Shown one piece after another: positions 1 to 64,000 of a stretch of DNA of 64,000 nt (positions within the stretch are counted from its first letter, which is position 1; each line of letters opens with the position of its first letter). The notes below the pieces were generated by a model. The model saw only the letters and a program-made list of their open reading frames with translations, was not told the origin of the DNA and did no database searches. The translations under genes were made by a program, and so were the position numbers. Where the stretch lies: NCBI GenBank assembly GCA_020736575.1, contig JAGPYM010000029.1:310001-374000 (forward strand). The letters run 5' to 3'. This DNA is from Thelonectria olida (Eukaryota > Ascomycota > Sordariomycetes > Hypocreales > Nectriaceae).

Positions 1-224
1 GTTCTTCGCACGAGTTTACGCCGTCAGAATGCTTCATTAACGCTACAACTTTGGGGTTACTCATTATTAATATCCCAAGGCTTGATCTTCTTTAACTTTG
101 CACTGCACTTGGTCCTGTTCTCTCCTAGTTTACTCATGCGTTGGATGAGCCTAAGGCTATTACGGTTACTAATAAACGGTTTAAAATATTAAATAAGGCT
201 GCTAATAATAAGAACCCTATTAAA
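1..224. other. Intergenic, no gene seen
   Basis: I see no coding frame or RNA gene here. The stretch becomes AT-rich towards its right end and leads into the retroposon-like repeat. Only the left window edge bounds it, so it may be the flank of something outside. Confidence 0.5.
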
Positions 225-429
225 ATGTTACTAACTCTTATTATTATTATTAAAAAAGCCGATAATCTAGGCACACAATAGAGGTCGATACAGGCCAAAC
301 CCTAGCCTTGTATCTATCACAATAAGCTTCTCAATAGGGCTCACAGTTGGTCTCAAGGTGAAAGTCCCTGCCGAGTAAACCTTACTCAAGGAACCTTATT
401 CCGGGCCTCCAATATGTTACTAACGCTTA
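225..429 (-). repeat. SINE-like short retroposon with 16-bp target duplication
   Basis: A 173-bp body (241-413) lies between direct repeats ATGTTACTAACTCTTA (225-240) and ATGTTACTAACGCTTA (414-429), which differ at one base. Read on the minus strand it starts near GAGGCCCGGAATAAGG and ends in a run of T followed by (TAA)n next to the duplication. That is the layout of a retroposon inserted by target-primed reverse transcription. A second, C-to-T mutated copy lies at 54731-54912 on the plus strand. I see no terminal inverted repeats and no convincing Pol III A or B boxes, so calling it a SINE is inference from tail and duplication only. Confidence 0.6.
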
Positions 430-1838
430 TAAAAGTATTTTTTTCTATTAGCCTGGCTGGTTGTACATGTGGATCAAAGCTCGGGGCTCTTGGCTTAACA
501 ATTCATGACGCTTTCGATGCTCCGCGAGATACTGACAAGTCTGCCGCAAGCCTCGGAATACGCAAAACGTACGAACTGGCAATGGATATGGCCCAGATTT
601 ACCATGATCGCCCTCGTGAAGAAGTTGTTCTCGGACCTGGCGAAGAAGCGTTTCTCACAGGATGAATGTCTTCGCGAGGTCGAGGAAGTATGCAGGGTAG
701 CTAGGAGGGAGCCCGGAAGTTGACGGTGGCTACTTTCGGAACATCTAACTCAATCTTGTTAGAATCTTGGTAGGAAGATGAAAAAAAGTTGAATTTTATA
801 TTGCTATTGCCTATTACAGGGCGCAGCATCATTGAAGGTTACGCACTTGATTGTCTGTTCATGATGCTATTGATGGTTCTTGGTGTTGGTCCCTACAAGC
901 TTCCGGATGATCTTGTTCTTTTTGGTTTTAAAGAAAATCGAGATCACTAGTCTTCCTTCAGGCCATGGAAGGGTCTTCCAGAAATCGTCCGTCAGGCCCC
1001 CCAGCTTGCCAGAGTGCAACGAAAGCGCCGATTCTAGCTTAGGAGGCACTGTGAACAACGCTCCGCGTATAATTCTTGAAAGGAGTTGGACTCAAAAGTC
1101 TTACGGTGCTGCTTTCAAGATACGGAGTGCCAAAGAAGGGGAGTGTCGTTGCCCAAGTATTGATGAAAGGCTTGTCGCTCGTTTCGTTCTAAAGCTCTTG
1201 CGACAAGGAGGATGGTCTAGAGGCAGGAAAGTCAGTTTGCGATCCGTTGATAAGTCATCGAGGTACAAGCGATCGAACCTTCTTGATGATGAGTCCTCCG
1301 AGGCTATAGCTGAAGAAAGTATCTTCTTGCTCACACTAGTTATGCACGTTAGATACCGAGTCGCGGAGGAATCAATCAGCTTCTCCTGTAGCGAGAAAGG
1401 GATGGCCTGATTCTGCCTGGTTTCTAATTCACACATTCAACCTCGTCTCAAGTTGCGTTATCCGTAATCTCATCTATATTCGATTCCATTCGATTTCTCC
1501 TTTGTCACCTCGCCTCAAAGAGGATTGCCCCGCAATATTGTAGCCAGATGGCTACCTTCAAGAGCTCTAACTGATGGCTTACCTACACTTTAGAACTGAG
1601 GCTAGCCGCAACAATTCTTTCTCACGCGCTAGCACCTATCAGAGCAGGATATGAGGAAATATTGGCAGCACAAGATGCCTCTACTGAGGTTGTCTCCCCG
1701 TAGAGCTCAGGCTGATGGCTTCCTCCATTACTTCCAGTTCATTGTTCGCGTCTTTATTCTCTCGTCCATGTCTCAGCTACATTCCTGACGATCTGTCATG
1801 CGACAGTGTCGCACTGACAGTCGTAATTGGCGAGTCTA
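430..1838. other. Gene-poor region, no supported gene
   Basis: Several open frames of 60-176 codons overlap on both strands (for example 880-1410 plus and 1101-1436 minus). None shows a domain, a signal peptide or plausible splice continuity, and opposite-strand frames shadow one another. I regard the stretch as non-coding or decayed. Confidence 0.45.
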
Positions 1839-2052
1839 TTATGGTAAGACAAGCAAACGCCTTGACTGCCTTATCGCTCCGTCTTGCCACGTCTCATTCC
1901 GGCACCTTAGTTCCTCTTCCCGACTTCTTGTTCTAGGTTCATGCCCAAGACGGCGGCCAAGATTACAGATGTGCGCGGCTGCTATAGATCCGGATCGGTA
2001 GGATTTCTCGCGAGCCTCATCACTCCACTCGATGACTTGCCCGCCTTGAGCT

Positions 2053-2565
2053 TTAAGTGTTTGATGTCTGACACTCTCGCTCGAGGACGCATGGCCACGA
2101 GTATGCCTGCCCAACAGTCACGAAGCTCACCTCCCCTGCATGCCTGATCGCCAGGACATCTGACCCTTCGGTATAGAACCCTCCCTCCTTCCAGAACAAG
2201 AAGTCCAGAAACGAAACTGGCACTACCGGCTGGTCACCCACTTCCACATAGACGAGGCCGTCGTCGCAGACAGGCTCGAGCCGGGTCACGCGTTCCTCAG
2301 CGACGCCTGGCTAGAGCTCGTCCCCAAGAAGCCCAGAATGCAGTTCACGTACTAGCGCCACAACACGGGCATCGCCTGGGGCATACATGTCATCGAAGGA
2401 CTGGATCCGCTCGCCGATGCCTAGGCCAGCCCTGGAGTTTTGCTGACGGGCGGTCTGGTCGGAGTAGTAGCCTCGGTCGTTGCCAAGGGTGTCTGTGCCG
2501 TCTTCGCGATTGCTATACGCATAATGGAAAAATATTGAGCCAAAAACCCGTGATTGCTGATGCAA
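2053..2565 (-). pseudogene. Possible broken gene, unrecognised protein
   Basis: Two minus-strand open segments (2565-2311 and 2289-2053) are in the same reading frame and separated only by one TAG at 2311-2313 and a few codons. Read through the stop they give about 170 residues of protein-like composition, with aromatic and acidic stretches such as FLDFLFWKEGGFYTEG. I do not recognise the family. It could be a gene interrupted by a nonsense mutation, an exon with an unseen intron, or chance. There is no good upstream exon, and the rest of the neighbourhood looks decayed. Confidence 0.25.
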
Positions 2566-3051
2566 AGTACTATTTAAGTCAACTCAGGAGACTCAGGATG
2601 GAACTATCCGTCCTTTAAGCAACGCTTATAACAAAGCGCTCTCCTGCTCCCAGCGTGCTTATGGCCCACTCCAATTGGGATTATCTCCGGGGATGCTTTG
2701 AAACAAATACAATCATTTCTTAGTGAGTAGATAGGTTTCGAGGGAATACCTAGGTGTGTGTTGAATCCCTCGTTTCAAAGGAAGCATCAAGAATATAGCC
2801 TCAAATCCTTGGGCTAAAGATAAAACATTACCAGCGTCATTGATGAACAAGCATTATAATCCTTCCAGTGTCATCACAAACCGTGCACCATAAGGGCTAA
2901 CACCAAAGAAGCATCGGCCGAAATTACACCCTATGTAGCTGCTCCACACGCAAATCCTACAAATATCTTCGGCTTACTTCACGTCAAGCTCCTTTTTGAC
3001 TTCTCGACCTCTTTACCTATTCATCATCAACCCTTCAGCTCAATACTCGCC
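2566..3051. other. Intergenic, upstream of the WSC gene
   Basis: No ORF of note. The last 100 bases are pyrimidine-rich (CTTTTTGACTTCTCGACCTC and following), typical of a fungal promoter and 5' UTR before the ATG at 3052. Confidence 0.5.
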
Positions 3052-3681
3052 ATGCTCTACACTCCTTTTCTCCTCTGCCTCACTCTGGTAGCCGCCCAGG
3101 ACGCGACCCAAGCACCCAAAGCAGATGCCGTTTTGGGTGCAGTCACCTCACAAGGCTGCTTCAACTCGCTGCCAGATGGTACGAGCAGTCACGAAATGAC
3201 CTTTGCTGCTTCAGGAGCGTGCGGCGAACTCTGCATAAAGGAAAAGAAGGCTGTCGCCATTTTGCACCGGAACAAGTGTTACTGCGCCGACACTTACCCA
3301 ACTGAGAGCTCGTTAGTTGATGACGACAAATGCGATTATTCATGCCCCGGCTATGCCAGAGAAGCCTGCGGAGGAGACAAGGCATACAGCGTCTTCAACA
3401 CGGGCTTGAAGGTGAATGTCGAACATGATGATGGCCCTGTCTCCAGCGCTTCTACTTCCGCCTCGGCCTCGGCTTCAGCTACAGAGGCTTCGACCACTTC
3501 GGCTGCGGCAACTTCGACTGCTTCAGGCACAACAACTCCAACGTCCTCTGACGCATCCTCGACAATTGTCTCCGGTACTACCCAGTCTACTCCAAGCTCC
3601 TCAACGGCTACAAGTGGTGCCCATAGGTTTTCAACCCCATTCGGCAAGTTTGCCAAGATGATCCACGTGTTCTTCAATTAG
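3052..3681 (+). CDS. WSC-domain secreted or surface protein
   Basis: The 209-residue product starts with a hydrophobic signal peptide (about residues 1-15). A cysteine-rich WSC domain follows at about 28-118, with GCFNS, the spaced Cys pairs of NKCYCAD and CDYSCPG, and the closing EACGG..YSVF block. Then comes a Ser/Thr/Ala-rich stretch (about 128-195), expected to be heavily O-mannosylated. WSC domains bind cell-wall carbohydrate, and in Wsc-type sensors the Ser/Thr stalk is followed by one transmembrane helix and a cytoplasmic tail. Here the frame ends soon after the stalk with only a weakly hydrophobic C-terminus (KFAKMIHVFFN). The protein may be secreted, or a 3' intron may hide a transmembrane exon; I could not build one convincingly. 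The start is the only ATG in front of the signal peptide. Confidence 0.8.
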   Translation: MLYTPFLLCLTLVAAQDATQAPKADAVLGAVTSQGCFNSLPDGTSSHEMTFAASGACGELCIKEKKAVAILHRNKCYCADTYPTESSLVDDDKCDYSCPGYAREACGGDKAYSVFNTGLKVNVEHDDGPVSSASTSASASASATEASTTSAAATSTASGTTTPTSSDASSTIVSGTTQSTPSSSTATSGAHRFSTPFGKFAKMIHVFFN

Positions 3682-4637
3682 TAGCCTGTTGGCTGTTTAT
3701 GGTGGTCCCAAACGAACCAGTTGAGCAAGGAAGAGCGGATTCCTAGGGACGCCGATCAAATGAGAAGGGAGGAGGAAGGCCACCTATACTTCTAGAAGAG
3801 CATAGACGATGGCATATTCAAACCAGTCTTGGCAACACGAGATCCAATATTTGCCGCAATTCGAACGTCTAAAGTTGGCACCCTATTTGAAACATAGTTT
3901 GCGGTCATCAACCTTGGCATTAGTGAGCTTCAGCTCGCTAAGAGAAAGCCGGTGGTGAAAGTGAGTGAGAACAGTGAACAGAGACTCTGCGATGATACCT
4001 TGGGTCCGTCATGCAAATCATAACCAGGAGCACTATTCCGTGGTAAGACAAAGCTTGGAGCGGTCATTCTGACAGCGGATGGTCAACGGTAACCTCCGGA
4101 TCTTCTTCCGGGGCAGTGCCACCCCCTGACGCCAAGCATACTCAGGGCCTGGGTTGCGTCCTGCACAATACTGGAGTCGTGCCAACGCAACGTCGCGCAG
4201 TGAGCTGATTGGGCGTCGGACGTTGGGCTTGTTTCATCAACAGAGACAACGGTAGTTGGCTATTTTCTCTTCTGGCCTGTGGCTGAGCGTTGGAAGAAGA
4301 GTGACCTGACTTTATCTCCTGTTTGCCCTGTTTCTCCTCCCTTGCAGAGGGCATTGAGCCAAATGCCTCCTCCGGCTCCAGCAGCAGCTTCGCGCCCATG
4401 GTCTTGTACTGGGCACTACGGAGGCCCACGAACGATTTCACAAGATCATTTTGACGGCCCAACTTCGAGGTTTACAAGGCTTGGGTTGTTGTCTTATTAG
4501 ACTGCTAATTGTGTATTCTGAGTGTTTCGCCTTCTTCCAATCTCCCATCGATCAGCATTGCATTTTCTAGCTAATCCTTCCAGCTTTCCACCAGTCGGGT
4601 TCCTGAACATGGCCCCGGTGACCCGTGAATTGCACGC
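3682..4637. other. Intergenic, no gene seen
   Basis: A minus-strand frame (4142-4462) and a plus-strand frame (4279-4500) overlap here but have no recognisable domain or matching splice context. The region is the 3' flank of the WSC gene and of the convergent NAD(P)-binding gene. Confidence 0.45.
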
Positions 4638-5506
4638 CTAGCGAACTAAGGAGGGAATGTGCCACAATGGACTGGCTGCAGTGTCGCCAAAAGGGCGCCG
4701 ACCCTTGAGGTTCAGTTTGAGAGGATGAGTAAACTCGTCTCCCATCTTTCCTCCAGCCACGTCCACCATCCATCTTGCACAGCTCTCGCGCGTGATGGAA
4801 AAACTGGCGCCGGTTTGCGTGGGTGCAAACGTTCTCACCGGCTTGCGGCCCTCTTGGCTAAGCGCGGCTGCCAGAGCGACAGTCCAAAGCACGTCCTCGC
4901 CACAGTTGCCTTCGATCTCAGCATCGACTGCGTTGTGGTCTTCGTAAGTTTTGCCGATGTTGGTATCGTCAATGATGAACTTGGTGATGAGCGGGGACAC
5001 CTTGCGGCTCTCGCCAGCACCGAGCGCATTCATCGCGATGAGCCGTGGTTTGTGCTCCGTTGGCTGCGGCTGTTGCTCACGCAGCGCGCGCGCCGCGATG
5101 GCGGTTGCGTCGGCGAGCAGGCGGGTTGGGCCGCGGAACTTGGCCCATGGGTTCCAGTCATTGTCCCGAGCCGGGTTTAGCCACTGGAGCACAGAGTCGA
5201 CCGGGATTCCAGACGCGCTGAAAGCGCGGCGCATATCTTCTTCTGACAATGCTGAGCCTTTAACAACGGTGAGACTCTCGTGTGGATTTATGCTGGAGGT
5301 CGCTCGAGCCAGAATCGTGACATGGTGACCTGCGGGCTCGTTAGTGCTCAGGTGACCGTCGTCACTTACATACAGCCGCCGCCTCCTATTCTAGTCCCTC
5401 TTGCTCAGCGAAGGTCACGCAATCCGATGGACATACCTTGTTCGAGTGCGTACTTGTAGCTAAAGTTACCCGTCTTCCCAGTGGCGCCAAGTATGAGAAG
5501 ATGCAT
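4638..5506 (-). CDS. NAD(P)-binding Rossmann (NmrA-like) protein
   Basis: Reading complement(join(4638..5329,5437..5506)) gives 253 residues. Exon 1 encodes MHLLILGATGKTGNF, a classic GxxGxxG dinucleotide-binding loop. The intron (5436-5330, GTATGT...CCCGCAG) is removed in phase 1 and restores EQGHHVTILAR, the second beta strand with an Arg that often favours NADP. The rest keeps the short atypical SDR/NmrA layout, including GSALSEED and a TNIGKTYEDHNAVDAEIE segment. Such proteins act as isomerase or reductase-like enzymes or redox sensors, so the exact role is open. The C-terminus after about residue 215 looks less typical and may hold a missed intron. No partner gene is adjacent. Confidence 0.7.
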
Positions 5507-6296
5507 CTTGATCCAGACCTAACAAGTGCTGTGAGGGAGTGGGCTGACAGTATCTTTCCGCCGCCAATTTTGCTGTCGTTTTGATGGTGACGGAAGAGCT
5601 GAAGGCTGCCTGGAGGCGAAATTTGCGCTCTTGTATCTTGGAGAAGTTCGCTGGGTATTTATGCTTCTCTTGATACATCCACAGCTGCTGACAAGGCCAA
5701 CTGCTGGGGCGTGGACGCTCTCGCTCCATGCTGCTGATCAGAACCACGGATATGAGCCAATCGCTGAGTAACTCCGGGGAATATGATGCGACGTTGGCTA
5801 ACCTAGTTCAGGCATTAGAACGATGCGGCACCGCGCGCAGCTCAAAGCTGACCAAGTCTAAACAAGCAAATATAACCTAGCCCGTGTGCTATATGATAGA
5901 TACGCCAAGTTCAATCTAGGAAATAAATTTATGAGGCTCTCTAGGGGCTCCTCTAGGCCTCATATTGGGCGCTGCATCAATGATTCTGCATCTTCCGGAT
6001 ACAATGAAGCAAACAAAGAGTTAAATTGCTATCTGTCGCCATATAATGGCACAACGCACGACTTTCGGCGTTTGTACTTTAGACCTGTTAGGTTTAATAA
6101 TGCGGTCAAGAGTCTCCATTACTTTCTAAGTTATACGAGTGTGCAAACATTCTGCATCATCCCTGCTGCATTTGCATCTGCCAGCTCATCCCGAGTCATG
6201 TACATAATATATCAGAGGACCACTATTTAGATTCCGAACTGATGCAGTTGGATCTTGGCAGTTACAGGAGCTCCCAAGTAGACAAGTTCTTATCCA
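5507..6296. other. Intergenic, no supported gene
   Basis: This holds the promoter of the NAD(P)-binding gene and the 3' flank of the SMP-30-like gene. A 114-codon plus-strand frame (5886-6230) has no recognisable features. A short inverted repeat with TATGAGGC arms lies at about 5929-5964; I assign no function to it. Confidence 0.45.
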
Positions 6297-7307
6297 CTAA
6301 CACTTGACATTGAGCGAAAAGAGTTGGCCCCCGGTAGACGTTGCGTTGGGGCCCAGGTACGCCCCCGCGGTTGCAAAGTACAGAACGCCCCGATCTCTCT
6401 TCGTTTGACCGAATACGGCCGACACCGGCTGGCTGATGGCTGGAGAGCCATACTCCCAGGAAGCTACCATGCGGCCCTCGCCTGCGGCTGTGATCTCTTC
6501 AATGCCGTTCAGGCCCCCCAAGCCGGTGGCGAGGAATGCAACACCGTCGCGCCTCAGGGCAAAGTCATCAAATGTCGACCCGTTGAGGCCCCGCGCGATC
6601 ACTTCTGCCGGGGTCCCGACAGCAAGGCCCTCATGCGTAATGGCAAGGCGACCGTACAAGCCCTGATTTGTGTTGGTAAAGTACAGCCATCCGCCCAGTG
6701 CATGAACGCCGTTGATGCCGAGAAGTAGGTTCGACCCGGGCTCGGGTACAGGGGCGAAGAGAGGGTCCGAGATGACGGTTTCAACGGATCCTGTACGCGT
6801 GTCCAGCCGTAGTAGAGAGCCGGCAACACAATCCGCAACCAGCAGATAGTGCGGCGAGTGAGGCACAGGTGTCAGGCCGTTCAGCCATGCCGCCGACGGT
6901 ATGGGGAACACCTTTGTCTTTACCCCAGCCTTGGTGAGTGTGAGGTGCTGGACAACGTTGGAACCCAGCTCTACCAGCCCCTCATTCCACGAGAAGTTAC
7001 TCGCAGTAGCAACGATCGTGTCTGGCGACGGGGAGGCAAGCCCAAAGATGGCCGAGGAGTACGGCGCGAACGAGGCGAACAAGTAAGGAACAGCACCTGA
7101 TGGAGCCTTGCGAGGGTTGATGCTGTATAGATCTCCAGTGTACGCGTTGCACACGACGACGGTGCCGTTTGGAAGAATAGTAAGATTTTCGATCCGGACT
7201 GAAGGCGGGAACTGAGTGAGCAGCGTCGGTTGTGATATAGCGCTGGCTACATGTGCTAGTGAGTGCAGCCAAGTGAACATAGCCGTTGGGCTCAACGCGA
7301 AGTGCAT
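6297..7307 (-). CDS. Secreted SMP-30/gluconolactonase-like beta-propeller
   Basis: From the ATG at 7307 the product is 336 residues. I chose this start because it places a signal peptide (HFALSPTAMFTWLHSLAHVA) first; the frame stays open upstream for 50 codons of non-protein-like sequence. After the signal come repeated propeller-blade motifs: IENLTILPNGTVVV, DLYSINP, NGLTPVPHSPHYLLVAD, GSLLRLDTRTG, INGVHALGGWLYFTNT and FDDFALRRDGVAFLATG. This is the six-bladed SMP-30/NHL-like fold common in secreted fungal proteins. Members may hydrolyse lactones with a bound divalent metal, but many fungal homologues have no known substrate. Several N-x-T/S sites fit secretion. No intron is needed. The next gene (7928) is divergent. 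Confidence 0.8.
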   Translation of the reverse strand: MHFALSPTAMFTWLHSLAHVASAISQPTLLTQFPPSVRIENLTILPNGTVVVCNAYTGDLYSINPRKAPSGAVPYLFASFAPYSSAIFGLASPSPDTIVATASNFSWNEGLVELGSNVVQHLTLTKAGVKTKVFPIPSAAWLNGLTPVPHSPHYLLVADCVAGSLLRLDTRTGSVETVISDPLFAPVPEPGSNLLLGINGVHALGGWLYFTNTNQGLYGRLAITHEGLAVGTPAEVIARGLNGSTFDDFALRRDGVAFLATGLGGLNGIEEITAAGEGRMVASWEYGSPAISQPVSAVFGQTKRDRGVLYFATAGAYLGPNATSTGGQLFSLNVKC

Positions 7308-7744
7308 GGTGATGGAGCAGGAAGCAAAGAGACCAGGAGCACGTCGGGTTTGGTGGTGTCGCAGTTCCGGAGAGCTGGACGGAGACTGCTCTGTTGAAAT
7401 AGCTATCGACACGATGTTTACGTGCATTGAACGAACGACGCGTAGGTGCAGCAACAACAGGGCTGGCAGGCATGGCGGAGATGCAATGGTCTTGCAAGAG
7501 ACGCCATGGTGAACTGGAGACGAAGGCAGAGGCCGTGTAAGCCGAGGTGATTGGTCGCGTCGTTCAAATTCCCCATATTGGTCTAGTTGCTACGCCCATG
7601 GAGTTGCGGCTCAGGGTTACATCTCGGGGTCAATGGAACTAAATTCGGGATACTCCAATCCTTCTACTAGTCCCGTCAGCAGCTGCTCATGTCATTCGTC
7701 CTAACCCCCCCATAGACCGTTTTCCCTCATCGAGAACGCCGCAG
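7308..7744. promoter_or_regulatory. Intergenic region upstream of two divergent genes
   Basis: The 5' region of the SMP-30-like gene (minus) and of the degraded transcription-factor gene (plus). No first exon with the expected Cys-x2-Cys of a zinc cluster could be found here; the frame that joins best to the downstream exon is closed by a TAG shortly upstream. Confidence 0.4.
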
Positions 7745-8938
7745 GTGAGGTCACGGCGAGACTCGATCCAGGGCGCTCCCTGCCCACTTGCTGCTGGCAT
7801 GATACTAACCAGCTTCATTCCCAACCAGGATCCGGAGAATCAAGTGCGATGAAGGGCGACCCGTGTGCCATCGTTGCCTGCCGCCAATCCTGAGTCATCC
7901 CTCTCTCTGTACCAGCCACAGTCTTCCATGGTTACGGTCGATGAGGTCAACAAGCTGGCCCATTACTTCCATCGCAAGCGCCAAGTCAACGTGTGCTACC
8001 AGAACGAGGTCCGGGCGGTGCTGGCAAATCTCTCAGATTCAGCCATCCGCCACGCACTCCGTTCTCTGAGACATCTCCATGATGGTCTGGAGGAAAGAAG
8101 AAGCTCTGCTATTATTGGCGATCGCGGCGCACCTGCCAACATCGAACGTAGCTTGGACGCGTACAATGCGGCAGTCTCCAACCTGGCGTCGCGGCTGAGA
8201 GAGAAGCCAAGCCGAGCCTCTGCCCAGGCTGCGCTTGTGTGCTGCCAGATGTTTATCAGCATAGAGGTTCTGATCGGCGACTACAGCACTGCTTTCCAGC
8301 ACCTCCTTCAAGGGCTGCGCATCATGTACCAATATCGGACTCGCCCAGGTGTGAGCGACAGCGGCCGCGTTGTTCCCAGTCACAACCCCGATTTTCCTCA
8401 TCTGGACGCATTCGCCATCAAGCTCTTTGCGTCGGGCTATCCCGGCCCTACGCACATGTCTACCTGCGAAAGAGCGCAGATCGGCCCCATGACGGTCAAC
8501 ACGAACACCCTTTTGTGCGACCAGGCGCGCAGCGACCTGTGTGCGCTCTCCGTACATGTACTGCAATTTCTGAGTCGGGTGACAGACCTGCGGAGCCACA
8601 GCCAAGTCGCTGAGTTGAAGATGAGGAGGGCCCAGATCCTCGACTGCTTGCAGTCCTGGGAGCAGATGTATTCCAAAACCGTCCAGGAGATCATGGTGGG
8701 AATGCCTGCCATCAAAGTGCGTTTTGGAACGGCTTTCTCTCTTCTGCTATATCGCGTCTTGAAAGTGGTCATCAGCCTGGCAATGAGTGTCTCAGCTGTC
8801 GACGTAGAGGCGCTGGAAAAAGACTTCCATGCCCTCACTGAGATCGCGTCTTTCGCCACGGAAACAAGAGGGACGGAGATCAACGGAGCAAAGCGCAAGC
8901 AACTCAATATCGCATTGTCACAGGGGGATAAGAACTAA
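7745..8938 (+). pseudogene. Fungal transcription factor missing half its Zn2Cys6 domain
   Basis: A good intron (7745-7828, GTGAGG...TACTAACC...CCAACCAG) is followed by an exon reading IRRIKCDEGRPVCHRC, the second half of a Zn2Cys6 cluster. The first Cys-x2-Cys half is not found upstream. After CHRCL the zinc frame runs out of step with the long frame. That frame (first ATG 7928, stop 8938, 336 residues) looks like the DUF3468-type middle region of fungal C6 factors: helical, with SAQAALVCCQMFISIEVLIG and a FQHLLQGLRIMYQY block. So DNA binding is lost while most of the regulatory body remains open. It may be a recent pseudogene or may be expressed from 7928 as a zinc-less protein. Confidence 0.55.
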
Positions 8939-11141
8939 TAGTAACGTTCGTGCTTGTAACCGTCCACCTCAAAATACCCACGCCGCCATTTCAGCCTCCT
9001 ATTATAATTACCAATAACATGGCTGATTTTAGATCCCACCTCTTGTAATATGGAGGTGACCTACTCGAAGGTGTCAAGTTGCGTAAAAACTTGCACTCTT
9101 GGCGAGTCTGATATGGCCTGCCCTCCAGACACAGGCAACTCCAAAAAGCTAGCTAAAAGGCAACTGAGCTTGCCATGCACCTATTGGAATGCGCCTTACT
9201 ACTGGAACTAGTTGGCAAGAGACTTATCTAGAGCAGCTGCGGAATCGACCGAGATAAAGCCCAAGGGATGTAGAGCAGTACAACTAGCACGCGGCTTCCA
9301 AAGTAGACAGCACAGTACGGAGAACTCCCTCTGCTGCACATTGCCGGGAACTGCAGACTCTCCGATATTGTGAAAGTATACCAACTGGCCTTCACCCAGC
9401 AGGCTCTCGGTATCCCAAAGCCATTCGAACCACCGAGTCAACAGCCACGTGTCCTTGCGCCGTTTCGAAGTGCAGGTATAATTATAGAGGTAGAGCGCCC
9501 TCGCCATATCAGTCGCCAGGTATCTCCATTAGAGGGCCATCTCCTTCTTGCGATCCAAGCTTTGGCTAATCTGCGAAGGTCATTGGTTTCGTCCAGATGC
9601 TGGCGGGCTGGGTATAGTCTGCGATGATCGAACCATCCTCCATGAAAGGTGTCGGAAGCAGGCATGGGGGGAGTCGTGGGAGTTGAACTAGCGTCGTAGA
9701 GTAAATGGTCCTCCTACGTAAGAGATTCACCGTCGACGCTCTGATCTGGGACAGCCGCACTCGCCATCGGACTTGCCCTGACACAAGACATTCGCGAGTT
9801 CCATGCGCCTCACGCATGTCACATTCCAACTCGACAGACATCAATATTTTTGCATGATACAGTGCAAACATAAGCCATATAGCACATGGTGAAGGTCGAT
9901 TTCTGCCCACTCTCGGTGACTGCTTTGGTTTGCTTGAGATAGCGTTCTATACTGCGGCTGAGGATAAACTAAGTAACATGTTGCGAGATGATATGGTTCT
10001 TAAAAAGCCTCCCCAGTCCATCGACACGAACGCTGGTGCCAAAAATGCTGCTCAAGTGGTCAGCAACTGTGTTTTCTAGTATGTGACCTGCTCAAAAGAG
10101 CCCCAAGACCGAGTCGAAGTTAACAGAGATGAACAGTTCTCTCGCATGTACTGGAACTTGGCCCTTTGCTCGTTGTGAACGCCACTTCTGAACAGGCTGG
10201 ATGTGGAGTCAAGCTCCAGATATTCATCATGATCCATGGTTTCACTATTCAGGCATATCACGGCATCCTACCGCAGATGGTCTTGGTAGTTTATTTTATT
10301 GGCCCCAGTCTACTAGCAGGGTGTGAAATATGCTTCTGCCGGATTTTGGCCGTACTTTTGCCTTGTCCTGTTGTCAGTTATCATTAAGGCGGTAACTGGG
10401 ACTCAACGAGTCTCTCGTTGCTCAGGCAATAACTTTGTCTTTCAAACTAGCATCTTCATCTAACTTTTCATTTACAGCATTCATGACCACTAGCTACCCA
10501 ATAGCCACCCTTAAAGGCAGTAGCTGGGAAGAAACCCTTGTCATCGGTGCAGTCTTTCTTGGCGGTTTGCCTCCGCTCCGGACGGGAAGCTCTGGGGCGT
10601 TGGAAAAGCTCAACCTACGGCCTTGAGTCAGCGGCCTGCATCTATGTGTTCTGCAACGCGACAGTAAACAATGTTGATAGGGCTTTGACAAAGCTTGGCT
10701 GCCAATGGTTCAGGAACTTTGGCAAGGACAAGGATGACTCTAGTATCATGGAGGAGGCTTTCATTATTATTTCCCTGTCCATCAACCCAATTATGACCCT
10801 GTCCTCCGACATTATGTTGACGTTTGTAGCCCTCCTTCACGTAAGTCGTTTTCTCACTAGCCACGTTCGCGCTGAACACAGAGACACAAATCGAGATACA
10901 TGAACGAAGAGGACTTATACGCCAAAACGACTCCCAGTTCGTGTTTATATAGCCTACTGCGTCAGGTCTGTCAAGGTGGAACGTGCCGCAAGATTCCCTT
11001 CTCTCTAATGCTTGGGGGCTTCCCGAGCTCTGGCATTGGTACTCTTCGATCTCATTGTCGTCCACTCACTGGCCATCTAAGGCCTCTAGGTCGTTCATCT
11101 CTTAGACGTAACCCATCGCCACAGGCCGCTCGGAGTCGACA
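8939..11141. other. Long gene-poor stretch with decayed ORFs
   Basis: About 2.2 kb without a gene I can support. Minus-strand frames at 9208-9507 and 9566-9910 have protein-like stretches (for example RKDTWLLTRWFEWLWDTE) but are broken by stops and have no recognisable family. Plus-strand 10538-10903 and minus-strand 10628-11065 overlap and shadow each other. The composition is normal rather than AT-rich, so the decay is not RIP. Confidence 0.4.
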
Positions 11142-11575
11142 TTGCACCATTCCGGCTATTCGCCGCTGGAGACTCCACTTCTTCGGTTCATCCAGAGACT
11201 CGACGCAACTGGGGGCGGGACGCATGTACCTTTTCGCACTGCGAAGTATCTTTGTTATGACGGCATCCTTTGGCACCATGGCGGCACCAAGCCTGTACTC
11301 TACCCTGGCAGACAAATCACTAACTAACAACGAAAGGCTCGCAAGCTAAGCTGGTTTCGCTCAATGAATCCACGTTCCCCGCACTCAAGGGGCTGGCCTC
11401 GCAACCTCGGTCGGTGTTTGGATGGTGTGGCACACTGATCAAGACCGTTGGCTTGGACTTGACCTGGTGTTACATCGCGTCAGGATCTATTGATACGCCC
11501 CAGGATGCGCTCAATGGTGACCAACCAGCCTGGATTCCAAGCGCAAGTTTAATAAGCCGGTGGTTAGGTGATTAG
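11142..11575 (+). pseudogene. Possible remnant of an inositol-monophosphatase-like gene
   Basis: Two plus-strand open stretches in different frames look like one damaged protein. The first (11142-11327) contains RLDATGGGTH, which can be compared with the metal-binding DPIDxT loop of the IMPase/QutG fold. The second (about 11336-11575, no ATG of its own) contains GLDLTWCYIASGSID, like the GSxALxLxxVAxGxxD motif of the same fold. The spacing (about 90 residues) is near that expected. The match is to motifs from memory and is weak. No intact reading frame links the parts. Confidence 0.25.
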
Positions 11576-11833
11576 TTACTTGTCAGAAAAACACCGTATT
11601 GTCGGATTGCTCGCTGGACCAAAAGTTCAGGCGCGTCTGCTTGTTATCCAGCAGTTGCTTAATCCTCTATCTGTCCGTCACCTATCCGCTAATGTAGCCT
11701 CTTCCAATTCGAAATCGCTCTTCGTCAGTCATTGTATGATATGCGAGCTCTGTTCGAATTGGCTCTGCCACATATCTCAACTCGGCCTGCCAATTGAGTG
11801 TTCGCCATCTCGTCTGACGCAAAGCATTTCATC

Positions 11834-13197
11834 ATGGCTTCAGACGCTGCAAGCGAGGGGCAACGTGAAGCCTCCATGGCCGGCGCTCGAGGGGATAATG
11901 GAAGCAACTCCAATCGAGTTAACCCCCCAAGAGACAGCGTATCCACGGATGAGCACGTCTCAGACAAGAAGCCAACCACAGTTGTCACCAAGAAAGAGAA
12001 ACTGAAGCGACATTGGAAGCGGTTCTGGTGGTGGTACCTAATCACGCTCATTGTATTACTCGCCATATTACTGCCCATCTTGTAAGTCCGAATCTGTACA
12101 GCCAACGCATAATGTATTTCTAATCCCATTCAAGTTTCAAAATCATCATCCCAAAGATTGTCCAGAACATCGTCACTGGACAAAGCGTCCCCATCAACAG
12201 TGGCGCCCTCCAGGCTCTGTCACCCACGAAACTGAACATGACACTCAACACTTCGTTAGATACACCATTGGGAGTGAAGATTGATCCCACGTATCTGAAC
12301 CTGTACAACAAGAACACAAGTGACTTTTCGCCCTTTCTGAAGCTTCGCCTACCAGAACAACACGTCCATCACAAGACCGAGGTGCTGATCACGAATCAGA
12401 CAGTAACGGTCACAAACGAGACGGAGTTACTCCTGTGGTTCAATCAATTCTTCGACCTACCGCGAGTGCAGCTTTCAATCAAGGCTGATACAAACGTCCA
12501 TCTAGGTGCGCTCAAGTACACACCAGAATTGGACAAGACCATTCAGATACCGTCCTTGAATTATTTGAATGGCTTTGGCGTCAGCGATATGCAGTTTGTT
12601 TTCCCCCCAAGGAATGGCAAAAATATGAAGGGGCACCTCAACATCCCCAACTCTGGTGCACTGACGCTGGGGCTGGGTAATTTGACCTTTAATTTGATGT
12701 CCGGAAAGACGAGACTCGGGCTTGTCGACATCTACGACCTTCAACTTAGGCCCGGCAACAACACGCCACCTTTCGACGGCAACTTTTTCTTTGATGAGCT
12801 GGTGCCAAATCTGGCACAGATCCTGGATGGTCAAAAGGCAGCCCTTGCTCAGGGAAACATTGAGTTTAATGCCACAGGGAATGCGACTGTCGTTGATGGG
12901 AAGCATGTCAAGTATATCGAGGGAGTGCTCAACACAAAACACATCCGGTTCACCATTCCCGTCATCTCCATACTGAGCGACGTCGTTAGCGCTATGCTGG
13001 GAGGTGGTTCAGACTCGCTCTTCGATATTTTTGGAGAGGCTATTGGGAACACTACCCTGATCGAGCATTTACTTGACCACTGGGACACGGATAACTCTGA
13101 CGAGAGCGAATTAACCACGCGCACAGTGAAGCCGAAGTCCAAGAAACGGTCTTGGATGTGGAGCGCGCTGAGATTGGGGCTGAGGAGGAAGATATGA
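11834..13197 (+). CDS. DUF3712-family single-pass membrane protein
   Basis: join(11834..12081,12135..13197) encodes 436 residues. The N-terminal 60 residues are polar and disordered, then a basic KRHWKRFWWW stop-transfer precedes one transmembrane helix (about 64-83). The remaining 350 residues form an extracytoplasmic beta-rich domain with many N-x-S/T sites (NVTV-like repeats such as NQTVTVTNET), typical of fungal DUF3712 proteins. The intron (12082-12134, GTAAGT...TTCAAG, branch TTTCTAATC) joins LLPI to FFKIIIPKIVQN in phase 2. The C-terminus is Lys/Arg-rich. Family function is unknown; the topology suggests a vacuolar or cell-surface protein. The ATG at 11834 is the first in frame; the longer frame upstream lacks one. 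Confidence 0.85.
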
Positions 13198-13591
13198 CGG
13201 ACAAGCAAGCCTGAGGACTAATAATTTGTATGACCACGCCTACAGCCGAGGGAAGAGACATTGCTACGCTGTTCCAATAATCACTCAAGTATTTATTTTA
13301 TAACATTATGCACTCTTCGAAGTACTCTTTTGACGAATGAGTGCGAAAATGATGATGTGATGGAATTAGTCATGTAAGTTTCAAGGCAGATGCATCTGAG
13401 TTGAAGGAAATCATCAACTCGATAATTAAAGAGATGGTTACACTTGTTTCTGGTATCTCATCAAAAACAACAAAATCGCAGACGTAGCGCTAATCCGAGA
13501 CTTGAGAACCGACCAATCTCCCCATGCTTCGTTATCACGGTCGAACAAAACTGCAAAGCCAGACGTCATTCTAACCTCCCTAAACAAAAGA
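13198..13591. other. Intergenic between convergent genes
   Basis: The 3' flanks of the DUF3712 gene and of the repeat-protein gene. No ORF with support. Confidence 0.5.
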
Positions 13592-16500
13592 TTAAGATGA
13601 TTTGCCCATCAGCTCCTTCAGGATCGCATGAACGATATCAGCAACCGTGGCGATAAGCTGCGCGTGAGTTGGTCAGATGCATGTTCCGTCGCTCAAGTGG
13701 CAGAGGGTATTACTTACCGGTGTGGCGTCGCCAATCAACTCCTTGGTTTGTGATACGAATTTCGTGCTCAGCAAAGATTCGGCGTTCCCGAGAAGACTGA
13801 TGATGCCCTTGATGTTGGACGGCGTAATCAGCGGCAAGACCTGATCGACAATGCCCTTGATGTCAACCTTCTTGACGGCAGCAAGAATAGGCTTGACGGC
13901 ATCCACCAGGCCAGTTAGGTCAATTCCATCCAACTCCTTCAATAGCGGTTCAATGATTTCGAAGAGGCCGGCCAGGTCTACCTTGTCTAGAACAGCAATC
14001 AGGGGTATCGCGCCTCCTATCAAAGTCTGGGTTTGGTTGACAAATTTGCTCGTGAGAAGCTGTTCTGCATTGGCCACCAGGCCAAACAAGCCCCTGAGAG
14101 TTGCGGGGGTCAGATATGGCCTTAGCGTTTCAAAGAGTGCTTCGACGTCGATGTCTCCCAGGGCGTTGAGGATGGGTATAAGCTTCTTGACCAAGCTGAC
14201 CAGGTCAATCTTCATGATCTCACTCAGTAGCGGCTTAAGCTTGGTGATGAGATCCTTCAGGTCAATTTCACCCAAAGCCTCCAATAAGGGTTCCAGCTGT
14301 TTGATGAGGCTCTTGAGATCGATTGTGCCCAGTGCCTCGACCAATGGCAATGCCTCATCTATCAATGATTGGGTTTGGTTGACGAACTTCTTGGTGAGCA
14401 AGCCCTCGGCATTGTCAAGCAGCCCGATGATGCCCTTGATACTGTTGGACGTGAGCAAAGGGCTGATCGCATCAAACAGACTTTTCAGATCCAGCTCGCT
14501 TATGACCTCTAAGACCGGGGAAATCTGTTTGACGAGTTTCGCGAGGTCAATCTTGCCAAGCTCTTTTAGTAAGGGCGACAGTTGGCTGATCAAATCGGAA
14601 AGGTCAATCTCGCTAAGAGCAGACACTAGCGGAACAGCGTCGTCAATCAACGTCTGGGTTTGGTTGACAAACTTGCTGGTCAGGAGCTCTTCCGCGTTAT
14701 CCAGCAACTTGACAATCCCGTTGATGGAGGACGATGTAAGAAGAGGACTGAGCGCGTTCAAAATGCTTGGGAGGTCGAGTTTGTTGATCTCCTTCAAGAG
14801 CGGGCTGAGCTGGTCAAGGAGACCCTGTAGGTCAATTTTATCCAAGCTGTCAAGCAGTGGACTGGCCTTGGAAATGAGAGACTTTGTTTGAGATACGAAG
14901 TCCCTGGTGAGCAGGTTCTCGGCATTTCCAAGCAGCCCAACTAGACCTTTGATATTGTCCTTGGTCAGAAGAGGAGACAATGCATCGAGGACACCTTGAA
15001 GATCAATCTTGCCTAGACTCTTGAGAAGTGGACTGGCATTTGAAACAAGTGTCTTGATCTGAGTAACGAAATCTTTCGTCAAGAGGCTTTCAGCGTTGCC
15101 GAGCAGGCCAACTAAACCATTGATGCTGCTCTTGGTGAGCAGAGGGGACAGGGCATCAAGGACACCCTTAAGATCAATCTTGCCAAGGCTGCTGAGCAGA
15201 GGACTAGCGTTTGATATGAGAGTCTTCGTGTCAGAGACAAAGTCCTTTGTAAGGAGGTTCTTCGCGTTCCCAAGCAGCCCCACCAAGCCCTTGATTTCGT
15301 CCTTGGTAAGAAGAGGAGACAAGGCATCAAGAACACCTTGAAGGTCGATCTTGCCGAGAGCCTTGATTAGAGGACTGGCACTCGAGATGAGTGACTTGAT
15401 CTCCGAGACAAAGTCCTTTGAGAGAAGAGTCTCTGCATTTCCGAGGAGCCCGACGAGGCCCTTGATCGAGTCTTTGGTCAGGAGAGGGGCCAGAGCGTCA
15501 AGAACTCCTTGCAGGTCAATATCTCCCAGGCTGTCAATGAGAGGAGCAGCTTTGGAGAGAAGAGTTTTGAGACTCTTCACAGTATCCTTTGTCAAAAGAG
15601 ACTCTGCATTGCTCAGTAAAGATACAAGGCCTTGAATCTCGCTCTTAGTGAGAAGAGGAGACAATGCATCGAGGACTCCTTTGATGTCGATGTCAGCCAG
15701 CTTGTTGATAAGCGGGCTGGCACTCGAAAGTAAGGTCTTGAGGTTTTTCACGGTGTCCTTGCTCAATAATGTCTCGGCGTTACCCAGAAGTGAAACAAGG
15801 CCTTGAATCGAATCCTTGGTAAGGATTGGTGACAAGGCATCCAGTAGGCCTTTTATGTCGATGTCGGATAGCTTGTTGATGAGAGGACTGGCACTTGAAA
15901 GCAAGGTCTTGAGACTCTTTACAGTGTCTTTGCTCAATAGAGATTCCGCATTGCCCAATAGTGTGACTAGACCCTGAATGGAGTCTTTTGTAAGAATTGG
16001 CGATAGAGCATCCAGGATCCCCTTGATATCAATGTCGGACAACTTGTCAATAAGCGGACTGGCGCTCGATACTAGAGTCTTGAGGCTCTTCACAGTGTCC
16101 TTGCTGAGTAGAGATTCGGCATTTCCCAACAGCGTAACGAGACCCTGGATGGAGTCCTTGGTCAAAATTGGCGACAACGCATCCAACACGCCCTTCAGAT
16201 CAATGTCGTTCAACTTGTCAATCAAGGGTGAGGCGCTGCTGATGAGCGTCTTCAGTTGCTCGACGGATTTCGAGGACAGAAGGCTTTCGGCGTTCTTGAG
16301 CAAAGTGACGATACCTTGTATTGAGTCTTTCGTGAGAAGCGGATCCAAGGCGTCGATGATTCCAGCAAGGTCGAGATCAGATAGTTTCTTGAGCAAAGGG
16401 GATAGTTCTTCCAGCAAAGGTGACACGTCTCCGATCAATGACTGCGTCTCGTTGACAAATTTGGTCGTAAGCAATGCCTCGGCATTCTTCAGCAAGCCAA

Positions 16501-17488
16501 CAATGCCCTGTATTGAGTCTTTCGTGAGCAGAGGATCCAGAGCATCGATAATGCCGGCAAGGTCGAGATCGGTCAGCTTTTTGAGTAGTGGGGAGAGGTC
16601 GCTCAATAACGGCGGAACATCTCCAACCAGTGCCTGAACCTCCTTGACGAACTTGGACGTAAGGAGGGACTCTGCACTGCTCAGCAAAGCCACGATTCCC
16701 TCAATAGAGTCTTTCGTAAGCAGCGGGTCCAATGCATCGATAATGCCAGCAAGGTCAAGATCAGTGAGCTTCTTAAGCAGCGGTGACACATCTTGAAGAA
16801 CCGGCGAGACTTCCGTGATGAGGGATTGTGTGTCGTTCACGAACGAGGAGGTGAGGAGAGCAGCGCCGTTGGATATTAGGTTTTCGATATTCTTCAAATT
16901 GTTGTCGGAAAGTAGCTTGATCGCGCCGCCGGCGAGAGCGCCAATGTCGACATCCTTGATCTGATCCACCAGACTCTTGAGATCGAGCTCTCCCAACAAA
17001 TCCACAAGGGGTCCTGCTTTGGACAAGAGACCTCTAATCTCATTGGGAACGGGTGGCTTGAGAGTCGCCGCCAAGTATATCATGGCATCGTGCAGAGCTT
17101 GCAGAAACTCATCGCTGAGCAGCCCCTCAAGTGCTTTCATATAACCAGAAATGTTACCCAGCAAGTCGAATATCTTGCCGAGAATACCAGTCAGGTCACC
17201 AAGGCCGGAGAGGTCAAACGTGCTACTTGACGAGTCATCGTCTGATGACGTCGAGGAATTGTCCCGCTTGAGGATCTTTGGCCGCTGCGGCTGGACTTTG
17301 TTGCTCTTCAGCAGGGCATTGAGCTCGGTTAGTGCGTCTGTCAGCTCCGATCGAGGAACGAGTGCAAGGTCGTGCTTTGCTAACAGCTCCACGAGCTGCA
17401 GCTCTGGTGGTGAGACGGTTTGGGGTGAGCCTCGAGCCACGAGGGTGACTGGAGCCAAAGAAATGACGAAGAGCGTGGAGAAGCGCAT
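13592..17488 (-). CDS. Giant secreted protein of 57-residue Leu-rich repeats
   Basis: complement(join(13592..13657,13718..17488)) encodes 1278 residues. The intron (13717-13658, GTAAGT...CGCGCAG) replaces a short read-through tail with ATPLIATVADIVHAILKEL, which continues the repeat pattern, so the splice is well supported. The ATG at 17488 starts a signal peptide (MRFSTLFVISLAPVTLVARG). After a Ser/Asp-rich linker (about 80-95) and a helical region, some 16 units follow of the type IDLxGVLDALSPLLT / KxxIxGLVxLLGNAExLL / xxDFVxxxKxLIxxASPLL. Each 57-mer is itself three 19-residue amphipathic helical modules, and single 19-mers occur between units near the C-terminus. Repeated FVNQTQ/FVNETQ sites suggest N-glycosylation. 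There is no transmembrane helix or GPI signal, and only one cysteine-poor stretch after another. I do not recognise a named family; a cell-wall, adhesive or amphipathic coat function is inference. Confidence 0.8.
13740..16920 (-). repeat. 171-bp tandem coding repeats
   Basis: The central part of the giant gene is a tandem array whose unit is 171 bp (57 codons). Units between about 14830 and 16350 are most alike (for example KDSIQGLVTLLGNAESLLSK recurs almost unchanged). The outer units are more diverged and are spaced by extra 19-residue modules. The gradient points to recent expansion or gene conversion in the middle. Boundaries are approximate. Confidence 0.75.
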
Positions 17489-18354
17489 TGTGCTGGTCGA
17501 GTCGTTCAAGGGGCTGCCAATGCAGGTTCACTTGAGTCGCTATCAAGACTTCCCTATCCAAACAAGACTAGAGATAACCGTTTTTATTCGATTGATATAG
17601 ATATGAATATGGACGCTCAACATATGTTAGTACTTTGTTTGGCCACCCATTGGTCCAGACTCGGCGACTTGATGATCGCCCCCCGGCCTCTCCCCAGATC
17701 CCCCGCATTGCGAGCGCGTTCCCGCGATACACTACCCCACACTGTTCATCCGGGTGTTGCGTGCGGCCGAGCCGTGATGCTGGGGAACCTGCCGTTGTCA
17801 TGGTTGGGCGCTCGCCACTGCGCGGTTCGTTGATCCTTGCCTTGCCAGGAAGAGCAGCCCACGCACCTCGCAAGCTTCAGTTCCTCTTGGCATAGCTTCA
17901 ACTTAAGTCACGAGGGCCGTCCAAGCTTCTGAATGCGATTGTGAGATAGTGCTAGCGTCGAGCTATTGATTGACACGAGCCTGAGGGGAGGCCTGAGAGC
18001 AGAAAACGGCCATGGATCATCTCCAGATCAGGCCACACGTCCATGGCCGTGCGCATCAATTCACCTCTGGCAATCTGGTTAATTGCGGCGGAGCTCAAGC
18101 ACATCCTTGCAACCTACGGAAACTCCATTCACAAGCGAGGCTGTTCATGTTGCAACCAAGAACTAAGTCCTCACGACTCTGGCGATCACCCAGTGACTTC
18201 TCAAAGAAAGCCACGTTCGATTCCAATTACTTCGTGAGAGCAGCGGAGAATAGCATTCAACGGGCGCAGCTTGCCGTTACCAGCCCCAGATATGTCTTGA
18301 TGCCGACAAAAACTCGTCAATTGTGTCATCTAACCAACTACTCCTATTATCTGC
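17489..18354. other. Intergenic, no gene seen
   Basis: Promoter region of the giant repeat protein gene on the left and 3' flank of the Sec14-like gene on the right. Overlapping short frames on both strands (17568-17895) are shadows without domains. Confidence 0.5.
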
Positions 18355-19583
18355 TTATCTTGCTGCCTTGAAGTCTACTTCGCCAGTAGCACCAATCACG
18401 CCTACTCGATGGTAGTAGGTTTTTGCTCTGATGAAAGGATCTAGCTTCCAATAGTTGTCCCGCAGCTCATTTACCAACTCACTCCGCTCCTTATCCTTTT
18501 CCTTTGCTTCAACAGACCCCTCGTCCGCGCACGTCCAGTCAATCGTCATCTGCTCAAACTGCTGCACAAGCTCATTCCTTTCGTTTTGAATCTTAGCTCC
18601 CTTCTCCTCTGACAGCAGTGGCTGGTTTTCTCCTGGCTCAGGCCCAATGTACTTGTACTCCCAGTTGTCTTGGCCACCGTAACACTTCTGCAAATTCTCT
18701 GCGCTGATGAAGCGTTTCAATTCCTTTGTCCCATTTGTGAAGTGAATCTTGGAAGCAATGACGGGGTTTAGCCAACGCTTGATCACACTCCATATTCCTA
18801 TGAACAAGGGTTAGTTGAATGTTTGGAAGAACCAGTCGTGATTGGCATGCAAGGATAGAACTAACCCCAGAAAATGAAAGGTGCATTGTGAACCAGGACG
18901 ACCCCCAAGGTCTCGGGATACTTGGCCTCGAAAACTTGCACAAGAAACTTGACCACGTGGAAGTCCATGTTTTTCAGTCCAAAACCGCTGAGGTCGAAGA
19001 TGAGACAGACTTTGTCATTCGGTGCCCTGGCCATCGCCCTGAGGCTCTCAATATTGTGCAAGACGAACATTTCCATCGACTGGGGTGACTGCAAGTTGGG
19101 ATCATGCAGCCGAACCTTGATGATGTAGATTGGCCGGTTCTCTTTGTCAGTCCCCCGGACAAAGCTCTTGCCGGAACGGTACTGCATCATGAAGCCGTTC
19201 TGGTCTTCCGAAAGGGTTTTCTTTAAGCCAATGCTCTCGCCCGTTCTGACAATGTCTTCGTCAATTCTTTGTTCGTCTCGCCAATCGATCGCAGATGTCA
19301 ACATAGCCATGGCCTTTTCCACGTCCCATTTGCGGGCACGTAGAAAACGAAGTACCATGGTGTCAGGATGGTCAGCGGTGAAAAATTTCCACAGTCGTTG
19401 TCTAAAAATCTCAGGCGACTTGTTGCTAAGGTGTTGGCGAAGTTCTTTGGTTTTATCGGGCGTGTCATGATGGAAAATCTCCACCTCGCAGAGCCGAAGG
19501 AGATGAACCCAGGCCTCTTGCAACCTGTGCTCCTCTTCAATCGTCAGGTTGCCCAGTGTGCCAGGTTCAGTCTGATGAGCCAT
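18355..19583 (-). CDS. Sec14-like CRAL-TRIO lipid-transfer protein
   Basis: complement(join(18355..18797,18866..19583)) encodes 386 residues. An N-terminal CRAL-TRIO_N helical domain (about 50-115) contains DTMVLRFLRARKWDVEKAM. The lipid-binding CRAL-TRIO domain follows (about 130-300) with RPIYIIKVRLHDP, KVCLIFDLSGFGLKNMD and [30 protein letters not shown]. The intron (18865-18798, GTTAGT...CATAG) falls between W and G of FWGIW, and the join is exact. The C-terminus is a charged tail of about 90 residues (EEKGAKIQNERNELVQQ). Sec14 proteins exchange phosphatidylinositol and phosphatidylcholine between membranes. It is probably a general trafficking gene and not part of the neighbouring oxidative set. 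Confidence 0.88.
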
Positions 19584-20444
19584 TGTGAAAAAGAAAGCGA
19601 TTTTGCGATAAGATGAGTTGATTTGGTCCAGGAAGCGGTTGATACAAAGAGCCAGATAATGTGCGCGTTGTTAGGTTCTCAACATACCCTACATCCACAA
19701 CCAGGGAAATGCGCAGATATAGGAGCGCCCACTGGAAAGAACAATCACGAATAGCGACACTATACACAGACCCGATCTACTCCTAAGTTTTTCACTATCC
19801 TTTCGTCAACCTTTACCGACGAAGCATAGATGCCGAGCATTGGGAGGTCCAGCTGGATTCAAGTGAGCGCGAGGCACAACCATCTCGCAAGGAGGTACCG
19901 AATAAAGATTATGACGACATATCTAGTTGTGTTTTAAACAACTACTCAGAACACTTAACGCTCTTGAGACAGAGCACTCTATCACCAGCTTCTCGAGCCC
20001 CCGTTTAAGCCGAGGTTTGTCAATCTGCGCTGCTGTACCCCGCATCTCGGGAATATATTTGGGTTAGGGTTACTAAGAGCGAGGATCTGGGCCATGGCAC
20101 GGACCTTACGACACTTCAGGGGTGTAATGCTGTATTGACCTTTGAAGTTGCTTGGCAGAAACAGAGGAACTTGTTTGGGTGACTGGGAGTAGCCGAAGTG
20201 TCACGGGAGTCGATGAAAGCAATGCCACATGTAGGACTATGGAAATTGGCGACGATTATCGATTGCTCACTTGAAGATAGATAGTGTTTGTAAAGCCACC
20301 ATTCATCTTTATTTGCAAGACATGAGAAAATGTCAAAACGAGACGTATGGATGCAAGATCAAGGATTATTCCACTCTTACATTGATCAAAGGTTAAACTA
20401 AATGTGACTAATTGACAATACATCCAATTTCCGTTGGCTTTCTA
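19584..20444. other. Intergenic, no gene seen
   Basis: Promoter of the Sec14-like gene and 3' flank of the monooxygenase gene. A double TTAGGG near 20063 is too short to mean telomere. Nothing else stands out. Confidence 0.5.
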
Positions 20445-21935
20445 TCACACTAACTCGAGATCCGTCGAAATGTCCCCAAACCTAGCCCCAGCAATGTCGA
20501 CAAAATAATTGGACTTCGGGCTCCATTGCCCTGTGCCTCCCTTTGGCAAGACGTCTCCCGCATTCTTGAGATACGTTGAATTCAAGGTCATCATCGGCTT
20601 CTCCGGCATGTTGGACTGGGCAAGTCGTGGCACAGCAGATGAAGCCTTCTTCTCTCGCATTTTGTTGAGTATTCGAACAAAGAGACGTGCGCTTACGTCG
20701 GCGCCCAAGGTCCATGACGCATTCTCATAGCCAGTCATGAAGAACAGATTGGGCACATCTTGGAGCATGAGGGCTCTCCAGGCAAACTTGTCTGCAACGT
20801 TGAAGAGTTGCCCATCCAGCATGAACTTGATTCCGCCACCAAATCTGAGCTTCAGGCCAGTTGCTGTGATAATGACATCCGGGTTCAGTTTGGCTCCCGA
20901 CTCCAACTCAATGGTTGTCTCGGTGACCATTTTGATCTTGTCCGTTACGACATCTGCTTTGCCAGATCTAAGAGCAGCGAAAAAGTCGCCGTTCATGCAG
21001 GCACAGAAGCGTTGCTCCCACGGGTTGTAGCGAGGCTTGAAGTGAGGATCCCAGCTGATATCCGGAGGTAGCTGTTGAATGGTCGCACGCTTAATGATCA
21101 TCTTCGCAACTCCCGGGCAGGATTTGCAGAGAAGTGTCGTGAGGTAGCTCCTGAATAGCCAAAGGAGTCGATTGATGAAATGAGCGAGACTTGCAGGCAG
21201 AACTGCAAACAAGAGGGTGGTAAGGTAACTGTTCGAAGGCAAGGAAAAGACATAGCCTGGGCTTCGCTGGAGCATGGTCACTCGCTTGGCTTTGTCGGCC
21301 ATGGAAGGAAGAATAGTGACAGCGGTGGCACCACTGCCAACGACGACGACGTTTTGGTTTGTGTAGTCGTAGTCCTTAGGCCAGAACTGAGGGTGAATGA
21401 TTTTGCCCTGGAAGTTTTCAATGCCCGGGATGATGGTCTGAAGCGGAGTCTCATAGTTGTAGTAGCCGGTTCCAAGAAGAATGAATTGCGAGCGAAATGC
21501 GACGGGCTCCTTTGCTCCAGGAACGCGCACTTGAAGCTCCCAACTCTTCTTGGCTGAATTCCAATTGGCCGACTCCACACCGTGCTGATAACAGATGTGT
21601 TGATCGATGCCGGCGGACTCTGCTGACTTTGTGATATAGTCCTTGATTCGATCACCGGCAGCCAAAGTTTCTTTGTGTGTCCAAGGACTCCAAGGGAAGC
21701 CAAAAGTGAAAATGTCGGAATCTGATCGAATACCCGGATAGCGGAACAAGTCCCAAGTGCCCCCAAGGGATTCTCGTCCCTCCAAGATCACGTAACGAAT
21801 GTCAGAGGGACCTTCGGTTTGGATTCGGTAGGCAGCATTGATACCTGAGATCCCTGCCCCGATGATGATGATGTCGAAGTACAAGTCGTCAATATCCCAA
21901 CTGGAGACATTGTGATCGACTTTGCTGTTGGCCAT
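20445..21935 (-). CDS. Baeyer-Villiger-type flavin monooxygenase
   Basis: Single exon, 496 residues from the ATG at 21935 (the frame extends upstream only to a TTG; ATCATGG is a good start context). It has the FAD-binding GAGISG (26-31), the GGTWDLFRYPGIRSD block, the Baeyer-Villiger fingerprint FxGxxxHxxxWP as FQGKIIHPQFWP (175-186), and the NADPH-binding GSGATA (200-205). Near the end, ITATGLKLRFGG and FFMTGYENASWTLGAD are typical of the EthA-like group. Type I BVMOs insert oxygen next to a ketone to give an ester or lactone using FAD and NADPH; some relatives oxidise sulfur or nitrogen. All the catalytic fingerprint is intact. It is the leftmost of six genes that appear to form one metabolic locus. 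Confidence 0.88.
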   Translation of the reverse strand: MANSKVDHNVSSWDIDDLYFDIIIIGAGISGINAAYRIQTEGPSDIRYVILEGRESLGGTWDLFRYPGIRSDSDIFTFGFPWSPWTHKETLAAGDRIKDYITKSAESAGIDQHICYQHGVESANWNSAKKSWELQVRVPGAKEPVAFRSQFILLGTGYYNYETPLQTIIPGIENFQGKIIHPQFWPKDYDYTNQNVVVVGSGATAVTILPSMADKAKRVTMLQRSPGYVFSLPSNSYLTTLLFAVLPASLAHFINRLLWLFRSYLTTLLCKSCPGVAKMIIKRATIQQLPPDISWDPHFKPRYNPWEQRFCACMNGDFFAALRSGKADVVTDKIKMVTETTIELESGAKLNPDVIITATGLKLRFGGGIKFMLDGQLFNVADKFAWRALMLQDVPNLFFMTGYENASWTLGADVSARLFVRILNKMREKKASSAVPRLAQSNMPEKPMMTLNSTYLKNAGDVLPKGGTGQWSPKSNYFVDIAGARFGDISTDLELV

Positions 21936-22933
21936 GATAACTTTGACCAAACGATCTGTTGCATGAATTTGGGACGAGTTTGCTTATCACCACCTATTAC
22001 TCGCCGTAGTCTTCTTTCATTTAATAGGAAGGCCCTTCGGAGCCAAAGGGGGGACTGTTAAGCCGCAGGTTACAGTTGTCCCGACAGATGACCATAAACT
22101 TGACTTGGGGTTCGGAATGATCGGGGTTAGGAACTTGAGAACCTCGGCAATGGCACTTTGGAGATCATCTTTTGGCTTCCTGGTCCATTGTGATTGTACA
22201 CAGTACGTAGCTATTGATGTCATAATGAGACAACATGTGATTTTGCTTGCGCAAAGCTCGCAATCTATCTCTGATCAAGACTTGATTTTCTTTTTCATGC
22301 TAGCAACGGCCCACCTTGTCAACCGTCGAATGTGTCAAGACATGGATTTGATTTGGATGCACAACTAACGCAATGACGATCGAAGCGCATCTGATCACCC
22401 ATACCATACGGTTTTACCTGTTCTCCGGCACTGGCAAACCCCCCGGTTCGAAGCATGCTAACTAGACCTAGTTTGATAATGCTACGTCACAATTCGAGGT
22501 TCGGAAGCCAGGGCCTAAAATGAAATCGTCCACCAAGTAACGCCGGGAATAGCGCATGTACTGGTTTGTTGCTCAAAGTACCGTACCAAAGGATCGCTCG
22601 ATCTTGAATCAGGCCAGGGATCATGCTTGCGAAGGCAGAACTGTCTGCCTGAGCTAGATTGTTTCTGTCTTGGCCTTTCGCTTGTTGAGTCTTCGAGCAA
22701 AGACACGTACCTGGTGCTTTCTCTGGCTTATTTCCAAGAGCACTCGTCACCTCCTGACTTAGCCATTATCTCATGCTCATCCGTGGGTATGTTCTTCATT
22801 CATGATGCGAAGTTGACGACCAATTGCTTCAGTCATGGATGGCAATAATGAGAATCGAGTGGAGAAGGATTACGATACATTGATGATATAATTTGAATTA
22901 AAGACAATCATACCCAGAACCACGCACCACCAA
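21936..22933. promoter_or_regulatory. Intergenic: monooxygenase promoter and hydrolase 3' flank
   Basis: About 1 kb without a supported gene. The TTCGG-containing words GGTTCGGAATGATCGGGG (near 22115), CCGGTTCGAAG (near 22442) and GGTTCGGAAG (near 22498) recur and could be zinc-cluster half-sites. The evidence is only the recurrence by eye. Confidence 0.35.
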
Positions 22934-24106
22934 CTAGACCTTTTCTGCTTGGAATCCTCTCAAACTGATGTCTGTTGACGAAGTCAGGCATGCCCCTGCT
23001 TTCCTTGCTGCGTCCTCTGCCTCGTTGGCGAACCCAATCTTGGGCCCCAAGAGTAGAATGTCATGAGGGGATGCTTTGGACACAACTAGGTGAGCTCGCC
23101 AGCCAATTTCCTGATAGCGTTCCGTGAAGGCTTTAATGTCATCGCAAAGCACTTCGCGCTCTCCCGCATGAACGAACATGGGAATATCTCTACTCAATTT
23201 GAAAGGATGGTGCAAAGGGGACAAATAAGGACTCGATGGGTCGATTGCCCCAAAGCCAGAGATGGTCAAGGCACCCCATCGGCCGAATTCTTTGCTCAAG
23301 TAGTCTGTTTTATAGTTGGGCGACATCTTGATGTCCTGATGAAGAGCTCCGCTGACATCTACCCATGGAGACCATAGCGCCACGGCAGCAGGAAGAGGAA
23401 TGTTGTGTTCCTCTCCGTGATCACGAATATACCGCAGCAGTCCAAGAGCCATGTTCGCGCCAGCTGAGTCGCCCGACAAGATGATTTGAGCAGCTGGGAT
23501 ACGCTTGTCTCTGACAAGACAGAGATAGGCTGTGAGCGCATCTTGAAGCGGAGCTGGAAAACGTCCGTTTTTGCCGCTTGAGAGTCGGTACTGGGGTGTA
23601 CAGACATGTGTGGAGCCCATATGTCGGATCAAGGTCCGGGCAAGATATCCAGTGTCTTCGTCGCGACCATTTCCGATGACGAACCCGCCTCCGTGAAAGT
23701 GTAGAGCAACGGTCAAGTTTGATTTGATGGATTTCGCAGGCGGGGGCCGTGAAGGGGTCCAAGTCATAGCCAAGGATTTTGGTTGGATGTATGTATCGAC
23801 AAGTACACCTGTATACACTTCTGAGGGCTGTGGATGGATGATTTCGAGTCGATTGCGTTCGCGACCAGGACGAAGTGTCAATGTGTTGCCAGCTTTTGCC
23901 ATCGACCAGTAGAGTAAGACCAATCTGACCACCCGCATACGGGCAGCTTGATTCAGCGACCATTCTCTTGCTGGTCGAGTCCATGGCAAAATGTATAGTA
24001 GAACGTCGAGGAGGAAATGAGAGAGTAGCCATGGGGTACAAAGTAGGATGTAGATGAAGTTGAGAGGAGTTGTGAGAAGAGTAGTAATTTGCATTGTGTA
24101 TGTCAT
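22934..24106 (-). CDS. Alpha/beta hydrolase, hormone-sensitive-lipase type
   Basis: Single exon, 390 residues. An N-terminal membrane anchor (about 7-40: TLLTTPLNFIYILLCTPWLL) precedes the hydrolase fold. The oxyanion motif HGGG lies at 138-141, the nucleophile elbow GDSAG at 212-216 (Ser214). The acid is probably Asp322 in GEREVLCDD and the base His348 in SPHDILLL. All triad residues are present, so it should be an active esterase or lactonase on the membrane face. It lies between the Baeyer-Villiger enzyme and the SDR, all on the minus strand; hydrolysis of the ester or lactone made by the monooxygenase is the natural reading. Fungal clusters also contain such proteins as acetyl esterases. 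Confidence 0.88.
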   Translation of the reverse strand: MTYTMQITTLLTTPLNFIYILLCTPWLLSHFLLDVLLYILPWTRPAREWSLNQAARMRVVRLVLLYWSMAKAGNTLTLRPGRERNRLEIIHPQPSEVYTGVLVDTYIQPKSLAMTWTPSRPPPAKSIKSNLTVALHFHGGGFVIGNGRDEDTGYLARTLIRHMGSTHVCTPQYRLSSGKNGRFPAPLQDALTAYLCLVRDKRIPAAQIILSGDSAGANMALGLLRYIRDHGEEHNIPLPAAVALWSPWVDVSGALHQDIKMSPNYKTDYLSKEFGRWGALTISGFGAIDPSSPYLSPLHHPFKLSRDIPMFVHAGEREVLCDDIKAFTERYQEIGWRAHLVVSKASPHDILLLGPKIGFANEAEDAARKAGACLTSSTDISLRGFQAEKV

Positions 24107-24655
24107 AAGGCACTCTCGATCAGGAAAGGCTGTTGATGGATTCTTTAGAAGTATATGAAGATGTTGAGAGGATGAGGATAAATGTAGCGATTCGGTCGAG
24201 TAGCGGAGGAGCTGGGACGGTTCTATATCACATTATCTAGCCGGATACCTCGGCATGTAAGGGGATCGAGCACTTGAAAAGCGACTGGAGAAGCGGGGCA
24301 GGGACATTCTGATTGCGATTTAAGTGATCGGCTGCATTAGCTGATGAATATCTTGTTCGTTTTGGGGACAACAAATTACACCAGTTAAGCAGATTATTTC
24401 TATACCAGCTGTAAAGAACCATCTGGGGAGGTTTTTCTACGGCATTATTTTTTCTCAATAATACCATCTTATTTTGCGGTTCATTTTATTGATATTGCTC
24501 ATCACCTTGGACGAACAACGGACAATTATAGCTACAGATGTGTAGACTCGGCGAGTACACGTCGTCCATGAAAGTAGACGATGTTTATTTGGCATATAGT
24601 CTATTGCATTTACAAAGGGAAGCATAGCCCTATTCACCAGCCAGAATACTGTTAG
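24107..24655. promoter_or_regulatory. Intergenic between hydrolase and SDR
   Basis: Promoter of the hydrolase gene. CGG-containing words (GATTCGGTCGAG, AGCGGAGGAG, CTCGGCGAG) are scattered here. A minus-strand 76-codon frame (24237-24467) has no domain. Confidence 0.35.
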
Positions 24656-25735
24656 TTACTGAGCTGCTCCCCTTCCTATCGCATCACGCAGCAACTCTTG
24701 TATCCACGTCGGCCAACCTCTGATTCCCGAAATGCCCGACGCTGACCGGGGAATAATGAGCTGCCCTCCCCTTTTCCCCTGTACTTGACGCACAATCTCC
24801 GTAGCTATCTGATCGCTTGTAAGGAAACGAACGCCTGATCGTTGAAGACGATCAGAAAAGCCCGCAACGAGTGGTGTGTCCACAAAATTGGGATGAACCA
24901 CGGTTGTCAAGACATTTGGGGCCTTGTAGAAATGCTTGATTTCGCAAGACAATGACTCATGGAAAGACAAAGCGCCAGCTTTTGTGGCGGAATAATCTGC
25001 TCCCGTAGCCAGAGCGACGAAAGACGCAATGCTAGCCACGGTCACGACATGGCCTTTGTTCAGTTGAATCATGCGAGGCAGGAACTGTTGGGTTGTGAAC
25101 CACAAAGCCATGACATTGACGCCAAAGATTCTGCGCAGAAACTCCTCGGGCATCTTCAATATAGGCAGAGGCCGGGTGATGCCGGCGTTGTTGATGAGAA
25201 TAGACGGGTGCCCAAGTTCTCGGCGAACAGCGTCAGCAGCCGTGGCCACAGACTCAGCGGACGTTACGTCGCACTGATAGAACTTGATACGAGAATCCCC
25301 TTGCAGCTCTTTGGGAAGGTCTTGCAAGTCGAAAACAGCGACACGAATGTTGAGAGCCACGAGTTTCTTGACAACACTCTGGCCGATACCACTAGAGCCG
25401 CCAGTGACGACAGCAATTTCATCAGGCCAGCTCCAACCTTTGCTGGCCCTTAGACGCCAGGAGTTCGCCGCCATTGTATTCAACAATTGATTGACTTGGC
25501 GTAGAATGCCCAGACCCAAAAGGGCGCGCAAGACAGTTTTCGCAGTGGAAACATCCGGCGAGGATGCTTCTAAATGCCCTGGCAGCGCGTGTGCGACAGA
25601 AACAAGCACATTGTGGACTGTTTCTGGGCTGTATGTGACGAGCAGGAGGAGTGGTCCTGATAGGAGAGGCGAAAGGACTACTCTGCCCAGACGCGCGACA
25701 TGGTCGATGGCGGGAGAGTATAGAAGAGACGACAT
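24656..25735 (-). CDS. Membrane-anchored short-chain dehydrogenase (RDH-like)
   Basis: Single exon, 359 residues from the ATG at 25735. I prefer it to the far upstream ATG at 25897 because the added 54 residues do not look like part of the family. A hydrophobic N-terminal stretch (about 17-35, VVLSPLLSGPLLLLVTYSP) and a second helix near 65-80 anchor the protein. The Rossmann motif TGGSSGIG lies at 111-118, NNAG at 182-185, and the catalytic set is Ser235, Tyr248 and Lys252 (YSATK). An acidic residue after the second strand (FDLQDL) suggests NAD preference. The pattern is that of retinol-dehydrogenase-like SDR16C enzymes, which oxidise lipophilic alcohols to ketones or aldehydes, so it could make the ketone for the nearby Baeyer-Villiger enzyme. 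Confidence 0.87.
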   Translation of the reverse strand: MSSLLYSPAIDHVARLGRVVLSPLLSGPLLLLVTYSPETVHNVLVSVAHALPGHLEASSPDVSTAKTVLRALLGLGILRQVNQLLNTMAANSWRLRASKGWSWPDEIAVVTGGSSGIGQSVVKKLVALNIRVAVFDLQDLPKELQGDSRIKFYQCDVTSAESVATAADAVRRELGHPSILINNAGITRPLPILKMPEEFLRRIFGVNVMALWFTTQQFLPRMIQLNKGHVVTVASIASFVALATGADYSATKAGALSFHESLSCEIKHFYKAPNVLTTVVHPNFVDTPLVAGFSDRLQRSGVRFLTSDQIATEIVRQVQGKRGGQLIIPRSASGISGIRGWPTWIQELLRDAIGRGAAQ

Positions 25736-26423
25736 GGCTAGGATGGTTTGGATCAACGACAGAAGACGGATGACTAAATGAAGCAACCTATCGTAAATGG
25801 GAATCGTATAGGGGGGATTTAAATTTTGAGTGATAGGCCACCCTAATAGTTGGGCACGAATGCTGATATATGATCCATTACTACAGTCATATCCCATTCA
25901 TTCTCCTCATGCTGGGGCTCATGTTAATTCTTCGAAGAATGCTGCGAATAGTGAGAGACTGCTTGTATCATCTGCCTAGCTGCCAGCCTCGGTTCAATTG
26001 CGTGAACCAAAGTGCCTGAAAGACTACAGCACTTCGCAAGCTAGACCGTCCTGGGCAATGATGATGCTGATCGGTTGTTCATGCTGATACTGGGCGGGGA
26101 ACCCGTCTGGACCCAGCCCCTCCTCCATCTCATTCGACCGGGACTTGTCAGTTTGCTCATCGCTCCGGATCCGTTCCAGGGTCCGTTCGCAACCAACAAC
26201 GTTCCCCAGGTTTGAAGCTTTACCAGGGTTCCTTGACTAAACCTGTACAAACTGACGGCACGTGGACACCCTCGGTTCCAAGGCACAAGTCTTGGGGCCC
26301 TCTTCTGCTTCCCCGGATTTGCAGCTTCAATCGTCTGACATTTACGGATTATCGCCTGTTTGATTCGACCTCCCCTGGAACCACCTTCTTATCGCCTCAT
26401 TGATTGTGATCTCTGAGTCCATC
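25736..26423. promoter_or_regulatory. Shared promoter of divergent SDR and regulator genes
   Basis: Divergent arrangement: SDR on the minus strand, the Zn2Cys6 regulator on the plus strand, 688 bp apart. Several CGG/CCG-bearing words occur (CCTCGGTTCAAT near 25986, CTCCGGATCCG near 26163, CCTCGGTTCCAAGG near 26271); CCTCGGTT appears twice. Autoregulation by the zinc-cluster factor is plausible but unproven. Confidence 0.45.
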
Positions 26424-28357
26424 ATGGTTTTCCCAGGCCACTTCAGCACTGGTTGCCTGCGCTGCCGTCAGCGAAAGGTCAAGGTGAGTGATAATTGGTC
26501 TTTGCGACCGTGTGGGGTCAAGAAAGATGGTCAAACGATTCATCAAATTGCCAGTAATTGGCCAGTAACAAGGACAGGTGTTGATACTGTATTCAATCGA
26601 CAGTGTGACGAGAGAAAGCCCTCATGCCAGCGTTGCCACACGTACGGCATGGCGTGTCCTGGCTACACCGACCAGTTCCATTTCCGACACAGCCGAAAGT
26701 CGAATTTCGAAGCCTCCTCAAACTCGAGCATCATCTCCATCACGGTGCAGGCGCAGGGCTGCAAGCCGAGAGGACAACGAAGACGACGGAAGCCCGAGGG
26801 AAAAGTACAAGATGACCAGGACCACATCTGGTCGCACATCCTTTTCCGCCCCATTCAACCTTCATACGACGACGTTTCGCTATGCTACTTCGTCCGCCGA
26901 TTCGTATCGCCAGATGGAGGTGATGGATTCCCTGGCCATCTAAGCTTCCTCCCCAAAATATATGACCATGATAACCCTGGTGTCCTTGAAATAGCAACAT
27001 TGAGCGTAGCGCAGATGGCAGCTTATAACCAGTTTGGAGGCGACAAGTTCAGGGACCAGTCGTACAGAAACTATGGTCGTGCTCTCCAAATGATGCGAGA
27101 AACGATGAAGTCGGAAGAGAAAGTCACCGACGACAAAGTAGTGACGGCTATTTTGCTCCTCTGCACGTTGAAGGTAATGAATATCCCTTGTATCAACGAG
27201 CTGGCATCGAGACTAACAACCCATAACCATGAATCAGGATGTCAGCGGTGAAGGGACCGGCGACCCGAATGAGCATGCACCCGGTCTATTTTACCTCTTG
27301 GAGAAAAGAGGACCAGGCCAGATTGCGACGAGACGAGGAGCCGAGCTTTTCCTCCTAGCTCATCTCCGGCTGGTGAGTAATCCATGTAGGAGTTTGTCGT
27401 GACAGACAAATCACTCACCAATCTACACGATAGCAAATCTACTCGTTCCTACACGAAGACGATACATACAGCGATCCCGGGGCCATTGCCACAGTCCTCG
27501 GTCTATTCAATCCCCTTTTGCGGGCCATGTCCATGATGTCGACGACTTTGAGGTTACGCCATGCTTTACTGCAATACATGTCACTCAGTGACCTAGATAT
27601 CCAAGACGATGGAACGTGGCCGATATCTGAAGATGACTCAGCTCAAGAAGAAGGAGAGTCGATCATACAGGCATGCTTCCAAACACTCGATGATTTTGAG
27701 ACTTGGGATGCCGAGGCGGCTGAATACTGGCAAACTACCTTTGAGGGGCGCGCAGTGCCGACAACCTTGGGGGAAGTGGCCTTTGGATCGACACATTATG
27801 ATGCCGAAACAGCATGCACTATCATTCTGATCCGATCGGCACGTCTCATTCTCTTGTTGAGTATGTTGTTATACCATGGCAAGATGCAGCTCGCGGCCGA
27901 CGATGAATTTGGCATCCTTGGCGACAGAGCCGTTTGGGCAGAGTGTATTCCTGTCCTAGAACAAGACGTCAGCAAAACGATCGACGACATCTTGTCAATG
28001 GTGCCATATGCCCTCGGAGACATCAATGCGAACGGCTTACCGTCATCCATGGACCATGACGGGGCCGGTGCCATCATCATTGTTCATTCCATTAGGCTCG
28101 TCACGTATTGCGCATACACAACCGTGGAACAATTTGACAAATCAATGAGCATACTGAGAAGAATCAACGCCACCATTGGAATCAGGTCGGCAATTGGCTG
28201 GGGAGAAGAGATGTCTACATTGTCTACCTTGAAATGGGCAGAGGAACAGTCGTTTCTTCGCTCGATGTCGTTTACGGTTCCAAGCATTGAGATTCCCGTA
28301 ATTTCGCCACACACTGATGTGAGCCCTGTTGAGCTGGAGTTTGAATGTCAGGTTTGA
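26424..28357 (+). CDS. Zn2Cys6 transcription factor, likely local regulator
   Basis: join(26424..26483,26604..27173,27238..27372,27434..28357), 562 residues. The zinc cluster spans the first intron: Cys11-x2-Cys14-x6-Cys21-x6-Cys28-x2-Cys31-x6-Cys38 (GCLRCRQRKVK / CDERKPSCQRC). This intron position, after CRQRKVK, is common in fungal C6 genes. The middle homology region begins near VSLCYFVRRFVSP and has LEIATLSVAQMAAYN and GRALQMMRE. All three introns are GT-AG and in phase 0: GTGAGT...GACAG, GTAATG...ATCAG, GTGAGT...GATAG. The gene sits centrally among the tailoring enzymes and divergent from the SDR, which points to a pathway-specific activator responding to the substrate or product. The target motif is not known. 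Confidence 0.88.
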
Positions 28358-28505
28358 GTCAATTATGAGACATCATAGTTACATAGGAACTACAAATGTA
28401 ATTTTATCTGCAAGGGGGTGTTCTTGTTTTGAGAGTTGGTGTTGAGAGCAATTTCATCATTGTGCTATGATACTATCCGAGCTCCCAGCTAATCATCGCA
28501 TATTT

Positions 28506-29852
28506 TCATGCTCCCTTCTTTTCCTCGTTGAGTTGTTCTAGACTCTGTAACGCTCGTGTATCGCGCTCCCAAAGCAGCATGACGGCTGGAGCAATTGGAC
28601 CTCCAAACACCATCCAAAATGCAACTCTAGCCAGAGTGACCCCTAGACTGGATGACTTCTGGGCCGAATGCAACATATAACACGCCCAAATGACGAACGA
28701 AGCACATGCGCAATAGACGTCCCATCGCAAGAAAGATACAACAATCGTCCTTGCACTCATGACTGACACGGGAGGGTTCAGGAGAGCGCGAGTAGGCGGG
28801 TCAAATAGGGAAGTCGGAGCCAGAATTTCGGTTGCTGACATGGCGGGGAGAATGTCAGTATATGCAGAAGTGAAGACGGTGGCAAAAACAAGCAGGTGCA
28901 CTCCCATTGTCAGGTAAAGAATAAAGCTGTAAGCGCGGTTGGTAGCAGTCCTGTTTCTCTTGGCTTTGAAACGCGCTGCGTGATGAGCTTTGCTGCGTCT
29001 ATTTCCCCAGAATAAACGCAGCAGCGCATGAACTGCCGTCTGATACAGCGGGAATGGCTGCCAAAGAGCAATGCAAACGTAGTTGGCCTCTGGTGAAAGC
29101 ATGCCTAGCAGTGGAAGACTAAGAGCGACTGTTGGGAGCACAAACGCTATCATTGTTGATATCGGTAGCAGAGTGAGGTCGACTGGGTCAACGAGGAATG
29201 CGCTTGGCGGTGAGGCAACAGGGGATAGCAATATCTGGAGCGACAGATACATTGGCGCAATAATTGTTATCGTTACGAGTTGAAATATGATGCCAAATGA
29301 TCCAGTCCTGCCCTGTCTGTTAGAACCTGAAGACATCCATTTAAGAATGATCACCACTGAAACACACCACGTGAGGATGGTGCCTGCATTTGCCATCCGG
29401 AAACCCTCCAGTGTCATCAGGTACCAGGCACCGCCAAACTGGGCTGCCATGTACGTGAAAGCGAGAAAGGCTTCAACGTCCACATTCTCAACGTTTGGCT
29501 GGCTTTTCAAGCCTTGGGCGAAAAACTCCAGCAGAAGATCGATCAAAGAGTCAATCGTTGGTATGTGGGTATAGTGCGTTCGAACGGAGGCCGGAGAGTG
29601 CGACATGTCCAAGACGCATTCGCCCCTCGAGGAGGGCGAGTCGCTGGTACAGACCCTGAGAGCATTCAGCATCCCGTGGTGATAGGACGTGAACATGCTC
29701 GCATATCCCCCTAGCAATGCACATGATAGGATCAGCGCAACGGCTATTCTCGAGGGTGAGTGGCTCATTGTGCGGAAGGTGACAAGAATTACTGTTCCAA
29801 GTGTCTGTGAAATTTGAAGATTCCAAGCTATCTCTCGACTGAATACGCCCAT
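28506..29852 (-). CDS. Unrecognised polytopic membrane protein
   Basis: Single exon, 448 residues (an alternative ATG at 29768 would give 420). I count eight or nine hydrophobic helices, at about 34-52, 126-148, 155-172, 185-210, 226-252, 258-282, 305-335, 370-392 and 400-425. A lumenal loop follows the first helix, and a basic RRSKAHHAARFKAKRNR loop lies between helices 6 and 7. There are no transporter signatures, no UbiA-type NDxxD or DxxxD pair, and no clear catalytic motif. Similarly sized integral membrane proteins serve as terpene cyclases in some fungal meroterpenoid clusters, but I cannot show that relation here. It is divergent from the P450 gene and inside the oxidative locus, so a role in the same pathway, as enzyme or exporter, is likely. 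The C-terminus ends in a charged cytosolic tail (EQLNEEKKGA). Confidence 0.8.
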   Translation of the reverse strand: MGVFSREIAWNLQISQTLGTVILVTFRTMSHSPSRIAVALILSCALLGGYASMFTSYHHGMLNALRVCTSDSPSSRGECVLDMSHSPASVRTHYTHIPTIDSLIDLLLEFFAQGLKSQPNVENVDVEAFLAFTYMAAQFGGAWYLMTLEGFRMANAGTILTWCVSVVIILKWMSSGSNRQGRTGSFGIIFQLVTITIIAPMYLSLQILLSPVASPPSAFLVDPVDLTLLPISTMIAFVLPTVALSLPLLGMLSPEANYVCIALWQPFPLYQTAVHALLRLFWGNRRSKAHHAARFKAKRNRTATNRAYSFILYLTMGVHLLVFATVFTSAYTDILPAMSATEILAPTSLFDPPTRALLNPPVSVMSARTIVVSFLRWDVYCACASFVIWACYMLHSAQKSSSLGVTLARVAFWMVFGGPIAPAVMLLWERDTRALQSLEQLNEEKKGA

Positions 29853-30755
29853 TTGTCAAGAGATATCTAAATGACTACATGCTTTGGACCAACGGTAGAG
29901 CAGGGCAAACATTCGCCCAGCGGACAAAGCATTGTCCCGAGACAATGGGTAAATCATTCATAATTGAAACTATCCTTTTCAAGCCCTAGGTTGCGACATT
30001 GCGTGCTCGGAACTGACGAAGTCGAGAATGGAGGTTTAGAAAGAGTCGACAACAGAAACATGTGAAGACAATCTCAGACCGACGACATGTGAGCCACCCT
30101 AATTACATCGTCAAGGCAATCTCAGGCAACAGCCGACTGACGTATTGCCCAGGATGTCTCGATCTGCACTGTCAACGCCCTCAAATGGTCATGTTGACTT
30201 CAGGTATCTGGTCTGGCAGCTGGTCTCGCAGACTAGGCCCGATATGAGCACCCCTTGCGACCTGCCGCCATCGCCATTCCCAATTTGGATCACCGCGTGA
30301 CCATTCTTGGTCAAAATCTGTCAGTACCAACAAGTACCAAGAAGTACCGACAGACATGGAGGGGCATTTGATCAACTTGCCGAAATGCAATGCGTGTAGG
30401 ACACGTCGGTGAAAGATCCGTTAGGGTTGGCAGATCTCATGCCCGGAGTAGATGGGCCTCTTGCAAAGCATCCTGAAACTCTCCATCAGGATGCAGCAGA
30501 TTGGAACTGATTTTATCGCCAAGCAAGGTCGGTGATTACGTTACGAAGTGTTCGGTGCATCGCTGCCTAGTTCCTCGTTGGCCGTCGAAGAACAACGTTC
30601 AGAACGGAAATATTGCCATCTCTGTCATGGTTATTCAAATTGAGCATTCCTCCCGCCGAATCAGGTTTTCATTCATCCATCTGTTGAGGATCTCGCCTTC
30701 GAACTGTTGTCAACTCTGGAATATTGTATCTTCCTTATCACCGCCTCCTATCATC
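29853..30755. promoter_or_regulatory. Shared promoter of membrane protein and P450 genes
   Basis: A 903-bp divergent intergenic region. It contains two copies of CAATCTCAG(A/G)C (near 30068 and 30116), each followed within about 15 bases by a CCGAC word. It also holds the three-unit AGTACC array described separately. The open frame that runs into the P450 from 30501 has no good start before 30756. Confidence 0.5.
30318..30353. promoter_or_regulatory. Triple AGTACC tandem array inside an inverted repeat
   Basis: Three consecutive 10-bp units CAGTACCAAC, AAGTACCAAG and AAGTACCGAC. The array is bordered by CTGTC on the left and GACAG on the right, so the outer 10 bases are an imperfect inverted repeat (one mismatch). 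It lies 400-470 bp from both divergent start codons, a reasonable place for a regulator-binding site. No known factor is assigned. Confidence 0.45.
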
Positions 30756-32522
30756 ATGACTCTGGCATCCAACCTGTTCAGTTTCCTCGGCCTCACGGTC
30801 GCCGCCACAGCACAGTTTCTACTGGCTATCAAGCTGCTCCCAAGATACTACGAATCTAAGACGCACCTGGCTCTTGTGGGAGTGATTTTCTCTCTCAACT
30901 ATGCGATTGGTGTGCTCTATTGGGCGCTCCTATACCCAATTCTTTTCAGCCCTCTTCGTCATATTCCAGGGCCGAAGGTGAGATATTACCGCCTTTTATT
31001 TGCTCGTCGTCATGGTCAAAGACACTTGCTAATATTATTCAGTCTTTTCTAAGTGCAGCTCATCGATCACTCATTGTCAAGGACGGTCCCTCGGGGAACC
31101 TGTTTCTAGACCTCGCAAGCGAATACCCCCAACAAGAGCTCATTATGCTCAATTCCCTCGGCAATCAAGTGCTGGTTACGAACCCTCGATTGCTCGCCGA
31201 TGTGCTCGTCCACAAGTGTTATGACTTTACGAAACCAACCAAAATTAGCAACTTTTTGCGTCTAATTCTAGGAGATGGGCTCATCATTGTCGAGGGAGAC
31301 CAGCACAAATTTCTGCGCAAAAACACCATGCCCGCGTTCCACTTTCGACACATAAAGGAGTTGTATCCAATGATGTGGGATAAGGCTCGGACCTTGACCA
31401 AGACTCTAAAGCAGGAGATCACCGACACTCCTGCTGGACGTGAGCACTCGTCTGTAATTGAGATGAGCACCTGGGCAAGCAAGGTCACCATTGACATTAT
31501 TGGCATTGCTGGTTTGGGACGCAACTTTGGTGCTGTCGAGAAAGGGGGCGATCCGCTTCAAGAAACTTATGAAGAACTACTAGAGCCGGATCGAGAAAAG
31601 CTTGTCTTTGCTATGCTGTCTCTCGCCCTGGGTTTTTCGTTCGTGCGCTTCTTGCCATGGAGGATGAATGCTGTCTTCAAACGCTTGACGACATCTCTGA
31701 ACGACATCTGTCATCCAATGATCCAGGAAAAAAGAGACGCTATCCAAGAGAAGGGGGATGATCATTTCGACGTTTTGTCACTCCTAATCAAGTCCAACAA
31801 CTTTTCTGACGAAGCACTCAAGGATCAACTCTTGACTTTTCTGGCTGCAGGGTTCGTACCATCCGCACCAAGTAGTGGACAACTCTTTACTAACATCATG
31901 AAGACACGAAACTACAGCTTCTGCTCTCACCTGGGCGTGCTACTTGCTGGCCAAGTACCCTAAAGTACAGGCAAAGCTCCGGAATGAGGTGACTGAAGCT
32001 CTCCCCGAAAGCTACGAGAGTTCTCAGTCTACAGACCTGGCTGGCGTTCTGGAACAGCTGCCTCTGCTCAACGGAATCATGCATGAAACTCTGCGTCTCT
32101 ATCCTACGGTTCCAATGACCATGCGACAGGCCATCTGCGACACTCATGTTGGCAACCAATTTATCCCGAGAGGAACTGTTATGGTCCTTTCCATTTGGCT
32201 CATCAATCGATCTCCGGATATTTGGGGACCTACCGCCGGCCAGTTCTGCCCTGAACGCTGGGTGACGGATGATGGCAAGCCAAACCAGAACGGAGGCTCA
32301 AACAGTAACTACGATTTCTTAACGTTTCTGCATGGGCCGCGAAGCTGCATTGGCCAGGGGTTTGCAAAGGCGGAAATGCGCTGTTTACTGGCTGCAATGA
32401 TTACATCATTCTCGTGGGACTTGGCTATGGATGAGTCGAAGGTGATGCCTCGCGGAGTTATCACTATCAAGCCAGAGAATGGCATGTATCTTCGGTTGAA
32501 GCCACTGCCCGCTGGGAATTGA
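30756..32522 (+). CDS. Cytochrome P450 monooxygenase
   Basis: join(30756..30977,31043..31851,31904..32522), 549 residues. Two hydrophobic helices (about 10-32 and 41-66) anchor it in the ER, followed by the proline hinge IPGPK at the end of exon 1. Intron 2 (31852-31903, GTTCGT...TTTACTAACATCATGAAG) was placed because it rebuilds the I-helix oxygen-binding motif AGHETT (343-348) and TASALTW. The K-helix ExxR is ETLR (405-408), PERW follows, and the haem loop is FLHGPRSCIG (Cys492). All motifs match an active class II P450. It probably introduces the hydroxyl group later processed by the SDR and Baeyer-Villiger enzymes. Confidence 0.9.
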
Positions 32523-34232
32523 TCATATTCGGAGGGAGTAAATGCAAGAACAGGAATGGGAAATGAAAAATCACGCTACAATGTTTTTCACACTCCGTTC
32601 AAATTCTTAGCATTACTTCCATAGTGCATGGCGCGTATTCTGGTCCTGTAGTCCAACTGTCCGGATTTTCTCACATACCACACCCGGATGAACCCTACCC
32701 AAAGACCTTGTTCTTTACTTGTGCTACCCATTGAGTCCGCCTTCAAGCACGCCTTGCTACAACATCTGTGAGGAACCTGTGACCTTGCTGCTTAGGCAGA
32801 CCTTAGGATGCCCAGAATTCCCGGGCGAGTAACCCGAGATTTTCTTGACAGTGCAACATGATGGTATGATTTGCACTTTTGTTCGATTGGTTTGGGCCAC
32901 CGCGCGAACAGCTTAGTATGTGTTGTCGGCTACCTTCTTGCGTGGTCCAACTCTCAGGAAACAATGCCTAATCTGGTACACAATGGACTACTACCTAGGT
33001 GTCGCTTCATCTGAGACATTCTACTGAGGAGCCTAGTAAAGCAACTTACGTGGGCCAGATTGCCTTGAAAGTCACAACAGAGAGAGTATGTGGTATCTTT
33101 GTCAAGCTCTACCTCAAGGTCGGCGACGTGTTCACGGCTGATACGTAGAAGAAGCTTCAACACAACAGTACGCCATTACTCACACTGGTAGTGCCCATGT
33201 AGTATGACAGACCCTTAGCAAGTAACTTCTTCCATCGGCGGATAGCCGCCTCGATGACGCCGTCGGATGGTGACAGAGACACTACCCTAGCCATGCTTCT
33301 CAGCTCATCTAAGAGGTTCATTTTGAGCGGCATGCTTGATGAGAAATTGGTGGTTAATGCATAAATTTCAAAGGGTTAGTGCCGCCTTATTGAGTGATGA
33401 TGGTTCACGGTTCAAACGTGCTCGCGGCGAGATGGAGTAAAAGCGTGTTAGGGCTTGGTCGCAAACTGACATTTGAAGGAATTGGATTGGCATTTTGTAA
33501 GGGCCTTGAATAAGGCACGTCCTGTTAGGACTTTTCGAGTTTGAGTCATGGAGATATTTGTGCTTTTTATCGAGAGTTGATATACCCTACGGACCAAGTT
33601 TTAGGTTTGCCATTCCATCGACATCCAATGCATCGTTTGAAAGAAGACAGAGTCGAAGCGTTGCCCATGACCCGGCAAATTGAGGCCTACTGCTTGGAAA
33701 GAAATTGACTTGGAATATGTGTCACTCCTGCTTGAAGCTCATCACAGAGTGTATAAGTGAACCTCCGGAGGGAGGTCCCAACTGAGCGGTACTGCTTGCC
33801 GCTGTTATACTAGATTAGTTTCCTTTAGCAGGTGCCCCTACCACTTAAAGAAGTGGTTATTATAACGGGATAGTATTTATATTAATACCTTTTTAAAATA
33901 TATATAATATTAATATTTAAATTTTATAAATCTATTTTAAATTATATTAATTTTAATAAGGAAACTATTATTTGATTTTATTTAATATAATTATTAAATG
34001 AATTATTTTTAAATATTATCTTTAATTACTTACAATATATTTAAGCTGTTAAACTCTAGTATTAAGCGCATAGCATGTATATAAGGCATGAAGCGTGATG
34101 GCACCGTGAATATGGCGTGAGACCCCGCTTTTAGTGTTGGGTGTTGGTTGTCGAGTATAAGCCAAGGTCCTATTCACGCGTGCGCTAGATGGCAACTCTC
34201 TTTCTTTCAACCCAACACAAGCATTGCGCGAG
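32523..34232. other. Intergenic, with a short AT-rich relic
   Basis: No gene supported over 1.7 kb. Between about 33850 and 34060 the sequence is nearly pure A/T, like the RIP-mutated block further right, and probably marks an old, unrecognisable repeat. Normal composition returns about 170 bp before the F-box-like gene. Confidence 0.5.
33850..34060. repeat. AT-rich RIP-like relic
   Basis: About 210 bp dominated by TTTAA, ATATTA and TTAAT words with almost no C or G, bounded sharply on both sides by ordinary DNA. This fits a small heavily RIP-mutated repeat fragment; no family can be identified. Confidence 0.5.
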
Positions 34233-35987
34233 ATGGCTCTCATCACTTCCCTCTCACAAGATCTCCTTATAGAGATTATCGAGGACGATGACATTACCCA
34301 GGCGGATGTCATCGCCCTCCGCCTGAGCTGCATCGCCCTCAGCAAGCCCGCCACCATCGTTCTCTTTCATCGCATCCGCATTTCTCAACTCCGCCATGAC
34401 CGCGACGCTTTCCTGTCTATCTGCCGCAGCCCCCATCTGGCCCAATATGTGCGAGAGCTTGAATGGCAGGAAGTTTCGTGGTACCCTGGCTACTTTCGTC
34501 GCATTCCTCGAGTCCCATGCGTCCATCACATCCCGGACCTTTTGACTGAACCAACGGAAGACGATATTGAAGCAACGTGCGACATGCTTGACGCGTTATC
34601 TGTCGACCTGTTGTGGCTACCCATAGTCCCCTACGGGCTGCCGGACCTTGTCGACAGCAGAGTGGAGGCTCAGCGCCGCGAGGCCATCGCGCAATTCCGT
34701 GACGAGTTTGATGAAGTGGTCAAGTTACTGCCAAATCTTCGTACAGTCATTTCTCGGACCATGCCCCCGGAACGCACTTTTGACTGGTGCGAGTACCCAA
34801 TCCAGACAGAACTCTTCCAGACTCACAATCCCGATGATCTAACAGCCGTCCCCCCCCACAGCAATGATGGGCTCTTTCTCTTCCTGCTACCCGCTATGGA
34901 GCGTTCGGCGCTCCATATCACGAGGCTTCTGTGGGAAGATGGGTCTCCAGGGGCCAGCTACCTTCGCCCGTCTTGTCCTGAAGCGTTCAGACGTCTTGAC
35001 ACGATGAGCATCTCCCTCATACCTATGAAGGGCCAGCGGTACGACAATCTAACCACCAACCTCGAGGCAGCCACCAGCGTCCGAAACCTCAGTCTGGGCC
35101 TAGAGTATGTGCAGAACGAAAGAGGCCCCGAGCATCTTCAACTCACATTACTTCGGTTTTCTCTCGAGGATAAGTGTACGCGCTGGTCACAGCTCCATTC
35201 ATTGAGTCTTGTCTCCATGCCTCTCGTACGCAGCGCACTCGTCGGCATTGTGCGGCCAAATGCTGAGACATTGAGTCACCTATACCTCTGCGATTGTCAA
35301 CTGGATCTTTCCGTGATGAAGAGGCTATCTGAGATTCCTGCCCTTCGTCTCAAGTCGCTGCGTGTCGTCGAGCATGACTATCCGCAACAACTAATCGCCG
35401 AAGACGAACTCCTCTGCTTCATCAACAAGGAGCCTACAAGCCGTTATCCCAATACACCCTTTGCGACCTTGGAAACTCTGAAGGTGACTTTTGCAACAAC
35501 CACTTCGGATGGAGTTCGACAATACGGCTCAGGGGATGATGACGAGCAACAAAGCGTCTATAGTGATGCCGATTCTGAGGACAGCCACGACGTCCGTCTG
35601 CGCACCGCTCCCAAATGGACATGGGGCCGTTACTTTCATGAGGATAGGGATGGCCAGGTCTTCTACTTTCAAGTCCCGGATTCGCAACCAGGTGGACATC
35701 CCACTATAAACTGGAAATTCACCAGCCGCGACGGTCAAGTGGGCATTGGCTCTCACCCCTTGGAATTTTTTGATGATTGGGATCCCGAAGCTGGAGATAT
35801 AGAGGAGCCAGTTCCATACTGTACCGACCTGTACGAGTTCTTGAACGAAAGGGTCGTGAGTGGAGGGGTCCTGGAACGGTTCCTAGGCCCAACTGTTGCT
35901 AAGACTCTGTTTCAGTTGAGACCCCCAGAAGGAGCTATCAAATATGACGAGCGCGAGGCTGAGTCTGCAGAAGCGTATGAGGACTAA
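34233..35987 (+). CDS. F-box-like protein with LRR-type body
   Basis: Single exon, 584 residues from the ATG at 34233 (the frame extends upstream only to a TTG). The N-terminus SLSQDLLIEIIEDDDITQADVIALRLSC resembles an F-box helix trio, with the usual LP replaced by LSQ. A long region follows with repeated leucine-rich strands (RNLSLGLEYVQ, LHSLSLVSMPL, LSHLYLCDCQL, LRLKSLRVVEHD), suggesting substrate-binding leucine-rich repeats. An acidic insert (GSGDDDEQQSVYSDADSED) lies near 435. Proteins of this plan abound in Sordariomycete genomes as variable, often lineage-specific adaptors of SCF ubiquitin ligases. A link to the neighbouring oxidative genes is not indicated. Confidence 0.7.
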   Translation: MALITSLSQDLLIEIIEDDDITQADVIALRLSCIALSKPATIVLFHRIRISQLRHDRDAFLSICRSPHLAQYVRELEWQEVSWYPGYFRRIPRVPCVHHIPDLLTEPTEDDIEATCDMLDALSVDLLWLPIVPYGLPDLVDSRVEAQRREAIAQFRDEFDEVVKLLPNLRTVISRTMPPERTFDWCEYPIQTELFQTHNPDDLTAVPPHSNDGLFLFLLPAMERSALHITRLLWEDGSPGASYLRPSCPEAFRRLDTMSISLIPMKGQRYDNLTTNLEAATSVRNLSLGLEYVQNERGPEHLQLTLLRFSLEDKCTRWSQLHSLSLVSMPLVRSALVGIVRPNAETLSHLYLCDCQLDLSVMKRLSEIPALRLKSLRVVEHDYPQQLIAEDELLCFINKEPTSRYPNTPFATLETLKVTFATTTSDGVRQYGSGDDDEQQSVYSDADSEDSHDVRLRTAPKWTWGRYFHEDRDGQVFYFQVPDSQPGGHPTINWKFTSRDGQVGIGSHPLEFFDDWDPEAGDIEEPVPYCTDLYEFLNERVVSGGVLERFLGPTVAKTLFQLRPPEGAIKYDEREAESAEAYED

Positions 35988-38142
35988 GAATTTATCGGGC
36001 GTTTCTGTAGTCATTTTATAGATAAATAGAGCAGGTCATTCCAGGTCACAATTTCTCTGTGAAAGACATTAAGTCTACGTGTACTTCATACCTTATCATC
36101 TAAATTGAGTCTCCTGTGGACAATCTAATATTTCAAGGGAGGCGCAGATGGCTGCATTTGGGCTTGCTCTTGATCTTTCAACTTCTGATAGCAGACATGT
36201 TCTCCGAAACTCTTACTAATACGGCACGTGTTCTGAGGATGCGTCCAGATTTCTAGGATTGCCAGACTATCTCACGCACAGTTTGCTCTAGAACGCATAT
36301 CATTTATGCCTTAAAGCACACCCAAAGGGTTCCCAGAGTTTCTCCAGATCTCTTAATATATCTCCAAGCAAGCAGCTCATCCTTACCCAAAGATGGTTAA
36401 CCCTTCTGTAAATCCACAACCCTAATCGTAGACGTAAGTCCCAAGCGCACTAGACCATGTGCCTACATAGGGAAATCAAACTTTGATTTGTAATCATACA
36501 ACAAGAAATCCGTTGAGGCGAAATATTTAAGTTAGGGTTAAAAGGAAGGTTGAAATCGGCGCCAAAGATGGGAATATATTGAAGATCTGTGAGACTTCAC
36601 TTGTCCTTCTCGACTATCTACAGCTAAAGAACATGACTTCTTTGCTCCGACAGTTCCCCCTTATTCTTACTCACGACCTCATTCAAAACAAAGAAAATGG
36701 GAGCAGAAAGGCATTACTAGAGATGGATCTACGAAGAGCGACCACATCAGACTGTTCTCGAGGCCCATTGAGTTGGAGCCGAGCAACCTCCCAGTTTTGC
36801 AAAAACGTACTCATATGTCCGCAATAAACATAATACGGCCTGCGATTTTAACTGCTACAAGTCGATAAGAAGTAAATACTATTTCCATCGATCTATGCGC
36901 TTGTGTTAGAAACATTCTGTTTACATTTTAACGAGGTCGAAGCCGTGCTAGTAAGGTTGCAGTTGGTGAGTGCGAGTTGATGGAAGCATGTTAGACAAAT
37001 GCAACGTGAATATATACCCGTAGAGCCCAATGTGTCGCATAAGACAGATATGGTACCCATTCTGCAAATATTTACGTGATCGAAATCTAAAAGCAAATAC
37101 GACCGGTCGTGTTTACAATGCGCCCTCCATTTATATTCACATATACTAGTCATTTCCATTTGTTTAGACCAACTTACCTAACAAAGCGAGCCTTGATCCC
37201 AAAGTCTTGCCTTTATTTTGCGAACCCCACTTAGGTGTAAGAAGATGACGACTCTTATTGGTCACTTATGAGCTATTCATCTTCACTCATACGGCTACCT
37301 CTCATCCTTTGGCAATCTGCTTGAGACGCCGCCATGGACTTGCGAGTAAGTCACCGCATCTCCGGGACAGATTGCCATATTGAGATAATCCTCTGCAGAC
37401 CAGCAACCGAATACGCGTGTCGAGTGGCAACGGAACTGCTCTCGACCATCAGAAACCCAGAGGGGCTCGTTCAAGCGAGATAGTATAAACTATAAAGAGG
37501 CCGCAACTTCCCATGCTCCAGATTTGATCAACGGCCACTCTACATCAACCAACAGCTTAGTTTCCCATTAATAATCCGGCTTACCGACAGTGACACCGTT
37601 GTAATGACCGTCCTCTCAGCTACAACAGCATCAACAACCTCGGCGGGATGGCAGCCCTGATGGGTACACCTGTGGGTGGTGCGGTAATCCGAGGCTAGGG
37701 CGCAACGAGATCCTCGGATGGCTTTCGAGGAACTGTAGTATTATTGAGTTCGTTTCTAACGGGTGCAACTGCTTGCGTCGCTTGGGTATGGATCAAATCG
37801 AGGCCAGGGCCCAAGAACACTGGCATCTGACCGTGCATCTGCATCTGCCCCCCGCTTGAGTCTTGTTGCAGGCGACACTCCTGCTCAAATACGCCCTGCA
37901 GTTAACGATACGCATCCTTTCCTCCCACAGGGCGTGTTAGAGGCGCCTGAGAGTCTACAGACAGCTGGAAGTGTAAGAAGATGTCGTCGGTAGTCGCTGT
38001 TTATGGCTTGGTGACCCAATCGCACACTTGAGCAGCAAGGAAGACGAACTAGTAAATGGTTTAAATTAGCCTTTAGATATATAGAAAGAATATATTATTA
38101 TAAATTTAATTTTAAACAATAAAATTTATTACTATTATTATA
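35988..38142. other. Intergenic up to the transposon block
   Basis: Over 2 kb with no supported gene. Small frames (36579-36827 plus, 36893-37159 minus, 37763-37993 plus) show no domains. The last 100 bases (38050-38147) turn AT-rich and hold the target site of the outer retrotransposon. Confidence 0.5.
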
Positions 38143-38147
38143 ATTAA

Positions 38148-38540
38148 TATAATGATCTGGTCAGTTTCCCAATGGATAAAGACTAGAGGGTTCTAGGTTT
38201 ATATTAGTAGAGAGATTAGGGCATTAAGGTCTAAGTAATATAATAGGGTATTATATCTGGTAATATGCTTAAAGTAGATAAATGTAATTAAGTGTTATTA
38301 AAAGCTAAAGAAGTTATATCTATCTAATATATTAAATAAATATGTTTATATATTAAGAGAGTGCTTTTTTAGATTATAGTTAAGGACTGTGATCCTTCTT
38401 TAGGATTATAATAAGAGGAGTGATTCTTTCTATTAGATTATAAATAAGGGAGTGATCTTTTATGTAATTGGAGGGGGAAAAGTGGAGTAGTTAGGTTAGC
38501 TTTTTAGTATATAATATGGGAACTATTATAGGTTGTGATA
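38148..38540 (-). repeat. 3' LTR of the outer element
   Basis: 393 bp, a direct repeat of 54171-54563. On the minus strand it begins TATCACAACCTATAATAG, a mutated form of the TGTCACAACCCGTGACAG start seen in the other copy. It is strongly RIP-mutated throughout. Confidence 0.93.
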
Positions 38541-38756
38541 TAATATCTCCCCTCTGTTAGTCTTATCCTTAAGGCTATATTTATAACCTTGTATAATTGC
38601 TAGTAGTTAGTTAATTTAACTCCCTATTTTTTCTTTTCCTGCAGTTACTATTGTGCTAATATTATATTAGGTTATATAATAAAATTGAAAGTAAAAAAGA
38701 CTTTTAAATATAATTTTTTAGTTTGCTTTTTAGAGTATAATTTGCAACTAGCCGAT

Positions 38757-39341
38757 ATGCCTTATATTTATTACTTTAAGTATAATCTGCTATTAGTATA
38801 TAAAATGGATAATTTAGGTCGGTCTAATTATTATAAATAGTATGCTTGTTATAGTTGTACTTATAATAGGGTTTAGGTAGTGTCTTCTTATAGGTGTTTT
38901 CCTTACTTATATTATTATTTTGGGCGGTGCTAACCTTTTATAGTAAATAGGCTTATTAAGTAATAGAAAAAGCTTAAGGCTAAGGAGGAAGAGGCTGGGG
39001 ATAAAATCCTTATTTTTTATATTTAGCTTATTAAGCTTTAATTATTACTTGCTTAAGCTGTAAGTTATCTGGCTTATATTTATAAAATTAAGAAGAGGGT
39101 TAAAGAGAAGGGTTTTAAATTATTTAAGTGTAGTATATTAGAGTTGGATAAAGAGGATGGTATTCTCCTTATATTAGAGTCTTATAAGAATTAGGTGGTA
39201 AGTGACTTTTAGTTATTAGGTGTTCCTAATAAGGTGGATTAGTCTTCCTTAGGTTTTAGAGATAAGTTTAGTGGAGTTGGTCCCTTGCTTCCTTTTAGCG
39301 TTACTAGTGAAAGTTCTTTAGTAGGCGCTATATATAGTTAA
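38757..39341 (+). pseudogene. Antisense accessory ORF of the outer element
   Basis: On the strand opposite to gag-pol, between the chromodomain end and the 3' LTR, one frame of 194 codons remains protein-like if the RIP stops are ignored. It starts MPYIYYFKYN, has a cysteine patch YACYSCTYN, an alpha-helical charged stretch KLKAKEEEAGDKI, RVKEKGFKLF, and a conserved LLGVPNKVD..SSLG block. Nearly all internal stops are TAG or TAA that can come from C-to-T or G-to-A changes. The inner element has the same ORF. Proteins of this type (Cys motif, coiled coil, VxxDLxLLGVPN) are familiar to me from other Sordariomycete genomes; their function is unknown. Confidence 0.7.
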
Positions 39342-39349
39342 GGTGTTCT

Positions 39350-42300
39350 AGTAGTTCTTATATATTTTCTTTTTAATTATAGCCTTTTTATTTTATAAGG
39401 TATTTAATTTATCTATTTTCTTTTATAATATTAAGGATTTATTCTATTTTATATTTATTAAGGTTTTTAATTTTAATTTTAGTATTTTTATTTGTATTAA
39501 TTATAATTATTCTTTTAGTTGATTTAAATAAGGAAATATAAAAGATTAAATAGAGCTTAACCTTTAGTAGTAAGTCTAATTTATAGTTATTTTTTAAGAT
39601 TTTTTTTAAGATTTTATAGGGTCTAATATATTTATAGTTAAGTTTTTTATTTAGTTATTTTATATTAATATTTTTTATAGTAAGGAGTACTATATCTCCC
39701 TTTAAGAAGGTTGGTCTTTTTAACCTTTTCTAATTATAGTATTTTTTATATATTTTCTAAATAAAAGAAAGTTCTATATATATTACTTTATATAAGTTTT
39801 TAAGTTAGTCTAATATAAGGATAGCTGCTAGTATAAGTGGTCTATTTTATAATTTTCTATAAGTATTAGGGGTAAATCTAAAGTTTGTATAGTTTGGTGT
39901 GATCTTGGTATTTTTATTAGTTATAGTATTATAGGCCAATTGTGCTATTAGCAGCTTCTTAACCTAATCGTTCTAAATGTAGTTAATATAATAATAAAGG
40001 TAGGTTTTTAAAACTTGGTTTATTTATTCAGTTTGTCTATTAACTTGGGGTCTTTAAGCTATAGTTAACTTATAGTTTAGTCTAATCTTTATTATAAAAT
40101 ATTACTAAAAGTTTAAAAAAAAGGGTAGTCCTCTATTTAAAATGATTTTAGATAGTAGTCTATATATACTAATAATATTTTATAAAAAGATATAGGAAAA
40201 TTCTTCTATATTTATTACTTTTTAATATAGGATAAAATAAGAAAATTTAATAAGTCTATTAATAATAACTAGAATACTATTATAGGCTGTGCCTATAGTA
40301 GGGTCTAATAATAGGGGTAATTTTATAATAAAGTCTATAGTAATTAAATCCTATGGTCGTCTTGCAACTAATATGGGTTATAGTTTTTTATAAGGTTTAT
40401 ATTACCTTGCCTTTATCTTATTATAGATAAGGTATTATTTAATAATTTTCTTAACTATTTTTTTAATTTTAGGAAATAAAAATATTATTTTAACTTATTT
40501 AAGGGTTTTATTAATTTTTTAATATTTATAGAGCGGGTGTTTATAGGTTTCCTATATAAGGTCTTTTTATAAGTATTTTAATATTTATTATTTATCTGTT
40601 TTTTTATTATTTAGTAGTTATTTATTATATTTTAAGATTTACTTAAGTAGTAGATTTCCCTGTTCTACTATATGTGTTACTATAAGGGTTTCCTTATTAG
40701 GGGCTTTTCCTAGCATCCTTAGGGTAAGACCTTTATTTTATAGGTACTAATTGTAGTAGAGGTAGTTATTTAGCCTAGCTCCTTCCTACTAGAAATTCTT
40801 ATTAAAGAAGTTTTAAAATTATAAGTTATTTTATTTCTTATAGTACTTAATAGTTTAGTAATAATATTTAATAAATTTATTTTTTAATTTTTAGGGTAGG
40901 TAGATTTTTTTTTTATAAGTAATTATTCCTAATATTAAACTAACCTAGTCTTCTTATTATATAATAAGCTGTCTAAACTTACTTCTAGGAATAGATTATT
41001 TAATATAGTTCTTCTAATATTCTATTAGGCATTTTAGGATATATTATATAGTAGTGGCTATAATATACTTCTATTTAAGGTGTCTTTTAGGCGTGAAGTG
41101 TAAAAGTTGTTCTTTAATTTTAATTTTTCCTATATTAAAGTTAGGTTATCGGCTAATAGTATTAGCTTTACTATTTTCTAATCTTTTTTTATATTTAATA
41201 ATATAATTAAATTCTAAAAGGTATTTAGCATATTTAAGTTATTATTTACTAAGTTTTTATATAATAGTAAAATGCAAGATATTCTTATAGTCTATATAGA
41301 CTATAATCTAATAGTAACTTTTAAGGAGGTAGTATTTAAACTTTTTAAAAGTGTTAATAATTATAAGGAATTTTTTATTATAAATAGGGTAGTTAAGTTC
41401 TATTTTATACAATTTATAGGAGTAAAATGCAATTAGGTGTAACTTTCTATTATTATTATATTATTCGATTTAAGCTCTTAAGGTAAAGTCTAAAGAGTTA
41501 GTTTTAAGTTTAATAGATTATATAGGGTTAAATATTTTAAGTACTAGTTTGCTAAAAATAAGATCTTTTATCTTATTAAAAGCATTTTAGGTATTAGGTT
41601 TCTAAATAAATAGTTAATCTTCTTTTATTAATTTAGTAAGGGGTATTATTAGTTTTTTAAAATCTTTAAGGAACTTATAGTAGTAATTTGCAAATCTTAA
41701 AAAGGCTTATACTTTTTTAACTATTATTAGTATTAGCTAATCTTTAATAGTTAAAATCTTTTATCTATTTATTCTAATTTCTCTAGGTAAGATTTTATGG
41801 CCTAAAAAGGTAACTTTCTATATATAGAATTTGCTTTTAGTAGGTTTAATTAAGAGCTTAGTATCTTATAGTACTTATAGTACCTTATGGATGTGTTCCT
41901 TATAATTATTCTTATTATTTAAAAAGATTAGGATATTATTAAGGTAGTATATTATAAATATGTTTAAGTATTCTTATAATATATAGTTAATTATTTATTA
42001 GAATATTATAAGTGTATTAGTAAGATTAAAAGGTATAATAAGGTATTTATAGAGTTTGAATTTTATTTTAAAAGTGGTTTTCTATTTATAACCTTTTTTA
42101 ATGCGGATTAAATTGTAAGCTTTTTTTAGATTAAGTGCGGTAAAGATCTTCTTACCTTATAGGTAATCCTTTAGTTTGCTAATTAAAGGTAATAGGGTAT
42201 AGTCCTTTTTTATAATATTATTAAGCTTCTAATAGTTTATAATAAGTTGGAGTTTATTAGTATTTGGCTTTAGGATAAATATAACTAGATAACTAGTAGA

Positions 42301-42826
42301 TAATTTAAAAACTCTAATATATCCTTTTTTTAATATATTTTTAAGGTATTCTTTAAGCGTTTGCAGTTATGCCTTATTAAGATTATAGATTTTATAGAAT
42401 GTGGTATTTGTTTTATCCTTTAGTTAGATTTTATAATTCTATTAGCTATATTCTAGTAGTCCTATTTCTAGTTTTTTAGTAAATAGTTTTTTATAGACTT
42501 AATATTATACTAGTATATTCTTAAGTCTATTTTTAAATAATACCTTCTATTTCTTAAGGTTTTTATTTATTTGTATGAATATCTTTTTAAGGAATGCAAT
42601 TATTTATTATGTTTATTGCGCTTGCCCTTTCTTATATTTATATTATATTCCTTTTAAAGGTTGTATTTTCTCTATAGGTTAGGGAGTATTTTTAGTATTA
42701 TTTTATTATACTTTTTTATTTTTTTAATAGAAGTTTAAAATCTTATATTATTTAAATTATTATTTATATTATTAGCTGTATTATTTTAAAAGGTTTGCAT
42801 CTAGCTAGTATGCTAATTAATAAGGG
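39350..42826 (-). pseudogene. RIP-destroyed RT/RNase H/integrase of outer element
   Basis: The minus-strand translation, ignoring stops, aligns segment by segment with the inner element's pol region. The RT active-site segment (Y-L-N-N-I-L, mutated from YxDD) falls near 41935-41970, integrase near 39800-40700, and the chromodomain just left of 39500. No frame is functional. It ends abruptly at 42826/42831, where the inner element is inserted. Confidence 0.8.
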
Positions 42827-42831
42827 GGTTA

Positions 42832-43210
42832 TATTACAGTCCGTAACAAACACTCTATTACATGCCCTATACTAACCCCACTTTTATTATCCAATTGCTA
42901 TAGGATTACCCTTCCAAGCACAATCTAAGTATTTAAATCACTCTTATAATTATAATTTAAAAAAAAGGCTTATAATCTTAACCATAATTTAAAGAAGACC
43001 CTTTTAATATATAAATATATTTATTTAATATATTAGATAGATATAACTACTTTAACTTTTAATATAACTTGATTATACTTATCTACTTTAAGCATATTAC
43101 TAAATATAATAACCTACTATATTACTTAGACCTTAATGCCCTAATCTCCCTGCTAATATAAACCTAGAACCTTCTAGTCTTATCTATTAGGAATTAACCA
43201 GATTATTATA
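42832..43210 (+). repeat. 5' LTR of the inner element
   Basis: 379 bp, direct repeat of 50651-51029. It starts TATTACAGTCCGTAACAAAC and ends GATTATTATA; the expected TG...CA ends have been mutated to TA. It is the reverse complement of the outer element's LTR type but 14 bp shorter. Confidence 0.93.
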
Positions 43211-43229
43211 TATTAAAAGCTCTTATTTA

Positions 43230-44400
43230 GAAGGTTACTATATTACCTTAAGTAATACTATACTATTATAACTATATCCGGAAGTTAACCTACTAATACC
43301 CCTAACCCTATATTAAATAACTTGCCCCTAGCTTATAATACTCCATCTAGTAATATAGAGGTTGCTACTAAAGTCTAATAACTTTAAAACTTAATTAACT
43401 AACTTTATACTTAGGTGTAGAGTTAAGGATAATAAGCCCCGGCTATTTAATAGGATGGAGGATATGATCCTAGTAAAATAGTTAAGCTACCTTAACCGGA
43501 ACCCTTTAATAGAACTTCTAAAAATATTATACCTTTTCTTATATATCTTAGAACCTACTTCTAATAGTTTCCATATAGACTTACCTTAGCTAAAGGAAGG
43601 GTTATATACGCTTATAGTTATATAGAAGGAACTGCAGCTATTTAGTTCGAACCTATTATAAGAGACTACCTTAAGTATAATAATAATATTAGTTAAGATT
43701 AAAATATAGTTAATATCTTCTTAAAATAGAATAATTTTAAAACTGCACTTAAAAATATATTTAGAATAGTTAATAAAAAACGCTAAGTAGCTACTAATAT
43801 CTACTAGATTAAATAGCTTAAGTCTACTGCCGGTTACTCTATTGCATTTTAATAAATTGCAGTTAAACTTAAATAGGATAATAATATACTTATGGAAATC
43901 TACTACTAGGGACTTAAAAAGAAGTTAAGGATGAGATTTATAAGGCTAAGCGCCCTAAGACCCTTATAAAGTTTATTACTATAGCTATTAAAATAGACAA
44001 AAGATAGTACAAATGTAGAAGAGAGAAGGCCTAAGAATGACACATAGGATAAAACACTTCTTATAACCCTTACTACCCTAACTAGTACTAAGCAAAGAAT
44101 AATAAAAGAAAAGGAAGAGCCTGTTAAAATAACACCTCCTATAGTATGAACTTAAGACTTATAAAGCTTAGAGCCACTTAGCGAGACTACTTGCAAGTTA
44201 CCTATTAGAACTATAAAAAGAAGGGATATTTTAAAAGTAAGTGTTAAAACCCTAATAAAACTAACTAGAAGTTTAAACCTATTCCAGAAGGTAAGAAACG
44301 CCTAAATAATACTAACCGACAGGACGAACCCCAAATAGCAGTCAGAATAGCTACTAGAATACTAGTAATAACCCGAAGTGGCTACAATTGATTAGGATCG
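43230..44400 (+). pseudogene. RIP-destroyed gag of inner element
   Basis: No open frame survives. The zinc-knuckle pattern is still visible near 44209-44255, with GY/F-K-S-K-C spacing although the first cysteines are mutated. The same sequence, inverted, occurs at about 54150-53000 in the outer element. Confidence 0.65.
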
Positions 44401-46539
44401 AGCTCTCTTAATAAAATCATTCTCGCTAGCAACAACTTATCCTACTATAGGGAAGAACTAGATATTATTAACCACCCTATTCTCTAAGCTATAAAAGAAT
44501 AGATTAGCACCCTTAATTAAGAATAAGCTTTCCAGTCGCACCTTACATAACGTAATAAAAAGCTTAAGAACAGATAAAGTATATTTAACTCTATAAAGCC
44601 CATAGAATAGACACCTATACCACTCGCAAAAATCGCCCTAAAGGCAGATAACTCGAAAACCCTTATAATAACCTATAAGAGTAAAACCCTAAGCCCTAAG
44701 GGAAGTAACATTATCTATAATAAAATATTATAATAGCTTATCAAGGCATACAGCCACTTAATATAACCTCGCTAAAATACCTATGCAAGATAATCAGCTG
44801 TGGAAGCTCTCGATTTAAGCCCAGCAGACCAAGACCTTATTAACCTAATTAAATAGGAACTCACAATCCAAATAGGAAATAACATTCTTAAACTATTCCT
44901 TATAATATTAGATTATAAATAAGCCTAAGAATTAAAACTACCTATTACCACTTAGTATATATTTCTAAACTCGCTTACTAATAGTATCCTAATATAACAG
45001 ACATAGATCTATAAGTCACTAGAAGAAGAAGCGATTCTTAAGACTAATAATACTAGTTTAGAAGAAGATATTAGAAAAGAATTATAATAAGTTCACCCAA
45101 TTTACAAGTTAGTTATTAAAGGATAAAAGGTCACTATTAAAGACTTTTATATTTACGGCGCAAACTAATAAATAATCCAAGTAAGAAATTACAAACCCTA
45201 CTAACTATATAATAATAATACACCTATTTTAAACCTAATATACCCTAACTATTATATAATTTTATAAGTATTATATTATAACTATATATATATATAGCAC
45301 TTGCTATATAAAGCCTAGAATAACTACTACCTAATATAAATAGGGCCACACCCTATAGGATAATAGTATTAAGCTACTAACCTTATAAATTAAAAAAATA
45401 TAAGCTAGCTACCACATTTAAATATTACTATCCTTATAAACTGCATATACCCTCTACCTAGGAAATATATAAATAGGATATATAATACATTTAAATATTA
45501 GCACTAAGAATGCCTTATATATAAATAAGCTAAAATAGCAGATTAGCACTAAATATATTAGAAACAACCCACACGATCTTATAATATACACATTCTATAA
45601 AGTAAGACTATAGAACAATAGGTAAAGGATATATACAAATAGTCAAAAAATAATAAAAGCCGCCTATAATAGAGCTATAGGACCGGCTAGAGTAGGAGGA
45701 ATTTGTAAAACCTCTAAAAAGAGCTCTATATGCGATAATAAGACCTAATAATATATTACTATAATAATAGATAATACTATAAGTATAAATTAAGGGATAA
45801 TAGTTTACTATATTAGTAGATAGTAGAGTAGAGATAAATAGAGTTAACCTATAAATAGTTAATTATCTTAAGCTACTATAAAAGGATAAGGACACACCCT
45901 ATAGGATATTTAATATAGAAGGAAAACCATTTAAGTATAAAAATAGATAAATTACCCGCAAGATTAATTACCTTAAAGTATTTATTAAAAGAAAGAATTA
46001 AAGAATTAATCTTAATATTATACCCCTCTAAAGATATAACCTACTCCTAGGTTACTTATAGCTTTACTAATATAACCCCTTTATTAGTTAGCGTACTAGC
46101 TAGGTGCAAACCTTTCGAGGAGATGCAGCTAATAATATAGATAATAATTCAAATGATATAAGATCTTACACTTCTATTAAAAAGGATGAAAAAGTACGGC
46201 AGAGTAATAATAAAGACACTCCCCAACCTATAAAAAAATATAACCTTTAAAAAGAATATAATATAAATACTAAAAAGGGCAAGCGCAATAAATATAAAGG
46301 ATAATTGCATTCCTTAAAAAAATATTTGCATAAATAAATAAAGACTTTAAGTAATAGAAAAAGGTACTAATTAATAATAGACTTAAGAATATACTAGTAT
46401 AATATAAAGTCTATAAGAAACTATTTGCTAAAAAACTAGAAATAGGTCTACTAGAGCACTCTTAATAGGATTATAAGATTTAGCTTAAAGATAGAATATT
46501 AACTATATTCCACCCTATTTATAACCTTAATAAAGTATA

Positions 46540-49500
46540 ACTATATAAGCTTAAGAACTACCTTAAAGAAATATTAAAGAAAGAATATATTAGGATTTCC
46601 AAATTAGAAGTAGGCTATCTAGTTATATTTATTCCTAAAAAGAACAGAAAGCTCCAACTTATTATAAATTACCGCAGGCTTAATAATATTACTATTAAGA
46701 ATAGAACACCCTTACTTTTAATTAATAAACTAAAGGACTAACTCTATAGGATGAAGTACTTTACTATATTAGATTTAAAAGGAGCCTACAACCTTATCCG
46801 CATTAAAAAAGGACACAAATAGAAAACCGCTTTTAGAATAAAGTTTAGATTTTATAAATATCTTATTATACCCTTTAGTCTTACTAATATACTAGTAATA
46901 TTCTAATAAATAATTAATAATATATTATAAGAATACCTAAATGTATTTGTAATATACTACCTTAATAATATCCTTATCTTCTCTAGAACGGAAGAAGAAC
47001 ATATAAAATATATCCATAAGGTACTATAAGCTCTTAAAGATGCTAAACTGCTAGTTAAACTAGAAAAAAGTCATCTCCACGCCTTAGAAGTGGAATTTCT
47101 AGGATATATTATCTCTTATAATAAGATACAAATAGACCTAAAAAAACTTTTAGCAGTTAAGGACTAGAAGAAACCAAAGTTAGTTAAGAAAGTATAAGCC
47201 TTCTTAAGATTTACAAACTACTACTACAAGTTCTTTAAAGATTTTAGGAAACTAGCCGCACTACTTATTAAATTAATAAAAAAGGATTAACTATTTATTT
47301 GGAAACCTAATATCTAGGAAGCCTTTAATAAAATTAAGGATCTTATCCTTAGTAAACTAGTACTTAAGATATTTAACCCTACACAACCTATTAAACTAGA
47401 AATAGACTCTTTAGACTTTACCCTAAAAGCCCAGATCGGATAATATAATAATAATAAGAAGTTACACCTAATTGCATTCTACTTCTATAAGTTATATAAA
47501 GTAGAATTTAACTACCCCATTTATAATAAAGAATTCCTTATAATTATTAATACTTTTAAAGAATTTTAATAATACCTATTAAAAAGCTACTATTAGGTTA
47601 TAATTTATATAGACTATAAGAATATCTTACACTTTACTACTACTTAATAACTTAGCAGATAATAACTTAAATATACTAAATACCTATTAGAATTTAATTA
47701 TATTATTAAATATAAAAAAGGATTAGAGAATAGCAGAGCTAATACTATCAGCCGACAACTAGACTTTAATATAGGTAAAGTTAAGATAAAAGAACAACTG
47801 CTAACTTTCATACCTAAAGGACACTTCAAATAGAAATATATTATAGCCACTACCGCCTAATATATCCCTAAATACTTAATAGAATAATAGAAGGAATATA
47901 TCTAATAATTAATTACTAGAGATAAGCTTAAATAACTTATTATTAAATGAGTAGATTAGGTTAACTTAATATTAGGAATAATTACCTATTAAAAAATAAT
48001 CTACCTACTCTAGAAACTAAGAAACGAATTTATTAAATACTATTACTAAACTATCAAATACTATAATAAATAGGACGACCTATAATTTTAGAACTACTTT
48101 AATAAGAACTTCTAGTAGGAAGGAGCAGAACCGAACAACTACCTTTACTACGATTAGTGCCTATAAAGCGAAGGCCTTACCCCCGAAATAATAGGAAGAA
48201 AACCCACTAGGAATATATAAAACCAGCCACTTAAAAAACACCTTAAGCTTCTTATTATAATAGAAGACTAGGACTAAGTAACTAGCAACACCTAAACCCA
48301 AACAATTAGAAGAAATAAAGATAGAAGAATTGCTATCTTAAGGGAACTGTAAAATGAAATTATTAACTATTACTACTAACTTAACTATAATAGTAACCCA
48401 TATAGAGTTATAAACAACATGCAATAAATCTATAATATAGAGGAACTTTACACACAAGCATATTATATAATAGGATCTTATAATAAATGCAAATAATATA
48501 AAAAGAAGACCCTTATAATAATATATATAATAGAATAGGGAAATCTACTACTTAAATAGATCCTGGAATATAATAAATAATTACCAAGTAATAAAAAGAT
48601 AGATAAGTAATAAGTACTAGAACACTTATAAGAGGACCTTATATAGGAAATCTATAAACACCCGCTCTACGGACATTAAGGAATTAATAAAACCCTTAAA
48701 CAAGTTAAGATAATATTTTTATTTCCTAGAGTTAAAGAAATAGTTAAAAAAATTATTAAATAATACCTTATCTGTAATAAAATAAAAGTATAATAATATA
48801 AACCCTATAAAGAACTCTAACCCATACCGGTTGCGGAACGACTATAGGATTTAATTACTATAGACTTTATTATAAAACTACTACTATTACTAGACCCTAT
48901 AATAAGCACGGCCTATAATAGTATTCTAGTTATTATTAATAGACTTATAAAATTTTCTTATTTTATTCTATATTAAAAAATAACCGATATAGAAGAATTT
49001 TCCTATATCTTTTTATAGAATATTATTAGCATATATAAACTACCTAATATAATTATCTCAGATAGAGGACTACCCTTTTTCTCGAATTTTTAGTAAAGCC
49101 TTATAGTAAGGATCGGACTAAACTATAAGTTAACTACTACTTAAAGACTATAGGTTAATAGACAGATTGAATAAATAAATTAAGTTTTAGAGACCTACTT
49201 TTATTATTATATTAACTACATTTAGAATAATTAGGTTAAAAAACTGCTAATAGTACAATTGGCCTATAATATAGCAACTAATAAAAGTACTAAAATTATA
49301 CTAAGCTATACAAACTTTAGATTCACCCCTAATACCTATAGAGATTTAAGGAATAGACCACTTACACTAGTAGCTATCCTTATATTAGACTAATTTAAGA
49401 ATTTGTATAAAGAAATATATATAGAACTTTCTTTTATTTAGAAAATATATAAAAAATACTACAATTAGAAAAGGTTAAAAGAACTAACCTTTTTAGAGGG

Positions 49501-49870
49501 AGATATAGTACTTCTTGCTATAAAAAACATTAATATAAAAAGACTAAATAAAAAACTTAACTATAAGTATATTAGACCTTATAAAATTTTAGAAAAAATC
49601 TTAGAAAACAACTACAAACTAGACTTACTAGTAAAGGTTAAGCTCTATTTAATCTTTTATATTTCCTTACTTGAATTAACTAAAGGAATAATTAGGATCA
49701 GAATGAATAATAATATAAAAACTAAAGTTAAAGACCTTAATAAGTATAAGGTAGAATAAATCCTCAATATTATAAAAGAAAATAAATAAATCAAGTACCT
49801 TATTAAATGGAAAGGCTATAATAAAAAGGAAAATATATAAAAACTACTAGAATACCTTACCTATATGCAG
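46540..49870 (+). pseudogene. RIP-destroyed pol of inner element
   Basis: Ignoring stops, the plus strand reads KYFTILDLKGAYNLIRIKKG, FKYLIIPF-type RT motifs and YYLNNILIFS at 46951-46985 (mutated YxDD catalytic box). RNase H (LEIDSLDFTLKA, where the catalytic DAS is lost) follows, then the integrase core (ITIDFI near 48850) and a chromodomain (YLIKWKGY, 49790-49830). This order defines a chromodomain-bearing Ty3/Gypsy element. Every domain carries stops that fit C-to-T on either strand. Confidence 0.85.
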
Positions 49871-50440
49871 TACCTACTAAAGAACTTTCACTAGTAATGC
49901 CAGAACTAAATAAGGGATTAAGCTTATTAAAACCCTTACTAAGACCTAAGGAAGACTAGTCCACCTTATTAGGAACGCCTAATAATTGAAGGTTGTTCAC
50001 TACCCAGCTCTTATAGGACTCTAATACTAAAAGAATGCCATCCTTTTTATCTAACTCTTACATCCCCTATTTAAATAACTTAAAACCCTTCTCTTTTACC
50101 CTCTTTTTAATTTTATAGATATAAGCCAAGCGACTTATAGCCTGGGCTAAAGATAATTGCAGTTCCGCAAGTTGAGTATAAAGAACTAGAATCTTATCCC
50201 CAGCCTCTTCCTCTTCTAACTCAAGTTTTTTCTACTGCTTAATAAGCTTATTTACTATATAAGGGAAGTTAGTAAAAGAAGGAATAGAAATAAGAAGAAA
50301 AACGCATAAGAAGAAGCTATATTAATACCGTCATACGTTCGACCCCGCTAAATATATTATTTATACTTATCTATTCGACCTATATCGTCCATCTCGCAAA
50401 CCAGTTGCAGTTTATACTTGAAATAATAAGTGTAAGGCAT
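49857..50440 (-). pseudogene. Antisense accessory ORF of the inner element
   Basis: Antisense to pol, between the chromodomain and the 3' LTR. It is the counterpart of the ORF in the outer element and less mutated. A long stretch reads LELEEEEAGDKILVLYTQLA, LSLAQAISRLAYIYK, RVKEKGFKLF, then LVLESYKSWVVNNLQLLGVP. The charged heptad-like run suggests a coiled coil. The length differs by one base from a whole number of codons, so a small indel is present. Its conservation in two separately mutated copies argues that it was a real gene of the element. Confidence 0.7.
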
Positions 50441-50650
50441 GTTAGCTAAACAAGAGTTCTATTCTAGGAAATAAACTAAAAAATCACATTTGGATGTCTT
50501 TTTCGCTTTTAATTTGGTTATACGGCCTAATATTATATTAGTATGGCAGTATAGAAAAGAAAAATGGAGGTTTAAGTTGACTAACTACTGGCGGTTATAT
50601 AAGGTTATAAATATAGCCTTAAGGGCAAGACTAATAGAGGGGAGACATTA

Positions 50651-51029
50651 TATTACAATCTATAACAAACACTCTATTATATGCCCTACACCAACCCCAC
50701 TTTTATTATCCAATTGCTATAGGATCACCCTTCCGAGCGCGATCCAAATGTTTAGATCACTCTTATAATTATAATCTAAAAGGAAGGCTTATAATCTTAA
50801 CTATAATCTAAGGAAGACCCCCTTAGTATATAAACACATTTATTTAGCATATTAGATAGATATAGCTACTTTAGCTTTTAATATAATTTAATTACACTTA
50901 TCTATTTTAAGTATATCACTAGATATAATAACCTACTATATTGCTCAGACCTTAACGCCCTAATCTCCCTGCCAACATAAACCTAGAACCCTCTAGTCTT
51001 ATCTGTTGGGAATTGACCAGATCGTTATA
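50651..51029 (+). repeat. 3' LTR of the inner element
   Basis: 379 bp. Noticeably less RIP-mutated than its 5' partner: CCGAGCGCGATCC near 50733 keeps CpG sites. Starts TATTACAATC and ends GATCGTTATA. Confidence 0.93.
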
Positions 51030-51034
51030 GGTTA

Positions 51035-54000
51035 TATTAGTAAAGTTATAAGTAACCTAGGAGTATAAAGTATTTTTAAAGGGGTATAATATTAAGATTA
51101 ACTTTTTAATTCTTTTTTTAAATAAATACCTTAAGGTAATTAATTTTATAAGTAATTTATCCTTTCTTATATTTAAATAGTTTTTCTTTTATATTAGTTA
51201 TCTTATAAGGTATTTCCTTACTCTTTTATAATAGCCTAAGACAATTGATTATATATAGGTCAATTGTATTTATCTCTATTCTACTATCTATTAAAGTGGT
51301 AAACTATTTTCTTATAATTTATATTTATAGTATTATCTGTTATTAGGGTAATATTTTATAGGGTCTTATTATTATATATAGAGCTCTTTTTAAAGGTTTT
51401 ATAACTTCCTCCTATTTTAGCTAGTCTTATAGCTCTATTATAAGTAGCGCTTATTATTTTTTACCTTTTTATATACTTCCTTAACCTATTATTTTACTAT
51501 TTTATTTTATAGGGCTTATATATTATAGGGTTATATATTTTTTATTAAGTATTATTTATGTTAGTTTTATAGCTTGGCTTGCTTATATATTAGGCATTTT
51601 TAATATTAGTATTAGAGAGTATTATATATCCTATTTAAGTATTTCTTAAGTAAGAGGTACTTATATTCTATAAGGATGGCGATATTTAGGTATGGTAGCT
51701 AATTTATATTTCTTTAGTACGCTAGATTATTTATTAGGTACTATCTTCCTATAGGGTATGGTTCTAATTATATAAGATAGTAATTATTTTATATTTTAGA
51801 GGGTAAGTATTATCTATATATATGGTTATAATATAATACTTATAAAATTGTATTATAGTTGGGGTATATTATATTTAAGATAGGGGTGTTATTTTTATAA
51901 AATTGATTAAGTTTATAGTCTTCTTTTTAGATTATTTGTTAATTTATACTATAAATGTAAAAGTTTTTAGTTGTAACCTTTTATTCTTTAATAATCTATT
52001 TATAGATTAGATAGACTTACTATACTTTTTTTTTAATATCTTCTTTTAAGCTAGTATTATTAGTTTTAGGGATTATTTCTCCTTTTTTTAGTAATTTATA
52101 GATTTATATCTATTATATTAGGATACTATTAGTAAGTAAGTTTAGGAATATATACTATATGGTAATAGGTAGTCTAAGTTCTTTAGCTTATTTATAGTCT
52201 AATAGTATTATAAAGGGTTTAGGGATATTATCTCCTAACTATTTGGTGAGTTCTTGTCTGATTAGATTAATAAGGTCTTAGTTTATAGGGCTTAAGTTGA
52301 GGTTTTTAATAGTTGCTCTATTTCTAGTATTTTAGTTTAATTGTAGATCTTTTAATTAGTTATTAGGTAGTGCATATTATAATATTATTATTTAATTAGG
52401 TGCTTATATATATTCTATCGTTTTCTTATTATTCTTCTAATTTAACTTGCTTTTTCTAATTATTATAAGAATTTTTATCCTTCCTTAATTAATAAGGTTG
52501 ATTTTTATTAGTTTGGGGATTGGTCTTTATATAGTATATTTAGTAATACTCCTTTTTCCTAGGTTGGATTAAGTATCTTTCTGGCTAAGTGTGTTATTAT
52601 TATTATACTTGGCTTCTTTCTATTTTTTATATAAGCTTTATAATACTAGGAGTATAGTACTATTAGGGATTCCTCTATTATTATAACTGCTTTATATTAT
52701 AGTAAGAGTTTTCTCTAGAGTATTTTAATTGGATTTATTATCTTTAGGTATGCTAATTAGTACTTTTACCTATTTCTTATTTTTATAGATTTAGTAATCT
52801 CCTAGATAGGTTTTTTTATATATTATAAGTTGCATTTTCTATCCTACCTTCTGCTAGGGCTTGCAGGGGTAGTATCTGTTATTCTTACTATTTTTATAGA
52901 GGTAATAGTTATTATTATAGTATGCTGTCTAGTATAATAAGATATACTTTTAAGGTTTAGGGTACTTGTATAGTTCCTTATAGTTTATATGTTTACTAGT
53001 AACTATAGTGGTTACTGCTAGAGTTTGGGTAGCTGTTTTAACTGCTATTTGTAGTTTATTCTATTAGTTAGTGTTATTTAGGCGTTTCTTACTTTTAGGA
53101 ATAGGTTTGAACTTCTAGTTAGTCTTATTAGGGTTTTGATATTTGTTTTTAAAGTGTTCCTTCTTTTTATAGTTCTAGTAAGTAATTTGCAAATAGTTCT
53201 GTCTAGTGGCTTTGAGTTCTATTAGGCTATTATAGGTTTTATAAGAGGTATTCCCTTACTATTCTCTTCCTTTCTTTTTATTATTCTTTTAGTACCTATT
53301 AGGGTAGTAGGGATTATAGGAGGTGTGTTTTCCTATTTGGCACTTTTAGGCTTTTTTTTATCTGCATTTATATTATTGCTTGTTAATTTTAATAGTTATA
53401 GTGATATACTTTGTAAGGGTATTAGGGCATTTGGCTTTATAGATCTTATCCCTAACCTTATTTTTAAGTCTTTTATAAAAGATTTTAATAAGTATATTAT
53501 TATCCTATTTAAATTTGGCTATAATTTGTTAAAATGTAATAGTATAAGTGGTAGTAGAAGTAATCTATTAGATTTTATAGATATTAGTAGCTGCTTGCTG
53601 TTCTTTATTAACTATTCTAAATATATCTTTAAGTGCGGACTTAAAATTATCCTATTTTAAAAAGATATTAACTGTTTTTTAATTTCGGCTGGTGTTACTA
53701 TTATGCTTAAGATAGTCTCTTATAATAGGTTTGAATTAGGTGGTTGTAATTCCTTCTATCTGACTATAGGTATATATAACCCTTCCTTTAGCTGAGGTAA
53801 GTTATTATAGGAACTAGCGGAAGTATATTTTAAGATGTATAAGGAAAGGTATAATATCCCTAGAGCTTTTATTAAAGGGTTCTAATTGAGGTGGCTTAAC
53901 TGCTTTACCTAGGTTGCATCTTCTATTCTGCTAAATAGCTGGGGCTTACTATTTTTAATTTTATAACTAGTTGTGAAATTAATTAATCTGGTTTTAAAGC

Positions 54001-54170
54001 TATTAGACTTTAATAGCTATTTCTATATTACTAGGTAGTATATAATAAGCTAGGGGTGTATTATTTAGTATAGGGTTAGGAGTATTAGTAGGTTAACTTC
54101 CGGATATAGTTATAATAGTATAATATTACTTAAGGTAATATAATAACCTTTTAAATAAAAGCTTTTAATA
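51035..54170 (-). pseudogene. RIP-destroyed gag/protease part of outer element
   Basis: The 5' half of the outer element on the minus strand. Read from 54170 leftwards it matches 43211-46075 of the inner element closely. The accidental open frame at 53325-53660 on the plus strand is a by-product of AT richness. Confidence 0.8.
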
Positions 54171-54563
54171 TATAATAATTTGGTTAGTTTCCTAATAGAT
54201 AAAAACTAGAGGGTTTTAGGTTTATATTAGTAGAGAGATTAGGGCATTAAGGTTTAAGTAATATAATAGGGTATTATATTTAGTAATATACTTAAAGTAA
54301 ATAAGTATAATTAAGTATTATTAAAAGCTAAAGAAGTTGTATTTATTTAATATATTAAATAAATATATTTATATACTAAAAGAGTGCTTTTTTAGATTAT
54401 AGTTAAAGACTATAATCCTTTTTTAGGATTATAATAAGAGGAGTGATCCTTTCTATTAGATTATGAACGAGGGAGTGATCCTTTATATGATTAGAGGGGG
54501 AAAAGTGGAGTAGTTGGGTTGGCTTCTTGGCATGTGATATGGGAACTGTCACGGGTTGTGACA
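54171..54563 (-). repeat. 5' LTR of the outer element
   Basis: 393 bp. Its right-hand 120 bases are almost unmutated and show the original terminus TGTCACAACCCGTGACAG on the minus strand, followed by ATTAA of the target duplication. Confidence 0.93.
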
Positions 54564-54568
54564 ATTAA

Positions 54569-55083
54569 TATTTATGTTTTAATATTTATAATTAATTAAT
54601 ATCTTTACAATTAGTAAATTTTATTATTATATAAACTCTTAGTATATTTTGCTACCTGGTTGCCTTGCTCAATTTCCATTGGTTTGAATGCCCTTGGACC
54701 CACTTTAACCTTTTCCAGACTTTCCTTTTTCGAGGCCCGGAATAAGGTTCCTTAAGAAAGGTTTACTTAGTAGGGACTTTTACCTTAAGACTAACTGTGA
54801 GCCCTATTAAGAAGCTTATTATAATAAATACAAGGCTAGGGTTTGGCCTATATCGACCTCTATTATATCCCTAGATTATTGGCTTTTTTAATAATAATAA
54901 TAATAATTAATTAATATATTTTATTAAAATATTAATATAGTATTTAAAAATATAAATTTATATAAAATAAATATATATAACTAATAATAAAAACTATTTT
55001 ATTAATTTAATAGCTTAAATACTCTTACTTTCTTACTTTAGCTATGGCTTTCAAATTTTGACTGTTGTAGCTATTTAAGTATC
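54569..55083. other. AT-rich flank with second SINE-like copy
   Basis: The sequence alternates between near-pure A/T (54569-54650 and 54900-55020) and an ordinary patch (54655-54730). It contains the SINE-like copy at 54731-54912. No gene. Confidence 0.5.
54731..54912 (+). repeat. Second copy of the SINE-like retroposon, RIP-mutated
   Basis: Starts CGAGGCCCGGAATAAGGTTC and ends in TTTTTTAATAATAATAATAA. It aligns over its whole length with the reverse complement of 241-409; differences are almost all C/T or G/A. No target duplication can be recognised because the right flank is A/T only. Confidence 0.7.
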
Positions 55084-55108
55084 TAAAACGCGGGGTCCCC
55101 GCGTTTTA
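55084..55108. promoter_or_regulatory. 25-bp perfect palindrome before the bZIP gene
   Basis: Arms TAAAACGCGGGG and its exact reverse complement surround a single T. The palindrome lies 61 bp upstream of the bZIP start codon, exactly at the transition from AT-rich to normal DNA. It could be an operator for a dimeric factor (for instance autoregulation), a hairpin in the 5' leader, or a remnant end of a mobile element. Confidence 0.6.
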
Positions 55109-55168
55109 AATGCCGAGGATCCACAACTCAAGTCAATCGACAATCCAATTCCTTCCATCGATCCAACT

Positions 55169-56626
55169 ATGGCGACTCACCCACGTACCCAAAAGACCGG
55201 CAGCTCTATTGCAGCAAGCGACGGCAAGTCAAGTGCCATGGACTTGCGCCGCATGAGAAAGCGCGAGCTCGATCGCAAAGCACAGCGAGTCGCGCGCGAC
55301 AGGACAAAGCACCGGATCGCCCATTTGGAGGGTCTTGTCGAGGAATTGCGCCAGCAAGACGGACGAGACAGCATCTATTCCCTGGCCCAGAGATTGAACC
55401 AGGCCGAACACCAGAGAGACTGCAGTAGGCGAGTGCTTGAGTCAATAATCTCGACTGCGAGCAAGCATCTCACAGAAGCTGCTGATGCTACCGAAACGGG
55501 CGCAAAGCAGCTAGATTATGCTCCTGCAAGCGGTTCCACGACCGGTCAAACCCCCCTCATTGCTGAAGAATCTGAGCATGCCATTCAGTCGGATTCTCAC
55601 CATGACGCACCTGCTGCAGCAACCGCCTATCGTGGGCTGGCACAAGGGACACTCTGCGCCTCGGAAACAGTCCCAGATCAGCTTCTCCTCAACGATGCAC
55701 AAACCGAGTTTAACTCAATCGATTCTTTCCTTTCTGCATTGAATAACGACGCCTTTGTAAGCGAGGGAGACAGCACATCTTTGGCGTTGTTTTCAGCGCC
55801 CGATTTATTCTGCGCTGACCTTGAAATGCCGCCTCTGTCCTCAAAAGATTGCTCCTGCAATTCGACATTTCCACGGTTTCGAGCCCTCTTTGACGGCACC
55901 ACTGTTCATGCCAACATTTGGCGAGCGGCAAACGATATTTTATCCACAGCAACCGCTCCAAAAATCTGCTCCAGATCGGAGGATACCCTCATTCGCGCAA
56001 TCCTTTTCGGGTGGGCGTCTCAGGATGTTCAAAACATAGATCATCATTGGCGTGCCGTTCGCTATATCGACGAAATTGGTTTTTCAAGCTGCTGCCAGAC
56101 AGAGCGTTTGGCCATCCTGTGGATGGTTCATTTGAGACTGGAGTTCATCACCAGCCCTTCGTCTAACAGCTCTCCGAATCTACCCATGTGGTATCTTACT
56201 CCGTATGTTACTCCGTCCATCTCCCTATTGAGACTCAAACATCTAACCATCTTGGAAGAACCCAGAAGAAAGACGATCCCCCTGCTGTTAACTATCTCAC
56301 CTGGTAAGTAAGTCGAATACATGATGCCATTTTCTCGAGTCCTGACCACCGTCTCAAGGCCCGGGGTTCGTCAACGTTTCCTGGAATTCCCCCACCTGTA
56401 CTGCCAAAACCTCTTCTGGTATCTATTCAAGGATCATTTTCGCATTGATTGGCCCTTTGAATTCCGCGACTGCTATGCGTGGAACGTGCAGGAAGGGCAA
56501 TTTTGCCTCTCTCCAAACTTTAAGAAAACATTGTACAAAGTGGATGCATGGAGGATGGAACCGCCCTTCTTCGAACACTTTCCAGAGTTGATGAATCATA
56601 TTCCAGTAGCGTGTAGTTCTAGCTAG
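55169..56626 (+). CDS. bZIP transcription factor with DUF3425 domain
   Basis: join(55169..56307,56359..56626), 468 residues. The basic region KRELDRKAQRVARDRTK (31-47) precedes a short leucine-zipper-like helix (HRIAHLEGLVEELRQ, with a further helix LAQRLNQAEHQRD). After a low-complexity middle, the C-terminal DUF3425 domain begins near WRAANDILS and runs to PPFFEHFPEL. The intron was placed at the second of two overlapping GTAAGT sites (56308-56358), because only this keeps SPGKPGVRQRFLEFPHLYCQ in frame. DUF3425 bZIPs are fungal regulators linked to stress and secondary metabolism. The gene directly borders the RIP block and is convergent with the P450. Confidence 0.87.
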
Positions 56627-56828
56627 ACTAAGCGTGTCAAATAGAGAACTGGCTGTATCCTGGCCTGTCCATGAGCCAGCTATGGGAAGCATGAAGGGAA
56701 TGCTTGACGTGCAAGTATTCATCAGCAATAGAATTACTAAATCTGTCAATTTATTTCTGCCGACATGATACACTTTACACTCGTGCAAAACCAACTGCGA
56801 CTTGCAGAGTCTGACCAACCCCCGTGGT

Positions 56829-58835
56829 TCACTTTCTCGAAGTAAACACTAACTCAAGGTCCGGCAATGCTAATGTGAAATAGTCTCTCATCCCATCTAC
56901 AAAAGACTTTGGGCTGTAGTCTCGTACGAAGCTGACGTCGTACCTAGAGAGCAGTTCAAACGTGACTGAGCGCATCTCCATCAACCCGAGTTGCTTTCCC
57001 ACGCAAGAATATCGACCTACGATTGGAAGATTGGTGTGAGAAACAGTAAGTCACAGGACTCAAGTGATACTTACCAGTAGAGAAGGGTGCATAAACAGAT
57101 GGTTCTTTAACCAAATCGGGCTTTGTGGTCCATCGCTCCGGGACAAACATGTTTGGCTGTGCAAAGGCACGATCATCTAACACTTCAAGTCAGTGGTCTG
57201 CGAAATAAATGGCAAGATGAGCAAGATCAACATACCGCGATACATGGTGTATGAGGGGAGTTGAATGATGGTGTTTCCTGGGATAAATGTATCTCCGACT
57301 TGCAGCCCTTTGGGAGGAGTCATCCGCTGGACCCCGGATGGGACGGCTGGGGAGAGACGAAGAGACTCGTCGATGCAGGCTTGAAGGAACTTCAATTTGG
57401 CGAGTGAACTATGATCTGAAGCATCATTGCTTCCTTTGAATCCGTCAATTTCATCTTGAAGAGTCTTGCAAACATCAGGGTGAAGAGCAAGTTGATAGAA
57501 GAGGGCAGTCAGTGATGCTGCAGTAGTGTCGCTAGATACCATAAGCCTTTAGTCCGATCATACCAGAGTTGTTACTTATACCTTCCAGCAACGACGATCA
57601 AGTTTGCATCCCCATGAAGATCCGCTAGGTCTTGCTTCGTAGGGTGATTGATGGACTCATAGTCATCCAATATCCAGGAAAATACGTCTCGAACCTCTGG
57701 TTTGTTCTTCGAAGTAGATACGTGTTAGAACACCAACAAACTAGAAACGAATACCGGGAAGGAGCCCTTACCTTGCGTCTCTGCTCAACCTGAGCCGTGA
57801 GCCATTGCTGAAATTGGATGTGAGCATAGTTCAGCCCTGGTATCGATTTGAAGAGAGGGAAGAGCCAAACGAGACGGCTGAAGGCACCGATGAGAAGCAT
57901 GTTTGCATGAGCCAACTCCATGTAGTAGTGAGTCACCGCGCTTTTGAGCATGTCGAAGCTTCGGCCAAAGGCCAAATCACCCATAATGTCGAATGTGTAA
58001 AAGTTGAACCATTTCGTCACGTTAAAAGGCTTGCCCTCCATTTTTTCGACTTGGCTGAGAAGTTGCGACGTGTACAACGTTACTCGAGGTTCGTAGTCTC
58101 GCAATGCTGCATCATTGGCCACATTAGTGACGCTGCGCTTTGAGTTCAAGGGAAGAGAGTCATGCCTTTTGTGTTGAGCGCCTTGTCCCAGATCTTGCGT
58201 CTGCGTGAGTGCTCCTGCTTGTTTCGAATCATTTGGAGAGACACCATGGGCTGCAAAACATTATACCAAGGACCTTTGACACACGGCGAGTTGTTTGAGT
58301 GTATCATGCGAAAAGCCTTTGGATCCGCGATGGAGAGTTCTGATGGCCCTGCAACAGTGTCAACTTCAACTTCCAAGTTGCGGAGAGGAGTCAACATACC
58401 AACTCGCACATAGTCGCCGTACTTATTGTGCAGCTTCTGTATCTCATTATACACCTGGTAGTTTTTCAGCCAGAGCGATGTACCGAATAGGTTGGACAAC
58501 CTGGCTACAAATGGGCCGGGGAAAGTGTTCAGCCGGTGAAATGCCATGCGGTAAACGAGGATGCTGCTAAAAACGCCCGTCATGAGTGTGAATACAAATT
58601 TCGATGCGGCTGTGAGCGCTTGAAGGGGGAGCACTGGCCCGTCGTTTTGGTAGTGCATGAGATAATACGTTAGTAGTGCTTGAGTGGCTGCCAATGCCAC
58701 CACAAGTTTGGTGGTGTAAAGGTCCCATTCGCCATGACGAAAGAGACTGAGATGAAGAATAATGCCTATAGGGAAGCAGACCATGTAGGGATCAAGCTGG
58801 CCGATCAATTCGGCGCTTGCATTTGTCGGTAGCAT
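56829..58835 (-). CDS. Cytochrome P450 monooxygenase, seven exons
   Basis: complement(join(56829..57016,57075..57176,57236..57531,57582..57706,57772..58106,58166..58348,58400..58835)), 554 residues. The N-terminus has three or four hydrophobic helices before the hinge NTFPGPFVARLSN. The I helix is AGSDTT (358-363), split by an intron; the K helix is ESLR (415-418), PERW follows, and the haem loop is FSTGRYSCVG with Cys497. The position normally holding Arg is Tyr, as in the fungal FSxGPYxCxGK group. Six introns of 50-65 nt are needed. Five are GT-AG; intron 2 (58165-58107) uses GC-AG and is the only way to join ALNTK to ALRDYEPRV. All motifs are intact, so I consider the gene functional. Its substrate is unknown. 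Confidence 0.88.
58107..58165 (-). other. GC-AG intron in the P450 gene
   Basis: Donor AAAAG/GCATGA, acceptor GATGCAG, branch-like CACTAATG inside, 59 nt. Retaining it brings a stop after six codons, and no GT donor nearby preserves the frame. The junction sequence AAA G/CA restores a typical P450 segment. Confidence 0.7.
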
Positions 58836-60309
58836 ATTCGCGAAATGTTATTAGACCTCAGCGTTTTGCAGGTGATTTAAAGAAGTTCGTCGACCTTGAA
58901 GGTGTGAAATCAACCACTTCTAAATAGCAGATACATTTTTTGGGTTGTGTCATTGCGTTACACTCTCTGATGCAGAGTAAACGTTTCATTCGTAGCGTGA
59001 ATGCGAGCATCTCCAAATGACGAGTCAGTCCTCACTGACGTCGAACCCAAGGAACTCACATGGAGCCACGACCGTGATACCATCGAGGACAGTAAGCCGG
59101 ATGTCTGACTCGGTGCATGCTGTTTCAAGAAAAGAGAATGTAGAGCATCTTTCCCTGCGCAGTGTTGCTCTGCATTGCTCCGTACTTCAAAATGTAGGTT
59201 GCTGCTCATTTGGTCCATCGACCTCGGCATCCTCACTCATCCCACTTGCCAAGTAGGAACGTTTGAAGCCGAGGTTGAGATGTACCTCTACAATGGAATA
59301 TAGGCAATAACGTCGTGTAAGGGGGGCTTGGAAATTCTGATGCACCTTTTATTATCATCTCTGTATCTCCTGTTTTCCTAAAATATCTAGGAGGCCGGCT
59401 CCTTCTCTTGAGTGGCAGTTGCTTTTCACTTCAACATTATTAGGAGACATCATGTTCAGAGGTGTTTTCACGGGAGCCAGTCCGTCTTTCACGACCAGGG
59501 AACTCGCCCATCAACTTAAAGGCAGTGGCGCATCCGTCCTGATTCTTCCACAAGAGTTTTTAAATCTGCTATTGAAGCTGCAACTTTAATTGGTGTCCCA
59601 ATCAGCCAAGTTGCATCGTCAACCCCAAACAGATGCTTCTCATGATTTGGCTGACAGCGGCACGTTCTTTCCAAGCTCCTCATCACGCTGCAGCCCAAAC
59701 TCCGTTCAGGATCAATCAGCTGAAAATGGTAGTCTCAAAATTCATTATCAGGGCTTCTAGCTTTGAGAAGAAGCTTTGCTTATATAATGGTGCTGGCATT
59801 CAAGGTTACTAGGCTGGCTAGACCTCATCGGTCCCGGCGCACGTGGCTATTGCAATTTGACGAACACGATTGGATACGCAATTATCTTGGTCGCTCATTT
59901 GTCGGAGGGACTTGGGCATGACTCAATCAACGGGGATTAAGGAGAGAGCCCGACGAGACATTGAGCTCCAAGAGACCCGGGCAAAGCTGGCATAGGACTT
60001 TGTCCAAGGTGATTACTCGGTTCTGACAGAGTATGTGCTGACTCGGTAATGAACAAGTGCGGGGAACCCTGTCTACCTGTCTCTCTGTAGATCATCCCGT
60101 AAACAACGGCCCGGATAACCCGGCCGGGTAGTCGAACAAGATGACTTTCAGGGCACTGAAACGCAGTAGACAGACTGTACTTGGTGATTTATTTCTCTTC
60201 TCAAAGCGAGTAATGGAAATTAGCCAAATCCCCTCTCCCAATTTTTTGCCGACCATTTCCCCCTCTTCATCCTTGCCTGGGCATGTTTCTTGAGTACGAT
60301 TCCACCAAA
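58836..60309. promoter_or_regulatory. Divergent intergenic region, P450 and Zn2Cys6 genes
   Basis: About 1.5 kb between divergent start codons. Short frames (58958-59256, 59017-59256, 59516-59698) overlap on both strands and have no domains. A GC-rich inverted run, AACCCGGCCGGGTAG, lies near 60117, about 190 bp before the regulator start. Confidence 0.45.
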
Positions 60310-62947
60310 ATGCCGGGAAGACGCGCGAAACGAGCCTGTCTTCGGTGTCGAGAGAGAAAGGTTCGGTGCAATGTGACGCTTGGAGGAATACCATGCCTCA
60401 ACTGCCGTCTGGACGATCACATATGTGAAGTACGGAAAAGGGCTTCGCGGTATGATCCAGCATTGAGTTTTACCTTTGTGTTGTGATTAACGCAGACACA
60501 GTCATAAACCTATCGGAGATGCTACTCATGTGCCAGAGCCAATAGGTGATGGTTTAAGAATCAACGGACAGCAAGAAAGTCAAATGGCTTTTGTATCGCA
60601 AGAGGGTACTGACAATACTTTGACAATCCAATCACGTCAACCAACACCCACTCCAGGACCCCTGGAGGTTCAGATTGCGGAGAACACGAACGACCAAGCC
60701 GAAGCTGTCTCTACAGACACTTGGGTAGAAATGGCCCCTACTCTTGGCAGCCAGATGCTTGAATCAGAGGCGCAACCAGACATCGGAATTGATTTGGATG
60801 CTTTGTTCCAAACAAGCGCTCCAATGGAGACTCAGACCGAGCTTTTCGAGTTTCTTTCAGAGCCAGAAAACCCTTCGCAATTGTTTGGTCGATTGATCAA
60901 ACCTCCGGACCTATCGCAACTTCCCCTTGAAGACATTGCATATTTGCGAGGGTGTGGCTGCACTCAGTTGCTGCCAAAGCCGGTGTTGGATGAGCTCGTC
61001 CGAGCGTTCTTTCTTCACGTCCATCCGATTGTTCCTCTTCTTGACGAAGCCGCCTTCTGGGACTTGTACAGCGGTCGTTGTGGCATCGATGCTAAAAAGA
61101 TATCGTTGCTAGTATTTCAGGCGATACTTTTCGCTTCCTGCAATGTGAGACTTTGACATTTGCATCATCACGAGCGCTTTCTAATGGAGCAAGTTCATAA
61201 CCGAGACGGTGTCCGAAAGTCTCGGCTTTAGCTCCCCACGTTCCGCCGCGGCTTCGTTTTACAAACGTGCAAAGGTATGTTATATCACTTCCTCAGCCTC
61301 CATTACTATTTGTCAATCAGGGTCAATGCCAACTTCAACAGCTTCTCCACGACTTTGAGACCGAGTCCTGTCCAGTCGATATAGCACAGGCCGCGATACT
61401 GTTGACCTTTTGGCCAGGCCATTTCGGCTCTGCGCAGACAAGACCGAATACCGCTTGGCTTACTGTGGCTATCACGAACGCCCAATCTGCACAGGCTCAC
61501 CGAATGTTTGATGGATTCGCAGATTCTCCGTACCTCAGAATTTCAACGCCGACGAAGAGATGTCTAAGGCGACTTTGGTGGTGCTGTATTTTCCGTGATC
61601 GTTCCCTCGCCCTCGGATTGCGACGAACTGTTCAAATCCAGGCCTCATATCCTCCACTCGAACAAGAAGACTTTCGGGGAGAGATGGAGGCATCGTTGGT
61701 CTACAGTTCCGACACAAAGCAGCAGTTGTTTCAAATCCTGGTCCATGTGTCTAAGCTCTTCACACTCTTGACGGATCTGCTCCAAATGACGTCCCTTTCG
61801 GAGGATGGCCTTCGAAGGCAACATACCATGAACAGTGGCCATCTTTGCACACTGGATGAATGTGATGCCCATCTTCATTCCTGGTACCAGGAGGCAGTAG
61901 AAAGGTTCCAGAATAGCGTCACCGAGAAAGGGCCCAAGGAGCAGCCGGTTCTTCTTTACACGAATCTGATGTTCATTTACTACTTGTAGGTGCATCCGCG
62001 GTTTCCAATAGTGAGATGCTAAACGAAAGAAGCACATCCAAACTGGTTCTCCACCGCCAGGAAATCCTCATCGGCCTGTATTTATCTGGATGGGCTGAGG
62101 GGCTCCCACCGACGCTACATGGAAAGAACCTCCAAGTCAGAGAGGCGGCCATTGGACTCATCGAGCATCTTACCGAGCCTGCGCAACGTGGCTTTGTTCA
62201 TTGTTTTCCGATCAGCGTGTAAGCCTTTCTGCATGTTATTTTGTCAGATGAACTAACGGAGACAGAGTTGCGTTCGCTGCCGCGCCCCTCACGATGCATA
62301 TCATTGAAGCCAAACTTTTGTCATCTTCCCCAGGCCAGACCAAGTCGACTTCAAATCAGTTGCGGCTCTATACCCTCATCCAAGTCATGAGGCAGCATCG
62401 TCCAAGAGCTTTTGCTGTAGAAGCAATGAGCTCCCTAATTCGACGGGTTGTGGACATCGCTGAAGAAGGCTTGACTTTTGAATCATCGGGTTCTATTATG
62501 AGTTGGAGCGACATCATCGCGCATCGCCCGCTATGCTACCTTCAGCTCACCATGAAGCTCGATATAAGTCTGAGTTGGTCGAACCCTCCGGAGAGTTGCG
62601 GCTCGCCACAGAACTTGTCGGGGCTCTTCGCAAACAATCAGAGCACCATACTGTATCAACCATCGCCATTTTCTTACAGTCTCAGATCTAAACAGAGATC
62701 GCCAATAGGTACTCCAAATCCCAACGGAAACGGCTCCAAATCTATTTCGCAAGGGCAGGGCGGCTCAAGCCTACCCATTGAGTCGGATGAAGAAGATCCG
62801 AGGGTGGAAACCGATGGGGAGGGGGCACTCTGTATCAGCCCAAGCCAACTCATCAGAGACTCGGTAGTCCTTGACATGAGCACGCCTAAAGCTAGTTGCT
62901 CCACGCTGTCTTTTCTACGTGACGTCTCGAGCCCACGCGTTGGATAA
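60310..62947 (+). CDS. Zn2Cys6 transcription factor with fungal_trans domain
   Basis: join(60310..60449,60496..61144,61194..61274,61342..61985,62030..62218,62266..62947), 794 residues. A start at 60283 would add nine residues. The zinc cluster is Cys10-x2-Cys13-x6-Cys20-x8-Cys29-x2-Cys32-x6-Cys39 (RACLRCRERKVRC). A polar linker follows, then the fungal_trans middle domain starting at LDELVRAFFLHVHPIVPLLD. It continues through SCPVDIAQAAILLTFW and the signature CLRRLWWCCIFRDRSLALGLRR. The five introns are all GT-AG and phase-consistent; the small third exon (SESLGFSSPRSAAASFYKRAK) is conserved in this family. The C-terminal 170 residues are Ser/Pro/Gly-rich. It is divergent from the seven-exon P450 and probably controls it. 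Several relatives are cutinase- or cluster-type activators, but I cannot assign a target. Confidence 0.88.
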
Positions 62948-63814
62948 ATACAGTCGAAGATTGTTGGCCTATGAACACCAGAAACTATGGTGAGGATCAA
63001 TGTTAACTACAACTAAGGAGAACGGAGAAGAAAGTATCGAAAACAAGCTCCATATCCTCGACTATGTACATACGTAGACTGTTTTTAGATGGATGATTTA
63101 TAACAGTCTTTCTTCTAACTGACGTATGCGGCGATAGTTGTATGTTACATATTCTGCCCCTACGTCGTATTGCCGTCTTGTCGTCAGGTGTTTATAAACT
63201 CCCCAATGACTATATGATTATTTCCATATTGGTTGTCACGTCTGAGTCGTATTTTGCCACTCCAACCTTTAGGGGGCAAACCGCCGGAGTGCATAAAGAT
63301 ATGTCAATGTCCCAAATCCTATTCATCTACTTGATATCTGTGCTTCTGAGAGCAACTATGGTCTGATCAACTCATTCCCACAGCTCGTCTCGCACACAAG
63401 GCCTTGATATTGATTCTCGCAAGGCAACAAGGGATCAAAGCGCCAACGACTTCTAGCTTGAGGACTTGGTGTCTCAAAATACCACTCCACACAAGCCGGC
63501 TACCGACCGTGGCTCCTTTATTCAGGAAAGCCAAGACGTCGGCCGTGAATACCTAAATCTTTTTAAACCCACCAAGATCAGTTCAATGTCAGCACTCGCA
63601 CTATTAGCCCCTGAAGAGCAGTCAAGGAAAGTGCCAGTCTTCGGTCAACCTCCGTCAGCAGCTGCTAATCAGCCGCAAGCACATATTCAATTTGGCAGAT
63701 GTGGTGGATAGGAGATTCAAGTACTATTATTGCCTAACTCTATTTCATTGCTATTATCATTATCCTATGCGTCTATTTCCATAGAGTCATTATTAATCCA
63801 GTCTCGTGATCTTC
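62948..63814. other. Intergenic, no gene seen
   Basis: 3' flanks of the Zn2Cys6 gene and of the gene entering from the right. Frames at 63142-63366 and 63466-63711 have no domain or start context worth noting. Confidence 0.5.
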
Positions 63815-64000
63815 TTAATAGGTATAAACCTGCTCGGCACCAAGGTCACCATACTGTCCTGAACCGAACGGAGACGAAGGAGTAACATCCTGGCCATTAA
63901 CATTAGAAACACCAAACCACGCGAGTTCCTTGTCCTGTACGACGGTAATCACGGCAAATGCAGGGGCGGGCTCTGCGACATATCCCCAAGAGACCCTAAA
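63815..64000 (-). CDS. Partial gene at window edge, C-terminal 61 residues
   Basis: A minus-strand frame without stops runs from the window edge to TAA at 63815-63817. It encodes a protein-like end with SWGYVAEPAPAFAVITVVQD, then ELAWFGVSNVNGQDV and a Gly-rich EQVYTY tail. Codon use is balanced as in real genes nearby, and no start is inside the window. I do not recognise the family; a secreted enzyme is possible from the Gly/Ser-rich, beta-type composition. Confidence 0.5.
   Translation of the reverse strand, partial: FRVSWGYVAEPAPAFAVITVVQDKELAWFGVSNVNGQDVTPSSPFGSGQYGDLGAEQVYTY

Follow-up and report, generated by a model that had tools for sequence, protein, structure and literature searches.

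Six neighbouring genes of Thelonectria olida, contained in the 64,000-nucleotide stretch of DNA analysed here (the window), probably constitute a conserved, substrate-induced catabolic or detoxifying gene cluster (probability about 0.6), consisting of a five-gene core and a lineage-specific membrane protein. The core is likely composed of a cytochrome P450, a Zn2Cys6 regulator, a membrane-anchored short-chain dehydrogenase (SDR), an HSL-type hydrolase that is likewise membrane-anchored, and a Baeyer-Villiger monooxygenase (BVMO).

All six genes named in an earlier sequence-only reading were found in place, and five of them fit their named families by Pfam. Its positions hold, but its gene models required correction: the P450 gene has three exons, the regulator gene four, and the polytopic membrane protein is not encoded by a single open frame. 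The type I BVMO (20445-21935, minus strand) comprises 496 amino acids (55.4 kDa) in one exon, with an FMO-like Pfam match of 48 bits (cut-off 22) and no transmembrane segment by hydropathy. It carries two GxGxx[GA] Rossmann motifs, FxGxxxHxxxWP (FQGKIIHPQFWP), and GGTWDLFRYPGIRSD, in agreement with the type I signatures of two Rossmann motifs, FxGxxxHxxxW[PD], and [AG]GxWxxxx[FY]P[GM]xxxD. The HSL-type alpha/beta hydrolase (22934-24106, minus strand, 390 amino acids) has a hydrophobic N-terminal segment at residues 18-36 and the motifs HGGG, GDSAG, AGEREVLCDD, and PHD. It matches PF07859 (Abhydrolase_3) with 100.8 bits (cut-off 25) and, over an overlapping stretch, PF10340 (Say1_Mug180) with 43.4 bits (cut-off 21). 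The SDR (24656-25735, minus strand, 359 amino acids; PF00106 adh_short, 135.7 bits, cut-off 26.6) contains TGGSSGIG, NNAG, and S..Y..K, and a hydrophobic segment (16-34) lies within an N-terminal extension roughly 100 residues long. The acidic residue after its second strand (VAVFDLQ) suggests that it would use NAD. The P450 (30756-32522, plus strand, 549 amino acids; exons 30756-30977, 31043-31851, and 31904-32522; Pfam p450, 264.1 bits, cut-off 22.8) features hydrophobic N-terminal segments at 7-25 and 38-56 and the motifs AGHET, ETLR, and FLHGPRSCIG. The catalytic motifs of the enzymes are intact. The Zn2Cys6 transcription factor (26424-28357, plus strand, 562 amino acids; exons 26424-26483, 26604-27173, 27238-27372, and 27434-28357) displays the six-cysteine pattern, with Zn_clus at 42 bits and Fungal_trans_2 at 23.5 bits (cut-off 21 for both). 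Based on the gene models, divergent promoter regions separate the SDR from the regulator (25736-26423) and the membrane protein from the P450 (29769-30755). No spaced CGG/CCG pattern of a regulator site occurs in at least three of the four promoter regions; no 8-mer is shared by all four, and one is present in three.

The sixth gene (28506-29768, minus strand) starts at 29768 and contains an in-frame 60-nucleotide GT..AG intron (29308-29367), yielding a polytopic membrane protein of 400 amino acids with six hydropathy peaks. The spliced product is identical to a Thelonectria olida database protein (P0001). It is predicted to fold confidently (AlphaFold2 pLDDT 84.1, pTM 0.88) and is without a known relative: it belongs to no Pfam family, its unspliced reading gave no PDB sequence match, and Foldseek, VIA, and Pfam returned nothing useful on a match to a membrane terpene cyclase or any other solved membrane fold, a result compatible with a new fold but no proof of one. 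Its relatives share invariant polar residues. Chaetomiaceae and Xylaria/Nemania are absent from the 41 named records of this protein, and in Collariella the regulator and P450 are merged in one gene model (P0289), leaving no space for it. The membrane protein therefore seems to be an optional, lineage-specific member of the cluster. An uptake function, as offered by the sequence-only reading, finds no support here, as no known family or fold matches the protein and some forms of the cluster seem to lack it; the core holds no transporter of a known family.

The cluster is flanked on the left by a CRAL_TRIO/Sec14 gene, confirmed by Pfam, and on the right by a gene (34161-35987) that has no Pfam match at E ≤ 0.01, leaving its description as F-box-like unproved. 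Between these flanking genes, the open reading frame list and Pfam reveal no PKS, NRPS, DMATS, or canonical terpene synthase, as had been claimed, and no extra open reading frame of at least 150 amino acids save frames overlapping the six genes. Ten further open reading frames scanned elsewhere in the window likewise include no PKS, NRPS, DMATS, or terpene synthase.

Evidence that the genes belong together comes from their arrangement in other fungi, which was read from locus tags, database names, and equal-sized contigs of the records, with the intervening genes mostly unread. As far as the synteny check was run, it bears out the view of the six genes as a unit, since the distances among P450, membrane protein, and BVMO are, by their tags, kept in distant relatives. 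Among the matches listed, P450 and BVMO are three to five tags apart in 10 of the 11 genomes where sequential tags could be read for the two genes, and the spacing is retained in Fusarium, Neoarthrinium, Sarocladium, Xylaria, and Chaetomiaceae. The membrane protein adjoins the P450 in all four readable genomes and lies four tags from the BVMO in four of five. Likewise among the matches listed, 29 of 57 named BVMO records are on contigs equal in size to that of a P450 match. Exceptions are Xylaria hypoxylon (P450 g9026 and BVMO g4383, on contigs differing in size), Curvularia kusanoi (membrane-protein and BVMO tags 167 apart), and Clonostachys solani, whose BVMO match is on a contig sized unlike that of its P450 and membrane protein. 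A tag distance of four also occurs in two genomes of Fusarium, a genus that has the membrane protein, and a distance of five in Sarocladium strictum, whose genus is without a named membrane-protein match, so that tag distance alone cannot tell which gene is missing. We infer the identity of the genes between P450 and BVMO in most relatives, where the searches covered the BVMO, the P450, and the membrane protein.

The 120 relatives of the BVMO listed, out of at least that many, are 59-81% identical. By their Pfam columns, 12 of the 120 BVMO matches listed are merged hydrolase-BVMO models; the hydrolase comes first in 10 of the 12, those with the BVMO motif located, which is the order at the window locus. 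A true BVMO-hydrolase fusion in Xylaria was considered and rejected: the linkers are irregular in the 4 of 12 long records in which a linker is visible, and a methionine precedes the BVMO part in three of these four, making merged models of tandem genes likelier. Literature searches, including searches via six locus tags of relatives, found no study of the cluster, and the accessible sections of PMC5869400 (on F. graminearum P450s) and PMC3915288 contain nothing on its locus.

Related gene sets recur in the genome of T. olida, a root-associated fungus. FMO-hydrolase pairs are present at five loci, three of them with an SDR and a P450. One locus (C153) carries a paralogous BVMO (51%) and hydrolase (42%) head to head, and a second (C111) holds genes for a P450, an SDR, an FMO, and an Abhydrolase_3/Say1 protein. 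Against a null model of even gene spread, FMO and Abhydrolase_3 genes are neighbours within 3 kb four times, counting the window pair, compared with 0.33 expected, and P450 and Abhydrolase_3 genes three times compared with 0.65. At 10 kb the excesses are 5.4-fold and 5.5-fold, respectively, and this equality indicates that part of the FMO-Abhydrolase_3 excess reflects general clustering of such genes.

The series of hydroxylation, oxidation, oxygen insertion, and hydrolysis put forward by the sequence-only reading is still the most economical interpretation of the enzyme set. In the proposed cascade, placed at the ER membrane, the P450 would hydroxylate a methylene of a lipophilic compound, and the SDR, using NAD, would convert the secondary alcohol to a ketone. 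With NADPH and O2, the BVMO would then insert an oxygen beside the carbonyl. Cleavage of the resulting ester or lactone by the hydrolase would yield an alcohol and a carboxylate, to be fed into general metabolism or released from the cell. The neighbouring regulator would presumably respond to the substrate or to an intermediate. We infer this reaction order, as well as the location, regulation, and catabolic purpose of the cluster. That the spacing is shared by Fusarium, Xylaria, and Chaetomium-like fungi suggests a function long maintained by selection. If catabolic, the cluster would contain a complete Baeyer-Villiger degradation route within one inducible unit, and would show whether these fungi of soil and roots feed on plant waxes, terpenoids, or sterols or render them harmless. 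According to a 2021 review, roles within fungal detoxification clusters had been assigned to single genes only (PMC8120277).

The enzymes give divided indications of the substrate. The cyclic, terpenoid or steroid-like compound preferred in the sequence-only reading is favoured by the SDR and the Say1 match of the hydrolase, but several fungal BVMO relatives carry the database name EthA, an enzyme with a preference for linear ketones. It is possible, and we hold it tentatively, that the cascade acts on a linear aliphatic chain, such as a wax, cuticular alkane, methyl ketone, or fatty chain, where subterminal oxidation would give a secondary alcohol, then a ketone and an ester, and finally alcohol and acid. 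Besides the EthA names, which come from database records, this agrees with the nearest bacterial BVMO kin, which are largely Mycobacteriaceae, with the reported rise in activity of M. tuberculosis EthA, MymA, and Rv0565c from cyclic to linear substrates (PMC9044951), and with the claim that filamentous fungi perform subterminal alkane oxidation (PMC4192553). However, the P450 has solved relatives of many kinds (plant carotene hydroxylases, CYP3A4, CYP4B1, and BM3), which give no particular indication of fatty substrates, and the SDR and hydrolase lean towards steroid-like ones. The best solved relative of the SDR is HSD17B11 (17beta-HSD 11, E 3.9e-25), followed by a glucose dehydrogenase, FabG-like enzymes, and HSD17B13. 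Together with the steryl acetyl hydrolase match (Say1_Mug180), which scores below Abhydrolase_3 on the overlapping stretch, this speaks for side-chain or ring cleavage of a steroid or cyclic terpenoid, a rather doubtful alternative that also draws on the analogous fungal Vid triad, which cleaves the progesterone side chain (PMC5943271). Further links are by association only: BVMOs of Grosmannia have been linked to the detoxification of limonene (PMC8120277); a close P450 (P0199) is found in Ilyonectria destructans, of which Cylindrocarpon radicicola is listed as another name; Seiridium cardinale, where both the membrane protein and the P450 have relatives (P0024, P0258), is reported to transform camphor, bornyl acetate, and cedrol (PMC4726198); and Beauveria bassiana, with a membrane-protein relative (44%, P0040), is reported to lactonise steroids (PMC6128828). 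In contrast, steroid D-ring lactones are described as a feature chiefly of Penicillium and Aspergillus (PMC6128828), and neither genus appears among the BVMO, P450, and membrane-protein matches listed (at least 120 each for BVMO and P450). We consider it quite improbable that the cluster is the genetic basis of classical steroid Baeyer-Villiger degradation in cylindrocarpon-type fungi, by way of a second enzyme lineage, EthA-like and independent of VidF, in which P450 hydroxylation, an HSD17B11-like SDR, and a Say1-like 17-acetate hydrolase would accompany a single BVMO for both side chain and D ring. The cylindrocarpon-type course leads from progesterone to testosterone acetate, testosterone, androstenedione, and testololactone.

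Enzymes of these types serve in the tailoring of secondary metabolites as well, and P450-SDR-BVMO-hydrolase sets are known in biosynthesis, as in the vid cluster. The genes might belong to a split biosynthetic cluster, as the sequence-only reading also considered, and supply the tailoring steps of a pathway with its backbone enzyme encoded elsewhere; the backbone enzyme might also be the membrane protein itself, with its confident predicted fold, lack of a known relative, and invariant polar residues. We regard this as unlikely: no PKS, NRPS, DMATS, or terpene synthase lies inside the cluster, and the apparent dispensability of the membrane protein makes an obligatory backbone role unlikely and weakens the idea of a hidden terpene cyclase. 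A chance neighbourhood of unrelated oxidative genes is scarcely credible; the families of the P450, the SDR, and the hydrolase have many members and oxidative genes cluster generally, but the spacing is maintained in Fusarium, Sarocladium, Neoarthrinium, Xylaria, and Chaetomiaceae.

The probable catabolic or detoxifying cluster shares features with several known systems. The mymA operon of mycobacteria contains BVMO-LipR-SadH, and EthA and MymA have BVMO fingerprints in common with the cluster BVMO. CHMO/PAMO-type solved structures align only to BVMO residues ~18-234, and the nearest bacterial relatives are 41-46% identical over nearly the full length (best 80 of at least 562 stretches), 56 of these 80 being Actinomycetota. 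In the BVMO tree, the 29 fungal sequences included form one side of a branch. Unlike the fungal cluster, the nearest bacterial BVMO loci have no HSL neighbour: descent from a mymA-like operon was rejected, as a hydrolase neighbour above 60 bits is found in none of the best 80 of at least 562 stretches. Three of the 80 show a weak hydrolase match (24-32 bits), four have an SDR neighbour above 60 bits, and some loci end at contig edges. Among bacterial BVMO-esterase routes, bmoF1/estF1 are known genes. Compared by chemistry, dehydrogenase-BVMO-esterase routes such as that of Gordonia TY-5 (cited in PMC4192553) involve identical steps on alkanes or ketones. In the plant-attacking ascomycete Grosmannia clavigera, BVMO genes responding to phloem extract or limonene are reported with a P450 in an inducible cluster; however, their partners are a beta-lactamase-like protein, an MFS transporter, and a P450 reductase, and the cluster is reported as not conserved in Fusarium (PMC3091685, PMC8120277). 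By analogy, the closest worked-out parallel is VidF/VidP/VidH, the triad from the demethoxyviridin cluster of Nodulisporium with proven progesterone side-chain cleavage in A. oryzae, in which a BVMO, an esterase, and a dehydrogenase are clustered with P450s as in T. olida (PMC5943271). The proteins, likened by description, differ in length (VidF 541 amino acids and the T. olida BVMO 496; VidH 283 and the SDR 359; VidP 354 and the hydrolase 390), and the vid triad, set in a cluster with 19 genes and six P450s, is reported to act in the order BVMO, esterase, then dehydrogenase (PMC5943271).

The window holds six genes between 20445 and 32522. On the minus strand, these are a type I Baeyer-Villiger monooxygenase (BVMO, 496 aa), an HSL-type hydrolase (390 aa), an SDR (359 aa) and a polytopic membrane protein (28506-29768, 400 aa), and on the plus strand a Zn2Cys6 regulator (562 aa, four exons) and a P450 (549 aa, three exons). 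A motif scan showed all catalytic motifs of the cluster to be intact. The P450, SDR and hydrolase each carry an N-terminal hydrophobic segment; the same hydropathy check found none on the BVMO. Read unspliced, the membrane gene yields 20 extra residues that are absent from all 26 aligned relatives. Its sequence includes 60 nt bounded by GT..AG and containing a CTAAC motif; once these are removed, the product is identical over 400 aa to database record P0001 of Thelonectria olida, which assigns the window to T. olida (Nectriaceae) or a near-identical source. The accessory membrane protein represents a family with a confident predicted fold (pTM 0.88) and many invariant residues, including W-P-F-P; neither a Pfam family nor a PDB match was found. 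Despite both being encoded in the window, the T. olida BVMO and P450 are absent from the best 120 matches, while P0001 is in the database; gene models or records may have been left out.

Gene spacing appears to be kept in relatives, as judged by the locus tags of matches in three protein searches (membrane protein, BVMO, P450), which supports the grouping proposed in the sequence-only reading. Of 11 genomes in which both P450 and BVMO carry readable sequential tags, 10 place the two three to five tags apart: five apart in FDECE_10238/10243, F53441_6498/6503, JN550_012495/012490 and NLU13_2722/2717; four in ACHAPJ_009662/009666, VTH82DRAFT_7044/7048, VTK26DRAFT_8057/8053, F66182_2396/2392 and GQX73_g6980/g6976; and three in N0V88_001480/001483, where regulator and P450 form one merged model. 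Only Xylaria hypoxylon departs from this spacing (g9026 and g4383). The membrane protein adjoins the P450 in 4/4 genomes (FDECE, AK830, F53441, FGRMN) and lies four tags from the BVMO in 4/5 (FDECE, ACJZ2D, F53441, NW768), except in Curvularia, with tags 167 apart. These distances bear on P450, membrane protein and BVMO; in most relatives the genes in between, the SDR among them, are presumed to be the same. When contigs of equal printed size are taken as the same, a listed P450 lies on the contig of at least 29 of the 57 named BVMO records and, by manual reading, of at least 12 of the 41 named ones for the membrane protein, both lower bounds because each record is a cluster of proteins and 120 matches each were listed for P450 and BVMO. 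Hydrolase and BVMO are merged into a single gene model in 12 of the 120 BVMO matches listed (Ilyonectria, Xylaria, Nemania). The cluster is real, of catabolic type and apparently conserved, with a probable five-gene core.

Among the best 80 of at least 562 related bacterial stretches, BVMO identity is 41-46%, and 56 (manual count) are from Actinomycetota. No hydrolase neighbour above 60 bits and no P450 neighbour above 40 bits was found at these 80 loci; four have an SDR neighbour above 60 bits. A quick BVMO tree combined the 80 bacterial rows with 29 fungal ones: the window's, two from T. olida paralogues and 26 taken from the 120 fungal matches listed. A single branch (SH-aLRT 99) separates all the fungal rows from the bacterial; the paralogue on contig C1 has a very long branch. 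Given these neighbour counts and the tree, the cluster looks to have been assembled in fungi, its BVMO being, by sequence, of a type common to fungi and actinobacteria. Curvularia kusanoi E8E13 and Xylogone sp. PMI_703, a Dothideomycete and a Leotiomycete, have relatives about as close as those of many Hypocreales; this closeness, together with the position of the Curvularia BVMO beside Sarocladium (99), suggests horizontal transfer. Record P0167, named Candidatus Bathyarchaeota, has a BVMO with 66% identity to that of the window; its contig of 2550 bases probably stems from fungal DNA that contaminated a metagenome bin.

In the 52.5-Mb T. olida assembly, the BVMO and the hydrolase have their closest paralogues (51% and 42%, respectively) head to head at C153:7114-10195. 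A further P450, an SDR and a PDR-type ABC transporter lie alongside (C153:1-20000). A P450, an SDR, a flavin monooxygenase-like (FMO) enzyme and an Abhydrolase_3/Say1 hydrolase gene lie within about 8 kb on C111 (1931001-1951000). FMO and Abhydrolase_3 genes are also close together on C112 and on C57, where no SDR or P450 was found; the third BVMO paralogue (C1, 39%) has no hydrolase match alongside. By their sequence, ORFs on C111 and C112 are a putative Zn2Cys6 regulator and a putative SDR, respectively. Genome-wide (46 FMO and 63 Abhydrolase_3 places, against an even spread), the window's pair is one of four within 3 kb, where 0.33 would be expected (12-fold), and five within 5 kb are 9-fold over expectation; the P450-Abhydrolase_3 control gives 4.6-fold and 3.7-fold, and at 10 kb the two no longer differ (5.4-fold versus 5.5-fold), all on small numbers, a simple null and families that also hold non-BVMO enzymes. 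The SDR's closest paralogue (46%) lies 5.6 kb from a squalene-hopene/oxidosqualene cyclase-type gene (PF13249, PF13243; C129:20070-21887).

Elsewhere in the window, a 16.5-kb block of 25% GC (38000-54500) begins about 5.5 kb past the P450; its composition (TpA/ApT 1.48, (CpA+TpG)/(ApC+GpT) 0.44) is the signature of repeat-induced point mutation. Just beyond it, two ORFs in different frames (57625-58847), one matching PF00067 at 49.9 bits, read as parts of another P450, which may be a single intron-containing gene or the remains of a decayed one. A 211-base island at 33850-34060 has 12% GC, and 13673-17527 encodes a 1284-aa protein built of 171-base tandem units, with scattered weak Pfam matches only.

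Because hydrophobic segments occur on the P450, SDR and hydrolase and not on the BVMO, we infer that a lipophilic substrate would be handled at the ER. Most simply, the four enzymes would act in series, by hydroxylation, oxidation to a ketone, conversion to an ester or lactone, and hydrolysis. The sequence-only reading had favoured a cyclic compound, against which the preference of EthA, MymA and Rv0565c for linear substrates (PMC9044951) would speak if the window's BVMO shares it. The SDR's kinship to HSD17B11 and the hydrolase's Say1 domain lean the opposite way. No study of the cluster was found in the literature searched; it is not a new kind of system. For VidF, VidP and VidH, the same BVMO-esterase-dehydrogenase chemistry as proposed here is proven (PMC5943271). 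There the dehydrogenase acts last, and the order in the cluster could therefore also be BVMO, hydrolase, SDR.
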